Assembly: GCF_052857255.1 (NCBI RefSeq)
Contig: NC_135497.1
Location: 350,068,799-350,132,798, forward strand
Length of the DNA: 64,000 bases
Direction of reading: 5' to 3'
DNA from: Amblyomma americanum
Lineage: Eukaryota > Arthropoda > Arachnida > Ixodida > Ixodidae
Shown here: one piece after another, positions 1 through 64,000 of the stretch
How positions within the stretch are numbered: the first letter of the stretch is position 1
Layout: each line of letters opens with the position of its first letter
The notes under the pieces: generated by a model
Database searches by the model: none
The model's input: the letters and a program-made list of their open reading frames with translations, nothing else
What the model was told of the DNA's origin: nothing
Program-made: the position numbers and the translations under genes

Positions 1-739
1 AGGCCTAGCGAGTCCGCCGGGTTCGTACGTGCAATGTCGGTGATTGTGGAGAGCGGGTTCACAAGTTTTAGCGTATACAAACTACGATCGAGCGTACTTT
101 TTACAACAGTGTCCTGAAATCCAGGATTGTTAACATCTTAGGACGCAAATACACCAAGCGGGAAGCGCCGCTGCTAGGCGGCGTGACCCAGTCTGTCGGT
201 CAATGCTGCAGGCGGTTGCGGCGGCAGCTACAGTCGTCGAGCCGCTTGGTTTAAGGACTCAGTGTCGTTCGTCGTTCGCTTGGCTTTTCCCACCATATAG
301 CCGTACCAACCAATTAAGTTTGTCGGCACATGATTTCGAAAGACGCTGCTAAGTACAGCCAAGGCCGGTCTTGACGCACGCTTTCGCTCTCTCCTTACGG
401 CCTGAGCAGGCGCCAAGGGGACAATGCATTTTTTTCTGCGCTGCTCCACCACTGATCTCCGCGAGAGGCCGCAGCGAGCCGACCCTTGTTGCGGGGGCGC
501 CGGAGCCGGTTTTGAGCGACAAGTCGCCACGCGCACGGGCCCATATTCTCACGCGCTATTTTTGTCGCTGCGCTTAAACGTGTGAATGAAAGGCTTGCCA
601 CGTGAAGTCATCAATACGCCTGCCTCATGCTTCGCTCGCCATCCTGACAAGGTCACCTTCCCCGGTAAGTTTCTGCATCGGACTACTCACGGATACTCGT
701 CTCACAAACTTGTGGCGTGAAGCTCGCTGTAGTGTGGTC
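1..739. other. no recognisable gene
   Basis: GC-rich leader to the THAP-type element. Short open frames exist on both strands but show no family motifs, repeats or codon signature. It may hold the 5' non-coding part of the element that follows; I could not find its terminal inverted repeat. Confidence 0.4.
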
Positions 740-1044
740 ATGGTGTACTGTTGTGTGCCATTCTGTCAACCGCGGTCTGGAAAGTCTCCCAGTGTGTCAT
801 TTCACCAGTGCACCAAATGGGAAAAAAAAACAATTCTCCGACGAATCTCGTCATTAATGACAAATATCCCTCAACTACAGTGTACAGCATTTATTGGCGA
901 GTGACTACGTAAGTGACTCTAAAATAAGAAAATTGGTTTCCGGTGTAGTTACAACTGTATTTTGAAGAGTATCCTTCTTACCTTGCACCTAGTGTGTAGA
1001 AAGCACGCCGGACCATAAAGGTCAGAGACATTGCTCTTTCCAGG

Positions 1045-1461
1045 AAGCCCGCAAAACGAAAGGCAGAGCCGGAAAATTGCGAGCATGCATTGTTAGAGTC
1101 GCCGGAAGGTGAAACCAAGCAGATGGCTACTATATTCCTGCAAACAGCAAACAAAGATGCGCAGCGAGCTAGCCGATACCTTTTAACGACAGCGAGGCTT
1201 CGTTCACAGGTAGCGTACTATCGCTCCAAGGTCTCAAAAGCACAGCAGCAACTAGAAGCAGAAAGGAAGGTGGTATCCACATATCGCGACTACAAGCGCT
1301 ACTCATTTCCTAAAAACATTGCTTCAGACGCTGAAAAGGGTGAGAAAAAGGCTGTCTTCCTGCTTCACCAAATTGACGAATATCAGAAGAAATTCCAGTC
1401 TTATCTCGAAGAAGTAATCAGAGTGCATCATATGGCGATTTCTTTCGCCGATGGGTTATGA
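1045..1461 (+). pseudogene. P-element-like transposase, coiled-coil segment
   Basis: An open stretch after a candidate splice acceptor at 1043. It is rich in Lys, Arg, Gln and Glu with heptad-like spacing (RLRSQVAYYRSKVSKAQQQ, then LEAERKVVS). It occupies the position of the oligomerisation helix between the THAP finger and the catalytic core in P-type transposases. The frame ends at a TGA and is not continuous with the next segment. On its own it has no diagnostic motif; the call rests on the flanking parts. Confidence 0.5.
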
Positions 1462-1545
1462 TCATGCCCGTATACTACTCTGCTAACACTGCCACATAAG
1501 TGCCAACTGCAGCGCTACGTTGGTCCCAGCTCAACGTCTTCTGGA

Positions 1546-2133
1546 ATGAGTTGCGCCATGAAAGAAAGGTTAATTCAGGAAGTTTCCCTTCTCCGCCACA
1601 AACAGCACATGGCTTCATTAAGAATCGAGGAAGCAGCAATAATGCAGGAGTGCATATATCATCGGAAGTCCGACGTGGTTTTTGGCACCAGAGACAAGCC
1701 AGGAAACGGCGTGTCACGTCCCAAGAACGAAACGCTTGCTAACCGAGGGCTATGTTTCATGCTCCAAGGAGCGGTCAGCTCGTACAAGATACCATGTTCA
1801 TATTATTTTACAAAGCAACTCAGCGGGAGAGACTTGTATGCGTGGACGAAAGACGTCATCTCTGCAGCTGAGGAATGCGGCTTTGTAGTCATTCATATCG
1901 TTGCGGATAACTACTCAGCCAACAGAACGATGTTTAGGCACACGGGGAACGGTTCGTTGTCAACTATAGTGAAGCATCCTCAGGACGATGAAAGAGTAAT
2001 TTTTTTAAGCTTCGATCCTTGCCATGTTTTCAAGAATGTTCGCAGCCAATTTTTCGAACCGGAGCTCACAGACGGCATTGGCGTCATCAGCGGTGCATTT
2101 GTGAAAAACTGTATGAGCACCAGAAGAAAATGA
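1546..2133 (+). pseudogene. P-element-like transposase, catalytic core first half
   Basis: Contains signatures of the THAP9/P-element RNase H-like fold: an acidic strand VIHIVADNYSANRTMF followed about 45 residues later by LSFDPCHVFKNVRSQF. These correspond to the D-N-x-x-N and D-P-x-H-x-x-K-N-x-R blocks of the family, with Cys where Pro is usual. The frame is lost near 2105, where the next frame takes over. Confidence 0.72.
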
Positions 2134-2789
2134 CCGTAAAGTTGGCCAGAAATGTGACACGGAAGCATGTGTATCCGTCAAACCTTGAGAAAATGAGCAT
2201 GCTACGCGCCGTGCAGGTGTATTCGCCCCAAGTCACCGCGGCTCTGAAGCACCTCCAGCAGAACTGGCGAGTCAGCTCCATTCTCTTTGCTTTCAAGGAC
2301 ACAACATCTACGATCCAGGTAATGAAAGTGATGAAGAAATGGTTCGAAATTCATGACACAACATACAAGGGAAGTGACTGCAAAATGTCCATATCCAAGG
2401 AAGACGATGGCCGGCTACTGTGGCTGCAAACTGAGTTTTGCAGCTGCGTGAAGAATATCCAAGACTGTTCCATCGCCACGGGCGTTGGGAACTTCACAGA
2501 GGAAACGTACAGTGCCCTACTTTTCACCACGAAATCAACAGCGGAGGTACCTCAATTTCTGCTGCGAAGAGGCGTCAACTACGTTCTCACTAGAAAGTTC
2601 AGGAGTGATCCTCTCGAGGCATTGTTCGGAATATTGCGCTTTATGTGCGGAGGTAACGACGCGCTGGACGCAAGAGCCGTTACAGCAGCTCTGGATCACA
2701 CTGTAAAGAAAAAGCACTGCCATCGAAAAAAGCCACTAATCAAGGTGAAGAAGCTGAACAAGCGGCCGTCTCTGTTCCCCAAGATGTAG
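2106..2789 (+). pseudogene. P-element-like transposase, catalytic core second half
   Basis: Continues the previous segment in another frame: KMTVKLARNVTRKHVYP matches the conserved L-A-x-x-L-T-x-x-H-I-x-P block. Near the end, YVLTRKFRSDPLEALFGILR matches the family block T-x-K-x-x-Q-D-P-L-E-x-F-F-G, which carries the last acidic catalytic residue (Glu). A stop at 2787 separates it from another-frame sequence to about 2929 with YVGGYIV, typical of the following helical region. Confidence 0.72.
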
Positions 2790-3004
2790 TTGAAGAATTG
2801 AAAGCTCTGCAAGCACATCTTCCAGCTCCGCCTGCGTCTGTTGCTTATTCAGGCTTGTTATACGTAGGCGGCTATATTGTCAAACTTATCAGTGATCTTG
2901 GGTGTGACGTACATGCGTTATGCTTGTGACGACGAACAAGACTAGCAGCCCCTTTACAAACTTCTGCGTGCCCAGGAGAATGGTGAACTTGACTATCCAA
3001 AGCC

Positions 3005-3302
3005 AGAATTTCTAGCTCTCTTGGAAATTATTACGACGTTTTTTGAAAAGGTGTTCAAGGATCTTTCACCATCGGATATTCTTGAAACCTTGCAAATAAT
3101 CGTTGAGCCACGTCTTGAAGATTGTCCCCTCCTATGCGGCCCGGAAGGTGTTTACAGTAGCCACGCCAAACGCTTAGCACATCTGATCTCTGAAAAGCTT
3201 TTCCGAATTATTCTCGTCAATTACACAAAGAAATTGACACACCAAAATGACAAGCCATCTGGGTTTATCCACAAACCAACGCGAAAGCATTTCAGGGTCT
3301 AA
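3005..3302 (+). pseudogene. P-element-like transposase, C-terminal tail
   Basis: Open segment with LEIITTFFEKVFKDLS and a basic end, in the position of the THAP9/P C-terminal domain. No independent motif. It ends at a TAA and is followed by an AT-rich 3' region with a polyadenylation hexamer at 3564-3569. Confidence 0.45.
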
Positions 3303-3563
3303 ACGACATCACTCGTAACTGTCAGTCACACGACAAAGTTGTATAATTCATTACAAGCAGTTCTTGTTATTGCTGCAAGTTCTTTTAAGTATGGTAAACG
3401 TTGTCAGAGTTTCAAAGAGGAAATTATCTGTCTTATCTATTGTGTTTCGTGCAGTGTGAACAGATTGGATAGGTGCGTTTGAACGCATTCCAGCAGCAAA
3501 AGCTATTATTGTCAGAATACATTTTGAAGTACCGACAGACACCGTGCCGGCCTTTGAGATGAA

Positions 3564-3569
3564 AATAAA
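3564..3569 (+). promoter_or_regulatory. polyadenylation signal AATAAA
   Basis: Canonical hexamer about 260 bases after the last coding remnant of the P-like transposase, same strand. A TG-rich stretch follows within 20 bases. Confidence 0.45.
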
Positions 3570-4224
3570 TGTTTCCTAAAACTGGTTGTTACTGAAATAC
3601 CTTGCTTCACTTTTACTCGAGCCAGCCCCAAATGATCCAGCCGAGCTATGCGCCATCACTGCATGCCAATTTCAATGTTTTGAGATCCATCTACTACTTC
3701 CCTCCTTTGCATGCATATATAGCGATGCCTGCATAATACACGGTTGCCAGGTTCTTGTTCAACACTGGGAGCAGCCGTTCAGTAACAGGTGCAAGGTGTC
3801 AGAACCTGCGCGCGCCGAGGCTGCCTCCAGCGAACATTTCAACGGCTCGCTTCAAGCGGAGAGGGTTGGCTCGCAGCACCGCCGGAGAGATCCGATGGTA
3901 CGTCGCAACTGCCCCTCTTGCACAGGGCGTAAGAGAGAGCGCGCGCTCACCTCGAGACTGGCTGTGGTACAACATGTGTACGAGAGCAGACGACGCAGCA
4001 CTCCGTGTGTCAGAACTTTCGGGGCCCACGTGACCAGGGCTGCTGCTCTTTCCTGGTCGTCACGTCGCAGCACACACCGGCGCTCAGAAACCGAGAGTAT
4101 ATATAATGCAATAATAAATTATTTACCGCACATATATGAATTGTGCAGCGTGTATCACGCGTCCTGGGGCAATACGCAACTTTTGAAACAAAGAAGAGGC
4201 CAACCAAAAATTTGGTGTCTCCAC
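3570..4224. other. no recognised gene
   Basis: A 222-codon plus-strand frame crosses this region but has no family motifs and arginine/serine-rich, low-quality composition. A TATATAA at about 4097 and ATAATAAAT at about 4110 near its end could belong to an LTR or gene end; no partner repeat was seen. Confidence 0.3.
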
Positions 4225-4519
4225 CTATGTTTTGTACAGGATCCAGTCGTTTAAGGTAGGATGGCCTTGCAGGCCTATACAACGCATCCATAATCTGAGG
4301 TAGAGCGTACAACGGAACGGTAGCTTTGTAAAAGACAAATGCGTTCTCGTCAGAGTACACTTTTAGTATATTGGGGGATAGGGAAGCTATCTTTTTGAGG
4401 AGGTTTATGTGTGGCAGAAATGTGAGTTTTTTGTGAAAAGTTATTCCTATAACTTTGGGCTCATCTGTTACTGTATGGGGTTTTATGGGGGATTTCCCCC
4501 ATTTAATCGCGGCTGACAC
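4225..4519 (-). pseudogene. LINE reverse transcriptase C-terminal fragment
   Basis: The minus-strand frame reads VIGITFHKKLTFLPHINLLKK ... SLSPNILKV ... YRPARPSYLKRLDPVQ. This is the segment after the RT palm in Jockey/I-type LINEs, where typical blocks are LG-x-x-F-D-x-K-L-T-F-x-P-H-I, S-L-N-I-L-K and SARPSYLKRLDPV-H. Length is about 98 residues, truncated at both ends, with no start, palm motif or tail. Confidence 0.6.
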
Positions 4520-5709
4520 AGTGCAGAACCGCCCGACACCATCCCGTGGTTGCGTACGCTACCGAGCGCACGCCGACCACGGCGGGCCTTATTCTGAGGG
4601 AACAAAAGAACGACACTCTGGCTGACACAAACAGGCATTTATTGCTACAGCAAAAATAATGCCAGCTAGCAACAAAACACGTTAAGGAATCGAGATCATC
4701 CGATTCACCAGCATGGTTACGAACGAATGTTCGCTCACGCAAGGGTAGGGGATACTCTGCTGCCGGACGAGACGAGATGCGGAAGAACGTTCCTCCTCAC
4801 AAGGACTCGCCCCACTGGTGGACAGCGGAGCGCTGCACCTGAACGTCAGCCCGCGTATTGCTTCCCCAGGCGAAGAGGATGTCCTCTACCCCACGCGCGC
4901 AGCAATCCCGTCGTCTGTGGCGCTCGTGTCGCTGCGACGCCGGAGCCCTCCATTGTTAACAAGTTAAAGTAACTCATCAGAGAGGGTGAATCACGGGTAA
5001 GCAAACCAAAGGGGGATGTGGTGAGGAAATGTCCCCACAACTGGTAGTGGGACTTCATTCAGATAAAGGGTGGAATCAGTGTGCAGTCCTCTTCTTATCA
5101 AGAACAGAACAGCTACTGACTTTTACGTGAAAAACGCGAATCCATTTCTATCTGCCCATATCGTTAGTTTATTTACTATCAGCTGTATTTGCCTCTCGCA
5201 CAATGTAATGAAAGGCTAGAGGATGTGCAAGCAATCTGGAGGTTACCAAGATATGTCTCGTCGAACTATACACCCGCGCTATTAAAAATACCCACAACAC
5301 CAAAGAGGCCCATTAGCGAAAGATTAAAACATGCTGAATGGTTTCTTTGAAGTTCGGTAGTAATGAGCATGCAAAAATATTGTATATAGGTGCACCGCTC
5401 TCCATTTGCCAGCACTTGAAGAATGTGGGACACTCGTGTCCCGCTGCTGTACAAAGGGTTAGAAGACAGCCGCCAGGCGCCCACTCAGCTTCATACTTTA
5501 GATTCACCCCAAAACATAAAGCGTTCCTAAATTTCCCGTGGGGAGTTGATTGCTACGAAAACATACATCCGTTCCCTGAAAACTTCGGTGGTGGTAGAAT
5601 ATGCGAGATGTCTGTCCAGGCGGTATTCCCGAGAGTTGCGTTCATATTTGCCCGCCCTTCGTGGACAAGTTGACAAATACACCGCAGGAAACTTTTTTAT
5701 TATTCTTGC
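4520..5709. other. no recognised gene
   Basis: Short frames only. On the minus strand AATAAA occurs near 4636-4641 inside a sequence that could be an LTR or element 3' end; no matching repeat is in the window. 5000-5700 holds nothing identifiable. Confidence 0.3.
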
Positions 5710-5912
5710 TGTCACTAGTGGTAAGCCTGTTATACTTAGTGGCACAGGCAGGGGCATATTGGTTTACATTCTTTTTCTGGCTGCCCCACCATACATTTTG
5801 TCACTAGTGGTAATTAAGCCTGTTATACGTAGTGGCAAAGGCAGGAGCTTATTGGTTTACGTTTTTTTTTTTTATGGCAGCTCCACCATACTTTTTGTCA
5901 CTAGTGGTAGAA
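5710..5912 (+). repeat. two-copy tandem repeat, ~90-97 bp unit
   Basis: The start TGTCACTAGTGG recurs at 5710, 5799 and 5896. Between occurrences the same landmarks repeat in order: GCCTGTTATAC, TAGTGGCA, AGGCAGG, TATTGGTTTAC, CCACCATAC. So there are two diverged full units and the start of a third. A shorter match (CGTTATACTTAGTGG) lies near 51015. Confidence 0.75.
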
Positions 5913-6809
5913 ACATTCTTTTTTGTAGTTTCGAAAATTTTACACAGATTTTTAGTAAAAATCATTAACATCTTTTCTAGACCCCGAGACGGAGAAAAAA
6001 ATCCGGTAAAGACATTTAAGACTGTGGGAAAGCGAAGGTATTACTGAACCTGGGTGCATTTTTTACGCGTAATGTTTGTACAGGCATTAAAGTTCTTTTC
6101 TACGAGTTTATAAAAGCCACAGCTTCGTAAAGTGTTCCTGGTTGTGCCATGCGTTGCCTCACAATTTTCATATGAAAGTCGAGGCAGGTGCATATGTAGT
6201 CGGTTCGAATCCCAGTCTCAAGCTCGCCTCCAATTTGACTAGCACATTTAAGCTATATGCAACAACAGATCGTATGAGACCATCCGTAACGCTGCACGAC
6301 AAACGGTTGCGTAAAACGTTTGGCACGAATATCGGGTAAACTGGCGCCGCTTGGAGTTCGGCCTGTGGTGAGCATATATGGATGAACGACATTTATAGGT
6401 TTATCTGAAGTAGCGGTGCTCGGATTGCTGTGTGCGTCATAATGCTGCTTGATGACGTCACTCTATTTTGCACCTGTTGGGATTTTTTGTACCATCTGCG
6501 AGTACACACACACACACGCCGCCCGCCTTTCTCGTAATAAGACTAGCAATGCTTTCGCATTAACAGAAGGTGGGCAGTGCTTTGGTTTTCCCCATGTTAA
6601 TTTTTAGACATACCGTTTTGCTCTGCCTTACTAATTGATCATGTTTTGCAATAAAGGATGAGTTTGGGCGAGTTGGTTTACCATGCTGAACGTAAAAGCG
6701 CAAAAAACAAGGACGTAGAATAAGACATACAATACGACATACAATACTTTGTCCATTCGGCGCGACGCCTTGGCGGGACAATTTAAGGAAAGGAAACGTA
6801 TCTTGGTGG
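5913..6809. other. no recognised gene
   Basis: AT-rich unique-looking DNA. It contains a Pol III B-box-like GGTTCGAATCCC near 6201 without a convincing A box, and a short CA microsatellite near 6505-6518. Confidence 0.3.
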
Positions 6810-7110
6810 TGGCTGAGTGGTTAGCGCGCTCGGCTACTGATCTGGAGTTTCTGGGTTCGAACCCGACCGCGGCGGCTGAGTTTCGATGGAGGCGAAACGC
6901 TAAGGCGCCCGTGTGCTGTGCGATGTCAGTGCACGTTAAAGGTCCCCCTTGAGGTCGAAATTATTCTTGAGCCCTACACTACGACACCTCTTTCTTATTT
7001 CACTCCCTCCTTCATCCCTTCCCTTACGGCGCTGTTCAGGTGTCCGCCGAGATGTGAGGAAGATACTGCGCCATTTCCTTTCACTGTCAACCGATTATAG
7101 AAGAAAGGGA
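6810..7110 (+). mobile_element. tRNA-derived SINE
   Basis: Internal Pol III promoter: A-box-like TGGCTGAGTGG at 6810-6820 and B box GGTTCGAACCC at 6854-6864, spaced as in a tRNA. The body has GTGCTGTGCGATGTCAGTGC and a GTTAAAGGTCCCC block, characteristic of tick SINEs. The 3' tail module (TTACGGCGCTGTTCAGGTGT, then CTGCGCCATTTCC) recurs at 7588 and, inverted, near 9150. It would be transcribed by Pol III and mobilised in trans by a LINE. Confidence 0.75.
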
Positions 7111-7136
7111 AGGAATTAACAAGAACAGGAGCCGCA

Positions 7137-7490
7137 TTAGGATCCTCCTCTCCCAAAAAAACATGCACCCAGAACTAGACATGAAAGAAGACAAAAAAAG
7201 ATCCGAAGCGCTGGAAAGCATATACGACCCTTGACTGCGATTGAATGGTGCAGGTGCCGCCCTTTGTCTAATTCCTCAATGGCCTGGGCCGTCTTGCTAG
7301 CCCCGTCGATCGCTTTGTCATGGTAGCGAAAGCAGTGCAGCTTGTCAAAACAGCGCGCCAGCTCAACGTCACTCAGCGAAATGCGGTAGCCGAAATATTG
7401 AAGAGCGCTGGTTTCCAGAGGTAGCGCGCGCATCTTCGCGGGCCGCCGCAAATCCCCGCGAAGGGAGAGGCACTTGAACTTCTTTGGTTG
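7137..7490 (-). CDS. unassigned open reading frame
   Basis: Minus-strand frame with protein-like composition: FKCLSLRGDLRRPAKMRALP, later LETSALQYFGYRISLSDVEL and a hydrophobic C-terminus (FFCLLSCLVLGACFF). The upstream 170 codons overlap SINE tail sequence in the opposite sense, so the true start, if any, would be near 7490 or at a splice acceptor there. I do not recognise the family. It could be an exon of a host gene or an old element. Confidence 0.25.
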   Translation of the reverse strand, partial: QPKKFKCLSLRGDLRRPAKMRALPLETSALQYFGYRISLSDVELARCFDKLHCFRYHDKAIDGASKTAQAIEELDKGRHLHHSIAVKGRICFPALRIFFCLLSCLVLGACFFGRGGS

Positions 7491-7587
7491 TCCAGACCAC
7501 GGGCCGACAGCGTGCCTCTCAATTTGGTGGCGCACGAACACGTGATGCGCAGGCCGCGGGCGAACGGTTCGTCGTCTGAATCGGCCT

Positions 7588-7672
7588 TTACGGCGCGGTT
7601 CGGGTGTCGGCCGATATGTGAGACAGATAGTGCGCCATTTCCGTTCCCCAAAAACCAATTTTCAATTTTAGA
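7588..7672 (+). mobile_element. SINE 3' tail module
   Basis: Matches the 3' tail of the SINE at 6810 (GGCGCGGTTCGGGTGTC, TGCGCCATTTCC) and ends CCCCAAAAACCAATTTTC. It directly abuts the 5' break of the following LINE. Confidence 0.6.
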
Positions 7673-7673
7673 G

Positions 7674-9032
7674 GTCTCGGTCATTAGAATTCTCGGGCTT
7701 TGGATTCAAAGTAACCTACGCGCTGGACGTACCATAAAAACTCTCAAAACAACCACCCACCAAATTACACGTATGATTGGTCGTATAACACGCCACAAGA
7801 AAGGCATGCGCGAGGAAGACACTCTTCGTCTTGTACAGTCCTTGGTTATCTGCAGAATAGCCTTCGGCCTTCCGTATCATCTCACAAAGAGAGAACTTAA
7901 GCAGGCCGACAATGTCAATCGCAGCGCGTACAAAACAGCTCTAGGCCTTCCTCCAAGCACCTCGACCGAACGTCTAATAAAGCTTGGAGTCCACAACACC
8001 TTTGAGGAGATCAGAGATGCGGTCTTAGCATCGCAGAGAGCCCGACTCCAACAGACCACCACCGTAAGAGCCATTCTTCAGCGCATTGGTACACCACGAG
8101 ATCTACAAGAGCTCTGGCGACACACTTCCCTACCTGCAAACATAAGAAGACAGATCTCGGTGGCTCCGCTCCCAAAACATATGCATCCAGAAATCCACAA
8201 AGGCAGACGGGAGGCTAGGGTCACTCATCTACGCCGGCGTCTAAAGTCAGATCACAAAGCAGTCTATGTAGACGTGGCGGTGTACACTGAACCGACCATC
8301 TTTGTTGCAGTCGCCCTTGACCACAGTTTTCAACTACTGACGAGTGTTTCACTCCGGGCTGAGGATCCTGCCGCGGCGGAAGCCTCCGCCATCGCCCTTG
8401 CCATGAGGCATTGTGATCTGGCGCACAAATCAGCTCACATAATAACTGACTCGAAGCGAGCCTGTCAATATTACATTAGAGGGAGAGTCCCAAAAATGAC
8501 AGCGGCTCTACTCATACCGTCGGGCCTCTCACCTACACTTCAACGCCCCCATAACATTACTTGGACCCCGGGCCATTCAGGTCTTGAAGGCAACGAGGCG
8601 GCAAACGATCTAGCTCGTGAGCTAACAAACCGAGCGGATCCTTACCTGTACCGCACCCCTCTACCATCAAACTATGGGGAACGGCTATAGATGCTTAGGT
8701 TAGATCGTAGAATATATCCCCCTCCGCATATTAAACTTACCACAGAAGACGCCACATTTTGGAGGCTAATACAAACGAATACCTTCCCTAACCTGTACTT
8801 GTACAGCTTCATTCACTCTTCCAAATACCGCTCCTTCTGTCCATGGTGCGGCGAAAAGCCTACGCTGTTTCACATTTCCTTGAATTGTCCCCAAAAACCA
8901 CCTCATCTAAAAACATTACAGACATCATACGAGCAGTGGGAGGCAGCCCTGACCAGCAATGGTCTGGAGGACCAGTGTCGCATCATCAGACTGGTCCAGG
9001 CATCCGCCCAAGCCACCGGAGTCCTGAACTGA
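7674..9032 (+). pseudogene. 5'-truncated I-like LINE, RT end plus RNase H
   Basis: Opens inside the RT thumb region (RILGLWIQSNLRAG...). A full RNase H domain follows with its acidic residues: VDVAVY (Asp), AEASAIALA (Glu), ITDSKRA (Asp) and TPGHSGLEGNEAANDLARE (His, Asp). After a single in-frame TAG at 8688-8690 the same frame continues to 9032 with a zinc-finger-like CPWCGEKPTLFHISLNC. An RNase H after RT is known from the I group of LINEs, where it degrades RNA in the RNA-DNA hybrid. Endonuclease and RT palm are missing, so it is a dead-on-arrival copy. Confidence 0.85.
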
Positions 9033-9109
9033 GGAGTCCGCCTACCTGACTTGTAGAACACTTCAATGAAATATTAAATGTTTTATCTCTCTAATTTTTT
9101 TTTTGACCG

Positions 9110-9225
9110 AACCACGCCGTAAGGCAAGGAAAATGGAAATAAGATCGATTTTAAGGAAAGGAAATGACGCCTGCCTCAAATTTCTCGATGGACACCCAAT
9201 TAACGCCATAAGTGAAGGAAAAGCA
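9110..9225 (-). mobile_element. SINE tail fragment, inverted
   Basis: On the minus strand the landmarks of the SINE tail recur, diverged and stretched: GGGTGTCCATCGAGA, CATTTCCTTTCC, CTTACGGCGTGGTTCGGTC. It lies just beyond the 3' end of the preceding LINE. Confidence 0.4.
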
Positions 9226-9296
9226 CCCTTATAAGACAACACCGTATTCACTCGACGCGCCTTTGTTTATTGCGAACTTTCGAGCTGGCGTGATGG

Positions 9297-9712
9297 TGGC
9301 ACCTGCATTTTCTTCATCCTTTTTCAAACATCACCTTCCGGGCCCCCACTGTACAAGGCCCTGTACATGGGCTCTGGGAAAACAATATCACAAAAATCAT
9401 GGTACATTTTTATTTATTTTTTTGTACAAATAATCGCTGGCAAAACGTGCAGATAAAACCCAACTCTTGCTACAACCTCTTTGTAGTAACCTAAAATTCT
9501 ACCCGATAGCTCTTCTGTGGATACAACAAACTCCGGCAGCAATCGCCGCAGCCTCACTTGGCACACAGGCTATTCTTGTGATAAAGACGCACCACCTGCA
9601 CGAGTTTATTTTTGGGAAAAAATGGGCTGCTTTTTTACCATACAGAAAGCCGCTGCGGAACCTCCCGAGTGGCTCTCGAGACTAGAGGCGCTATGTATGC
9701 TACGTGAATTTT
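9297..9712. mobile_element. LINE-A 3' fragment with internal inversion
   Basis: 9297-9400 matches, in minus orientation, the LINE-A segment at 42650-42720 (plus-strand landmarks ACAT-ACC, GGCCCT, GAACAACATCAC or its diverged form). 9461-9712 matches the LINE-A C-terminus in plus orientation: PPARVYFWEKMG ... PEWLSRLEAL ... LREF stop, against ARRARIYFRESV ... PEWLSRVEPL ... LRDF in LINE-A3. The upstream part is thus inverted relative to the 3' part, the arrangement produced by twin priming during LINE integration. Confidence 0.6.
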
Positions 9713-9990
9713 GATTGATTGATTAATTGATTGAATGATTGATTGAATGAACTTTATTTCCTCGTCATAGCGAGTGGAGACTGGGACTGAAAGTACCAAT
9801 GACCTGACGAAAGTTCCCAGGCCCCTACAGCAAACAGTTTCGACAGCAGTGATAACAAAAGGAAATACATATAAAAGGCAAAAGAACAGAATTCACACAA
9901 GTACAAACATATTACACTTGTAATACGCACTAAACAGACACAATGCACACATATCCCAACTGCACTGTATATATTCATTTTATGACGGAG
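9713..9990 (-). mobile_element. LINE-B-like 3' end, 5'-truncated
   Basis: On the minus strand it reads GCTGTAGGGGCCTGGGAAC, further on GAAATAAAGTTC and then a (CAAT)n tail. The plus-strand LINE-B 3' UTR at 27135-27231 has GCTGTAGGGGGCGGGGACC, GAAATAAACC and a (TTGA)n tail. Only 3' UTR is present. Confidence 0.6.
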
Positions 9991-10035
9991 CCGAATCCAG
10001 AGTCCTGCTGGCAGACCACGACAGCCTTTTATGTA

Positions 10036-10285
10036 CTGTCACGATCACAATATTGCGGGACGTGGGAGAGCGTGGTAAAACTGCGTTCTGCGCCTTCTAA
10101 CGGCGCCCGTCCGCTCCAGTTACCCTCGCAGGCTTCTCTGTACCCTTACTCCTACCTTGCGCTCAGCAGACGCAGATCGAAACCGGCGCCAGGTGACGCT
10201 TTGATATCTAGCGATAGCATGTGCCCCAGCCGCTGTGATGAGTGAAGCAGATTGCGCGCCGTGTTTCGCGGCGAAACACATCTGG
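10036..10285 (+). repeat. Tc1 left terminal inverted repeat
   Basis: 10036-10198 pairs with 16778-16940, and 10214-10285 pairs with 12444-12515, both as near-identical reverse complements. The 15 bases 10199-10213 have no right-hand counterpart, apparently lost at LINE-E insertion. At 250 bp these are long for Tc1/mariner repeats. Confidence 0.85.
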
Positions 10286-10774
10286 GTGAAGGGGCGTCCA
10301 ATTATGCTTTGTTTTTATTCCTGTGCTCTTCACAAGCGTTCTCCTCAGGTTTCACCATATGCAAGCAGAACGAACGGAGAACAAAGATTAGAATGTTCAC
10401 ATGAGCAACTGCAGCTCGTCACGATGAACGTTCGAATGCCAAGCCACCTAGGATAAATGTAGTAATACAAAACATGTATGGAAAGAAAACACGAGATTTA
10501 TTTGCAGCGTGAAAAAAGCAATGTAATAACTATACTTGAGAAAATTTCTTTAGATGTGTTACAGAATTTCTATCGAGGCCAATCGTGGACGAGCCCTCAT
10601 AATAGAAGTGTGCACAGATATTAAGGCAGGAAAACTCAACTCAGTGGGCTGAGCGCGGTGCAATAATCATGACATTCGGCACTTTCCCCGAAATAAAAGA
10701 AATACAACACAAACATGCACACTACTAAACCCATCGAACTCGTGGTGGATGTCCTTTAGTCCTTTCTCACGTTG

Positions 10775-12210
10775 CTAATGTCGCGTGAAATTTCCATCCA
10801 CGGCAATGACTTCTTGCAGACGACCTGGCATTGAGCGGTATAGAGCCGCAACCAACTCAGGATCAGCGCGCAGAGACTCCCACTCCTCACTGATACGGAC
10901 CCACAGCGCGTCGGCAGTACAGGAGCCTATGTTGCCTGAAGATAGGCGCTTTTTCATTAGGCCCCAAACGTTTTCTATAACGTACAGGTCCGCGCCATTT
11001 GGCGGCCATTGCAGGCGGTTCACGCCGCGAGAATTTAGGTACCTTTCCACAGTGCGGGCAGTGTGCACAGCGCTGCGGTCATGCTGCAGCCAGTATAGCC
11101 CGTCCGGAAATGGGCCACCCAGGATATAAGGCCCTAGGGTGTATTCCAAAATATCCTTGTACGCCTCTGCGTTGAAGCGTCCGTCAATGCGCACCAGGGG
11201 CCCAAGTCCGTCCTTTGAGATGGCGCCCCACACAGCGACGGTGCATCGCCCACTTGAAAAGACGCTGTTCGTGTAACTTGGTAGCTACCTAAACGGGGGT
11301 CGAGTGGGGAGAGAAACAGTATGGCGCATGAGTAACATAGTCGAGCCTGCTTTATCGCACTTCGTTTGCTCTCATGTCAGTGGCGCACATGCATCAGTCG
11401 CCGCACGCGAAATTGAGTAGAAGAACAAAACAATATGGCCACCTTATAGGGCATTAAACGACTGCTGTAAGCATGGAGAAATTGAAGCAATAAATCACTC
11501 CAGGCGTGTTGCCAGATACCTTAAGACAATAAACGAATACAAGATGGAAGAACCGCGGTAGGAAATACGGTCCATTGCATAAGCAGCGCTAAGAAAAGCT
11601 CAAGCATTCGTGCCTTTTAAAAGCATATAACGAGCGACTATAACAATTTGTACTCCTTAATAGGAGCGACTCTTGCCTACCTGCAACTGACGGGCCGCCA
11701 AACGCGTCGCTGTTGATCCCATCGGGTACTAAAAGTGGACTCGTCTGTGAAAACAACGCAGGCCCAGTCGTCCAGTGTCCACTGCTCTAGAGCGCGTGCA
11801 AACTCCAGCCTCTGTTTGCGCTGCTTCTCAGTCAGATGGGGCTTCTGAGCTGCCACGCAGTTTTGCAGCCCGGCTTCCCGCAGTCGTCTCCTTATGGTGC
11901 ACAAGGACACCCGAATGTCCATTTCCTGCCGCAATTCTCGAGCAGTCATAAAGGGATCAGCGACTGCTGCAGCAACGATCAGCCTGTCTTCTTCATCGTC
12001 CGTGGCCCTTCGTCGACCGGAGCGCTGTGCGTCCGCTATCCTTCCGTTGTCCTCCCGGAAGGCCCGAATAACACGGGTGACCGCAGATTTCGACCGTCCC
12101 GTGCGCCGGCATATTTCCCGCTGAGGCACTCCTTCCACATATAGCCGAGTAATATGCCTTCTTTCTTCAGCAGGAACTCTCGGCGGCATTTTTGCAGAAT
12201 GCAGACACAT
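10775..12210 (-). CDS. Tc1-family transposase (DD34E), two coding blocks
   Basis: First block 12189 (ATG) to about 11682: bipartite paired-like helix-turn-helix DNA-binding region (ITRLYVEGVPQREICRRTGR; TARELRQEMDIRVSLCTIRR) and the first catalytic Asp in CVVFTDESTFS. Second block about 11270-10775: VAVWGAISKDGLGPL, second Asp in LQHDRSAVHTA, 34 residues, then Glu in WPPNGADLYVIENVWG, so DD34E is complete. The blocks are separated by about 400 bp starting with GTAGGC after TGCAG and ending in AG, which looks like an intron. Frame joins correctly only with the AG in ACCAAG. The usual SPDLNPIE motif is altered to GADLYVIE. It would cut and paste the element at TA sites; both blocks are open. 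Confidence 0.8.
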
Positions 12211-12443
12211 GGCAGCGCGACCCGTTTATCTACCTTCAACTAAAACTTGCTGGCCAATTGCAAGGCCGCGGGTTGCAAGGCCGCGATCGCCGTCAATGGC
12301 AATTTCACAGAACATTAGCAACGTGAGACTGCACTAACAGAACATCCCCAACTTGTTCGTCGGCTTTAGCAGCCTTCATAAGCGCCTTCATTTCTTTTAT
12401 TTCGGCGACAGTGCCAAATGGAATGCGCGCTCTGCTGACACAG

Positions 12444-12515
12444 CCAGATGTGTTTCGCCACGAAACAGGGCGCGCAATCTGCTTCACTCATGACAGCGGC
12501 TGGGGCACATGCTAT
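12444..12515 (-). repeat. Tc1 right inverted repeat, inner part
   Basis: Reverse complement of 10214-10285 (landmarks CACATCTGG, GCAGATTGCGCGCC, GCCCCAGCCGCTG). Interrupted at GCTAT by the (ATGG)n tail of LINE-E. Confidence 0.8.
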
Positions 12516-12541
12516 GGATGAATGGATGGATGGATGGATGG
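12515..12541. repeat. (ATGG)n microsatellite, LINE-E tail
   Basis: About six imperfect ATGG units, oriented as the 3' tail of the minus-strand LINE-E and placed exactly at the junction with the Tc1 repeat. Confidence 0.75.
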
Positions 12542-12603
12542 ATACGGCTGAACCCTTTACATCGGGCGGTGGCTCAAGCCACCTAGCCATGTCTTGTGAA
12601 ATT

Positions 12604-13908
12604 TTACTCCTGTCTTGCTTTTAGCCACCAATCAGATAACCTTCGCTTGGTTACTTCTAACCTCTTAAAATCCACTTTCCCTTCACTATCCCTAAACCCC
12701 AATGCCTTGGGTAAGTCAGCCCCGCTGCCTTCCACTGTAGGGTGAAGCCCTTTACAGAAAAGTATCAAGTGTTCAGCCGTTTCCTCCTCCTCTCCGCACG
12801 CAATGCACAAAGTGTCTATCTCCTGGTACCTGACTCTATACTTCTTAGTCCGCAAAACTCCAGTCCTGGCCTCAAACAACAAAGAACTTCCCCTACAATT
12901 ATCATAGATATTTTCTTTGACAATTTCCTGTTTAAAGGTCCGGTATGTTTCTAGTGCCGATTTCGTCAGCATCCCTGTTTTCCACAAAGCTCTCTCTGTT
13001 CCTTTAACCTTTTTCTTAACCGATAATTGCTGATTTGCCCCCTTACTGCTATCCAAATATTTGCTTGTCAATTCTCTAGTTCGCTTTCTCCATTTCGTGT
13101 CAACATTCTTTATATACAGGTATCTGAAAACTTTCCTAGCCCACCGCTTTTCCTCCATCCTTCTCAATCGTTCCTCAAATGCTATCTTACTGCTAGCCTC
13201 TCTGCTCTCGAAAGACGCCCATCCCATATCACCCTGTACCCCCTGATTTGGTGTATTGCCATGTGCTCCCAAAGCTAACCTCCCTACTCCCCGTTGCCTA
13301 ATTTCCAGCCTTGCTTGAACATCTGGCCTCATACACAGGACCGCATTCCCGAAGGTCAGGCTAGGGACCATCACCCCTTTCCAGATCCCTCTTACCACCT
13401 CATACCTATTGTAATTCCACAGTGCCCTATTTTTCATGACAGCTGCATTCCTACTAGCTTTATTCATTACATATTTTTCATGCTCTGTCAGATACTCAAT
13501 ACTGTTATTTATCCACACCCCAAGATACTTGTACTCATTCACTACCTTTAGCACGAACTCCTGTATTCTATGCTCGCCGCCCTCTTCATTAAATGTCATG
13601 ACTGCAGATTTTTCCTTACTATACTTGAAGCCTAATCTATCTCCCTCTGTACTGCATATGTCTAACAACTTCTGCAGGTCTTCCTTGTTGTCAGCCATTA
13701 TCACTATATCGTCCGCATATATTAGTCCCGGTAATGTCTGTTTAATCAATTCCCCTTGCTTGAAAAAAGATTGGTTGAAACCTAGTCCGCTCCCCTCTAG
13801 CTTGGCCTCCAAACCTTGCAGGTACAACATGAACAACAAAGGGGACAGAGGACATCCTTGTCTACGCCCCCGCTGTATCTCTACAGGCCCTGATACATTT
13901 TTTCCCAT
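12604..13908 (-). pseudogene. LINE-E ORF2, RT palm and C-terminal part
   Basis: 434-codon open frame with RT block RRQGCPLSPLLFMLYLQGLE, catalytic GLIYADDIVIMAD, YKYLGVWI, and near the end CIACGEEEETAEHLILFC (C-x2-C-x8-H-x4-C). Upstream coding is in another frame across an A6 run near 13905-13910. The break is therefore one indel between this part and the preceding fingers/palm coding. Confidence 0.85.
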
Positions 13909-15791
13909 TTTATGAGCACTCTGTTACCTCTATATATATCTTTTAAAAGATTAATTACTCCATTTTCCACATCCAATGTGCCCAATATGTCCCACAAATG
14001 CTCCTGAGTAACGTTGTCATAGGCTCCCCTAATATCCAGAAATGCTAGCAATAAGAGCCTATGTTCCTTTTCCGCAATTTATATACACTGTGTCAATGAA
14101 AATAGATTGTCCTCCAACCTCCTTTGTTTCCGGAACCCATTCTGTAGTTCCCCTAGCACCCCCTCGTTCTCCACCCAAGCCTGCAGTCTATCCTTTATAA
14201 TTTGCATCACCACCCTGTAAACCACAGACGCCACTGTTATGGGGCGATAGTTACTTACGTCTGCTTTGTCCCCCTTTCCCTTATATATCATGTTCATTCT
14301 ACTTAATCGCCATTCATCGGGGACTTTCTCATCCACTATCATTTTGTTCACTACCTGTATTAATGTTTGCTTGGATTTTGGTCCTAACTTCTTTATCAAC
14401 ATAATCGGGATACCATCTGGTCCTGTTGATGTGCCACTAGGAACCTTCTTCTCTGCCCTTTCCCACTCTCCTTGCTCAAGTGAAGCTATTGCTGTAACCG
14501 GTCTATCCTCCTTCGATAAATTATGTACCACGTGCTTTGCTGAAAATTTTTCCGTCATCCTTGTTCCTATGTGTTTTATTGCTTCATCCCCTTCTAGTCG
14601 AATACCCTCATCTGTAACAATAAACCTTTGTTCTAGCCTAGTTTTATTACTCATTGCATTTAGATGTTTCCAGAATTTTTGGGCTGCTTTTCTATCCTTT
14701 TTATTTACTTTTGACATCCATTGGGCACCCTTTCTTCTAATTTTCTCATTGATCAAATAGGATGCGTCCCTTCTACACTTTATGAAGGTATCCCATTTTC
14801 TGTCTACTTCGGGTTTTGGTTCCCCCCTCTTCTTGGAATATCTGTGTTCCCTGGATGCTTCCTTGCGCTTTTCTATTGCCCTCTTGACCTCCTCATCCCA
14901 CCAACTCTTGGGTTTGCATCTTTTCCCTTTTAGCTTTACTCCCACCTTAGCTAGCTCTAGCTCCAGTAATCGAGTTAATTTGGTATAAGTCCATTCTGTT
15001 TCACTATCCTCAAAAATTACTTTCTCGATTTGTTTGGCTGCTACTTCCAATTGCTTTTCTGAGTAAAAATTTCCCCCTGATTGTTTATCTTGATTCAGTC
15101 CTACATTGCTTTTTCTTCTGAAGCTCAACTTGATACGCTTGTGGTCACTACCTAGACTTCTGGAACCATCTTCATCTATGCTCATTACCCCTAATCTGTT
15201 ATACATCCTCTGTGACATTAGTGCATAATCTATCGTCGAGTGCAGACTCCCCGCCTCCCATGTTATGAGCCCTTCACACTTCTCGGTGCTGTTGCATACA
15301 ACTAAATCATGCCTGTCACACATGTCCTGCAGCATGCTTCCTGTCGAATCCGTGTACCCATCCAGGTCTTCTATGTGTGCATTCATGTCGCCTAATATAA
15401 TTATCTCGCCCTGTCCTCCTAGCTCATCAATGTCGCTTGCAATACATTCTAACATTTTCCTGTTTTCCTCTTTGGCATTAACCCCTGTCCACAGGTATAC
15501 AAAGCCAAGGAGTGTTTGCTTACCTGCCACTGTTCCTTTTAGCCATAAATGTTCCCTGCATCCCAGTCTAACTTTTTGAAAATTCATACTTTTATGAATG
15601 AATGCCCCAATTCCACCTCCCTTTCTGCTGCCCTCTGTTCTATTGCAATATTCCCATGCGTAGTCTGGGTTACAGGGTGGTTGCTCCATGTCTCTAAGAT
15701 GTGTTTCCGCTAAACCACATACCATTAATTCCTCCTGTCTTAACTGTTCTTCTATTTCCTCCCATTTCAGTCTATTCCTGCCACCTTGCAT
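13909..15791 (-). pseudogene. LINE-E ORF2, AP endonuclease and RT fingers
   Basis: Endonuclease motifs: ICGLAETHL-type Glu block (MVCGLAETHLRD), GDMNAHIEDLDGY (D-x-N), STIDYALMS, and LGSDHKRIKL (SDH). RT start: PSGTSTGPDGIPIMLIKKLG, ADVSNYRPITVASVVYR, ELQNGFRKQRRLEDNLFSL. A single TAA at 14079-14081 interrupts; the same frame continues with LAFLDIRGAYDNV (palm motif A with two Asp) to the A6 frameshift near 13908. The enzyme would nick target DNA and copy its RNA there. Only two lesions separate this copy from a complete ORF2. Confidence 0.85.
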
Positions 15792-15889
15792 GTTAATGAA
15801 ACCTATATCTGAATTAACTTGGCCCTGGCGCTTGCGTCTCTTTCTTCCCCTATGGTTCCATTGTCCGTTTGACCTTAATTCTTCCTTCT

Positions 15890-16753
15890 CTACACTGGTT
15901 CCGTCAGAGCTCTGGGTCCCCCCAAAAAAGCTGTTGCCTGGCGACCTATCCTACTACCCACCTTCTTGCCAGTGGCACCACCGTAGTGGATGCCATCCTG
16001 TGCAAAAGGGTGGGGCCTAACCTCGTACACTTCCCTGTTGACCTCCATCACCTCGTATCTTAGTCGTCGACTCAATAGCCTAATTACCCGATTAGTCTCC
16101 ACGACCCTCCTTTCCGTTTCGCGAGCCTGCCTCTGGACCTCTGGGATTGTGCATATGGTCACATGCACACTCTCAGAGGCCTCTCTAAGCCTACGCCTCC
16201 CAACCTCCAACTGCGTCTCAAGATTCTGGCTCCTCCCCTGCAGTACATCATTGAGACCAGCATGGATGACCACAAGGTGTTCGCCATCCATGCTACCCAC
16301 CACCACCTCCCGGGCTCTGGCCATTGCATCCACCATGCACTTTCCCGACTGAGCCTCCACCTGCACCCGCCTGTCTGCCTTCACTGCCGTCAGAACGCCT
16401 CCCTCAACCCTCGCTACATTCGAGTCCCCGACCACCAGAACTCTCCTGTGCCCCAAACGTTCGCTTCCTAATTCCATCTGTTGGCCTCCGGATCGCTCTA
16501 GCTGACTCTCCTGCCGCTGTACGCTATTGTCGCGAGTTTCCATGCCCGCTTTAACCTTTTTCATTTCGTTCGCATTTTTCTCACTCAATGCTCGCTGCAC
16601 TACAGCACTGTACGATCGACGAGCCTCGTCCTCCACCTGACACTTCTCCGAACTGGGGTGCCCAGCCGGCCGCGACCTGAGCGCTTCAACCTGTTTTTCT
16701 AGCTGGGTCCGCTTTTCCCGCTCTTCTTTAATCTCGCCCACCATTCGCTTCAA
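15890..16753 (-). CDS. LINE-E ORF1 with coiled coil and SGNH-esterase-like domain
   Basis: N-terminal basic/acidic helix (KRMVGEIKEEREKRTQLEKQ). From about residue 100 there is an SGNH/GDSL hydrolase-like domain: block I RVLVVGDSNVAR (nucleophile Ser), HAGLNDVL (Asn block III), and FAQDGIHYGG near the C-terminus (D-x-x-H). ORF1 proteins with esterase domains are known from CR1/L2-type LINEs; their role may be in membrane or RNP handling and is unsettled. The frame is open for 287 codons from ATG 16753. Any N-terminal zinc finger would lie beyond the insertion boundary, so 5' truncation is possible. Confidence 0.75.
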   Translation of the reverse strand: MKRMVGEIKEEREKRTQLEKQVEALRSRPAGHPSSEKCQVEDEARRSYSAVVQRALSEKNANEMKKVKAGMETRDNSVQRQESQLERSGGQQMELGSERLGHRRVLVVGDSNVARVEGGVLTAVKADRRVQVEAQSGKCMVDAMARAREVVVGSMDGEHLVVIHAGLNDVLQGRSQNLETQLEVGRRRLREASESVHVTICTIPEVQRQARETERRVVETNRVIRLLSRRLRYEVMEVNREVYEVRPHPFAQDGIHYGGATGKKVGSRIGRQATAFLGGPRALTEPV

Positions 16754-16777
16754 CAGGGCGGCATTCGCTTCAACAGG

Positions 16778-16940
16778 GCGTCACCTGGCGCCGGTTTCGA
16801 TCTGCGTCTGCTGAGCGCAAGGTAGGAGTAAGGGTACAAAGAAGCCTGCGAGGGTAACTGGAGCGGACGGGCGCCGTTAGAAGGCGCAGAACGCAGTTTT
16901 ACCACGCTCTCCCACTCCCGCAATATTGTGATCGTGACAG
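16778..16940 (-). repeat. Tc1 right inverted repeat, outer part
   Basis: Reverse complement of 10036-10198, followed by TA at 16941-16942. Landmarks CACCTGGCGCCGG, GGTAGGAGTAAGGGTAC, CAATATTGTGATCGTGACAG. Confidence 0.88.
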
Positions 16941-17021
16941 TACATAGCGTTTTTTGTGTTTTTTGCTGAGTGTTCTTTGGTTAAATGTTGTCGGCAAAAG
17001 CAAGGCAATAAATAAAAAAAG

Positions 17022-17200
17022 CTGGCGTGACGGTGTAGCTAGCGAGCTCGTCTCGCACTCCGGGGGCCCTGGTTCGATTCCCTAACTCGACCAATCTACT
17101 ACTCGGTTTTATTTATTAATGCTTCTGGGATTTTTCGCTCACAGCCAACGCCGTCGACTTTTCTGCGTCACGGGGCCCTTAACGGTGTCGCATTAAGACA
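17022..17200 (+). mobile_element. tRNA-derived SINE
   Basis: A tRNA-like head of about 72 nt (A-box region GGTGTAGCTAGCGAG, B box GGTTCGATTCC at 17071-17081, ending in CCA). A body follows with TTTTTCGCTCACAGCCAACG and GGGGCCCTTAACG, typical of another tick SINE family, different from the copies at 6810 and 18921. Confidence 0.6.
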
Positions 17201-17759
17201 ACGTGCCTCTGTTGGTGTTCTACAGTCGCAGCTTGCTAAGTGCTTTCGAAGGCAACATACAAATGACTCAAAAGAGCATTCTCGCAATGACGGATAGAGC
17301 TAGAGTACATCGACGACCAGTTTCTTTCTATTCGATAAACTATTCAAAAGCCTGAAAAGAGTATCGTGAATACCCCCCCCCCCCTCCCTGCTCCCAAATT
17401 CTGGTATATGGTATAGAAGGGCTGTGTTTGTCAATTGCCGGTTCATGCGTGAATGAGCGAGAGCTAGGCTTCAATTCGAACAAGCATACACGAAGCAGAT
17501 TTCCAAATATTGACACATATAAAGTACTCAGCAACGTACTGGTGGTAAACGCTTATGGTTCACCCCGGCCCGCAGGCCATATACTTTCTGAGGGCCCATC
17601 CCATATTATAAGCTTCTCCTATTGCGTGCACATCACTAGTGTCCATACACACCTTCCATCATCATTTTGGCTTTCCTGTCTCACAAGATTCTCAGAATTG
17701 TTTTGAACTGAAAAAATTATTAATCGATTTTTGTTTTGTTTTTCGTTGGTTTCTGTGGT
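17201..17759. other. no recognised gene
   Basis: Contains a C12 homopolymer at 17373-17384. A 92-codon plus-strand frame at 17428-17706 shows no motifs. Confidence 0.3.
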
Positions 17760-17945
17760 CGAGCAGCCGACGTCAACCTCACAATATGATGTTGAGGTGA
17801 GGTAGAGTGGGGTTAGCAGTGGCGTCAGGAAAAGTGAGGTGAGGGCGTCAAAGGAGACCTCAACCTCTACTGATGAGGTTGCGGTTGAGTGACGTCGGCA
17901 GATTCTTTGAGGTTCAGGTGAGGTCCAGATTTTTGAGGTCAAATG
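17760..17945. repeat. GAGGT-rich low-complexity block with inverted ends
   Basis: GAGGT or its complement ACCTC occurs more than ten times. GCCGACGTCAACCTCA (about 17767) and a near reverse complement around 17878-17901 (TGAGGTTGCGGTTGAG, GACGTCGGC) could pair into a stem. Confidence 0.55.
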
Positions 17946-18920
17946 CCCACTCTGGTGCTCTTAGTAGCGGTCTTTCTGGCCGCGCGGGTTCACTTTCGCC
18001 CGTTTGCACCACCAGAATTGCGTTGCAGAGCCGATGGGAATGGCATTTTCGAAAATAAAAAATACTAATATGGATATTGCTTAGGGTGGCCTAGAAGCCC
18101 CTCGATAAACGATGGGAATAGCTGTACTAGTTAATAAGTTAACTATTTATATATTAGTTGGCTATGCAGCCTGATAGTTATCACGTCTTAGCCGCATTCT
18201 AATGCCCACTACAGCTGACAATACTGCGCTGAGAGAAAAAAAGGACGGGGTCAAAAGGAGGCTGTGGCAAACTTCAGGACAAAGGGGTGGCTTTGAATCC
18301 TTCCAATACGCGCCTCATCTAGGCATAGTTCAAGCAACATGGAATTAGATATGTTACTTTGAGTTGGTACTGCAGAGCATACGCCCCATGGAATACGTAA
18401 TGAAAATCAATTCCCTCAAATTTTCCGAAACACACTAATGTACACATGTTATTAGTTTTGACGTAACATGCGTAAGAAAACCGCAATGCGACAAGCTTGT
18501 TTCGCGGTCACGTGTTGGTTGACTTCGGCCGTAGTTAACGTGATCTCTTACCTCTTTCTTTCACCCACTTGTTCTGTGCAGAAAGGGCCGTCGCCACGCT
18601 GCAGCACCACGATGCAATCGCGTGAGTAGTTACGTTTGCGGTGCACAGTTCGAGCATTTGGAATATTTGTGATCTGACAAACGCCCTCTTTTGCTCAGTG
18701 CGACTTGCTCAGAAAAGGCAGCCAGAGGTTATTCCCGGCTCATAGGGGACAGCATCTTCCAGTGCGAAGTGAGAACGTTGTCAAACCCCGTTTCCCTGCA
18801 GGCACAAGATTTTCGTTTCAGTGCGCTAGCACTACGGTTTTCAATCTCGAAAAACCCCGTTGTCTGTTTGTTTGAAGCCAGCTATAGAACTACAGAAATA
18901 CTGTAGACACGGCCGCGCCT
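17946..18920. other. no recognised gene
   Basis: AT-rich with short frames only; no RNA gene or element landmarks seen. Confidence 0.3.
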
Positions 18921-19010
18921 GCGCCGTGACTGGGATTCGAACCCGCTGCTGTGCGAACAGATCAGCATCGCTGGCCACTGCACGAGAGCACTACACGCTA
19001 TCGCCGCAGC
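18921..19010 (-). mobile_element. tRNA-derived SINE fragment
   Basis: Minus strand: A-box-like TGGCCAGCGATG, B box GGGTTCGAATCCC (18932-18944) and an upstream GGCTGCGGCGATAGCG. A close relative, same orientation, is at 55361-55448. It has no intact anticodon arm, so a SINE head is preferred over a tRNA gene. Confidence 0.6.
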
Positions 19011-19495
19011 CTAACACGCCTCGTGTTTAACTGTAACACACTATAGCGCTGTGCATTGCATGTCGCCGTCTTCATCAACTTCCATCCGCACGCAAGGGAT
19101 CCAGAACACACCAATATCGCAATGCCCTCTGAAGACGCGTTCAGCGGTCACAAAATTTTATAGTGCGCTACAGCTACGGCCCCCGATCACAGATCTCGGC
19201 TGTCTTTGCTTGAAGCCTGTCCTTGAAACCCTATCCTAGAACCGAAAGCGAAATGAAACGCGTCGTGCTAGTGCACAAACTTCGCATTCGGCCATGTAAG
19301 CTAAATCGGCTGTATTATTTTTTTTACAGAAAATTTGTTTTTAGTGCCATAACGACGAGGCAGTTCAAGCACAGGCACAAAAGTTTCTGCAGCATTAAAA
19401 AAAAGAATTTTTGTCTAGCGTTCGTTGGTACCAAAAACACTGTACACGTAAACGAGCGTGACCCCTCGGATAGTAAGAGTCTCTCGTGCGAGACG
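19011..19495. other. no recognised gene
   Basis: Probably the flank beyond the broken 3' side of LINE-A1; nothing identifiable. Confidence 0.3.
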
Positions 19496-19880
19496 TCATA
19501 TACTCATTATCCTAGCTTTCGTATCGCTAGAAACTTCAGCCCCGTGCCTCATCTGCGCAATTTCTTTCTGGCGAATGTAATGTTTTTCGTTGGACAATGC
19601 TAGTTTAGTCGGCGTTTCACCGGTCCACAATTTCTCGGACCTAGAGCGAATGACGGCTGCTTTGTATCTGTCTGTGTCTATTTGTTCAAGCTGGCGTTTT
19701 AATTCCCTCAATTCTTTCAAGAAATGGCCGGGACTCGAAACTTTCCATGCAGGTAAGGTATTTTAACTGCTCATTCAATTCAGTTTCCTTTTCCTTCTCT
19801 GTATGCCTATTAAGACAACTCTTTTCTATTTCTTTACGTTTCACCCATTCCTTTAAATCTTCCCACTGAACAGCCAAGCT
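19496..19880 (-). pseudogene. LINE-A1 ORF2 linker region
   Basis: Two overlapping frames: WEDLKEWVKRKEIEKSCLNR and LKRQLEQIDTDRYKAAVIRS, then RSEKLWTGETPTKLALSNEK. They align with LINE-A2 at 39474-39178 (WDGFKKWVK; LERIDTVRYRVVVIRSRSEK; EAPTKRALSDEK). This is the region between endonuclease and RT. Homology to LINE-A2 fades near 19520. Confidence 0.75.
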
Positions 19881-19914
19881 GTTAGGTTGTGTCTCTAACA
19901 GTCTGTGCAGTTCG

Positions 19915-19915
19915 T

Positions 19916-19958
<43 letters not shown>

Positions 19959-19961
19959 TTT
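19915..19961. repeat. (TTTA)n microsatellite, LINE tail
   Basis: Nearly twelve uninterrupted TTTA units forming the 3' tail of the minus-strand CR1-like fragment. Confidence 0.9.
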
Positions 19962-20655
19962 GAAATACTGCCAGTCTCGAGTTGAGACCTTAGCAGGTGG
20001 ACATAACACGTATCACAGCCGAGGATAACATTTCTAAAAACGGCTGTGTGAAAGCCAGCTATAAATTAGACAGTTCATATCACAGAAAAAAAAACTCAAA
20101 ATAAGTTGACGGATTTGCTCAAGTAACTGAAGAAAAAACATGCTCGTTCGAAAACATGAACATTACCATGGGCACAACACATCGTGTACTCCTTAAAATA
20201 GACAAAAAATGCAGAAAAATCTTTCTAACCACTCCTCTAGTTTTAAAACACGGCTTCTAGTTCAGTACAAAAATTCGAAAATGAATCGGCGTTCGTTATG
20301 GATTCGTCTAGACGGTTCTATTCTCTTGTTACTAGCGGGAAGAAAGAATTTTTGAAGGTGTCACTGTGATAAGGATATTCGGTTAGCGTATACGCGTGCT
20401 GGTTTCTTAATGCACGTTTTAGTGACAGTGAAATGTACTTTGATGAATCGATCTTAAAAGTGTTATTAAGGAGCTGATAAAGAAATTTTAGTCGCGCGCG
20501 CTTTGCCCTTGTTGACAGCGTTTCAAGCCTGGAGATTTCAGCTAGTTGTGTTGGTGAGTCGTTTTTTTTTATCTGATGTGAATAAACCTCACTGCTTTAC
20601 GTTGAATTCTTTGAAGTCGCGAAATATTGGTTACAGACTGAGGAAACCAAACAGT
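19915..20655 (-). mobile_element. CR1-like LINE 3' fragment nested in LINE-A1
   Basis: Minus-strand reading gives TVWFPQSVTNISRLQRIQRK, (frameshift) DSPTQLAEISRLETLS, TLTEYPYHSDTFKNSFFPLV and NRLDESITNADSF. These are the C-terminal blocks of CR1/Jockey-type ORF2 (V-W-x-P, IQRKAVRFI, F-K-x-S-F-F-P). The last frame ends at a stop, and a 3' UTR plus (TAAA)n tail runs to 19915. It interrupts LINE-A1 between ...LLDDEDF and ELHRLL, so the insertion is younger than LINE-A1. One in-frame stop and one frameshift are present; the 5' part is missing. Confidence 0.75.
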
Positions 20656-21461
20656 GTTAGTTTCATTTATGAAATCTTCGTCATCCAACAGCTTAGCATT
20701 CAATTTTCACAAGTGCCAGTTAAAGGACGTATGTTTTTTTGGCGCCAAAGGTTGAGATTACGAGGCAGTGGTCACTGAATGCAACAGGTTAAACTTCATA
20801 CTTCAAGCAGAGATGCACGAGTTCCGTAGATACAAACAGCCTATCCAACCTAGCATGACTGTCACGCTTAAAGCGTGTATATTGAGGGCTATTACCGTAA
20901 GTAAACATTTCATCAATGTCTTCTAAACAATGGTCGCGCACAATACTATTCAATAATTGAGCACTTTTCTCGCGCACCGGCAAGCGCTTCATACGGTCCG
21001 CCGCAACACAAACACAGTTGAAATCACCCAACACCAGGAGGGTTCTGCCACAAACAAAATAATGTTCAAGACGATTGAAGAACTCTTGGCGTTGTGATTC
21101 TACGTTTGGTGCATACACGCAGAAAACTCGCCAACACAGATAAGAAAAAGTGAAATCAACGACAAGAAGACATCCACCGGTACAAGCGAAAACAGACTAC
21201 AATAACGCCTAGATTGTTGCGCATAAAAATAGTGCACCCGCCCGAGGTGCCGGCAAATTGACAAACACTGAAGACTTGACTAAAGTGGGACACCCTACGA
21301 TCAGTAGCTTCCTCACTTTTTATTTTCGTCTCCTGGACAGCCACTATGTCAAGCACGTTGTCAGCGAGTAGGCGATTCAGCTGACATTGGCGCCTCCTTG
21401 CACAAAGGCCCCTGACGTCCAAAGTAGCTAAGCGCAGAGCTGTATCTAGTTTCATCGCCAT
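20656..21461 (-). pseudogene. LINE-A1 ORF2 AP endonuclease
   Basis: From ATG 21461: LRLATLDVRGLCARRRQCQL (N-terminal strand, Asn of the usual LNVRG replaced by Asp), VAVQETKI (Glu), GTSGGCTIF. After a break near 21120-21156: VYAPN-like start, LLVLGDFNCV (D-x-N), RLDRLFVST, and after a stop at 20789, FSDHCLV (SDH). Frame breaks near 21150 and at 20789 and a stop in the next 60 bases show decay. It aligns segment by segment with 40344-39435 of LINE-A2. Confidence 0.8.
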
Positions 21462-21698
21462 GCACTTGGAATGAAAGGCCTTTGAAATACAGTGCCCACT
21501 CTACAAAATCGTGAAACATTTTTTAACTCACAGTGTGCAGTGTACATAGTCACTGATCCAGGAATCCGAGCGCTGGCGTCGGGAAACCACACGGATGTCC
21601 CTCGCCTGCCTTTCAGGACCAAGGCACACTGTCTGCTGGGTACTTCCCACGAAAACAAAAAAAAAAACGAAAGCAAAACACGAAACCTCACTGGGCAG

Positions 21699-22421
21699 CT
21701 ACCGAGGCGATTTCCCCGCCTGTCGGGATTCGGCAGAGAATTTCGGCCGGGGCTTCAGCGTCGAGCGTCGAGTCCCCGCTGTTTTAGGCGGCGGCTCATT
21801 ACCACCCACACAAGGCTGCGGCTTCTCGCCGACGCTCACCTCATGGGAGCGTTTCCCAGCTGATAGACCAGCAGCTTCCTGGCTGACGTCCATGGCATCG
21901 GTGTGGTTGGCCTCCGCACTCTCCGGAGCTTCGACCGCGGCATTCGTCACGTTTCCCGCCTTGTCATCACTTTCTTGCTGAGGTTCAAGACCCGCAGCTT
22001 CAATAGGCTTGACAGCACTGGTTGTCGTCGCACTGTTTTTTGATAGCGGCGTCAGCGACGGTGCCTTTCGAGCCAAAACTTGGCCAGTTGCTCTGGCTGC
22101 CTCGTCTGCATCCGCCTCGCCCATCAGCAACTCAGATGAGTCTTCACTGTTCCCGGGGCCGGCAATGCTCGCGTAAGTACGCGCACACTGGCCGTCTTCA
22201 TGCCCGAACCATCGGCAGGCACCACACCGAGGGACCCGACTCTCTTTGCGGATATGGCCTGTACCTCGACAGCAGAGGCACAACGGAGGCCTGCCCGGCA
22301 CGACAACCAGCGCTAATACCCCTCCGACGTTGAGATGATGCGGCAAGTCGTCAAGCTTCACGCCAGCTTTCAACTTCATTGTGATGAGTCTGGTGGTTGA
22401 GCCCTTCTCCAACACGCCATG
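21699..22421 (-). pseudogene. LINE-A1 ORF1, C-terminal half with zinc knuckles
   Basis: KGSTTRLITMKLKAGVKLDD, then CCHC-type knuckles CLCCRGTGHIRKES (last Cys changed to Ser) and CGACRWFGHEDGQC, followed by an acidic, Ala/Ser-rich tail to the stop at 21699. Two adjacent C-x2-C-x4-H-x4-C knuckles are the Gag-like nucleic-acid-binding unit of this LINE family's ORF1. The 5' edge coincides with the TA of the MITE insertion; upstream coding resumes at 27483. Confidence 0.8.
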
Positions 22422-22423
22422 TA

Positions 22424-22462
22424 CAGTCTAGCGTGATTTGAAGGTTATCGCGCGAGCGTCGA
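22424..22462 (+). repeat. MITE left terminal inverted repeat
   Basis: 39 bp starting CAGTCTAGCGTGATTTG; pairs with 27442-27480 with five mismatches. Confidence 0.85.
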
Positions 22463-22602
22463 CCAAGAACAGGAACAGCGCCATGACCCAGAATACTCTG
22501 TTGTGGCGAGGGAAGTATCAGGTCAGCTTCTCTCACTCTTTGCTGTTCCTTAAGCAGCCGCCACTCCCTTCAAGGCAAGCAGCTTTTTAAGTTTCTTCTT
22601 TT

Positions 22603-23150
22603 GCACATCTTGACACAGTCACTAACGTTTCCTGCATTTTGCAGCTACAAATCCGGCATTTCATCGACCCAAGTTCCCGGGATCAGCTGTTCGCCGTAAC
22701 CGGACACGCGCCAGATCTGACACGCGCCAGATCACCGCCCTGAAGGATCGCGGACCTATCGGTAGCTCCTGCGCCTGCGCCAACTGCTGACCCGCCACCT
22801 GGATCACCGTTAAATAGCTGCAGCACATCGTACGGCACCATAGTTTGGCAGCAGTGCACATCTTGACACAGTCACTAACGTTTCCTGCACTTTGCAGCTA
22901 CAAATCCGGCATTTCATCGACCCAAGTTCCCGGGATCAGCTGTTCGCCGTAACCGGACACGCGCCAGATCTGACACGCGCCAGATCACCGCCCTGAAGGA
23001 TCGCGGACCTATCGGTAGCTCCTGCGCCTGCGCCAACTGCTGACCCGCCACCTGGATCACCGTTAAATAGCTGCAGCACGTCGTACGGCACCGTAGTTTG
23101 GCAGCAGTGCACATCTTGACACAGTCACTAACGTTTCCTGCACTTTGCAG
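22603..23150 (+). repeat. LINE-B 5' tandem monomers, 253-bp period
   Basis: GCACATCTTGACACAGTC starts at 22603, 22856 and 23109, exactly 253 apart. Two complete units differ at only about three sites; the third stops after TTTGCAG and runs into GTAAGCTGAATC. Such monomers serve as promoters in some LINEs (mouse L1 is the known case); that role here is inferred. Confidence 0.92.
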
Positions 23151-23341
23151 GTAAGCTGAATCTTTCTAGGCACTCTGTCCGTGGTTTTTGCATGTTTGCA
23201 CTGCTGCCAAATAGTTTCATGCTCTGCACGTATTTCTTTGTACAATCGTAAACCATCTCAGCGCGAGAGTAGTGTATTTTTCATTGGTGCTTCCAAGTGT
23301 GCATCGTTTTCTTTTTTTTTTCTCGTCATCTGCTGTGAACC

Positions 23342-24088
23342 ATGCCTAGCGAACTTGAGAAATTACGGGATGAATTAAGGAAAGAACTTGCGAAGGACAT
23401 TGCGGCATTGCGAAGCGTTCTTGAACGTGACTTGAGGAAGGAGCTGCGAGAAGTTTCACAGAGTATAGATTACTGTAGCAAGCAATACGATGACATGGTC
23501 AATGAGTGTGCTGCGCTGAAGGCAGAAAACAAATCCTTAAGGGCTGAAAATGCCGCGTTGACCTCTGACCGTAATGCGCTACAAAGTCAAGTGTCTGAGT
23601 GTGAACTAAGGCTCAACAGCTTGGAACAATATTCCAGGAACCGAAACGTAGAGATCACTGGCCTGCCGGTAACCGAGAAGGAAAACCTTCCTGAGGTTAT
23701 TGAGAGGATCGGGGAGGTTTTGAATGTACCCGTGACATCCGACGACATTGAAGTGTGCCACCGTGTGCCTACTAAAACCTCTTCGTGCCAGAACATAGTG
23801 CTACAGTTTCATAAACGCTCAAAACGCGACGCCTTCCTTGAAAAAGCCAGAAAACAAAGAATTACCACAAGCGATCTTGGGCACCCTGATAAAGATGCAA
23901 ATCCTGTCTATATAAATGAGCACCTGTGCCCTTCACTCAAGAAGCTGATGGGACTCACTGTTGCTCGTAAGAAAGATAAGCAATGGAAGTTTGCGTGGAC
24001 GAGGAATGGCCGCATCTTTGCTAAGAAGGATGTAACTTCGTCAGTGGTCCGGATCGATTGCGTCAATGACCTGGAAAAGATAGTCTAA
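23342..24088 (+). CDS. LINE-B ORF1 protein
   Basis: 248 codons from ATG 23342. Residues ~1-95 form a charged heptad coiled coil (LEKLRDELRKELAKDIAALR; later LKAENKSLRAENAAL). Residues ~100-245 carry an RRM-like/C-terminal-domain layout (LEQYSRNRNVEITGLPV, VTSDDIEVCHRVP, VYINEHLCPSLKKLMGLTVA) seen in ORF1 proteins of CR1/L2-type and L1-type LINEs. These form trimers and coat the element RNA as chaperones. The frame is intact; the start is the first ATG after the 5' monomers. Confidence 0.85.
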   Translation: MPSELEKLRDELRKELAKDIAALRSVLERDLRKELREVSQSIDYCSKQYDDMVNECAALKAENKSLRAENAALTSDRNALQSQVSECELRLNSLEQYSRNRNVEITGLPVTEKENLPEVIERIGEVLNVPVTSDDIEVCHRVPTKTSSCQNIVLQFHKRSKRDAFLEKARKQRITTSDLGHPDKDANPVYINEHLCPSLKKLMGLTVARKKDKQWKFAWTRNGRIFAKKDVTSSVVRIDCVNDLEKIV

Positions 24089-24128
24089 AGATTTCGTGCG
24101 CCTACTGAGATTTCCCTTTTGATTAGGC

Positions 24129-26903
24129 ATGGCTTCCCAGTTCTTTCTACCTGCAGATATCAATAGCCTTTTTGCAGAAAACAAAAAAGTAACGTCATTC
24201 TTTCATCTTAACGCACAATCTCTGCGCAGTAAAGAGGATGAAATAATCGCATTTCTTGGCTTGTTTGATTTCGAGTTTGACATAATATTTTTCACTGAGA
24301 CCTGGTACCGAACTGATCATGAAGCCCTTATCATGCCGCATTATAACTCATACGTGCTAAACCGCCCAAACAAAAAAGGCGGTGGAGTAATGATAGCTGC
24401 AAAGGAATCCGTTCGGTGTTCAGTTCTTCCTGACTTTACTAAATCATGTGAAGATTTTGAAATACTTTCTCTAAAGGCTGGGCAGAACATTTTTTCTGTT
24501 TTGTACAGACCTCCATGTGGTAGCATCCCAAACTTTCTTTCATTTCTTGACATTTTTTTAACATGGATAACAGAAAACAGATTTTACTTAGTCCTTGGCG
24601 GCGACATCAACATGGACTTTTCTACACCCTCAACTCAGCAGCGTCAAATAAATAACCTGTTAGACTGTAACGGTTTCATTAATGCCATCATTGATACAAC
24701 ACGCCTGTCCACATCGACTGCAACTTCAATAGATGCTTTCATTACAAATTTGCATGACAAGTCAATCGTGTCTGGCGTTATCTCTGGCCAGGTTAGTGAT
24801 CACCTACCGATTTTTTACTTCATAGATAGTCGTATAACAAAGTCCAATAAAACTACTCCGCAACAGCGACAGTTAGTGAATAAGGATACCTTGACACGCT
24901 TTCGGTCTAGACTTGAGCAAATAGACTGGAGTCCAGTTTATGAGGTTACAGATCCTGACAAAGCATATGATATATTTATAAGCATCATAAAACCGGTATA
25001 TATTGAATGCTTCCCATATCGAAGCACCAGAAAACCACAGAGTGCTCGCAAGCCATGGATAAACAAAGAATGCTTAAAGATGATAAAACACAAAAACTAC
25101 CTTTATAATTGTTTCATTAAGAATAGAAGCACTGATGACTTTCTTATATTTAAGGCGTACAGAAACAAGGTGACATCATTTCTGCGTCAGGCAAAGAAAG
25201 AGTACTTCCATAATCTATTCAACAAGGATGTTCTGAAGCGAAGTGATAAGGTATGGAAACAACTTAATACCATTATTAACCCATCCAAGAGCATTAATGA
25301 ACTGGAAGTCATGATAGATGATGAGACGTTATCAGGAAAAAAGCTGGCTGATTCTTTTAACGATTTCTTTGTGTCTGTTGCGCATACTATTCATGACCCT
25401 ACCTGCATGAGATATCTTGGTCAATCAAACTCGTTTACCGCTTTCCTGGCTCCAACAGACCAAAACGAGATTATGCGATGCTTTAATAGCCTCAAAAATA
25501 GCAAGTCGAAGGACGTGGATGGGTTCCAGATCCTACCGTTCAAACATGCAATTGATGTCCTTTGTCCTATCTTAGACCATGTCTTTAACTGCTGTTTCGC
25601 CCAGGGCACCTTTCCTAGTAGGATGCAAACTGCAAGGGTCATCGTAATTCATAAAGGAGGGGATACTAACAATTTATCCAATTACCGTCCGATATCTATA
25701 CTCCCGTTATTTTCCAAATGTTTAGAAAAGCTGTTACATAGGAGGATTCTAGGTTTTTGCGAAAAGCATAAGTTGATCACACCCAGTCAGCATGGATTTA
25801 GGAAATTACACTCCACTGAGACCGCTCTTCTTACACAGAAGGAGCTGATTTTAGAATCTTTCGAACACAAAGAACTAACACTAGGCATTTTTATAGATTT
25901 TTCTAAGGCGTTCGATCGCGTTAATCACGAAACCTTATTACTAAAACTAGACAGATATGGCTTCCGAGGTTGTTTTTATAGTATCATTAAATCATATTTA
26001 GAGGCCCGTTTTCAGCAGGTTGTGATTGATAACACACTATCTGACCCCAAGCATATTGCTGCCGGCGTACCCCAGGGTAGCATACTCGGACCGCTACTTT
26101 TTATTCTCTACATTAATGATATTGTAAACATTGACCCTAACACAACTTTTGTTATCTACGCTGATGACACCAGCCTATTTTTCAGGGCACCATGTGTATC
26201 GAGTCTGGAAGTAAATGCTACGAGGTGCCTACGTTCGCTACACCACTGGTCACTTTCCAATTCGCTGAATATCAATATAAGCAAAACAAAAGCTGTGCTT
26301 TTTAGACCCCGTAATAAGTCTGTTTCTGAGTTAACGTTATCGATCGGTTCATCAAAAATACACGTCTCCTCTTCCGTTAAAAGCCTTGGTGTCACATTCC
26401 ACGAGAACTTATCTTGGGATGTTCATGTTGATAATACAGTTGCCAAAATTTCAAGAGTAGTAGGTATCCTGTCCAAGTTTCGGTACTACTTTCCACAATG
26501 CATAAAAAAACTTTTGTACGACTCTTTGTTCACCAGTGTTATAACTTATTGTTTCTTAGTCTGGGGTACAACCACTGTCTCCAATATTACAAAACTCCAT
26601 GCACTACAGAAAAAAGCAGTTCGTGCAATTAACAACATCCCAAATGATGTACACACCAAACCTGTCTTTGAGGCATTACACATTGTACCTATTGTGCAAT
26701 TGTACTCTGTCATGCTCCGCAAAAAGTACACATCAAATATTAATCAAGGAACTGCATTTCTCGCTGATTTGTCTCGACTAACATGCAGAGAACGCCCCTA
26801 CAATACGCGCATCGGAGACAACTGGTATTTACCGCGAACACGAAGTAACTACGGCAGACAAATGCTGTCCTATATTATCCCGTCCATTTTAAACAATTTG
26901 TGA
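24129..26903 (+). CDS. LINE-B ORF2: AP endonuclease and reverse transcriptase
   Basis: 924 codons, uninterrupted. Endonuclease about residues 20-235: FHLNAQSLRSK (Asn), FFTETWY (Glu), LGGDINMDF (D-x-N), SIDAFITN, VSDHLPIF (S-D-H at 223-225). RT about 470-760: NLSNYRPISILPLFSK, QHGFRKLHSTETALL, GIFIDFSKAFDRVNHETLL (motif A), AAGVPQGSILGPLLFILYIN, VIYADDTSLFF (YADD 677-680), SLGVTFHENLSW. The C-terminus ends at a stop just before the 3' UTR with no RNase H. It would nick genomic DNA and prime reverse transcription of the element RNA at the nick. All listed catalytic residues are present. Confidence 0.9.
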   Translation: MASQFFLPADINSLFAENKKVTSFFHLNAQSLRSKEDEIIAFLGLFDFEFDIIFFTETWYRTDHEALIMPHYNSYVLNRPNKKGGGVMIAAKESVRCSVLPDFTKSCEDFEILSLKAGQNIFSVLYRPPCGSIPNFLSFLDIFLTWITENRFYLVLGGDINMDFSTPSTQQRQINNLLDCNGFINAIIDTTRLSTSTATSIDAFITNLHDKSIVSGVISGQVSDHLPIFYFIDSRITKSNKTTPQQRQLVNKDTLTRFRSRLEQIDWSPVYEVTDPDKAYDIFISIIKPVYIECFPYRSTRKPQSARKPWINKECLKMIKHKNYLYNCFIKNRSTDDFLIFKAYRNKVTSFLRQAKKEYFHNLFNKDVLKRSDKVWKQLNTIINPSKSINELEVMIDDETLSGKKLADSFNDFFVSVAHTIHDPTCMRYLGQSNSFTAFLAPTDQNEIMRCFNSLKNSKSKDVDGFQILPFKHAIDVLCPILDHVFNCCFAQGTFPSRMQTARVIVIHKGGDTNNLSNYRPISILPLFSKCLEKLLHRRILGFCEKHKLITPSQHGFRKLHSTETALLTQKELILESFEHKELTLGIFIDFSKAFDRVNHETLLLKLDRYGFRGCFYSIIKSYLEARFQQVVIDNTLSDPKHIAAGVPQGSILGPLLFILYINDIVNIDPNTTFVIYADDTSLFFRAPCVSSLEVNATRCLRSLHHWSLSNSLNINISKTKAVLFRPRNKSVSELTLSIGSSKIHVSSSVKSLGVTFHENLSWDVHVDNTVAKISRVVGILSKFRYYFPQCIKKLLYDSLFTSVITYCFLVWGTTTVSNITKLHALQKKAVRAINNIPNDVHTKPVFEALHIVPIVQLYSVMLRKKYTSNINQGTAFLADLSRLTCRERPYNTRIGDNWYLPRTRSNYGRQMLSYIIPSILNNL

Positions 26904-27231
26904 AAAACTGTAATTAGTGAAGAGTAACAGCATATAGTTTCTTTCTTTAGTGTACTAACTCAGCCTGCTTTTTATGCCTTCCCTCTTTACGTGATATGTT
27001 TGATGGTTATGTGTTTTTTGATGCCCTGAACGTGTTTTATTTTTGATGCAATGTGCTTTTGTTTTAAATATGTCACAGGCATAACATATAATGTACCGTT
27101 GTGTGATTGTGGGTTTTTGTGCACAATGTAGTTGCTGTAGGGGGCGGGGACCTCCGTCAAGCCTCTATAGGCTTTTTGTCCCCGCTCCCCACATCCTTGA
27201 TGTGAAATAAACCTGATTGATTGATTGATTG
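26904..27231 (+). other. LINE-B 3' UTR and (TTGA)n tail
   Basis: Non-coding T-rich UTR with a C/G-rich stem-like block (GGGGGCGGGGACC ... GTCCCCGCTCCCC around 27140-27190), GAAATAAACC and about four TTGA units. The hairpin-plus-short-repeat end is the expected RT recognition end for CR1/L2-like LINEs. Confidence 0.7.
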
Positions 27232-27432
27232 AACAGCAGTGATGATTTGTGCGCAACGTATTCTTCGGTATTATCTGGAATTGGACGCTACGAAGGTGCA
27301 TCTAGCGAGTGTAACACCAGTTATAGCCTTAAGCAAAAATCTTTTTCGAAATTTCATCGGCGAAATTTCATCGGAAGAATGCAAAATCGTGACTTTCATT
27401 GCTCCAAAACCGGCCGCTAGGCGCCTGGAACG

Positions 27433-27831
27433 CTAGGCCCGTCGACACTCGCGTGATAACCTTAAAATCGCGCTCGACTGTACTCGACAGCGCTCACGGG
27501 CCACTTCAGAGACTTTTCCGTACAGCGCGAAGGCGACACGCACGTCCTCGTCAGGCACGTTGTAAAGCAGCCAATACAGATTCAAACGCACGTCCTGGTT
27601 TGCTGGATCAATCACCAGGCAGCGCCGTTCTTTCACACGCAGTTCACCGCCGCCGGCAATCTTCTTCACTGTTTCGGGTTCCTTGAATGTGACGGTCCAG
27701 ACATGGCTCATGCGATACGCCCCCAGAGCGATAACGTCCGGGAGCAACGAACGCTGAGCTAACGCATCCCGAAAATCTTTCTCGCGATATGGCCGGGCCA
27801 TGATATCCGCGTGCAAAAAAACTGTATCCAA
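27433..27831 (-). pseudogene. LINE-A1 ORF1, N-terminal half
   Basis: DTVFLHADIMARPYREKDFR, DVIALGAYRMSHVWTV, YWLLYNVPDEDVRVAFALYG, KVSEVARERCR: aligns with 41650-41290 of LINE-A2 (TVFLHADVAASPYRVEDFHD; VIALGAYRMSHAW; GKVSETARERW). The last codons of this open frame (from 27482 down) are MITE, not LINE. Upstream, to about 27960, the same ORF is in another frame (MTGYVGAA-like). Confidence 0.75.
27442..27480 (-). repeat. MITE right terminal inverted repeat
   Basis: Reverse complement of 22424-22462 with five mismatches; TA at 27481-27482 follows. Confidence 0.85.
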
Positions 27832-27980
27832 TACGTAAAGCCCTGTAGGCAGCCCTGATAAAACAACCTGATACGTACTTACTTGTTAAGAAGACCTGTT
27901 TCAGCGGCCAGACATGGCCGCTGTAGCTGCTCCAACGTAGCCCGTCATCACACATCCGAAAAGCTCGGAGGCCGCAAGTC

Positions 27981-28004
27981 GAATCTAGCCACTAGTCCAC
28001 GCCG
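27981..28004 (-). tRNA. tRNA-Glu-like 5' fragment at LINE-A1 5' junction
   Basis: The minus strand GGCGTGGACTAGTGGCTAG matches the start of the tRNA-Glu-like sequence at 41814-41885 (GGCGTGGTCTAGCGGCTAG), then breaks into LINE-A1 5' sequence. It is a target remnant rather than a working tRNA. Confidence 0.6.
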
Positions 28005-28081
28005 GAACGAGGCGATGCGGTACAAGCGGGTGCTTGAGAAACGTCCAAGGCAGTTTAAGTGGGAAAAAGAAAAAAAATGGC
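28005..28081 (-). other. spacer between tRNA-Gln and tRNA-Glu, with Pol III terminator
   Basis: Homologous to 41886-41968 (shared CAGTTTAAGTG, ACAAGCGGGTGC or GCAAGCGGGTGC, AACGAGG). Directly after the tRNA-Gln 3' end the sense (minus) strand has T8 and T5 runs, a Pol III terminator. Confidence 0.65.
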
Positions 28082-28153
28082 AGGTCTCACCGAGATTTGA
28101 ACTGGGATCGCTGGAATCAGAGTCCAGAGTGCTAACCATTGCACCATGAGACT
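28082..28153 (-). tRNA. tRNA-Gln (anticodon CTG), slightly degenerate
   Basis: 72 nt on the minus strand: GTCTCATGGTGCAATGGTTA, anticodon arm CTGGA-CTCTGAT-TCCAG (CTG), T loop GTTCAAATC, 3' GGTGAGACC. Acceptor GTCTCA/TGAGAC pairs. One T-stem mismatch (CCAG opposite CTCGG) and A in place of the first G suggest mild decay. T-runs follow as terminator. Its 5' end is exactly the 3' junction (A8) of LINE-A2. Confidence 0.85.
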
Positions 28154-28233
28154 TTTTTTTCTTTATTGCCCTGAGACACACAAGTAACAAATGATAAAAG
28201 CGCCTCGGCTACACTTGAGTAGGTGATGAGGAA

Positions 28234-29337
28234 TTAAAATCTTTTCAAAATAACCAAGTCATAAAACACAGAAACCCACTCTGTTGGGTCAGGCTGCACC
28301 CTGAAAGCTTCGCGTAGATAAACAGCACTCTCAATGAAGTTTTCACGTGCTGGGCGAATGTTGACATCTGCGTGTCGCACCTGCAATCGCGCTTTCCACA
28401 GACCGTGGAGGCCGAGAAGCATAATCAAATCATAGGGAACTTCCTCATTTTCGACTGGGAGGAATCGGATTCCATAAGGGTGTAAAGGAAGATCTTTTTT
28501 TAAATCGTTCTTTGGGGGACATCCCAAAGAAATATATGGTCCCAGCACTCTAAGAAAACGTGCTCGATCGTTTCAGGTTTTTTACACAACAAACAATTCG
28601 TCGTCCAAGGCACGAAGATCCCTTTATCATTCAGCCATGTTTTAACAGGGAGCGTATTGGTATGGTGTTTGAAAAAGAATATTTTAACTCCTGACCAAAC
28701 GGGCATCCTATTAACTCGCTTTAAAACATCTTGTTCAGGGCCTCCACGGCGAGGTGACCAGTAGAAAGGCACCGGCAGCGTCACATTAACCAGGTCTTTG
28801 CTCAATTTTTTCTTCGTGACATTGCATAGGTACTCTGAGGAGAAACAAACATCCAACATCTTGCACGACAGAACAATCTCGCGAAAGTAGCCAGTCACAG
28901 CACCTTTCTTGTTTTCGCATGACACTATTCTTCCAGGCAGCAGCCTCTGCAAGCGCACTTGCATAATCGTTCTTAGAAAGACATCACTTTGATCACGGAG
29001 GAAAATAAATCGCGAAACAACTTGATGCAAAACAGGTGTGCCAGACCAATCCCTCCGCTTTTGACAGTACGAAACAAATTCGTTCCGCTGGTTTTCTCCC
29101 ATGTCGATGCCCAAATAAAAACAGCAAAAACGTGTTTTTTTATGAATAGCTGTCCGCGACGCACACAATACATTCATAAGGTACCACAGCTTTGAAATGA
29201 GAAAAACATTGCAAATAGAAGCACGAGAAAACATTGATAGTTGTCTTCCTTGCCACGCATCGGCTTTCTCTTTTGCTCTGGAAGTTTCTTCTATCCAGTG
29301 CAGACTGGGATCCCGATAGCAATCTAATGGCACGCCT
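28234..29337 (-). pseudogene. LINE-A2 ORF2, C-terminal region
   Basis: LGVPLDCYRDPSLHWIEE, FSRASICNVFLISKLWYLMN, NEFVSYCQKRRDW, FIFLRDQSDVFLRTIMQVRL, then zinc-finger-like CLLCKKPETIEHVFLECW (C-x2-C-x7-H-x4-C), and in the adjacent frame (from 28548) ARENFIESAVYLREAF to the stop at 28234. Same layout as 43262-42031 (LINE-A3). The palm-to-C-terminus region with zf-RVT is typical of L1/Tx1-type ORF2. A frameshift near 28510 in a T/A run breaks it. Confidence 0.78.
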
Positions 29338-29351
29338 AGGTACCGTGTTGA
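29338..29351. repeat. LINE-D target-site duplication, left copy
   Basis: AGGTACCGTGTTGA, identical to 34697-34710 across a 5.3-kb LINE. Confidence 0.9.
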
Positions 29352-29485
29352 GTTGAGTTGAGTGGTTGTAAGCTACCGGTGGGATTAGCCTTGCAGTTGC
29401 TGCCGGAAATTGCTCCACCGTAGCGACACTTAAATAGAAATCACAGAAACACTGTCCGCAAAAACCCAAATAGACACTCCTGAGG

Positions 29486-31969
29486 TCACCATGTGGAGGC
29501 CAAATCCGTGTCCTGCAGGTAAAGAAGAAGAAGGCGAGAAGCATCCCTTCTACTCGACTGGCTCCCGCGCGGGAAAACAATGTCCTGAAGAGAACAGTGA
29601 GGAACTCCTGCCTTCTTGAGGGATCCGAATAACACAGCCCGTTCCGCGTTGTACAAAGTACAGCACAAGAGGTAATGTTCTATGTCACCACACACACCAC
29701 ACGTTGAATACAATGGTGACAACGCTAGGCCAGTCTTATACATCCACGCCGGCGTACGAGCAGAATCCGTGCGAACGCGGTGCAGCAAAGTGGCTTGGTA
29801 CCTTTTGAGACCCTTAGTCACACATGACTGATGAGGAGAGCTCCACAAAGAACTGAAGTGGCACAACACCACATCTCTGAACATTTTCTTGACTTCATGA
29901 GGGACTCCATGTACTGGAATACCGGAGAGAGCTGTATGGGCGAGGTTGTCTGCAATCTCGTTGCCTAAGACACCTATGTGCGAGGGCACCCATTGAAAGC
30001 GTATAGAGAAGCCTTTGCTATGTAGATTCTGCACCAAACGTAGGGATCTAAGACTCAAGGCATCAGTGGGGAACCCGTACTCTAACCTTTGAAGGGCAGA
30101 TTTTGAATCCGTAATTATGACAGTAGGTTGAGGCGTACAAGACCGTAGCTTCTTTAGAGCTGCCTCAATGGCAACGCTTTCGGCCATTGTGGAGGACACG
30201 ACTTTAGTAAAATGAACAGACCAATCATACTTCAAAGACGGAATATGAAAAGCAGCTGCACTAGATCCTCTGACCTTGTACACAGAGCCGTCTGTAAAAA
30301 TTTGAAGATGACTGGCATATTCGGTCTCAAGATGTTCCAGTACGAGCGAACGCATTGCCGCTAAAGGAGAATTCCGCTTAGCGCGAACGTGGGGAATTGT
30401 CAAGGAACAATCGAGGCTCGGAAAGGACCAAGGTGGCTTCAACGTCTTAGGTCGATCTCGAAGGTCGAGACCCAGAGAACGAAGAGTATTTAAAGCCAAA
30501 TACGCCCGGGACTCAGATCTCTTTCGAAGGCGCTGTAGAAGCGCTCTCCCGGCAACAGTCTCTCTGAGGCGGCCAATTTGCAGCAAAAGTCTTTGTGAAG
30601 CGGCTACCCGAAGAGGTTTCCATTGAGACTCATACAGTACTGCATTGTTTCGAGCAGCCTGCGTAACGCCGAGAGCCCTCCTTAGTCCCATTCTGTGCAA
30701 AACCTCAAGGCGTTCCAGCTGCGATACCGAGGGGGAAATTAAAGGGAGCTGGTACATAATGCGGCTTGTCGCCAGGGCATCGTGAAGCCTGATCATTGAA
30801 GCAGGATGGTTTCCCCATTGCTCACTAGCAACTCTACGAAGCACATTGAGACGCGAAGATAGTGAAGCCACAATCGAGTCCACAGCTCGTCGCCACTGTA
30901 GACGTGAGTCAATAGTGACGCCCAAAAAACGTATGGGGTTAACCTGACGAAGGCAAGACTGATCAAGGTCTATGCTCAGCAGCGCATACCGTCGTCCCCT
31001 ACCTGGAAACAGGACGAAGCCAGATTTTTCCACCGAGAGAGTCAAACCAACACCTTGAAGGTAACTTTTAACTGAAAGCACGGCCTGTCGCGCTAATAGA
31101 GCTAAGCGTTTGTGTTGATATCCGGTTAACCAAAGACAAATGTCGTCTGCATATATCGACATATGGACATGCCTACAATGTTTTTGCACTTTTGCGGGAA
31201 GACCAGCCATGACAACATTAAAGAGCGTTGGGGACAGGACACTACCCTCAGGTACCCCTCGCGATACCGCCCTTTCAGAGTTCATTGTACTGCCTAACCG
31301 CATTCGAAATTTACGATCACTGAGAAATGAGTGAATGAATCGCAGAAGATAGCCCTGTACGCCTATGACCTGCAGACTGTTCAGTATTGAGCTCTGGAGG
31401 ACGCTATCATAAGCCTGTGATACGTCTAGGAAAATAGCTAGTGTTGAAAGTCCAAAAGCACTCTGATGTTCAATGTGGCTTATCAAGTCCAGGACGCTAT
31501 CTTGCGCGCTTAAACCTGTGCGGAATCCAGTCATGCATGTTGGTAGTGCCCTTCTATCCTCAAGCCACCAAGACAAACGCTTACTTGCCATCTTCTCCAT
31601 GAGCTTAGCCACACACGACGTCAGCGATACAGGACGATACGAGGCCGCGTCTGTCATCTCTTTGCTGGCCTTCAGCAGTGGGACTACACAAGCCACCTTC
31701 CATGAAGGGGGAACGTCACCAGACTCCCACACTCGATTTAGATAGGTTAGGAGCATCTTCCGGTGTTCCAGAGGCAGGTTCTGTAACATTTGATTGGTAA
31801 TGCCGTCAGGACCTGGTGCACAGCGACGCCGCAGGCTGCGGAGCGCTGTCTGTAGTTCTCGAAGTGTGAACGGGGCGTCCATAACAGACGGAGACGTAGC
31901 AAGTAGAGCGCAGGGACGAATGCCTGGTCTGGAATTTACAAATGCATCGCAAATTCCTCTGCCAAGCAC
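29486..31969 (-). pseudogene. LINE-D ORF2: RT, RNase H and zinc finger
   Basis: 827-codon open frame. RT: RRRCAPGPDGITNQMLQNLP, ASYRPVSLTSCVAKLMEKM, LAIFLDVSQAYDSVLQSSIL, SRGVPEGSVLSPTLFNVVM, MSIYADDICLWL (YADD). RNase H: FTDGSVYK (Asp), MAESVAIEAALKK (Glu), ITDSKSAL (Asp), SHIGVLGNEIADNLAH (Asp). Last, CGVCGDIEHYLLCC. Order RT-RNase H-CCHC is that of the I clade. The N-terminal endonuclease is in the other frame, joined near 31950. Confidence 0.88.
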
Positions 31970-33105
31970 ACGAGGTGTTTCTGCGTGCGCAATGCAAGAG
32001 CCTCGAAAGGTTTACTCGGACGAGAGCCACCAGCAAGACTGCCAACGACACGCCAAATTCTCGTTATCGGTGAGAAAACAGTCAAACTAGCGCAAAAGGA
32101 TGCCCACTGGGACCTACAGAGCTTGTTCGCATGACGTCTAATGGCAGAGTTGAGCCTGTTGAAAGTTTTCTTCAAGGCTCTGTCGTCCTTCTTCCGCAAC
32201 AGTTGCTGCTCCGTCCTTCTGCGCGCTGCGCAGAGGTTCCTGAGTTTTAAATCCGGAGTCGGAAAATGATCAGGTAGCTTGAGCGCCGTGGTAGCTGCCA
32301 TCTTAGCATAAATCATTTTGTCTGTCACATCACCGGAAACACAGGCTAAGTGCTCCCTGTATTTGTCCCAATTAACAACATGGCAAATTTTAGGGCCCCG
32401 CAGATGGAAGTCGGCAGTAAACACAAATATCGGGTAGTGATCACTTCCCATTCGGTCAGCTATAGTTGACCACTGCACACGGACGTCAGGTGAATGTAAG
32501 GTTAGGTCTATAGATGTGGGTGAGGTTGGAGGCCGAAAGAAAGTGGGACTTCCGTCATTGGCCACGCACAGGTCCAAACTGTCGATGACTTCTACAAGTT
32601 GGCGTCCGCGAGGATCTGTGTTCCTGTCACCCCAGGCAGGGTGGTGGGCGTTGAAGTCACCGCAGATGATTCTGGGTGCTGGGCAGCGGTCACAAAGTTG
32701 CTGGAGAAACAAAGCCATATCGACCTTCTTCCGCGGGGACACGTATACTGATGCAATGGACAGAGTTCGGAAGGCGAGCCGAATCCTCACAGCCACTACC
32801 TCAATACTGTCGGTGCAAAGATCGGTGACGTTCAAAGCCACATGAGGAATCTCCCTTCGTATGTAAAGGGCGGCACTTCCTGTGGGAAAAGACTTGATGC
32901 TGCAATTCTTGTGGGCGACGTATCCCGGCAAAGACCTCCCGCTTGGCAAGCCAGTCTCCGAGAGGGCCAGTACTGGAACACAGTTCTCTTTCAAGAACAA
33001 TTTTAGTTCTGCTAATCGACTTATAATCCCAGCGCAGTTCCATTGCATGATAAACGGCACTTTTCTAGGGTTTTTAGTTGCAACAGGTTGAAGAAAACTA
33101 GCCAT
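31936..33105 (-). pseudogene. LINE-D ORF2: AP endonuclease
   Basis: From ATG 33105: IMQWNCAGIISRLAELKLFL (Asn), VLALSETGL (Glu), IICGDFNAHHPAWG (D-x-N), TSIDLTLHS, MGSDHYPIFV (SDH). All six motif residues are present. It ends at 31936 by a frameshift within LVCLAEEFA, where the RT frame continues as DAFVNSRPG. ORF1 stops at 33106, immediately before this ATG. Confidence 0.85.
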
Positions 33106-33801
33106 CTAGGAGTTGAAGATCTCTGCGAAGGCGGTGATCAAGGTCTCAATGGAAAGCACCAGCTGTATAAAGTTCTTCAAAGTGCCAGGCTGCATCGCTT
33201 GGCTAAATGAACGCAGGACATCAAACAAAACGCGTAGAAGGTCGGAGAGATTCCGGCTTTTGAGCTCCTTATTTTGCTGCACGCACTGGCGCACCACTTC
33301 GAAAAAAGACGGGGACTGGGACCCAATCTTGGCCACGGTAGCTGGTGTCTGCATCTCTTTTAAGGCAAGGGGATGTCCTCCATGTTGTCGAGTCTTGCTG
33401 TGATCTGGTCGCTGAGGAACATGGACACTTTTTGCAGAAGCAGATCGAACAGCCAGCTCACCCTCGGAGGCCGTTGCCGACTTGCTCGGATCAGGTCGTG
33501 AAGCGACGTCGCTTGCTACCACGTCCCGAGCTTGCGACTCGAGCGCAGAGAACTCTTCACTTCCATGTATCGGCTTCTCAGTAGGTTGTGGTTTGGGGCC
33601 ACTAATGAAGGACTTGCGACGGTGTAAGGCGCTTACACGGAATGTGCAGCCACTGAAACTCGCTGGATGGTCACCTCCACAATTAGCGCAAGCAAAATCT
33701 GCCTTGCACTTTTTGTAATCATGGCCACCACCACACCGCTTGCAACGTTGATCTTTGTTGCAAATTCTCGTTACATTCCAAAGCGTTGGCACCTGAAGCA
33801 C
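33106..33801 (-). pseudogene. LINE-D ORF1, second half with zinc knuckles
   Basis: CKRCGGGHDYKKC and CANCGGDHPASFSGC (CCHC knuckles 2 and 3), then a Ser/Pro-rich linker and a helical C-terminus (LSDLLRVLFDVLRSF, QLVLSIETLITAFAEIFNS). Knuckle 1 (CFRCQRFG) is in the upstream frame; a single indel near 33775 separates them. Gag-like RNA-binding protein. Confidence 0.8.
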
Positions 33802-34466
33802 CGGGGAGGAGTTTCAACGAACTCGTGGACTGCATGTTTGGTGAAACCGAGGTCAATTATTCCAGGGCGCTCGGTGTTGGGAGCAAACGTAAGCACAATA
33901 GAGTTTGTAGGCTTCGCTGCCCATTGTTGTTCTCCAGGCTCCACCCGGCGCATTAACCGTCGCACGTGCAGAACTCCTTGCGGTTTCAAGTAGTCAAGAA
34001 GGGCACTTTCCGAATACCACACTGGTACTCCCCTTATAACACATGTGTTAGTCATGTAGGAGTGTGGCAACCGGGCTTGAACTCGTATGCCACCGATCTG
34101 AGAGCACCGCACAAGAATGTCTACTTGCTCTTCCTTTGAGATATCTAGATGAAGAGCCCCTTGCGTTGAGAAGCGACTGCGAATCGGAGCAGATCCCAGT
34201 AGTACTTTAATATCATCGAACAGCCTGATAGGGTTCCACTCTCTGAAGTCAACTCCTTTCTCTTTTGGCTGAACTATCACTGGGATACCGACTGTCCGGT
34301 GCTTCCGATGACTCACCACTTTGAAGCCATCGTTGTCCAATTCCGCCATGTCAGCCACTTCCTCGTCAGAGGCGACGATAGTTGAGTCGTCCCCACTGAG
34401 CGATGATGATGCACTGCACTGCTGGACGTCCCTGATGACTGGCAGATCCCCGCCATGTGATGCCAT
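33771..34466 (-). pseudogene. LINE-D ORF1, first half
   Basis: From ATG 34466: acidic N-terminus, then YMTNTCVIRGVPVWYSESAL, LLDYLKPQGVLHVRRLMRRV, SIVLTFAPNTERPGIIDLGF and first knuckle CFRCQRFG. The V-x-x-V-P-x-x-x-S-E-x-x-L and knuckle succession is that of I/R1-type ORF1. Frameshift into 33801-33106 follows. Confidence 0.78.
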
Positions 34467-34696
34467 GGCCGCCTCCGCCCCACTGGGCTCCTTCGGATGG
34501 CGCGGTCCCTTTAAGGATACCGGCGCCGGAGCTGCCGTACCCTTCCCGTAGGGACAGTACCGCCTTAAAGACGCGGCCGTCTTCCAAGGATAGAAATAAC
34601 CTAGTTAATAATTAGAAAACAAGGCAAAATTACTGAGCTGAGGTGAGAACAGATCGAGCAGCGTCGTCTTCCTCTTCTTCTCCTTCTTCTTCTTCC

Positions 34697-34710
34697 AGGT
34701 ACCGTGTTGA
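34697..34710. repeat. LINE-D target-site duplication, right copy
   Basis: AGGTACCGTGTTGA, identical to 29338-29351. Confidence 0.9.
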
Positions 34711-34734
34711 CAAGGTGGACCATCGCAGCCTACA

Positions 34735-35134
34735 GAACATGCCTTGAAAAAAATGTATCAGCCTGCACTAAACAACTGGCTAGCCTACAAAAACAATTGT
34801 GATGCCTAGAGATAAGAATAGATGACTATAAAATCGATCTAGAAGATCTAACCTCATCGTGTATGGTATGCCAGAAGACGAAGAAGAAAACTCCGAATCC
34901 CTAGAACAGGCAGTGACGAAAAGGTCATTAAGGATACTTTAAAGTTAGATGCGGTCTCAATCGAACGGATCCATCGACTACGCAAACCGGAGGTAAACAA
35001 AACAAGGCCAATAATTTTAAAGCTCTGAGATTTCCGAGAGAAAACAATAATTTCGCGAAGCTGTCACAAACTGAAGGGGAGCGAATACGTCATCAGCGAA
35101 GATTATTCACCCCCTATTCCAGACATTAGGCGGA
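34735..35134 (+). pseudogene. LINE-C ORF1 remnant
   Basis: Broken frames read CTKQLASLQKQL, DDYKIDLEDL, IVYGMPEDEEENSESLEQAV, LDAVSIERIHRLRKPE, KTRPIILKL, DFREKTIISRSCHKLKGSEY, VISEDYSPPIPDIRRRL. These are the RRM-like and C-terminal blocks of CR1-type ORF1 proteins. At least three frame changes are present. Confidence 0.65.
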
Positions 35135-35192
35135 GATTGCCGTTAGATTGCTATCGGGATCCCAGTTTGCACAGGATAGAAGAAACCAGGAC
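35135..35192 (+). mobile_element. LINE-A scrap between LINE-C ORF1 and ORF2
   Basis: GATTGCTATCGGGATCCCAG and GGATAGAAGAAAC match the minus-strand LINE-A2 at 29285-29333 with a few substitutions, but in plus orientation. Confidence 0.65.
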
Positions 35193-35227
35193 CCCGATAC
35201 GCGCAACCTGCGTCCACGCCGCCCCCA

Positions 35228-36197
35228 GTGTCCAAAATAATCATCGTAAATGTTAACGCACGAATTATAATTAACAAGCTTGATCCCCTCGAATCGATAA
35301 TAATAAATTTGGAGCCAGAATTCATCGCCATAACAGAAACGTGGTTAACCAAAGACGTCAAAGACTTTGAAATAACTCCCCCAAACTATGTCATTATTCG
35401 CAAACATCGGGCAACACGAGGCGCAGGCGTTGTTCTGTTGATAAAAAAAAATACCGTTCATTACCTCGCCGGACGTTGAAGGAGTTGAATCAGTTTTTTG
35501 TAAACTTTGCCTTGTAGATACTACCATTACTGTGGGATGCATCTATCGCTGTCCTTCTTCCGATCTGATTACAATGCAATCTTTGTACGCGTATATGCAG
35601 CAGCTTGTGAAGGAAAACAAGGTGATATTACTAGGCGACATCAATCTACCTGACATTAACTGGCACACACTACATCATCGATCACCTTGCGCCGATGTTC
35701 TTTTTGATATCAAGCTTTCTTTCGATCTAACCCAGATAATAAACGAGCCTACGCGGGTACATGGATCTAGCTCGAACATTTTAGACCTAGTATTTCTTAG
35801 TAATCATTTGCCTATCCATGAGGCAAAATCCGAAGTGTCAGCCGGACTGTCAGACCACAAATTGGTCTATTGTGCTGGCCCATATAATGGTTCTCTACCT
35901 TCTTCACGATCAACAATAATGTATAAAGATTACAGCAGAGCCGTTGATACAGGCATCATGGATACACTATCACTCGAACTCTCATCCTTCCATCAACTTG
36001 CACACGATGCAAACACCAACATCGAATCCCTAAGGCATAAATATAAAACAGTTGTGTCATACTGTGTCACTAACTACGTACCATTGAAAACTAAAAGGAC
36101 AAACAAACATAACCCCTGGATAACTCGAACCGTAATCCACGCAAAAAGAAATGTTCGACGACTCAGAAAGGGACAGAAAGACCATCCGTCACAGTGA
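35228..36197 (+). pseudogene. LINE-C ORF2, endonuclease part
   Basis: IIIVNVNARIIINKLDPL (Asn block), FIAITETWLTKDV (Glu), RGAGVVLLIKK; frame break near 35477; then TVGCIYRCPSSDL, VILLGDINLPDINW (D-x-N), SSNILDLVFLS, GLSDHKLVYC (SDH), NPWITRTVIHAKRNVRRLRK. Ends at a TGA at 36195. Confidence 0.78.
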
Positions 36198-36299
36198 ACA
36201 GTTCTAAAACTCATTTCCGCTGTTGATGATTTGAAATCAAAAATGAAGAGGGCCAAGACATTATTTTACACAAACACTTCCTAAATTTCTAAAAAAATC

Positions 36300-37168
36300 T
36301 CCCCAAAATCTTTTACTAAATCTGGACACTAAGAAAGCACCAGGGCCTGATAACATCTCTAACATATTCCTACATAGATATGCCGAGTGGATAGCTAAAA
36401 TCCTGGTAATACATTTCAACAAATCATTATCCACTTGTACCCTCCCTAGGGATTGCAAAACCGCCAAGATAACACCGATACACAAATCAGGAAATAAATC
36501 CGACCCTTTGAACTTGGAGACCTATATCACTAACGAGCACAGTATGCAAATTATTAGAACATATTCTTTTAGAACAAATAAACGCTTATCTTCAAGTATA
36601 TGACAATTTAACCCCGTGTCAACACGGCTTTCGTAAGGGTCTTTCTACTATTACTCAACTAATCGAATTAACACATGACATAAACACAAGCATTGATAAC
36701 CAGAAAAAAATTGACCTTATATTTTGAGACTTCACGAAAGCATTTGAAGGTGTGTCGCATACTAAACTTATTGCAAAACTTCAACTTATTTTAGGAATTG
36801 GCCCTATTCTAAACTGGATTAAAGACTATCTTAGTAATCGCATGCAATTTGTTAAAATTAACGATGAGAAATCAGCGACAACTAAAGTTACATCGGGAGT
36901 ACCCCAAGGAAGTGTCCTAGCACCAGTACTATACCTAATATTTATAAATGACCTACCTGCTTGTGTTTCACAGAATATTATACTTTTCGCAGATGACTGC
37001 GTCCTTTACAAGGAAATTTACTCTTTTGATGATCATATAGTTTTAAATAACGCCTTAACACCAATGTACCGTTGGTGTCAGGACTGGCAGATGGACATCA
37101 ATTTAAATAAATCTGTTCTTTTATCTATAACTAGAAAAAAAACACGTCAGCTTTTCAATACACGCTGA
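36300..37168 (+). pseudogene. LINE-C ORF2, reverse transcriptase
   Basis: LDTKKAPGPDNISNIFLHRY, DCKTAKITPIHKSGNKSDP, several stops around 36580-36730, then KLIAKLQLILGIGPILNWIK, TSGVPQGSVLAPVLYLIFIN, IILFADDCVLYK (FADD). CR1-type RT, fingers heavily damaged. Confidence 0.75.
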
Positions 37169-37721
37169 ATAATATTCATCTTGCATCTGTCCTTGAGCAT
37201 AAGTACCTTGGTGTGACACTAACCTCTGTTTTCAGATGCTATTCATTAATATCATCACATCTAATGCAATAAAACAAGTCTTCATCATTAACAGACGCCT
37301 TAAACAAGCACCCTCTGAAACAAAATTACTAGCATATAAAACTATTGTCAGACCAATTCTAGAATACGGCAACACCGTTTGGTTTCCCTTTACTAACAAG
37401 CTCATTAAAAAACTTGAAGGGGCGCAGAGAAAGGCACTAAGATGTGTATATAATAAACACTCCCTTACAGACTCACCAACACAATTACTAAAACGTGCAG
37501 AACTCCAAACCTCGGAGAACAGAGCAAAATTTCCAAGACTTAAAATTATGTATCAGCTAATACACAACCAACTAAAAGTGCCCGCTACAAAATACATAAC
37601 GACCACAAAAACTAGATCGAACCGCCACAACCTGACACACAATTTAAACGACTTTCCATTCCGTACTGACATATTCAAATACTCATTTCACCTCGAGCTA
37701 CACGAAAATGGAACAATCTAA
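37169..37721 (+). pseudogene. LINE-C ORF2, C-terminal part
   Basis: IINRRLKQAPSETKLLAYKT, RPILEYGNTVWFPFTNKLIK, GAQRKALRCVYNKHSLTDSP, LKIMYQLIHNQLKVPATKYI, then FRTDIFKYSFHLELHENGTI and a stop. Same blocks as the CR1-like fragment at 19915-20655, which shows that the two belong to related families. Confidence 0.78.
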
Positions 37722-38089
37722 ACATAGATATTACCAACAGCTCCTCATTAGATGCGTTCAGTGCTCTGGTTATAGATCACCTGCTTGTTTCCCAGTAGTT
37801 ATTCTCATTTCCACACTTTTCTGCCCTGTTTATTTTTGCCGTTTTGTTTGTGCCTAGATTGAAAATACAATAACTGTAGCCGACTTCCTTTTTTGGTATG
37901 CATGTCATCATGTTTTCCGCCTATTATTTGTACCTCACCCTGAATTCTCTAAACGATATTGTAACTATTTTTGCCACATGTTATTGTTCAAATTGTTTAC
38001 CTACCAACATGTGCACTACAACTGTATCATTCAGAGCCCTTCCTGTTACAGTCCCTGATGGAACTTACAGTATCAAATAAAAAAAGAAT

Positions 38090-39474
38090 AATTCTGCTGC
38101 AGCGTCCCATTCACCGTGCCAGAACCCTGAGCTCTTTTTCCAATTTATCTTACATCCTGTTTGATTACAGAATTTTCGCATGGCACTAATCACTTCGCAG
38201 ATGCTCTCCCTATTTGAGCAAAACACTGCTATATCATCAGCATACGCCAGCATTTTAATATGTACTGACTGCAGCTTGTAACCCGTCATGTGGTCGTTGT
38301 TTATGATCGATAAGCAAAGTGGTTCCAAATAAATTGCAAAAAGCAGGGGTGAAAGCGGGAAGCCCTGCCTAACCGATGAGCGTACAGCGTTGGTATCAGT
38401 GAGATCTCCATTAACTATAATTCTGGTCTTGCAGTTTCTGTAAGCCATTTTAACACCCTCCACAATCACACAACCAAGGTTACAGTGACCGTGGAAAGCA
38501 AAAAGAATTTCATGGGAAACCCGGTCAAAGGCCTTGTCAAGTCTAACTGCATCATAGCTATCTAACCATCAGCCACGTCAACACATTCTAATATTGTTCT
38601 TGCAAGATGCGTATTTGTGGCGATGCTGCGACATTTGATGCCACATGTGTGGCGAGGCCCAACCATTTTGGTGATTACGGTCTGCATTCTTTTTGCTAAA
38701 ATCATCATGTACACTTTATAGTCCACGTAGGTGAGATCAATCGGTCGATATGACCCAACCAATATTCGTTTCTCTGGGTCATCAGTCTTGGGGATTAAAA
38801 CTATGTGGGAGGTAGAGAAGGCCATCGGAACTTTTTTTTCGTTCATAGGCTTCCGTAACCACATGGAGCAAAAACTGGGCCACATGTTGTTTGAACGTTT
38901 GAAAGAAAACAGCATTTAGTCCGTCCAGCCCAGGTGCTTTCCCAGATGGTAGGTCCTCAATTGCGTTTTCTATCTCTTGCAAAGAATTAGGCAATTCTAG
39001 ACGCGCTTTTGTTTCGTCATCTAGTCTTTTCACCAGATTTCAAAAACACCACTGAAAGCCGTCTACAGTCTCAAGCTTAATGCTAAGCAGCTGTTTGAAG
39101 TGGTCTTCTACAGCGCGTTGAATTTCATTGGCATCCTCGGCGATGCAGCGTTCATATCTGATGCTTCGAATTTCATTCTAACAAGCGTATCTTTTTTCGT
39201 CTGATAGAGCTCTCTTTGTCGGCGCTTCAACGGCCCACAATTTTTCAGACCTTGACCGTATAACGACCACTCTGTACCTGACGGTATCTATTCTTTCTAG
39301 CTGACTTTTCAAGTTCTGTATTTCTGTAGCAAAGTATTCCGGCTCAATACTTTCCATGCTCAGTAAACACTCAAGTTGTGCATTCAGTTCTCTTTCTTTT
39401 TCTTTCCCTCTGTAACGAATCACAGTACTTTTTTCTATTCCTTTATCTTCACCCATTTTTTGAAGCCATCCCAT
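38090..39474 (-). pseudogene. LINE-A2 ORF2, linker and reverse transcriptase
   Basis: Linker GWLQKMGEDKGIEKSTVI, VVVIRSRSEKLWAVEAPTKR. RT in several frames: DLPSGKAPGLDGLNAVFFQT, SHIVLIPKTDDPEKR, SYRPIDLTYVDYKVYMMILA, GPRHTCGIKCRSIATN, RQGFPLSPLLFAIYLEPL, KMLAYADDIAVFC (YADD). It ends at GEWDAAAE where LINE-C sequence starts. At least four frame breaks. L1/Tx1-type RT. Confidence 0.82.
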
Positions 39475-40344
39475 TCTGCTGCAAAACTGGTTGGGTACGC
39501 AGCAAGCGGCTTTTTAATCTCGGTTGTAACTTTCCAAAGAAGCTCCTCATCGTCAAGAATTTTTGCGTTCATTTTCCATAGATGCCACTTGAAGCTAGAC
39601 TTTTTTTTCTTCATCCCAAAAGTCGCACTCACTAGGCAGTGGTCACTGAAAGACACACATTTCACAGTGTATGCAGAGCAGAGGGGCACATGATCGACTG
39701 CTACGTATATCCTGTCGAGTCTAGCGTGACTATCCCGCTGAAAGTGCGTGAATTCTGGCTGGTTTCCCGTGGAGAACACGCTGTCAACATCCTCAAGACC
39801 GTAATCATGCACTAATGTCTTCAGTAGTTTGGAGCTTTTGTCTCTTAGCGATCTGAGTTTCACTATGTCGACAGCTGTGCACACTCAGTTGTTGTCACCG
39901 AGTAAAAGCAAAATCTTGTCGCTCTGCAACCATGGCTCAAGAGCCTCAAAAAACAATTGACGCTCGCTTTCTAAATTAGGTGCATACAATTAGGTGCATA
40001 CATACACGAAAACATAAATTCGAGAAAGTGAAATTAGTTACCAAAAGACGACCGCTTTCACAGGCGAACATTGACTCGACGCTTATTCGTAACGAATTAC
40101 GAATAAGTAGCAAGCATCCACCCGATGCACCAACGGAATGACATACACACAAATCAATGTATTTTTGAAACGAAGACACCATGCGTTCGTATGCTCTTGA
40201 GTCTATCTTTGACTCTTGCAAAGCTACTATATCTATATTGTTATCCAAAAGGAGCCGATTAAGCTGGCATTGTCGCCTTCTAGCTCCTAGCCCTCTGACA
40301 TTCAAAGTAGCTATGCGAAGTGGTGTCTTTAGCTTATGCGCCAT
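39435..40344 (-). pseudogene. LINE-A2 ORF2, AP endonuclease
   Basis: From ATG 40344: LRIATLNVRGLGARRRQCQL (Asn), IVALQESKIDS (Glu), ASGGCLLLIRN; break near 39976 (a short direct repeat of AATTAGGTGCATAC is visible at 39974-39999); then FTHFQRDSHARLDRIYVAVD and VSFSDHCLVSATFGMKKKKS (SDH). The D-x-N block is degraded near 39890-39900 (stop TGA before NNC). Confidence 0.8.
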
Positions 40345-40824
40345 GCGTTAAAAGCGCCACCAGTAGACGTACTTTCCCACCTTCGCAGTCACGTAGCCTT
40401 CCACGTTTGAAAATCCGGAGCGCACACATCCTCCCAGCGAACCGCAGGGATACATTCGCAAAGCATGTCCAGCCACTGCAACCCATTTCGCGCACATTCC
40501 CAGCTTGGATGTTAAGGCCGCTTGACGTTAGTCAGCTGAAAACCGACACACAGATCTTCCAGAGCACCACACAACTACGCAGGCGGTTTCCGCGCCTGCT
40601 GTGTTTCAGCCTATAAATTCGGCCGCGGTTTTAACATTGAAAGTCTTAACCCAGGTGTTTTCGGCGGCGGCTCATCGCTGCCATCGCCAGACAGCTGCTT
40701 TTACCCACGCTCTCTTTATGTGGGCGTTTCCCAGCCATTGAGGCCGCCGTTTACTGGCTGACGTCCATGGCGTCAGTCCTCGGAGACTCTCCGCCTTCAG
40801 GTGTTTCGACGCAAATTTCGTCGT

Positions 40825-41790
40825 TTATTTCTGTGAATCATGATCGTCTTCGGAGGAAGCATCAACGACTTTCTCACCAGCCTTATCATCGCTAGCTGCC
40901 GTAACTTTCTGCTTCGTTAGAATCGTCAAGGAAGGCGCATCCTGTTTCACTTTCAGCCCTGCAGAACCAGCTGGTTCCTCCGCATCCGTCTCATCCATTA
41001 GAAGCTGAGATGAGTCCTCACTTGTCCCTGGTCCAGCAATACTCGCGTAACTGAGTGCACACTGGCCATCATCGTGGCCGAACCGTCGACAAACTCCACA
41101 ACGTGGAACGCGGCACTCTTTACGGATGTGGCCGGTACGCCGACAGCGGAAGCACAAGGGAGCCCGGCCAGGAACGACGACAAGAGTCAACTCACGGCGA
41201 CGTTCAGCTGGTATAGCAGGTCGTCGAGTTTCACGCCGGCTTTCATCTTTAGGGTGACCAACCGTGTCGTTGAGCCCTTTCCTGTCATGTCATGTGCCCG
41301 CCAGCGCTCCCGGGCAGTTTCCGAAACCTTTCCATACGGTGCGAAGGCTGCTCGCACCTCTTCGTCGGGCACACTGTGTAGAAGCCAGTGCGACTTCAGG
41401 CACACGTCCTGATTCGCCAGGCAGCGACGCTTTTTTCACAAGTAGCTCGCCGATGCCTGTAATCCGCTTTACCGCCTCGGCATTCCGTAAAGTGATGGCC
41501 CAGGCGTGACTCATGCGATACGCCCCCAGGGCTATAACGTCCGGTATCAGCGAATGTTCCGCCAACGCGTCGTGGAAATCTTCCACACGGTACGGACTGG
41601 CCGCGACATCAGCATGCAAAAAAACTGTATTTAAAACGAAACGCCCTGTAGGCAAGCCTGGTAGAACAACCTGGTATTCACTTTCCCTTTCCGCAGTCCT
41701 GTTAGTGCGGCCAGACATGGCCGCCGAAGCCGCTCCTACGGAGCCCGTCATTATACGTCCGTTCACAGGCGTGGCCGGAAGCTGAAGCAT
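40825..41790 (-). pseudogene. LINE-A2 ORF1, Gag-like protein with two CCHC knuckles
   Basis: N-half from about ATG 41751: MTGSVGAASAAMSGR, TVFLHADVAASPYRVEDFHD, DVIALGAYRMSHAW. Middle in a second frame (41405-41187): SHWLLHSVPDEEVRAAFAPY, KGSTTRLVTLKMKAGVKLDD. C-half in a third frame (41190-40825): CFRCRRTGHIRKEC and CGVCRRFGHDDGQC, then an acidic tail to 40825. Two frameshifts. This paralogue lacks the MITE found in LINE-A1. Confidence 0.8.
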
Positions 41791-41808
41791 CCATTACACC
41801 ATGAGACC
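41791..41808 (-). repeat. 18-nt tRNA-Gln 5' segment flanking LINE-A2 (target duplication)
   Basis: The minus strand GGTCTCATGGTGTAATGG equals nucleotides 1-18 of tRNA-Gln and is followed directly by LINE-A2. The other copy is the start of the tRNA-Gln at 28153-28136 (16 of 18 identical). Confidence 0.85.
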
Positions 41809-41813
41809 GCATC

Positions 41814-41885
41814 TGCCGTCGCCAGGAATCGAACCCGGACCTTTTAAGTGAAAGCCAGGTATCCTAGCCGCTAGACCACGCCGGA
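41814..41885 (-). tRNA. tRNA-Glu-like (anticodon TTC), degenerate
   Basis: Minus strand: GGTCTAGCGGCTAGGATACC (A box and D arm), anticodon loop CTTTCAC (TTC), B box GGGTTCGATTCC, ending CGACGGCA. The D arm and T arm fit tRNA-Glu, but the anticodon stem is poorly paired on the 3' side (TTAAAAGG) and the acceptor stem does not pair well. It is likely a pseudogene or the remains of a cluster unit. Confidence 0.55.
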
Positions 41886-41968
41886 ACGAGGGGAAGCGGT
41901 GCAAGCGGGTGCACAAGAAATGTCCAGGGCAGTTTAAGTGAGAAAAAGAAAAAGAAGTACAAAAGCGC
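41886..41968 (-). other. spacer between tRNA-Gln and tRNA-Glu-like, second copy
   Basis: Homologous to 28005-28081. Sense strand after the tRNA-Gln has TTTT and T5 runs suitable as Pol III terminators. Confidence 0.6.
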
Positions 41969-42040
41969 AGGTCTCATCGACATTTGAACTCAGATCGCTG
42001 GATTTAGAGTCCAAAGTGCTAACCATTACATCATGCGACC
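41969..42040 (-). tRNA. tRNA-Gln-like, anticodon position CTA
   Basis: 72-nt relative of the tRNA-Gln at 28082 (ATGATGTAATGGTTAGCAC, T loop GTTCAAATG). The loop CTCTAAA puts CTA where tRNA-Gln has CTG. Other changes (GTCGCATG in the acceptor, GTCGATGAG in the T stem) point to a pseudogene. LINE-A3's A-rich 3' end abuts its 5' base. Confidence 0.65.
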
Positions 42041-42650
42041 TCTTTTCTTTTTATTGCCGAGCTTCGACAGAGTATACAAAAAAAAAATTTACATGATACA
42101 TCTTCCAGTGGGAATCTGACACTCAACCAGCCGCTGCTGCTGGCTTGGTCATGTTGAAAGTCCCTCAGGGACACCAAGGGCTCTACCCTCGAGAGCCATT
42201 CAGGAATTTGATCGGCCGTTTTTTGTATTTCAATAAACGAGTGCACACTCTCACGAAAGTAAATTCGGGCACGCCTCGCATCCGGTTCACAGTAGTGTTG
42301 AGCCATTCGCGAGCGCCAAATAGCGTGGAGACCCAAAACCAGTATTGTGTCATAATTGGCACGCCCTCTTGGTTTTGTAGAGGGAGATAACGTATTCTAT
42401 ATGTGTCTACAAGGAAGTCTTTCTTGAGCGTTCTTTGCAAGACATCGCAGTAGTAGACTCCTTCCCAGCAGTGCAAGAATACATGATTGATTGTCTCTGG
42501 CTCCTTGCAAATCGAACAATCTGAGCCCCAAGGCAGAAAAATTCTCTTTTTCTCTATAGATGCTTTCACGGCCAGTTTTTCTATCTGTAACCTAAAAAAG
42601 GAAGATTTAGCGGCCGGCGGTACCTGAATTTTCTTCACCCTCTTCAACAC
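42031..42650 (-). pseudogene. LINE-A3 ORF2, zinc-finger C-terminus
   Basis: CSICKEPETINHVFLHCW (C-x2-C-x7-H-x4-C), LKKDFLVDTYRIRYLPLQNQ, then in an overlapping frame ARRARIYFRESVHSFIEIQK, IPEWLSRVEPLVSLRDF. The DYFR/RDF end matches 28234-28548 and the plus-strand piece at 9517-9712. Confidence 0.78.
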
Positions 42651-44120
42651 ATTACCGCCCTAGCCTCCACGGTACATGGCCCTCTACAATGGTTCAGGCA
42701 GAACAACATCACGTAAATCCCGGGAGTGTGTTCTTTTTACAGTAGAGAGGTACTGCAGCGAAAAACGAGCAGCCAAAAATATAACACTCATTACCACTTC
42801 TCTGCTGTATCCAAAAATCCGACCTTGAATGTTACCTGTTCTCGCAATCGATTCTGGTAACGCACGGCCCAGCCTTACTTGCCAGATTGTACGCAAGAAG
42901 GGATCACTCACGGCACGAAAAAATAAAAACCTTCTCATGACTTGGCGCAAGAACAGATGGCGCAGGTCTAGGCCTCCATCTATTACACTTCTAAACAAAT
43001 TTCTGCCTCTGCATTGTTCCCAGGTCGAGGCCCAGACAAACAATGAAAAAATGCGCTGCAGTTTCTGCACGTTGGTTCGTGAACAGTGCAGTACCTGCAT
43101 CACGTAACACAGCTTGCTGATGAATAAGTTGCACACTGTAGCCCTCGCGAAAGTCGATAACTGAGTCCCTCTCCATCTGTCAGCTTTTGCAGGTGTGTCT
43201 TCCAACTGACTTTTCCAACACGGTTCTCTGTCTTGATAACACTCCAGTGGGACCCCTAACACTTGATCGAAGTCGTCACCAAGGACTCATTCTCAAAGTT
43301 AACGGGAGTCGCTGGCCATTCACCATACCAGAAGCAAACATATTTTTCAAAATATACTCGTCTTCCTGTCGATTGGCTAAATTGCCGAACACAATCGATG
43401 GCCTTTTTTATGCTCTCACCAACCACGAAAACGGCTACGTCGACCACATTAGCCAGCAACTTATTTTCTGTCGCTTGTAACCTAAAACTATGAATACCGT
43501 CAATCTGTATTGTGCTCAAAAACAGGGCTTGTATGTATACACCAAACAAAAGAGGGCGGAGGGAGCAGCCCTGGCACACCAAGCTCTTATTTATTATTAT
43601 TCTAGTTGCGCAATTGCAGTACGACATGGCCACTCTCTTCATGATGGCCAATCAAACATTCACCTGATCCAAAATTAAATCAAAAGTTCATGTGCCACGC
43701 AGTCAAATGCCTTTTCCACGTCTAACTGAAGAATAGCTACACGACTGCTTGTAATATTAAAACACTCAAGCACGCATCTTGCTTGGTGAATATTAGACAT
43801 AATAGAACGGCCTTTGATGCCACATGTGTGATGAGCACCTACTATCATATTCATTACCCTTTGTTACCTCCTTGCTAAGACCTTCATAAATAATTTGTAG
43901 TCCACGTTAGTGAATGAAATAGGCCTGCTATGACACCTCCCCATTCAAACTTGTCAACCCGATTGCGCTCAGCCCGGGTTTTTTCCGAGACCAAGGCTCG
44001 TTTTGTTGCTTCTTCACCGAAAACCGACTCTTCAGCTTCCGCAAGCACCAGCGCACCACGATAACGCTCTTCTTCCATAACTTCTATCTTTTGTTTAATT
44101 TTCTTCACGTCATCAACCAC
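42041..44120 (-). mobile_element. LINE-A3, 5'-truncated Tx1-like LINE ending at tRNA-Gln
   Basis: Minus-strand pieces: linker 44120-43930 (EERYRGALVLAEAEESVFG, EEATKRALVSEK), a jump to RT from about 43930 (PISFTNVDYKLFMKVLAR, GAHHTCGIKGRSIMSN, AILQLDVEKAFDCV), palm 43651-43256, C-terminal region 43262-42684, zinc-finger region 42650-42183 and last frame 42336-42031. 3' end GGCAATAAAAAGAAAAGAG at the tRNA junction. An internal deletion removed the RT fingers. 5' break at about 44120. Confidence 0.78.
42684..43651 (-). pseudogene. LINE-A3 ORF2, RT palm end and thumb
   Basis: 43651-43256: CQGCSLRPLLFGVYIQALFL, then KLLANVVDVAVFVV where the paralogue has MLAYADDIAVFC, so the YADD catalytic box is mutated (ANVVD) and the copy is inactive. 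43262-42684: LGVPLECYQDREPCWKSQLE, LFVWASTWEQCRGRNLFRSV, DGGLDLRHLFLRQVMRRFLF, RDLRDVVLPEPL. Confidence 0.78.
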
Positions 44121-46004
44121 ACAAACCAGATTAAATAGTTAATGGGAACAATTGGGAAAAAAAGAAAAATGCGTTCAAAGGTGTCAAACTGCACAAAATG
44201 GAAAGCCTTACCTACAACACTATGGCGTCATAGCCTTAAGGCGGAGGTTGTCTCGTCCAATTTTTGTTTTATTACCTTCTTTGAACGTAACAAAACATCC
44301 GTACATATGTACTGCGTCTACATCACTTGACAAGTAAAAAGCGCGAGCGGAAATCTGCTTCGCTCACGCCAGACGATCAAATGAGTTTTAGCGGTACAAG
44401 GTCGTCTATTACTGAAAGCCACTCTGGTGGCTCATTTTGGTTCTTAAACACGTCGCTTATATAGGAGACGCTCTCTACAATTTTAGCCAAAGAACGGAAC
44501 CTGACAACGCAGCTTCTCCTTGAATCATCGATCATCCAATCGAAACTGGTACCATTAACCGCACTGTAGGAAGCATACCGATAATCTATTACCAGTCATT
44601 AAGTCACAAAATTTCCTCCTAAAATGCGCCTACTTGCTTTGTCCGCCTCATTGTGAGCAAGGAACCCGTACGGGTTCCGGAGCGTCTTTCATCATTGTGT
44701 CACTTGGTCAGCGACTGCAAAAAAAAAATTCACTTGTATGCCTGACCAGACAAATTTTCGTCGAATCCAGTGATTAAAACCACTCAGTGATCGAAGACTG
44801 GAATTGAATAGCGCTGTGACAGATTTAGATATCCCTAAGCACAAAAAAAACATTGCTATAATTGCACTTTGCTTGTGAGATTGCTCACTGTAGTCAGTGC
44901 CTGTATTTTGTCTTGTTTTTGCCCTTTCCAGCTTATAAAAATTGTGTTTTTAGAGAAAGGTTTTACTTTTACGTTAGAAAGTGGTAATCTATCAGCACAA
45001 GCCGACTTCAGTTCCTCTTCAGCATCCCCTTAAAACATCAGTATAATGTCAAGCATGTGCCTGTAGGGCCTTGGCGTGCACTGCGAAGACTGTGAATGCT
45101 GCCCTGTCAGCGCCTGTCCCTTCATTATGTGTTCTTTCTAAGTTGTCCCGTCCTTTTAGAATTTGAATCTGTCCTGTCTTTGAAATGACGACTACTCTGC
45201 TCAAATGCAGGGATAAAGCCACAAGCAAAATGAAAAAAAAAGTAAAATTCTGAGTTTTCAGGTAAGTTCGTGAGCGAAAAAGAGCGGCTGTTTTTGTTTT
45301 CTGCCGCCTCTGCTGTCTACGTGTAAAACAAGCGGGACTGGTGGTCATGCCACGGATTGCGAAGGTATACGTTCACGACAATGTTAACGGCATAGATTCG
45401 ACCAGCCTCCTGCCAGCTGCTGGGTTCTTTTCTGCTCACCGAAGAACCTTTCAATTTATTAGTTTGGCCTGTATTAACAAGGATGCTTCCGAAAGCGCTA
45501 AAACAGGCGCGGTGATTACCACGACACCTGCATGCCGTGAATAATTTGCGCGGGGCTTTAGCAGGTGATCTCTCGGACAAGCGGAGCGCACATCAAGAGT
45601 TCGAAGAAACCAGAGCGAAAACACACAGCAGAGGAAGAAAGACGAAAAGATGACGCACCGTACTGCCACGTGAATATTTTTGAGACCAAAGCATACAAAT
45701 TCATCCCTCACAGCCACCGATCACATCAAGATACTTTTCTCTTAATGCCTAAGGACACAAAAAAATATAGCGCAAATTTCAGAGTAATCATGAGGCCGTC
45801 ACCCAACCCTTAAGTAAAAAACCAGCGCACCTGAAAGCCTAGTTTGCATACTCGCTGGTATTTCTCTGAAAGTTATTTGTTATTTCCTTTTGGAACCCGT
45901 GTTTGCTTCGGTTTTGTGCGGTGGTTGCTACGTGTGAACGCACTGGGCTGCTCTTACACGGTTTGGCGATGCTGTCATAAATCTTATTTAAGTGAAAGTA
46001 TAAG
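44121..46004. other. no recognised gene
   Basis: Short frames on both strands without motifs; AT-rich with several A and T homopolymers. A 99-codon minus frame at 45049-45348 has one hydrophobic stretch but no family signature. Confidence 0.3.
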
Positions 46005-46135
46005 ACCCGCGTACTGTGCGATGTCAGTGCATGTTATTTTAAATAACCCCAGGTAATGGAAATTATCCGGAGCCCTCCACTTCGTCGTTCTTCATAGCCT
46101 GAGTTGCTTTGGGACGGTAAACCCCATAAAAATAA
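46005..46135 (+). mobile_element. tick SINE body/tail fragment
   Basis: TACTGTGCGATGTCAGTGC, AACCCCAGGTAATGGAAAT, CCGGAGCCCTCCACTTCG and GGGACGGTAAACCCC. These are the body and end blocks shared with the copy at 54047 and, in part, 6900-6980. Confidence 0.65.
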
Positions 46136-47135
46136 GCATAAATCTCATGTTCGTTGGTTATCTCTTGTGACCATGGTATTTCAAAGGAAAATGTACTTTA
46201 GTGGGACTGCTGACTGAACGAAATAAATGTTCTTTGCTTTTGCATCAATAAATTCAGTCGGTGTCCGGTGTAACCTGTGTGTGCTTCTCCTCCGTAGCTT
46301 CCTTGTGTGTTTTCTCACTGTTTTTGTAAATTCATCAAAACGCTCTTTGTAATGTTTTCGTGGAAATCAGATGTCATCAGAAACAAACCAGAAAGACCGG
46401 AACACTCACAGGTGGCGGACTTCCAGCTACGATGAAATGGTCGGCAACGAGGATGTTCGCATTTTTCATAGGCATCATCGAAAGAGGGGCGCGGTTCTTG
46501 ACATATGAATGTGAATTGCCCAAGCTCATTCACGCATATCATAAGTCCGTCTACATTACAAAGGCGCCACGACAATTTTCATGGGGACTCTGAGAGAAAT
46601 AGATGAGAATATTCTACGTTATCGGTGAGAAGTAAGACTCTGGCATCAATACAAACCGGGAGAGCATTAGGAAGAAATTAGCTTACTGGAGCTGTACGAT
46701 GAAGTTGAAACGATGTCATCGAATTGAGAAATATGGCATAGCTTTTCAGATTGGCACTAGCGTCAGGCGCTGGCTGCGCACGGGAACTGCGCGGATGCGC
46801 AGAGGTAGTCAAGTGGTTTAACTTACTTCGACCCCACTACCGCTACTGAGCCGACAAGGAACTGCGCATGCACGCGCTGCTTGTGTACAGCTAGCAGCCA
46901 CTGGCAGCGTCAAATGCATGCGGTAACCCTATGCTAAACCTCTCAAATGATCAGACCCAATGTGCGTGAATCTCGTTCAGCAGACCACGGTCTCAATGTT
47001 AATAAGACCAAGGCAGCAAAATAAAATTCAGGTCGGATAGGCTAGGACCAGAACAGGGTTGCCAAAAGGCCTTTAGAATATACGCCGAAACACCAAAAGC
47101 TACACTGCCTCGGAAGGCTATGCAGCAGACATGTA
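46136..47135. other. no recognised gene
   Basis: Two ~80-codon frames on opposite strands overlap at 46315-46593 but share no motif with any family I know. Confidence 0.3.
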
Positions 47136-47450
47136 GCGGGTGTGGTGATGGGAAATAACTTTTATTTCATTAAAAGGAAGGCTGCCTGTGGGACCGGTTC
47201 TCGTTGGTGGTGTCCTCAGTCCACGTCTCAGATGGCTTTTGCCATCCTGCGTGCTCGCGAGATCAGCCGTTTCTTATAGCACAGGCTTGAGCTGGACGGA
47301 GCCGGTTCCCATGAGGAGGTAGTGAGGAGAAACATAGGTTATCGCTAAGATGTGGCACTCCCACGTGGAGGGGTATAGAATGTGTTGGGCGGTGTTGCAT
47401 GACGAGCAGTGCGAGGGGGTGTACCGGTGTTCTTCCCCTTTCTTTTGCAG
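47136..47450 (-). mobile_element. I-like LINE 3' end fragment
   Basis: The minus strand ends AATGAAATAAAAG and CCATCACCACACC, comparable to the AATAAATG plus (CCA)n end of the LINE at 52635-52735. Upstream minus-strand sequence gives fragments of a terminal zinc-finger/helical region (SWEPAPSS, RRMAKAI) typical of tick I-like elements. Decayed and 5'-truncated. Confidence 0.45.
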
Positions 47451-47884
47451 TCAGAAAAGCAGCAAGCGAGAACTACGCCATTTTCAAGATTGACTTGGTA
47501 GAAGCGTCAATAGAAAACGAGGTATAGTATTGGTTGCGACTTAATTAGTCAGGTGTTCCGAAACTTCAAATCGTATCAAATTTATTATATAATGTTAGAT
47601 GGGATGACATAGATTACATACAGAAGAAGGTCCCTGAGTGACTATTGGAAATCGGCACGTAATATCAATGCCGGCAACGACATTCCTTGCTAGCTCTCAG
47701 CAATGACATAACAGGCGGCAGCAACAAGTGATAAAGGGAGAAAAGATTTTCTGTACTGGCTCCACTCCACAGCTTTTTCGTGGAGATGGTGAGGCTGTGT
47801 CTCTTCTGCTTGTGCAGTAAGAAGGACATTAGAAGGCCCCGCGCACGCAATGCGTATGCACACCAATGTTTTTTTGCCCTGCAG
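47451..47884. other. no recognised gene; ends in splice acceptor
   Basis: No motif. The last bases TTTTTTTGCCCTGCAG (to 47884) are a good polypyrimidine tract and acceptor for the following exon. Confidence 0.3.
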
Positions 47885-48108
47885 CGGTACCGCCTCATCG
47901 TGGACGTTACCACTGGCCTTCTGAAGGAGATCATAATCTGGAGAGGGGCGAAACGCTGCCGCTGCGCCAGTCCTACTGCTACGAGGCACAGCCCTCTGGA
48001 GGCAAAGCGGGTCTCAGTGGTCCTTGTACTTCCGGCGCCTACATCTTCAGCCCAGCGGACGATGAGCCGTACGACCTTGGCATGCATGCGACGGACAGGA
48101 TCATCAAG
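47885..48108 (+). pseudogene. lysosomal alpha-mannosidase-like exon, frameshifted
   Basis: A 224-nt exon-like block between TTTTTTTGCCCTGCAG and AAG/GTATAC. The first frame reads RYRLIVDVTTGLLKEII. After a 1-2-base indel near 47940 the next reads LPLRQSYCYEAQPSGGKAGL ... TSGAYIFSPADDEP. Glycoside hydrolase family 38 lysosomal alpha-mannosidases have, in this order, F-D-x-x-T-G-L-L, a L-x-x-x-Q-x-x-x-Y-Y segment and S-G-A-Y-I-F-R-P in the beta-rich region after the catalytic domain. No other exon of such a gene was found nearby, so it looks like an isolated duplicated exon. It is not part of the active site. Confidence 0.5.
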
Positions 48109-51095
48109 GTATACTGTGAGGCCGCCGCTTCAAGTGACATTATTGGCTACAATGAAGCGGACCATTAATATGGCGGTACTTAACCACAACAGAGTGGTTC
48201 GGGTTAGGGCTGCGGTTCTCTAACATGCGCAGCAAAGCATTCTATGTTCGAGACTCGTACGGAGAGGGTGCTAGCGGTAGATTTACAACTCTAGATGGCG
48301 TATCAATGCGACACCATAGCTGCCTAGAGCGAGCGCAAGAAGCACTTCAGAATAAGGAAAGCATTGGTTTTGCTAGAAATGCCGTGTTTTTTTTGCGTTC
48401 TCGTTTTCGTCAATAGGATGGAAAGGGGAAGGAAAGGTGGGGAGATTAACCGGGACAAGAAACTGGTTTGCTACTCTGCACTGGTGGAACAGATTGGGGG
48501 GGGGGGGGGATGTCGAGCAATCGCAGCTTCGTCTGGACAGTGCACGCTCCCTGTATCGTTGTCGCATATGAACGAGAGTCAGCGCAGGAACTCAGTTTTT
48601 TTTAGGCGAGGCATACCGGCGCAGTCTCACCCGCTCTTTTATCATTGATCGCCGGGGCTACTTTCTAAAACCGCGGCGCAATCAAAAGCTTCCCGCGGTT
48701 TCCGACAGTGAAGGAACCTTCACAACACGCGGAACGAGCGCGCCCGACGGAGCCGAATTTTTCCAACAGACGACATTTTTTTTTCCACTGCACCCAGCTT
48801 GCAAACAACACTCGAAGGAGTGATGTCTTAGAGGACAGGGTGACACATGTCCAAGTGCATTTAACTTCGTTTTACCGGATCTGAAGCCAATATGAGCCGC
48901 AAGAGTGCCGCGGCGGCGATGCCGTCGCGAGATCCGTTTTAGTTTGCTTCCCCGCATGATACATAAGCAGGCCGGCCGTAGCACTTCTTTGCACATGACA
49001 GTAGCGTCTAGCGAAGAACCAGTACGCCAGACTCCCAGAAGGCTACCGAAACACCACTCTATTATTTGAAAAGGGCTCACTCCACTGCCTCGAAGGAAAA
49101 TCTGATCTCAGCTTCCTTCTTGATCCTTTCGCGCTGCGGGAGTTAGGGATTGCTTCTCTGTTGACGAAGATCGTAGACATCGTCCTCGAAGCTGCACCAA
49201 AGGCCATCGCTGCATGACACTTCTCTTCGCGCCTCAAGGAACCGAATTTGTTATGGCCGCTTTCGTTTTTGGTCGCTGTCCCAAACTTGACCTCGTCAAA
49301 CCTACCGGCGCGCCGATACCGTTGGACACACCAAACACACTGCTAAGTGGTCAGACCCACACCTTGAAAACCAAAAGCAAACTGCACACGGCGCCTGTGT
49401 AGCACAGCGGGCCCACAGCGGGCAGCGAGGAGGTTGTAGAACGGGGAAGTATAATCACTTCAACGTGGACCTATCCAAATCGATATAGGCTCTGCAGGGC
49501 CGTGGGCACCGCGCTGCGGGACATCGTTCAGCGGGCCGTGTGCCTGAGCTTCGGCGTATGTTAGCACGTACCGGCATCAAAACTTGGTCGTGCCTAAGCA
49601 GACGAATCGCCCTGAGAAACACTCCGTGCGGGCCCGGCTTGAGGTGTGAAAAATGTTCGGCACGTCTCAAGCCCAGAAATTCTGGACTAGCGCATTTTTC
49701 AACGGGAAATAGTTTATGAACGCATTTTTTTCACACATAGTAATATTTCACCCTAGCAATTCAACATATCTGCAGTTCTCTCCTCGGCACGCTTCCATTT
49801 TTTTACTATTAACGTTTTTGCTATAGCCGAAATCATTCCCTGTATGTTTTCTCTGGCGGTCATAACCACTCGATGCGAGCGATGAATAAACTTTAATACA
49901 AAGATTTTGCTACGTATCACAATAATGGACCCTTACCTTCAATATTTCCTAAACAGTGCCCCACATATTCCCCAGTTGCCTCACAATTGAAATTGATGTC
50001 TAAGAATCCTGCACATTGTGCGATTCTCGATAGTTCTGGAAGGTTATGCGCACAAATTGCAGTTTACCGTGTCGAATGGATGCTCAAGTGTAGAGCACCG
50101 TTAAAATTGATATGCTCAACACGAAATGACCAACGGAGGTCATCTGGAGTTTGCTATATCCCTTTGCAGGAAAATTTTGCTTCCTAAATTATGAGATACC
50201 GAATACATGGGATTCTATGAGAGCTGTCAAGGGTAACAGCTTTTTCTTTATTATATGCATTAATTCGTTATACTCCGCTTCGTTATATACAGATTTCACT
50301 GCAGTTCTTATTGACCGAGTATACGTAGCAAGCGACTTCGTCAAACAACTTCGTAACACGCGTCCAGTCATTTAACTTCAGTCCAATTGGTGAGAAAACA
50401 TGCTTCATCGATGAACCAGCGTAGCGAAACACCACAGGAACGGGAAGTCGGCACACACTATGCGCTCTGTATGTGTTTTAAAACAAAATAAGAATTTCGA
50501 AGCAAAAGTTATGCGTTCTAGTTTCGCGCGTGCGCATTTACAACCCACGTTCCCAGCGGCTCCAGGACCAGCGTCTGTTCGGCAAGACCTTTCTTAAACC
50601 GCCCCTCTTCTGCTCCCCATAAACTACTGCATCACACAGGCAGATTAGCGCATATGGTTCTGTCGAGAAAAGTGCAGGCTTTTTCACTTGCAAATTCACA
50701 CAGATGTGGAATTTTGCGATGGGTTTTGCTTAATACCAAGTTTGATCGCAGGGGTAGCCACTACGCAGAGTTCAAGAAGTGATGTTCTTTTTTGGGCAGG
50801 GAGACCGATAGCATATGCTTCTACGCCTGTCATTCAGTCTCTGTATAATCCCTCTAAATAAGTTATTCTTGTTTTTGTCATGATTTTCGAACCCCTCAAT
50901 TTTGTAAAGAAGCAGGAAATATCAGCTGTGAATACCCAGGTGTCAAGATATAACTGTTTCTATCCAGTATTTTCCAAAGTCTATCATTCATTCCCCTGTC
51001 TTCCCAATCTAGGCCCGTTATACTTAGTGGTAAGGGCAATGACACTTTATTTTTTGTTCTTTTTTTATGTCCTACAATAGTTTTTCTCTTCCCAG
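48109..51095. other. no recognised gene
   Basis: Contains a G14 run at 48496-48509 preceded by a block (GGAAAGGTGGGGAGATTAAC, TTTGCTACTCTGCACTGG) that looks like a dispersed repeat. The rest is AT-rich with short frames. The stretch before 51095 ends in TTTTTCTCTTCCCAG, a splice acceptor. Confidence 0.3.
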
Positions 51096-51184
51096 TCCGA
51101 CTTTTTCTGCACCCTCTTGTTCAGCACATCCGCCATGTGAGGGGCGAGACCTGGTCGACAATCAACGTACCGAGGGCCCTGAGG
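51096..51184 (+). CDS. candidate penultimate exon of an unknown gene
   Basis: 89 nt between TTTTTCTCTTCCCAG and GTAAGA. With phase 2 entry it reads RLFLHPLVQHIRHVRGETWS and on to VPRALR, leaving phase 0, which fits the next exon. The composition is protein-like, but I do not recognise the family and found no upstream exon. Confidence 0.35.
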
Positions 51185-51227
51185 GTAAGATAAAGTTAAA
51201 ACCTTTTGCTTTTCTGCGCTCTCACAG

Positions 51228-51350
51228 GGTCGAGTGGTGCAGGAGATCCAGCAAGTGTTTGACTCATGGCTCACCCAGGGAATCCAGCTCTACAGGGGCC
51301 TAGACATCATCGAATTCGAGTGGATGCTGGGACGCATCCCGGTCGAGTGA
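51228..51350 (+). CDS. candidate terminal exon of an unknown gene
   Basis: 123 nt after CGCTCTCACAG. Phase 0: GRVVQEIQQVFDSWLTQGIQ ... YRGLDIIEFEWMLGRIPVE, stop TGA at 51348-51350. It joins in frame with 51096-51184 across a 43-nt intron. Conserved-looking amphipathic helix. Unknown function; could be a host gene remnant. Confidence 0.38.
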   Translation, partial: GRVVQEIQQVFDSWLTQGIQLYRGLDIIEFEWMLGRIPVE

Positions 51351-51767
51351 GGCCCTTGAACTTGAAGCGATCGACTCCAAGGCTTAGCAAACGAACTCCG
51401 CAGTTGGCTTGCCTATGGCTTATAGGGGAGCCCCGTGGAAATCTCGCCTTGAGAGGCTTATTTATACTTTCATACGTGAAGATATGCACCGAAATACAAT
51501 AATAGCTCTCACTAATTGCCCAGGCCAGGAATATCGCTCCTGAGCTATAGAAAACTATAAATATAATGCCGGTTAAGAATGGAGCGGAAACCACAGGTAA
51601 TACCGTTTGCACGCTTAACACGAATGCTCGAGCGCGTGTCTTCCACTGACATTATTGCCGCTGGGCATCGGCCGCTGGGTCTGAGACTTTGGGTGGAAGC
51701 AGGGCGCGAGCTTGCTCCAACCGCCGCAAACACACCACACAGAGCGGCGTGGTCTTGGACTCAGCGC

Positions 51768-51779
51768 CCAGCGCTCAGG
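51768..51779. repeat. target-site duplication, left copy
   Basis: CCAGCGCTCAGG, identical to 52736-52747, flanking the RNase H LINE. Confidence 0.85.
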
Positions 51780-52735
51780 CTTTCCAATGCCTAAGAACAT
51801 GCACACCGAGCACAACGGAGAACGCAGGACAGCCCGCACCAAAGCCCTGCATAAGCTCTACGGCAACAGTCCCGAGGTAGGCTACGTGGACGCGGAAGCG
51901 TACTCGTCGGGCTTCCGCATGGTTCTCGCCGTCGCTAATTCTCAGGCCCGACTAATCGCATCAGGATCCGTCAAAGCAGACTCATCGGAAATTGCAGAGG
52001 AAGCGGCCATGGCACTCGCCCTTGCCTCCACCTCTGCCACCAAAATTATCTCCGACTCAAAATCCGCCTTATCCAATTTCTCCAAAGGCCTGATATCCCG
52101 CACCGCGGCTCGGCTTCTACGCTTCTGGCACCGCACCCACCCCGTAACCCTCATCTGGACCCCCGCACACGAAGACCTCCCGGGTAACGAGGAGGTCCAC
52201 TCCCTCGCCCGAGGTCTCACTTTCCGGGCTGGAGTTGGATCTCCTCCACCATCCCGTGAGCGTCTGCTTACGTTCAAAGATATTCTTGCCAACTACCGAG
52301 ATACCCGGCGCGTTTGCGCACCGCCGGCTCCCTTCCTAACCTTAATCCAGGCCTCCCACTGGCGCCGACTCCAGACACGAACTGCTCCCTACCCTATTCT
52401 CATTCATGCCCGCTACCCCGGTCAATTCCTTTCTTCTTGTAAGCTCTGCGGGAAACTGGGAGACTTCCTTCATGTCCTCCTCACATGTCCTGCCTTCCCA
52501 CACCCTCCATCCCCCACCACGGCGGAGTCATACTGGGAGACTCTCCTGGCCAGCTCCGCTGCTGCTGACCAGCGCCGGATAATTACCGACGCCCTGAAGC
52601 GGATAGCCCTCCAAGGGCTGTCCTTTGCCCTGTAAGGGCAGCCTCCTAAGGGTTGCCTCGTGTCATGTTAGGAGGCTTGCCCCCCCCCCCCCCCCCCTCA
52701 GTATTTGGCAATAAATGTTTCCACCACCACCACCA
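51780..52735 (+). mobile_element. 5'-truncated I-like LINE with RNase H
   Basis: 956-bp insertion bounded by a perfect 12-bp duplication; 3' end has AATAAATG and (CCA)n. It contains only RNase H and the C-terminal zinc finger. A C18 run (52680-52697) lies in the 3' UTR. It interrupts otherwise unremarkable DNA. Confidence 0.88.
51787..52635 (+). CDS. LINE RNase H and zinc-finger C-terminus (open)
   Basis: Open to the stop at 52635. The first in-frame ATG after the insertion boundary is 51787; the upstream part of the longer frame is flank. RNase H: GYVDAEAYSS (Asp), AEEAAMALALAS (Glu), IISDSKSALS (Asp), TPAHEDLPGNEEVHSLARG, where His stands in the place of the fourth Asp (compare ANDLARE in the 7674 copy). 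Then CKLCGKLGDFLHVLLTC (C-x2-C-x7-H-x4-C). Isolated from RT it has no retrotransposition function. Confidence 0.85.
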   Translation: MPKNMHTEHNGERRTARTKALHKLYGNSPEVGYVDAEAYSSGFRMVLAVANSQARLIASGSVKADSSEIAEEAAMALALASTSATKIISDSKSALSNFSKGLISRTAARLLRFWHRTHPVTLIWTPAHEDLPGNEEVHSLARGLTFRAGVGSPPPSRERLLTFKDILANYRDTRRVCAPPAPFLTLIQASHWRRLQTRTAPYPILIHARYPGQFLSSCKLCGKLGDFLHVLLTCPAFPHPPSPTTAESYWETLLASSAAADQRRIITDALKRIALQGLSFAL

Positions 52736-52747
52736 CCAGCGCTCAGG

Positions 52748-53473
52748 GGCTGTAATATAAGCGCAGGACGCGCAATCGAGCGTTCCTGTTAAGCGTGCTG
52801 TCGCAGGTATGTTCCGCGTCGTCAGACAGCGAGCAAGCTATTAAAGCCATACCGGGCAGAGATGCCCTGATTATTTCCTTTTTGAGCGCCCTCCACACCG
52901 TCCCCACTTCCCACGAATGGAATAATTATGGCAACCGGCGGATATAAAAAGAGACTTAAAGTAGCGCAGAGCCACTGAACAGACTTCGGTGTTCTGCTAG
53001 AAGCGGATGCACTGACTGGCAGAGGGTACACACACCGTGCCAATACTGAAAGCGAGCTACCACTATTACCGTCGGGCGGCTTGTTGCAGCTATCGAAAGA
53101 AGCTATCCGTGCATTTTCATGCCGTATGCGTCCGTGCTATTAAAAAAAAATTTTACGGGCCAGCAACTTGTTAAAAATTTCGAACACCCGAGCGGCTGCT
53201 TCCTTACTTTATGTTCTGATTACTTTATGAAAGGCGCGGTATTGGTAATAGACGTCGAAACCTGGGGCAGCGATCGCTTCGATATTGTAATTTTTTTATT
53301 TATTTATATTTCAGCATACTCTTGGCCGTGAGGATATAACAGTGATGGGACAAAACACGAAAAGAGTAACAAGATCACTCGCAAATAATGCACACAAAAA
53401 TAAAGAGTTCACCATATTCCACAAAACTCCCATTTCATGCAATGTTATAGATTGCACATTACAATATTTCGGG
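52748..53473. other. no recognised gene
   Basis: A short AT-rich track (TTTATTTATTTATATTT at 53295) may be a LINE or MITE remnant. Confidence 0.3.
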
Positions 53474-53603
53474 TAAACACCCAATTAGCACAGGTCATTG
53501 GCCCAATATTGGAACAGTATGGTCCTCTCATCGTCCTTTGTAGGATCAGGTTTGCCAATACAGTTCCAATGTTGGGCCAGTTACTTGTGCTTCTTGGGTA
53601 TGG
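53474..53603. repeat. foldback inverted repeat, ~49-bp arms
   Basis: Arm 53474-53522 (ACACCC, AGCACAGGTCATTGGCCC, AATATTGGAACAGTAT) pairs with the reverse complement of 53555-53603 (ATACAGTTCCAA, GGGCCAGTTACTTGTGCT, TGGGTAT), roughly 80% identical, loop about 32 nt. Palindromic CCAATATTGG sits within the left arm. It resembles a foldback MITE core. Confidence 0.7.
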
Positions 53604-54046
53604 TTAAAGAGTTGATCCCTTCTAAACACAAGTGCAATAAAATCACACAAGAAAAAAAGAAACAAATATTAAGCACATTATAACCCCCAAGTGCAAAGCC
53701 AGAGGTATTTCTTGAAAGCTGACCTAATAACTTTGATCTGGTCAACTGCCGACGTTTGGCAAGAGGTGGCAGGTAAAGCAGACGCAGTATCTCTGTGACA
53801 AAGTCAATGCATGTATCCGGACATTGAGCGCTAGGGCTCTTCTTTTCAAGGTTTTAAATAATCCATGCCCGTTCTACAGGATCCCATATAGTGTTGTCAT
53901 ATTATAGTGTCGGTCGTAAATATGTAAAATAGCTGTTAATTTGACAAATTGCGAGGCATGTTTTAATCTTCGACGCAAAAAGCCAGTTTCTTTACCTAAA
54001 CAAATTTTCGAAACGCGCTTTTATCTGCTTAAATCCCGAGAAATTA

Positions 54047-54196
54047 TGGTTTGGTTTACGGTTTCTGGGGGTTTAACATCCCAAAGCGACTCAGGCTATG
54101 AGAGACGCCGTAGTGAAGGGCTCCGGGAATTTCGACCACCTGGAGTTCTTTGACATGCACTGACAACGCACAGTACACGGGCCCCTAGAATTTCCG
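54047..54196 (-). mobile_element. tick SINE body/tail, inverted
   Basis: Minus strand: GTACTGTGCGTTGTCAGTGC, CCAGGTGGTCGAAATTCCCG, GGAGCCCTTCACTACGG, TGAGTCGCTTTGGGATGTTA, AACCCCCAGAAACC. Same family as 46005. Confidence 0.72.
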
Positions 54197-55360
54197 AGAA
54201 ATTATGATCTCAGCCCATAACTGTCCTGCGCTCTGCGTCCAGTGTACATACGTTTCTTTCTTATCCGTCTTTTTTTCGAGCATCTAAAGGTATGAACGTC
54301 CACCATTACAGTAATCATAGACACTCTCTGTGTTGTTTGAGACCCCCAGAGCCACTGTTTTTTTCTCATTTTTCTTAAATTCCAAATTTTCGCATCAAAT
54401 TTCAACTGCTCTAAGAGCATCAATAATCGCCTAATAGTTATCTTTATTAGTTATACTGTGGAGAAGAAAGCCGTCGGCGAAAAACCGTAATTCAACAAAC
54501 TACACAAAAAGCGTAATTCAAAATCCTCGCCTCCGTCTTGGCCGCTCCGGCTGCTGCAATGATAACGTCTTGGCCAACAGACACAATGGCAACTTGAAGA
54601 ATTCTCAACCAAGTGTCGTGGTGCGACTAATAAAAAGAAGAGCATAGACGACTTGTCTACAGTCTTTGTCTATTCATAATGGTTATGCCATGCAGCGTCG
54701 ATTCTGGATACTAAACACTTAAAGCAATTCGATGGAGGCCAGGACGAAAAAAATGGACAAACTGACCTTCTTGAAACATTTATAAAAAACAGGATGAAAA
54801 TTGCATTCGTTGCAAAAAGTTGCGCGGAATGTGAAGCCAGTTGCAAACATTAGGAGTTTTGTTCTAGTTTAACTCCGTACACGCCTCAATCAAAATTATG
54901 TGACGCCGTATGTTCCTCGAACAGTCCCGTAATGCTGCAACGACCACTTAGCGGACTAAGTTTAGCCAACTGACTTTCGGAAACACCAGCCGCGGAGAAG
55001 TTTTACCATCAACAGGGTACATTCTAGATTCCCCGAGGTTTTTGCTCGAAGCCAAACAGTTATCAACTGACGCCCCGCTCAGACAACGCTGCCGCAAACT
55101 AGACTAGGCCGCTCCACTGGGAGAAATGAAGAATTCCCTGGCACCTTTCCTTCACAAGTCTGTACCGGGATTTGTTACTTTGGCAATATGTTCTTTGGGA
55201 AACGTTGGGCCTACAGCAACCATTCCTTGGAAGCACATAACGGCCCGTAGTAATACATTCCCGCTATCAGAGCGTAAGCTCTACTTCACGACAGAAGCAG
55301 CAACAGCCGGCCCATCGCTGAAGCCTTGACCTTGACCTTGAATAAATGAATAAAATAAAT
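54197..55360. other. no recognised gene
   Basis: Only short frames. Three CCTTGA units at 55324-55340 precede the SINE below. Confidence 0.3.
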
Positions 55361-55448
55361 ATTGCCGCCACTGGGATTCAAGCCCTTGGCTGCGCGAACT
55401 TATCCGCCTCGCTGGCCACTGCACGAGAGCGCTATGCTATCGCCGCAG
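55361..55448 (-). mobile_element. tRNA-derived SINE fragment
   Basis: Minus strand CTGCGGCGATAGCATAGCGC, TCTCGTGCAGTGGCCAGCG, GGGCTTGAATCCCAGTGGCG; same family and orientation as 18921-19010. Confidence 0.6.
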
Positions 55449-57306
55449 TATTTATTTTCTTGATTGCTTATAAAAATTGCCTCAAAGGAAAATCTGAATG
55501 TGCTTGCGCCACAAAACACTAGGCTGCGTAATACGAGTCCACCGTACCCCCGCAAGTCCCCACCTTCGCAAACATCAAAATTCTGGGAGGCACATGCATC
55601 CAGACAGGGGAGACAGCTATGCGGCTCTTCCTGGGTACCATATACTAACCGCACCAAAGCGCACTGCTCACGGAACAAAGATTTCGACGACCGTGGTGAC
55701 TCGGCGTGGCGGTCCCTAATGCTGCTCTTGCAGAGGCTCAGGCCTCGTGTTAAACTGCAACACGGTCTCCTGGTGTACATCGTCGTCTTCAACAACTGCC
55801 ATTTGCGGCGCGAAGAGATCACATAAGCTTAACCTCGTTCAGAGCATATAACCTGACTCTAATATCATCTCCAGACGTACCGACGACCCAGCAAAGCAAA
55901 ACCATGAGCCAATCAGGCTAAACGCATGTTTTCCCAAGTCTACTCGGTTTAACTGCGTAAAATCTTACTGTTTTTTTTTAAATGGAAGGGCGGTTTGTGC
56001 TATAAAGCCTAGCAAGCCTTGCTTTTCCCTTCATTATTTTCTTTCAAGCTCTAACGGTTACGTGCGTTTTCAATCTTCATTTTGCGCACAGTTAGCTTAT
56101 ATGGCATAGAGTACTTGTTTTCCTTCTTCCGACTTTGATATCCCTTTGACGCACTTCGCATGTGATCTTCGCTTGAGCTTCGATTTCCTAAAAGCGCAAA
56201 GAAATAGCTGGTATTCCTACGAGTGAAATCCGCATCGTGCATTTAATAAAATGTTGCTTCTTTGAAACGTCACTTTCCTTGCAGGAGTCGACGAAGCAAG
56301 TTCGTGGGCCGCGAGATCGTTACGCGTTTCACCACGAACCTTCTCAACGATGGGATCTTCTACACGGACTCCAACGGTCGAACAACGATCGAGAGGGGGT
56401 ACTCACGCGATCTACGAGCGGCGGAACCCACGTGCAAACGGTCAGACGACCGGCAAGGATTTGTAGGCCGACTTTGGCGGACGGCATCGCGCACATGCTG
56501 ATAGCGAAGAGCACGCGAGGCCTTGTGAATTATTATGCCTCCTATTTAACAGTCACGTAGTTCGCATCTATCTTTGTCGAAAGCAAATCTCAGTTTTTCA
56601 ATCGAGCTTCCTGAGAACAGCACTTCGATCGGTGAAGAGGTGAAGAGGTTTTGGCAAATAGCGTAAACATTATGTGGTCAGATGGGCTGGTGGCGTTCAA
56701 GCCGTAATGCACAGTTTAGCGGGTTAGTACTAGCTGTTTTCAAAAATTTGGTTTCTATGACGAGCTCTTTATTGAGTCTATTTCGCTAAGCGCCACCAAA
56801 CCGAAAAGCGCAACATAAAAGTTGAATTCTCGTTGTTGCCCGGATGAGGATGAAGCCTTTATGCAGGTATTCACGCGAAAGTTTTTTGCTTGCCTAATGA
56901 ACTTTTAACCTACATACCCTTCGAGCTTGTCCACCAAGTATAGGTCCGGGCCGTGACATTAGCCTGGAATAACCCGGTATCCAGTGGCTTTTAATCAATT
57001 ATCGTAGGATTACAGCGAATGCAACATCCACCTTTTTCGACGCCGCGCGTGCATTTCTCAGGAGGGTATGTATGAACAGTGCTTGTTCGCGACATCAGCA
57101 TTGGTGTATGTGATCTGGCGGCGGCCTATACACGTTTCTATCGTTGGGAGCGCCATCTTTCAAAGCAAGCCTCAAACCAGGAATCAAAAAACCAGCAGAA
57201 GCACACTGGTAAAGAGAGTAACGGACATCCCAGTGTTGCCCGTTCGCTATGAACTGCTCCGACTGGTGAAACTTGCTGCTGGCGTGCATGTGCGTGATTG
57301 TTTTCC
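55449..57306. other. no recognised gene
   Basis: A 140-codon minus frame and a 120-codon plus frame overlap at 55400-55826; neither has recognisable motifs. 56280-56520 on plus contains a GC-rich stretch after TTCCTTGCAG that could be an exon, unassigned. Confidence 0.3.
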
Positions 57307-57623
57307 ATGTCGGAAAGCTACAAAACTTCTTCTGGACAGCACTGTGTTGTTTACGAATGCACCAGTAACCAAAATAAAGAAATGCGGCGAGAAAAGTGCT
57401 TTGCACAACTCACGCCGTTCTTCAAGAAGATTGCGGGTGCAACATGTTCTTGTTGCACCGATTTCCCGCGGACCCTCATCTGATGCAGTGTTGGATAAGT
57501 GCTGTGAATCGGAAAGATTTCATCCCTTTAGAGTCTTCCCGCATATGCTCCCTTCATTTTGTTGATGGGAAGAGAAGGGACAAAAATCCGGAACCTATGC
57601 TTCGCCTTGGCTACCGAAGAAAG
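57307..57623 (+). pseudogene. THAP zinc-finger exon
   Basis: ATG 57307: HCVVYECTSNQNKEM (C-x4-C). After a frameshift between about 57380 and 57430: MFLLHRFPADPHLMQCWISA, RKDFIPLESSRICSLHFVDG, PEPMLRLGYRRK. Zinc ligands (C, C, C, H), the HRFP block, the invariant Trp and the trailing Pro are all present, but in two frames. Donor at GTAATA 57624. Binds DNA in transposases and host regulators. Confidence 0.72.
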
Positions 57624-58643
57624 GTAATACGTGCAGCGAGTAGTGCAATAAGGGCTGCCTGAATGCTACCAAACATTTATTGCAAGTTGTGGAAGGGAGA
57701 CGACGAATAATTAAACAGGACCCTGTTGTGCCCAAAAAGGTTTGTAAAGACGCGGCGTACTAGGGCGACAATGATAACAGAGTCCTTGTTTTCAGCGAGC
57801 AAAGAATCTCTCTGTGGGACCAGCTTCCATGCGAAGCCCTCCCCAATCAGCCGGGCTGAATGCGGCGAGCGGTTCTCCGATACAAGAACCACCGCAAACG
57901 GTAAAAACTTCATATCCTGCCATTTGCCCCTTTTTGTTTGCACCAAAGATCGCCATGATCCCATGAATTCAGATTACCGCACACTTGCTGCCTGGAACGG
58001 ACTCAAGTGCATTGAAAATGCTCTGCGATGCCGCCCTAGTAATGGTAGGTGTTCTTTTTGTTGCCCTAGAGCAAGTTTACTTGAAGAGTGAAACTGCAGA
58101 ACATCTGACACGCGGTGTTCAGTGCCAGTGGAGGCTTGCACCCGTGTGTCCATCGGGGCGGAGCTTTGATGACCGTTTGCCTAGTGTGGCAGCGATGTAA
58201 CATAAATTATGGTGAGGCATAAAAAAAAGGGAAAAAAAAATAGAGCCTCTGCAGCGATGTAACAGTAGAATAATCAGCCCGGGAGGCTTTTCTTTTACCA
58301 ATGTCCAGGCATTTACAGTGCTTTTTGCCACACGACCTTTTTCCCACCCGCCTTCGGACTGGAGTGACCTTTAACACGAACTCACCGCTATCACCTGTCT
58401 ATCCACTTTTCTAAAACTGCATATTGCGTATATCAGTCACAAAGACATTTACACCTACTCTGTTTTAACCATGTAATCAGTCTGTGTTCCCAATGTTAGA
58501 TATTCCAAGCATGAAGCTTTTAACAATAAATGTGAAATGTAGTTACGTCTATTCATAACCTCGTATGGTAGATAGCACCTTCTTTTAAAACTAACTGAAC
58601 TCAACAGATTTTTTCTTTGCAAAACATTGCTGTCTATTTTCAG
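57624..58643. other. first intron, no coding recognised
   Basis: A 95-codon minus frame and a 121-codon plus frame overlap here (57677-58091) without motifs. Confidence 0.3.
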
Positions 58644-58718
58644 GAACTTCAGCTCAATCTCTCCCCGCAGGCATCAAAGGATGAAACCATCATTTCAGAC
58701 CAGCAGATCAGCGAAAAA
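58644..58718 (+). CDS. small exon 2a (75 nt, phase 0)
   Basis: Acceptor TATTTTCAG, donor GTGAGT. Reads ELQLNLSPQASKDETIISDQ QISEK, 25 codons. An internal acceptor-like CCCCGCAG at 58670 would give a 48-nt version aligning with exon 2b. Acidic/Ser-rich linker between THAP and nuclease domains. Confidence 0.55.
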
Positions 58719-59080
58719 GTGAGTAAACAGGTGTCGAGACTGACTTGCAGGCCTTTTGGAATGGTTTATGTAGTGCACATGCATTCACTTGTCCAACGAG
58801 TATGCCGCATTTGTGCGCTATATATTTGTGGTGGTAATGTCAAACTTTTTTATTTTGAACAAAAAAGACAATGGTGGAAGTCTCTGGCACCATTGGCAGT
58901 GAGGCAAGCTCTTCTATGTAACTTGCAGATAGAGTAAGTAGAGCATCTGTTGTTCTTTACTGTCGAAGCACTGATTTTTTTTTCAAATCTAACTGAACCC
59001 AAGAGGTTTTCTGTGGTAATTCTCATCAGACATTGCTATTTATTTTAAGAAACGTGGTTCAGCTTGATCTCTCCTTCCAG

Positions 59081-59155
59081 GAATCTGAGGACAAAATCGC
59101 TGTTTGTGTCCAGCCAGGACAGGATGTGCAGACCAGTGAAATGGAGAGTGAACAG
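59081..59155 (+). CDS. small exon 2b (75 nt, phase 0), duplicate of 2a
   Basis: Acceptor CTCTCCTTCCAG, donor GTGACG. Reads ESEDKIAVCVQPGQDVQTSE MESEQ, 25 codons, in the second copy of the tandem duplication. Confidence 0.55.
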
Positions 59156-59648
59156 GTGACGGGACTTGCTTGCAGATTTTTTTGCAATGGTTTCAGTGCT
59201 GCACTTGCATATACTTCAATTATCAGCGTGCCACATATGTGCTCTTTATATTATTGGTCATAACGCGAAACTTTGTTATGGGCAAAACAGACACCCGTGG
59301 CAGTTTCTGACATCTTCAGGAGTGAGGCAAGCTCTTCCTCGCACCATGCAGATGCAGTAAGTATAGTAACTGTTGCAGTATAGCTTCCTAAGCAATCCCA
59401 CATTAGAATAAGTGGTACATGCCTGTTGTTTTGACAGAATACTGCATCTTTGGTGGTGTTGTACAATGTAATATTGCTATTACATTTCAAATGATGCAGG
59501 CAGCATAGGTTACTACACATGGTATCTTCGACATTGTTATTGAGCGACTCATGGTTCCCAGCAACAAGAACAACACATACAGACGACACATACAGATGTG
59601 TCGTTCTTGTTTTTGTAAACCATCAGCAGCGCAATAACAATGTCGAAG

Positions 59649-59732
59649 ATTACAAACCAACCAGGCCCATCTGAAGCTCTTTGTACACCTGGTACCTTAG
59701 AAGGAGGCTATCAGAGGCATGCTACAGATGTG
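59649..59732 (+). CDS. small exon 3a (84 nt, phase 0, GC donor)
   Basis: After AG at 59648: ITNQPGPSEALCTPGTLEGG YQRHATDV, donor GCAAGT. It aligns with exon 3b (start IT, end DV). The upstream polypyrimidine tract is weak, and the GC donor suggests a decaying or minor exon. Confidence 0.4.
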
Positions 59733-59907
59733 GCAAGTGAAATATAGTGTCATTATAGCGTTTCCACACTGTACTAAGGACACACAGTCAAGGCTCTTCA
59801 ATCAAAGCTTACATTGTTCATTTTTGCTTTACTAGTGATTATAGGGGCCCAAAAGTCGACTTAAATAACTTTGTGATTCAATCTTGGAGCTCGACGTCCT
59901 TTCCCAG

Positions 59908-59973
59908 GCAACGCGAACACCTCTGCTGTCTAGCCGGAATACACAGCAGTCTCAGTGGTGACATACCAACAGG
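59908..59973 (+). pseudogene. small exon 4a relic (66 nt), stop inside
   Basis: Acceptor TCCTTTCCCAG, donor-like GCAAGT. Starts ATRTPLLSS where exon 4b has ATQTPALTS. TGA at codon 18. Confidence 0.4.
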
Positions 59974-60134
59974 GCAAGTGGAACACTAATTGCATTTAAC
60001 ATTTTGCAGCCGTTTCGCACTTCGCCGCTAAGCTATACTGTCTAGCTATGTGCGCAGAGGGCAAGTGTGTGGCCATTTACAAACCTAGAAGAATGCTGAT
60101 GAATCTGCAGTCACAAGGCACTGTTTTATTCTAG

Positions 60135-60206
60135 ATAACACAGGTAGCACCACCATGCCCTTGCTTCGGTGGTGAAACAGGCTGCCGGTACCATTACCGA
60201 GATGTG
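60135..60206 (+). CDS. small exon 3b (72 nt, phase 0)
   Basis: Acceptor TGTTTTATTCTAG, donor GTAAGT. Reads ITQVAPPCPCFGGETGCRYH YRDV, 24 codons. Strong borders. Confidence 0.5.
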
Positions 60207-61013
60207 GTAAGTTGCTTCAGTTACACATGCTTCTCATACGTGTTGAATATGGCAGTGTGCACTTGTTTTCACATGAATGCAGCTGACAAAAGAATATGCA
60301 ACCACATTCATTGCTCTCGCAGTTGAAGGCACCACAGACTGTGAATATTACTTATTCATCCATAAGGCAAGCTGTTACATTATTCATGCAGGATGTTGAT
60401 AGTTGATGCTCATAGCGTCGCTGAACAACTGGCAGGCTGCATAAACATATACCAAACAGAAAGAGCGTGCCGGCTACATTAGGCAAAACAGGTTCCTTAC
60501 GGATGCTCTGGTTAAGGGATGAATGCACTTTCTGAAGGTCTACCATAGGCACAGTAGAGAGAAATAGTACTTGACACAGTAGTGCGGCATAATAGCTTGT
60601 GCTACCTTTGGAGCTTGATTATGCAAAACAAGGGCACCCAAGTGAAAAAGATACTTGCATATTTCTTGAAGTAAACATCTACGGCGACTGATTCAGACGA
60701 TGCTGTCATGAGTCATCTTTAAAAAATGCACACCTATGGCAGCGTCTGAAATGTACACATTCTTTCCAAGAAGCTGCCCTGCTTATGGTATAAAAACATT
60801 CTAGTTTGCCAAAGCTACTCTTGCAGCAAGTTGGCAAGACACATGAATGTGAACCTAGCACTGTTCTGGCTGTGTTGTCATGTTAGGAAGTTACAACCAG
60901 GAGGTGTTATAAAACACTAAAACCAGGAGGTGTGAGTTTTGGCCATTGTACTACTGTAGCTTGTGAAACCTAAGAATTCTGCTTTTATAACGAAACTTGC
61001 CTTTTTGTTTCAG

Positions 61014-61067
61014 GCAACACAAACACCAGCTCTCACAAGCTTTGACCTATGCCGTAGGACAGGCATT
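61014..61067 (+). CDS. small exon 4b (54 nt, phase 0)
   Basis: Acceptor TTTTTGTTTCAG, donor GTAAGT. Reads ATQTPALTSFDLCRRTGI, 18 codons. Confidence 0.5.
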
Positions 61068-61396
61068 GTAAGTGTGTTTTACATAGAGAATTACAAACTT
61101 TGTGTTGCTAATAAGCAACAAATAACCGAGCATATACGATGCTCCTGCTGCATCTATATTTTCAGCATGAAAAGTGATGTCTCCAATTCTACTGAAATTA
61201 TGCTTTCATCACTTCTGGTATACACATGCTTGGCGGGGTGATTAACTGTGAGCTGATTGTCAGGCTAATATGACAAGCTACCTCAGAACTAGAGCGTCAG
61301 GGCTCAATATTTTGAGCTAGTTTGAATTGCTGAGTGTTCTGAACAGATACTTATGTATTTTGCTTGTTTTGACGCACTGATTCGGTTTTCTTGTAG

Positions 61397-62141
61397 GTGT
61401 CAACAGGCAGTGATGCTTCATCTAACCACATAGCACATAAAGACCACCCATAGGCACAAATGGTTGCACATGATGTTCTGAGAAGGTCAGTTCATGAGAC
61501 ATTATCACAAGATGACATTGTTTTTTATACAGGTCTACCTTGTCCAGCTTTCAGTGGGCTGGCTAAACTCATTAGTGCACTGACAAATAAGCAAACTTTA
61601 CTATCAACAGAGGATACACTTCTTATGTGCCTAATGAGGCTTCGCCTTTGCCTTTTATATGGCCACTTGGCACGGATTTTTCAGGTGTAAGTTTCAAGTG
61701 TGGGCAACTATATTAAGTATATGCTGGAACTGCTTAGCCAAATAATAAAGAGGGCAGTTGTTTGGCTCCCCAGTAAGGCAATCAGGAACAGCATGCCAGC
61801 ATCATTTATCAAGAACGGCTATGGTAACGCAACTTGCATACTTGACTGTAACGAAGTTGCTCTGCAGCGCCCTAAAGAGCTCAGGGCGACAGCACAAACT
61901 TATAGAAGCTACAAAGCACGGAACACAGTCAAGTTTCTTATTGCCATATCCCCTAGTGGGTGCATTATGTTTGTCTCAAAAGCTTATGGTGGGCGTGCTT
62001 CAGACAAATATATAACAAGGGATAGCCATATTGGGGACTACCTTGTGCCCGGAGATGAAATCATGGCAGACCGAGGGTTCACCCTTGATGAGGAACTCGA
62101 AGTTCAAGGAATTCGGCTGGACACACCAGCCTTCACAAAAG
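61397..62141 (+). pseudogene. DDE_4 (Harbinger-type) transposase exon
   Basis: Acceptor TTTTCTTGTAG. Reads VSTGSDASSNHIAHK, TAG at 61451; then an HTH-like region (LLSTEDTLLMCLMRLRLCLL, YGHLARIFQV), TAA at 61688 inside the usual F-x-V-S-x-S-T-V helix, VGNYIKYMLELLSQI; then the nuclease: ILDCNEVALQRP (catalytic Asp, codon 61844-61846), KFLIAISPSGCIMFVSKAYG, EIMADRGFTLDEEL (second Asp, codon 62069-62071). Splices at G/GTATGA after 62141. Both stops need only one substitution. Harbinger elements cut and paste at TWA-type targets. Confidence 0.8.
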
Positions 62142-62198
62142 GTATGAATTCATGAATTGTTTGAGCGAATGACTCAGACATTTCAAATGACTTCACAG

Positions 62199-62410
62199 GG
62201 CGGAAGCAGCTGACAGAAAAGGAAGTCACCAAGGCACGACGCATTGCCTCTCTGCCTATCCATGTCGAACGTGCCATTAACCGCATCAAGACATATCGGA
62301 TTCTGAAGCAAGCCCTCCCTATCACCTCAAAGAAGATGATTAGTGACATAATGTTTGTGTGTGCAGGGCTTTTGCAATATGAAAGGGCACCTCATAAAGC
62401 CCCAAAATGA
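62199..62410 (+). pseudogene. DDE_4 transposase terminal exon
   Basis: After ATGACTTCACAG: RKQLTEKEVTKARRIASLPI, HVERAINRIKTYRILKQALP (catalytic Glu, codon 62277-62279), MISDIMFVCAGLLQYE and stop at 62408-62410. Phase 1 junction matches the previous exon (Gly). Intact. Confidence 0.8.
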
Positions 62411-64000
62411 AACCCCTCTCGAGAGAGGTGCTGCTTGAAGCAGGCCCCACTTGAGCAAATGCAATTTTAGAGCTCTGGTGGGCACTCAATCCTACTGAGG
62501 AGCCTTTGAACGAGCTCTTTGCAGTACTGACGCCAAAACCTGCCTCCCAGTCATTGCGTACTAGACGAATATGACAGATAAGTGTGCCTGACTATGCATT
62601 TTAATAAAGACGTCTGTTCCCATTCTCTCTATCACATTCATTATTAATTTGATAACTTGTGGAATACCCATCGCATGCTGTATTCAAGAGAAAACCTTTA
62701 ATGGCTCATACTCGCGGTGTCTGTCCGGCCATTCGTGACAGTCTCAACTCGATAAGAAAAAAATCTTTGTGCACGATGGGGTTCGAACCACAATGAGTAC
62801 GCTAACGACAACGCCACTTCCTGCCAAAGCATATGTGGTTCTTGTCTACGATGCTGGAGAGTGTTTGCAGAAAGGCGTCGAATCAGATGGATGCCTCTCG
62901 AATGCCCTCCAGTGTCTCCGGCATTTAAGATTCGCAAAGAACTGTGTACCTAGTTAACATCTTAACCACACATTAGAGACGCGCAAACACTGCGCTAAAG
63001 GCTATCGCCTCACTGCACTTTAGGTCAACATAGTGCCCCCTGAATTTTTTATGTTGCCCACAATGGCTCTTTGGTCCTAGAGCCAGATTTTAACAACAGT
63101 TTAGCAAATGTATCTTATGAGCATGCTTTTGGCTGCCTTTTTGGGGGGTTGAATACTTTTAGCCTCCCCGACAAATCTGTGCCCTGGACTGAGGTCTGCA
63201 ACACTCGACATGCTTTGTGTGAAAGCACCCCTCAAAACTTTTTGAAAGCATGCTGCGAGCAGGACTCTCCCATCGATATCTGTCATTAAATTTGCCCCTA
63301 CTACATGTGAAACAATTCCAACAAACTTTTATCACTGCTGTGGTTTAAGCACTACCAGTGCGTCTTACCACACTCACTTCTGACATTTTCATTGCATGTG
63401 GGCAACAAAATTGAATACAAGAGCTGTACTGCAACCGAAGGCCTCAACTGCTGCTACAAAAATTACTGCATTGTAAATAATATGGCAAACAGGTTTTCAG
63501 TAAAGGTAAAAACATGACAAAAAATCGCAGTAAACCACTTATATAGCACTAAGATGGTTCATGCAAGCTAGGACTTGATTTCCAAGTAGGTACACAATGC
63601 AGAATACTGGAGTGCTAATTAAAGCCACTGTTAATGGAACGCAACCGAAAACAAAACAGTTCAGGCTATGTCATAATAGCTTAAATCCTGCCAAGGAGCA
63701 ATGCTGACATGTAGGTAAAGAACAAGGTGACTTGCACAATGCTGAAAGTTGGTGCCGTGCACATTTTCAGCACTCAAAATGGAAAGACAAGCAAAATACT
63801 TAATTTCAACGAAGCAATGGTATCAAACATCAGTCACATGACAGCCAAATTGTTGCTTCAGAAACTACACAATAAAGTAAAACAATATGCCACACATGAG
63901 AAGCACTGCCATATGTTGACAGGTGGCATACAGTGTTTCACAGATAGCAAAAACAGGGGGATAACGTTCAGTGGGATACATGGATTCCATATTGTGCCTT
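62411..64000. other. 3' region and flank, no further gene
   Basis: Begins with the 3' UTR of the THAP/DDE_4 gene (signal AATAAA at 62603-62608). GGTTCGAACC near 62781 is an isolated B-box-like match. Short frames at 62698-63289 have no motifs. Confidence 0.4.
62603..62608 (+). promoter_or_regulatory. polyadenylation signal AATAAA
   Basis: About 195 bases after the terminal stop of the THAP/DDE_4 gene, followed by a GTCTGTTCC-type downstream element. Confidence 0.55.

Follow-up and report, generated by a model that had tools for sequence, protein, structure and literature searches.

The tick LINE family LINE-A very probably targets tRNA genes of many types, entering each in sense orientation at almost the same position. 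We give a probability of roughly 0.55 to the fuller reading that the whole tick LINE lineage targets tRNA genes as a class via the A box, that its insertions rebuild a working gene and so never exhaust the target, and that successive elements can accumulate upstream of it, head to tail. To our knowledge, and as far as the published extracts go, known animal site-specific LINEs each use one RNA gene or repeat. A literature search, covering open-licence papers, found no earlier report of such tRNA-gene targeting by LINEs. If true, entry into many tRNA types at an almost constant base, with the gene restored afterwards, would represent a new route by which a LINE coexists with its host.

The junctions in the window (i.e. 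the whole 64-kb stretch of DNA that was analysed) involve the following features:

41789-38085, 34737-34697 and 29349-28154, minus strand: LINE-A2, one element split by two foreign insertions (copy L076 is uninterrupted)
28082..28153, minus strand: regenerated tRNA-Gln (CTG) at the LINE-A2 3' end (ARAGORN; Rfam, 52 bits)
41790..41807, minus strand: tRNA-Gln nt 1-18, GGTCTCATGGTGTAATGG, the LINE-A2 5' target duplication, directly before the LINE 5' end (sequence)
41814..41885, minus strand: tRNA-Glu of a Gln-Glu tandem unit (Rfam, 33 bits; Glu assigned by eye)
41969..42040, minus strand: tRNA-Gln adjoining the LINE-A3 3' end, downstream (Rfam RF00005, 36.4 bits)
42041..43926, minus strand: LINE-A3, of a divergent subfamily, from the ORF2 RT to the C-terminus, with its A-rich 3' end against tRNA-Gln (tblastn, sequence)
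27479..27984, minus strand: LINE-A1 5' part (73% identity to the LINE-A2 5' end)
27985..28006, minus strand: first 22 nt of tRNA-Glu, the 5' flank of LINE-A1 (sequence)

At the gathering threshold, Rfam calls three tRNAs in the 64 kb, all on the minus strand (28153-28082, 42040-41969 and 41885-41814), and no others. The poly(A) of LINE-A2 ends at 28154, and tRNA-Gln starts at the next base; upstream of the element, tRNA-Gln nt 1-18 (41807-41790) terminate with the A box TGGTGTAATGG. The 3' target duplication consists of the first 17-18 nt of the tRNA-Gln at 28082..28153, and the two Gln flanks are identical at 16/18 nt (16/17 without nt 1). LINE-A3 ends at 42041 against its tRNA-Gln, and the first 22 nt of tRNA-Glu (28006-27985) precede the start of LINE-A1 at about 27984. 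These junctions had been proposed in a preliminary description of the window and were recovered here. Its further proposal, that the family targets tRNA-Gln and tRNA-Glu, stands for tRNA genes and falls for the limit to two types, as program labels distinguish ten tRNA types at LINE-A junctions, with Glu added by eye.

Copies were gathered with element ends as queries (the 3' ends of two subfamilies, and the 5' end), flanks being excluded from the search. Among 65 distinct 3' ends (31 + 34 from the two subfamilies, LINE-A2 of the window included), ARAGORN or Rfam identified a junction tRNA in 44; many Gln copies on C1 are segmental duplicates, so the number of independent events is far below 65. 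The others comprise four near-copies of program-called ends, seven tRNAs seen by eye, six tRNA-derived or degenerate sequences, and four ends without a tRNA. Rfam at the gathering threshold scored 9/20 in one set of junction loci; L081, L085, L102 and L111 were called by ARAGORN and missed by Rfam. Three paralogous copies at C2:82M and a few others sit in tRNA-like sequence, with no Rfam match at L021 and L022. Non-tRNA flanks in most other copies, which the preliminary description had named as evidence against it, were not what we found: tRNA flanks occur in most examined copies.

The joining point varies little. In most examined copies the 3' poly(A) end meets nt 1-2 of the mature tRNA (exceptions are about nt 5 in L057 and nt 10 in L059), and the 5' end comes after about nt 13-22 of a tRNA. 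By eye, 26 of 40 regions from the 5'-end search end in a clear tRNA 5' piece, nine are tRNA-like, and five have none; 28/40 of these regions have an A-box pattern close to the junction, versus 1991/20000 and 1835/20000 random positions. Divergent members occupy the same site at L041 (Asn) and at L001 and L002 (both Gln), the last two having been retrieved by a tRNA pattern and therefore biased. That LINE-A inserts broadly and selection retains only the copies beside tRNA genes is highly unlikely: multicopy targets are tolerated and a genome contains survivors only, but the junction falls at nt 1-2 across tRNA types, and a control LINE in the same genome, the RNase-H LINE nested in LINE-A2, persists elsewhere (0/8 copies at tRNAs).

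Taken by itself, the window shows Gln-like sequence at each end of LINE-A2, as it would if the tRNA pieces were the LINE's own tRNA-derived ends, a possibility that the preliminary description had also raised. Genome-wide, however, one subfamily, with copies 80-96% identical, adjoins Gln, Asn, Ser, Thr and Met tRNAs, and the 5' flank best matches its own 3' flank in 7/8 loci with both ends seen; we consider this explanation vanishingly unlikely.

Seven of these eight loci have their own target duplication of 13-18 nt, and at L028/L070 a matching duplication is absent. At C5:69.7M (two copies) a perfect 18-nt duplication lies in sequence without a tRNA match. The earlier suggestion that the 18-nt repeat is a target duplication and that the tRNA is regenerated is supported. 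At L016 the rebuilt tRNA-Asn is intact and scores 67.3 bits, its neighbouring tRNA scoring 67.2, and stacked insertions occur at L019 (Asn) and L070. Chimeric reverse transcripts, in which template switching would join a tRNA to the LINE with no pre-existing gene at the site, have a reported precedent in LINE-1/RNA chimaeras (PMC13174262). They are nevertheless an extremely unlikely source of these junctions: a second tRNA of the same type, in its own spacer, follows at L016 and L024 (and, by eye, at L079, L081 and L085), and the tRNA part of the 5' flanks runs from nt 1 to about 18 and no further, with other upstream DNA before it.

Under insertion into existing tRNA genes, the ORF2 endonuclease would make its nick in the antisense strand, at the gene's mature tRNA 5' end, and the 3'-OH so exposed would prime cDNA synthesis on the poly(A) tail. 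The second cut, on the sense strand, would lie 13-18 nt further downstream, close to where the A box/D arm ends; fill-in would then duplicate tRNA nt 1 to about 18. Such a duplication would in turn re-form a near-complete tRNA gene behind the element and re-create the target site, which would make stacked insertions possible. We infer the order of the two cuts from sequence. The preliminary description had placed cleavage in the D arm, which fits the second cut; the cut that primes the cDNA would instead lie at the mature tRNA 5' end.

Recognition most likely depends on the LINE's own proteins reading the A-box DNA that tRNA genes have in common, although we put this at only about an even chance. 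Somewhat less probable is the same precise insertion guided by host Pol III factors bound to the gene (TFIIIB/TFIIIC), as proposed for Dictyostelium TRE5-A. Guidance of this kind would suit a range of targets that spans tRNA genes of many sequences and, by eye, an intron-containing Tyr-like tRNA (L114), and the TRE5 ORF1 protein interacts with TFIIIB, according to the extract of PMC5911963. Against it, TRE5 lands 40-54 bp upstream (same extract), whereas the LINE-A position is nearly fixed within the gene and the duplication spans the A box, the place that TFIIIC would occupy; moreover, one non-tRNA target carries a perfect duplication. LINE-A offers a clean system for asking how an APE endonuclease is aimed, by A-box DNA or by Pol III factors, and would be a natural case of reverse-transcription-driven insertion at many dispersed sites with the genes preserved.

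Several elements with related habits are known. Dewa belongs to the Tx1 clade. This zebrafish LINE resembles LINE-A in having a tRNA-linked target, the tRNA-Leu spacer (PMC3706591, in part); as described there, it differs in lying in the spacer, LINE-A entering the tRNA gene itself (nt 1 to about 18, many types) with the gene rebuilt. The TRE5, TRE3 and NLTR elements of social amoebae (L1-type) are likewise LINEs that choose tRNA genes, but the extract of PMC5911963 places both TRE5 and TRE3 outside the gene by tens of bases, the former 40-54 bp upstream of it and the latter 40-150 bp downstream, whereas LINE-A junctions lie at one position inside it. Dada elements do insert within tRNA genes, as LINE-A does, several of them at A-box nt 8-13 and some using more than one tRNA type (PMC8869645, in part); as characterized in that extract, however, these are DDE-type DNA transposons that leave short duplications, and LINE-A has an RT and an APE endonuclease, poly(A) and duplications of 13-18 nt. 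Keno (U2) and Mutsu (5S) are LINEs in multicopy RNA genes (PMC3706591 and PMC4640811, in part), each with one RNA gene as described, in contrast to the many tRNA types of LINE-A.

By its sequence, LINE-A is an APE-type LINE family of the L1/Tx1 group. The ORF2 homologue P0122 contains Exo_endo_phos (4.2e-13) and RVT_1 (7.8e-36) domains, and its nearest solved structure is human L1 ORF2p (1e-72, across endonuclease and RT); the earlier label ‘Tx1-like’ therefore holds as far as the L1/Tx1 group. A domain search found no RNase_H domain in P0122, and absence of RNase H is typical of animal members of this group. The poly(A) 3' end and target duplications of LINE-A are as expected of APE-type L1/Tx1 LINEs. 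ORF1 carries a CCHC zinc knuckle (CGVCRRLGHEDGQC in L076, CLRCRRTGHIRKEC in L075), and the L076 ORF1 had no Pfam match. Ten LINE-A relatives form one clade (100/100) in a tree without labelled Tx1 sequences. ORF2 relatives have 35-66% identity, among them one annotated in Ixodes scapularis (56%); none was confirmed in prokaryote genome contigs or viral contigs.

P0122 matches LINE-A2 in pieces (52-68% identity), residues 1-751 at 40344-38086 in segment 1 (tblastn) and residues 761-1119 in segment 3, and residues 531-1111 match LINE-A3 at 43926-42237 (39-60%, tblastn). LINE-A1 resumes at 22424-19514 past a later insertion, with P0122 matches at 21461-19514. Its 3' end was not found, a search beside a tRNA-Glu at about 9.3 kb being negative; all that was recovered was a LINE-A-like C-terminal remnant at about 9560-9290. 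A LINE at 16780-12604 with a GDSL-type ORF was rejected as the LINE-A1 body, as its RT is only 25-30% identical to P0122, compared with 52-68% for LINE-A2.

LINE-A2 itself is 4.9 kb long; comparison with L076 shows that two foreign insertions nested in it stretch it to 13.6 kb in the window:

38085..41789, minus strand: segment 1, with the 5' end, ORF1 region, and ORF2 endonuclease and RT (collinear with L076, 89%)
34738..38084, no strand assigned: nested insertion 1 (not in L076, present in L075)
34697..34737, minus strand: segment 2 (comparison with L076)
29350..34696, minus strand: nested insertion 2, an unrelated RNase-H LINE (Pfam RVT_1 and RNase_H)
28154..29349, minus strand: segment 3, with the ORF2 C-terminus and its zinc-binding domain (zf-RVT, 2.2e-06), 3' UTR and poly(A)

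The RNase-H LINE at 34604-29486 had been a candidate for the LINE-A2 body and was dropped, L076 showing it to be a separate nested element; the RNase H at 29486-32011 is accordingly part of the nested LINE and outside LINE-A. Nested insertion 1 contains a plus-strand LINE RT at 36286-37114 (RT match) and has a short overlap at its junction, and nested insertion 2 has a 12-nt duplication, AACACGGTACCT.

The contig that carries the window, C1 of the searched genome G000, measures 560,970,318 bases in a genome of 2.56 Gb. LINE-A copies and tRNA sequences adjoin one another in the window as follows.

G000:C1:350068799-350132798: the window
LINE-A3 3' end, minus strand: first in order, then tRNA-Gln 42040-41969 (Rfam and sequence)
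42040-41969, minus strand: tRNA-Gln, after the LINE-A3 3' end; a spacer, then tRNA-Glu
41885-41814, minus strand: tRNA-Glu, six bases before tRNA-Gln nt 1-18
41807-41790, minus strand: tRNA-Gln nt 1-18, adjoining the LINE-A2 5' end
28153-28082, minus strand: tRNA-Gln, after LINE-A2; a spacer, then tRNA-Glu nt 1-22
28006-27985, minus strand: tRNA-Glu nt 1-22, adjoining LINE-A1

This layout bears out the junctions claimed in the preliminary description, namely the first 18 nt of tRNA-Gln directly before LINE-A2, a tRNA-Gln at the LINE-A3 3' end, and a LINE-A1 5' end within tRNA-Glu. At the gathering threshold, Rfam finds only three tRNAs in the 64-kb window (42040-41969, 41885-41814, and 28153-28082). 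Exact matches to the tRNA-Gln 18-mer number 128 genome-wide; of the 100 listed, many lie on C1 at intervals of 224-225 bp. Among the 128 are tandem tRNA-Gln arrays, spaced mostly by 224-225 bp, at C1:222589389-222594766 and C1:227656519-227673959.

The tRNA flanks proposed from the window recur at other LINE-A copies (L-numbered stretches of the same genome). For the LINE-A2 subfamily, 44 match rows yielded 31 distinct 3' ends, the window's own included; L033, L082, and L083, with no visible 3' end in the stretch examined, are outside this set. ARAGORN called a tRNA at 17 of the 31 (Gln, Asn, Ser, Thr, Met [initiator by eye], Leu, Val, and one Gln-derived copy labelled His), Rfam added L017, L032 (elongator Met by eye), and L078 (Thr by eye), and both programs called Arg at the L080/L096 junction. 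The tally is 21/31 by program and 24/31 with those read by eye (L019 Asn, L031 Gln, and L038 Met-like); four further junctions are tRNA-like (L021-L023 and L027), and three have no tRNA (L028, L034, and L035). L081 and L085, labelled Leu and Val by ARAGORN, were unscored by Rfam.

The LINE-A3-subfamily search gave 45 rows; 36 flanks were taken by coordinate, with the 3' end visible in 34 (not in L130 or in the partly masked L132). ARAGORN called 19 of these, nine decayed Gln copies being labelled Pyl because their anticodon reads CTA; Rfam, run on 17 of the 34, added L101, L105, L106, and L115, for 23/34 by program. Rfam left L102 and L111 (Pro and Ile by ARAGORN) unscored, and its run covered L106 (Glu by eye, anticodon TTC) and not the near-identical L107-L110. 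By eye, L097 is a partial Leu, L114 a Tyr with intron, and L116 and L119 are Gln; L105 resembles Ile, and L098, labelled Gln, resembles Pro. The L100 and L104 junctions look tRNA-derived, and L112 is not clearly classed. SINE-like, tRNA-derived-looking sequences were seen by eye at the LINE-A junctions of L104 and L092.

Across both subfamilies, ARAGORN labels comprise ten types (Gln, Asn, Ser, Thr, Met, Leu, Val, Arg, Pro, and Ile), once His and Pyl, assigned to decayed Gln copies, are set aside; by eye, Glu is a further type (window and L106), and Met splits into initiator and elongator. The proposed targeting of Gln and Glu stands for Gln by program and for Glu by eye, but not as a restriction to these two. 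Segmental duplication accounts for many of the Gln copies on C1 (the match to the window locus is 93-96% for L039 and L010), so the 65 3' ends do not equal 65 insertion events.

A search with the LINE-A 5' end returned 41 rows covering 40 distinct 5' regions. Of these, as judged by eye, 26 close with the 5' part of a tRNA (Gln, Ser, Asn, Thr, initiator Met, or Leu), nine close in tRNA-like sequence, and five (L048, L052, L063, L071, and L088) have no tRNA piece; in L063, L071, and L088 the element itself lacks a complete 5' end. Because that end served as bait, the frequency of 5' truncation is not readable from this set. A loose A-box pattern lies near 28 of the 40 junctions, versus 1991 and 1835 of 20,000 random positions. 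Among the 12 misses, the script set the anchor too deep in L067, L069, and L072-L074, which are Leu-like by eye, and L049 counts as a miss, yet the start of tRNA-Ser is repeated in its flank.

Target duplication was compared at eight loci for which both ends were visible, each standing for one paralogue group. In seven, the flank matches its own partner over 13-18 nt, with that partner scoring best, which upholds the reading of the 18-nt repeat as a target duplication; in the eighth, L070/L028, the flanks do not match as partners. One of the seven is a non-tRNA locus on C5, the clearest off-target site: its LINE-A copies, at C5:69.71M and 69.79M (L034/L048 and L035/L052), have a perfect 18-nt duplication in sequence without a tRNA match.

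A LINE 3' end marks the place where cDNA was primed. In most copies the LINE-A 3' end joins tRNA nt 1-2, so the first nick would cut the antisense strand at the 5' end of the mature tRNA, and the second cut would lie at or near the A box end because the duplication stops there. Cleavage in the D arm, as first suggested, would thus apply to the second cut but not to the first nick. We favour recognition of the shared A-box DNA, given the nearly fixed position and the apparent targeting of tRNA-derived repeats as well; guidance by Pol III factors instead is a close rival.

The expected rebuilding of a tRNA downstream of the insertion is seen at L016, where the tRNA-Asn has stayed intact, with 67.3 bits against 67.2 for its neighbour; in the window's Gln copy, nt 1 is A rather than G. 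L070 carries a LINE poly(A) end, then 15 nt resembling tRNA, then the 5' end of the next LINE; in L019, tRNA-Asn nt 1 to ~21 precedes the C-terminus of a second LINE, and the poly(A) of that LINE joins the remaining tRNA-Asn. Such stacking fits repeated use of the rebuilt target.

Analogues of tRNA-gene insertion appear in passages of PMC3706591, PMC4640811, PMC8869645, and PMC5911963. Dewa lies in a tRNA-Leu spacer (PMC3706591) and TRE5/TRE3 beside tRNA genes (PMC5911963), whereas LINE-A lies inside tRNA genes of many types; Dada elements likewise enter tRNA genes but are DNA transposons (PMC8869645). Within the open-licence literature, we found no earlier report of a LINE entering many tRNA gene types at a fixed base.

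L076, a C7 copy of ~4.9 kb without large interruption, aligns to window 41786-38085, 34737-34697, and 29349-28152, and the rest of the LINE-A2 span consists of two later insertions; LINE-A is therefore 4.9 kb long. One of these insertions, a young RNase-H LINE (29350-34696, minus strand) with a 12-nt target duplication and ACTCAACTCAACTC repeats at its end, served as control. It has at least 40 copies (among the places listed, identity is 100% for the window and 98% for the 39 others), and at the 3' flanks of eight of them ARAGORN and Rfam each found tRNA at 0/8.

LINE-A encodes ORF1, with a CCHC knuckle, and ORF2. Frameshifts have decayed L076; its read-through ORF2 matches 91 proteins, the best mostly of 1,130-1,140 aa. 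The named tick relatives are P0190 and P0214 of Ixodes scapularis, the latter 56% identical to the ORF2 homologue P0122. In P0122, a domain search found APE endonuclease, RT, and zf-RVT and no RNase H; its closest solved structure is human L1 ORF2p (1e-72). In a tree of 33 ORF2s, ten LINE-A relatives, with P0214 as the one named tick protein among them, form one clade (100/100). 'Tx1-like' would apply only to the level of the L1/Tx1 group. Another ORF2 relative, P0200, comes from a record titled as an Anaplasma assembly, perhaps through contamination with tick DNA.

Elsewhere in the window, a 253-bp unit occurs twice head-to-tail at 22602-23107 (plus strand; 99% identical), and 18923-19009 and 55364-55448 look tRNA-derived and SINE-like by eye. 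A non-LINE-A LINE at 12604-16780 (minus strand) has an endonuclease/RT ORF, preceded by an ORF with a weak GDSL lipase/esterase match below the Pfam cut-off; a GDSL lipase/esterase-like ORF1 is found in CR1-type LINEs.
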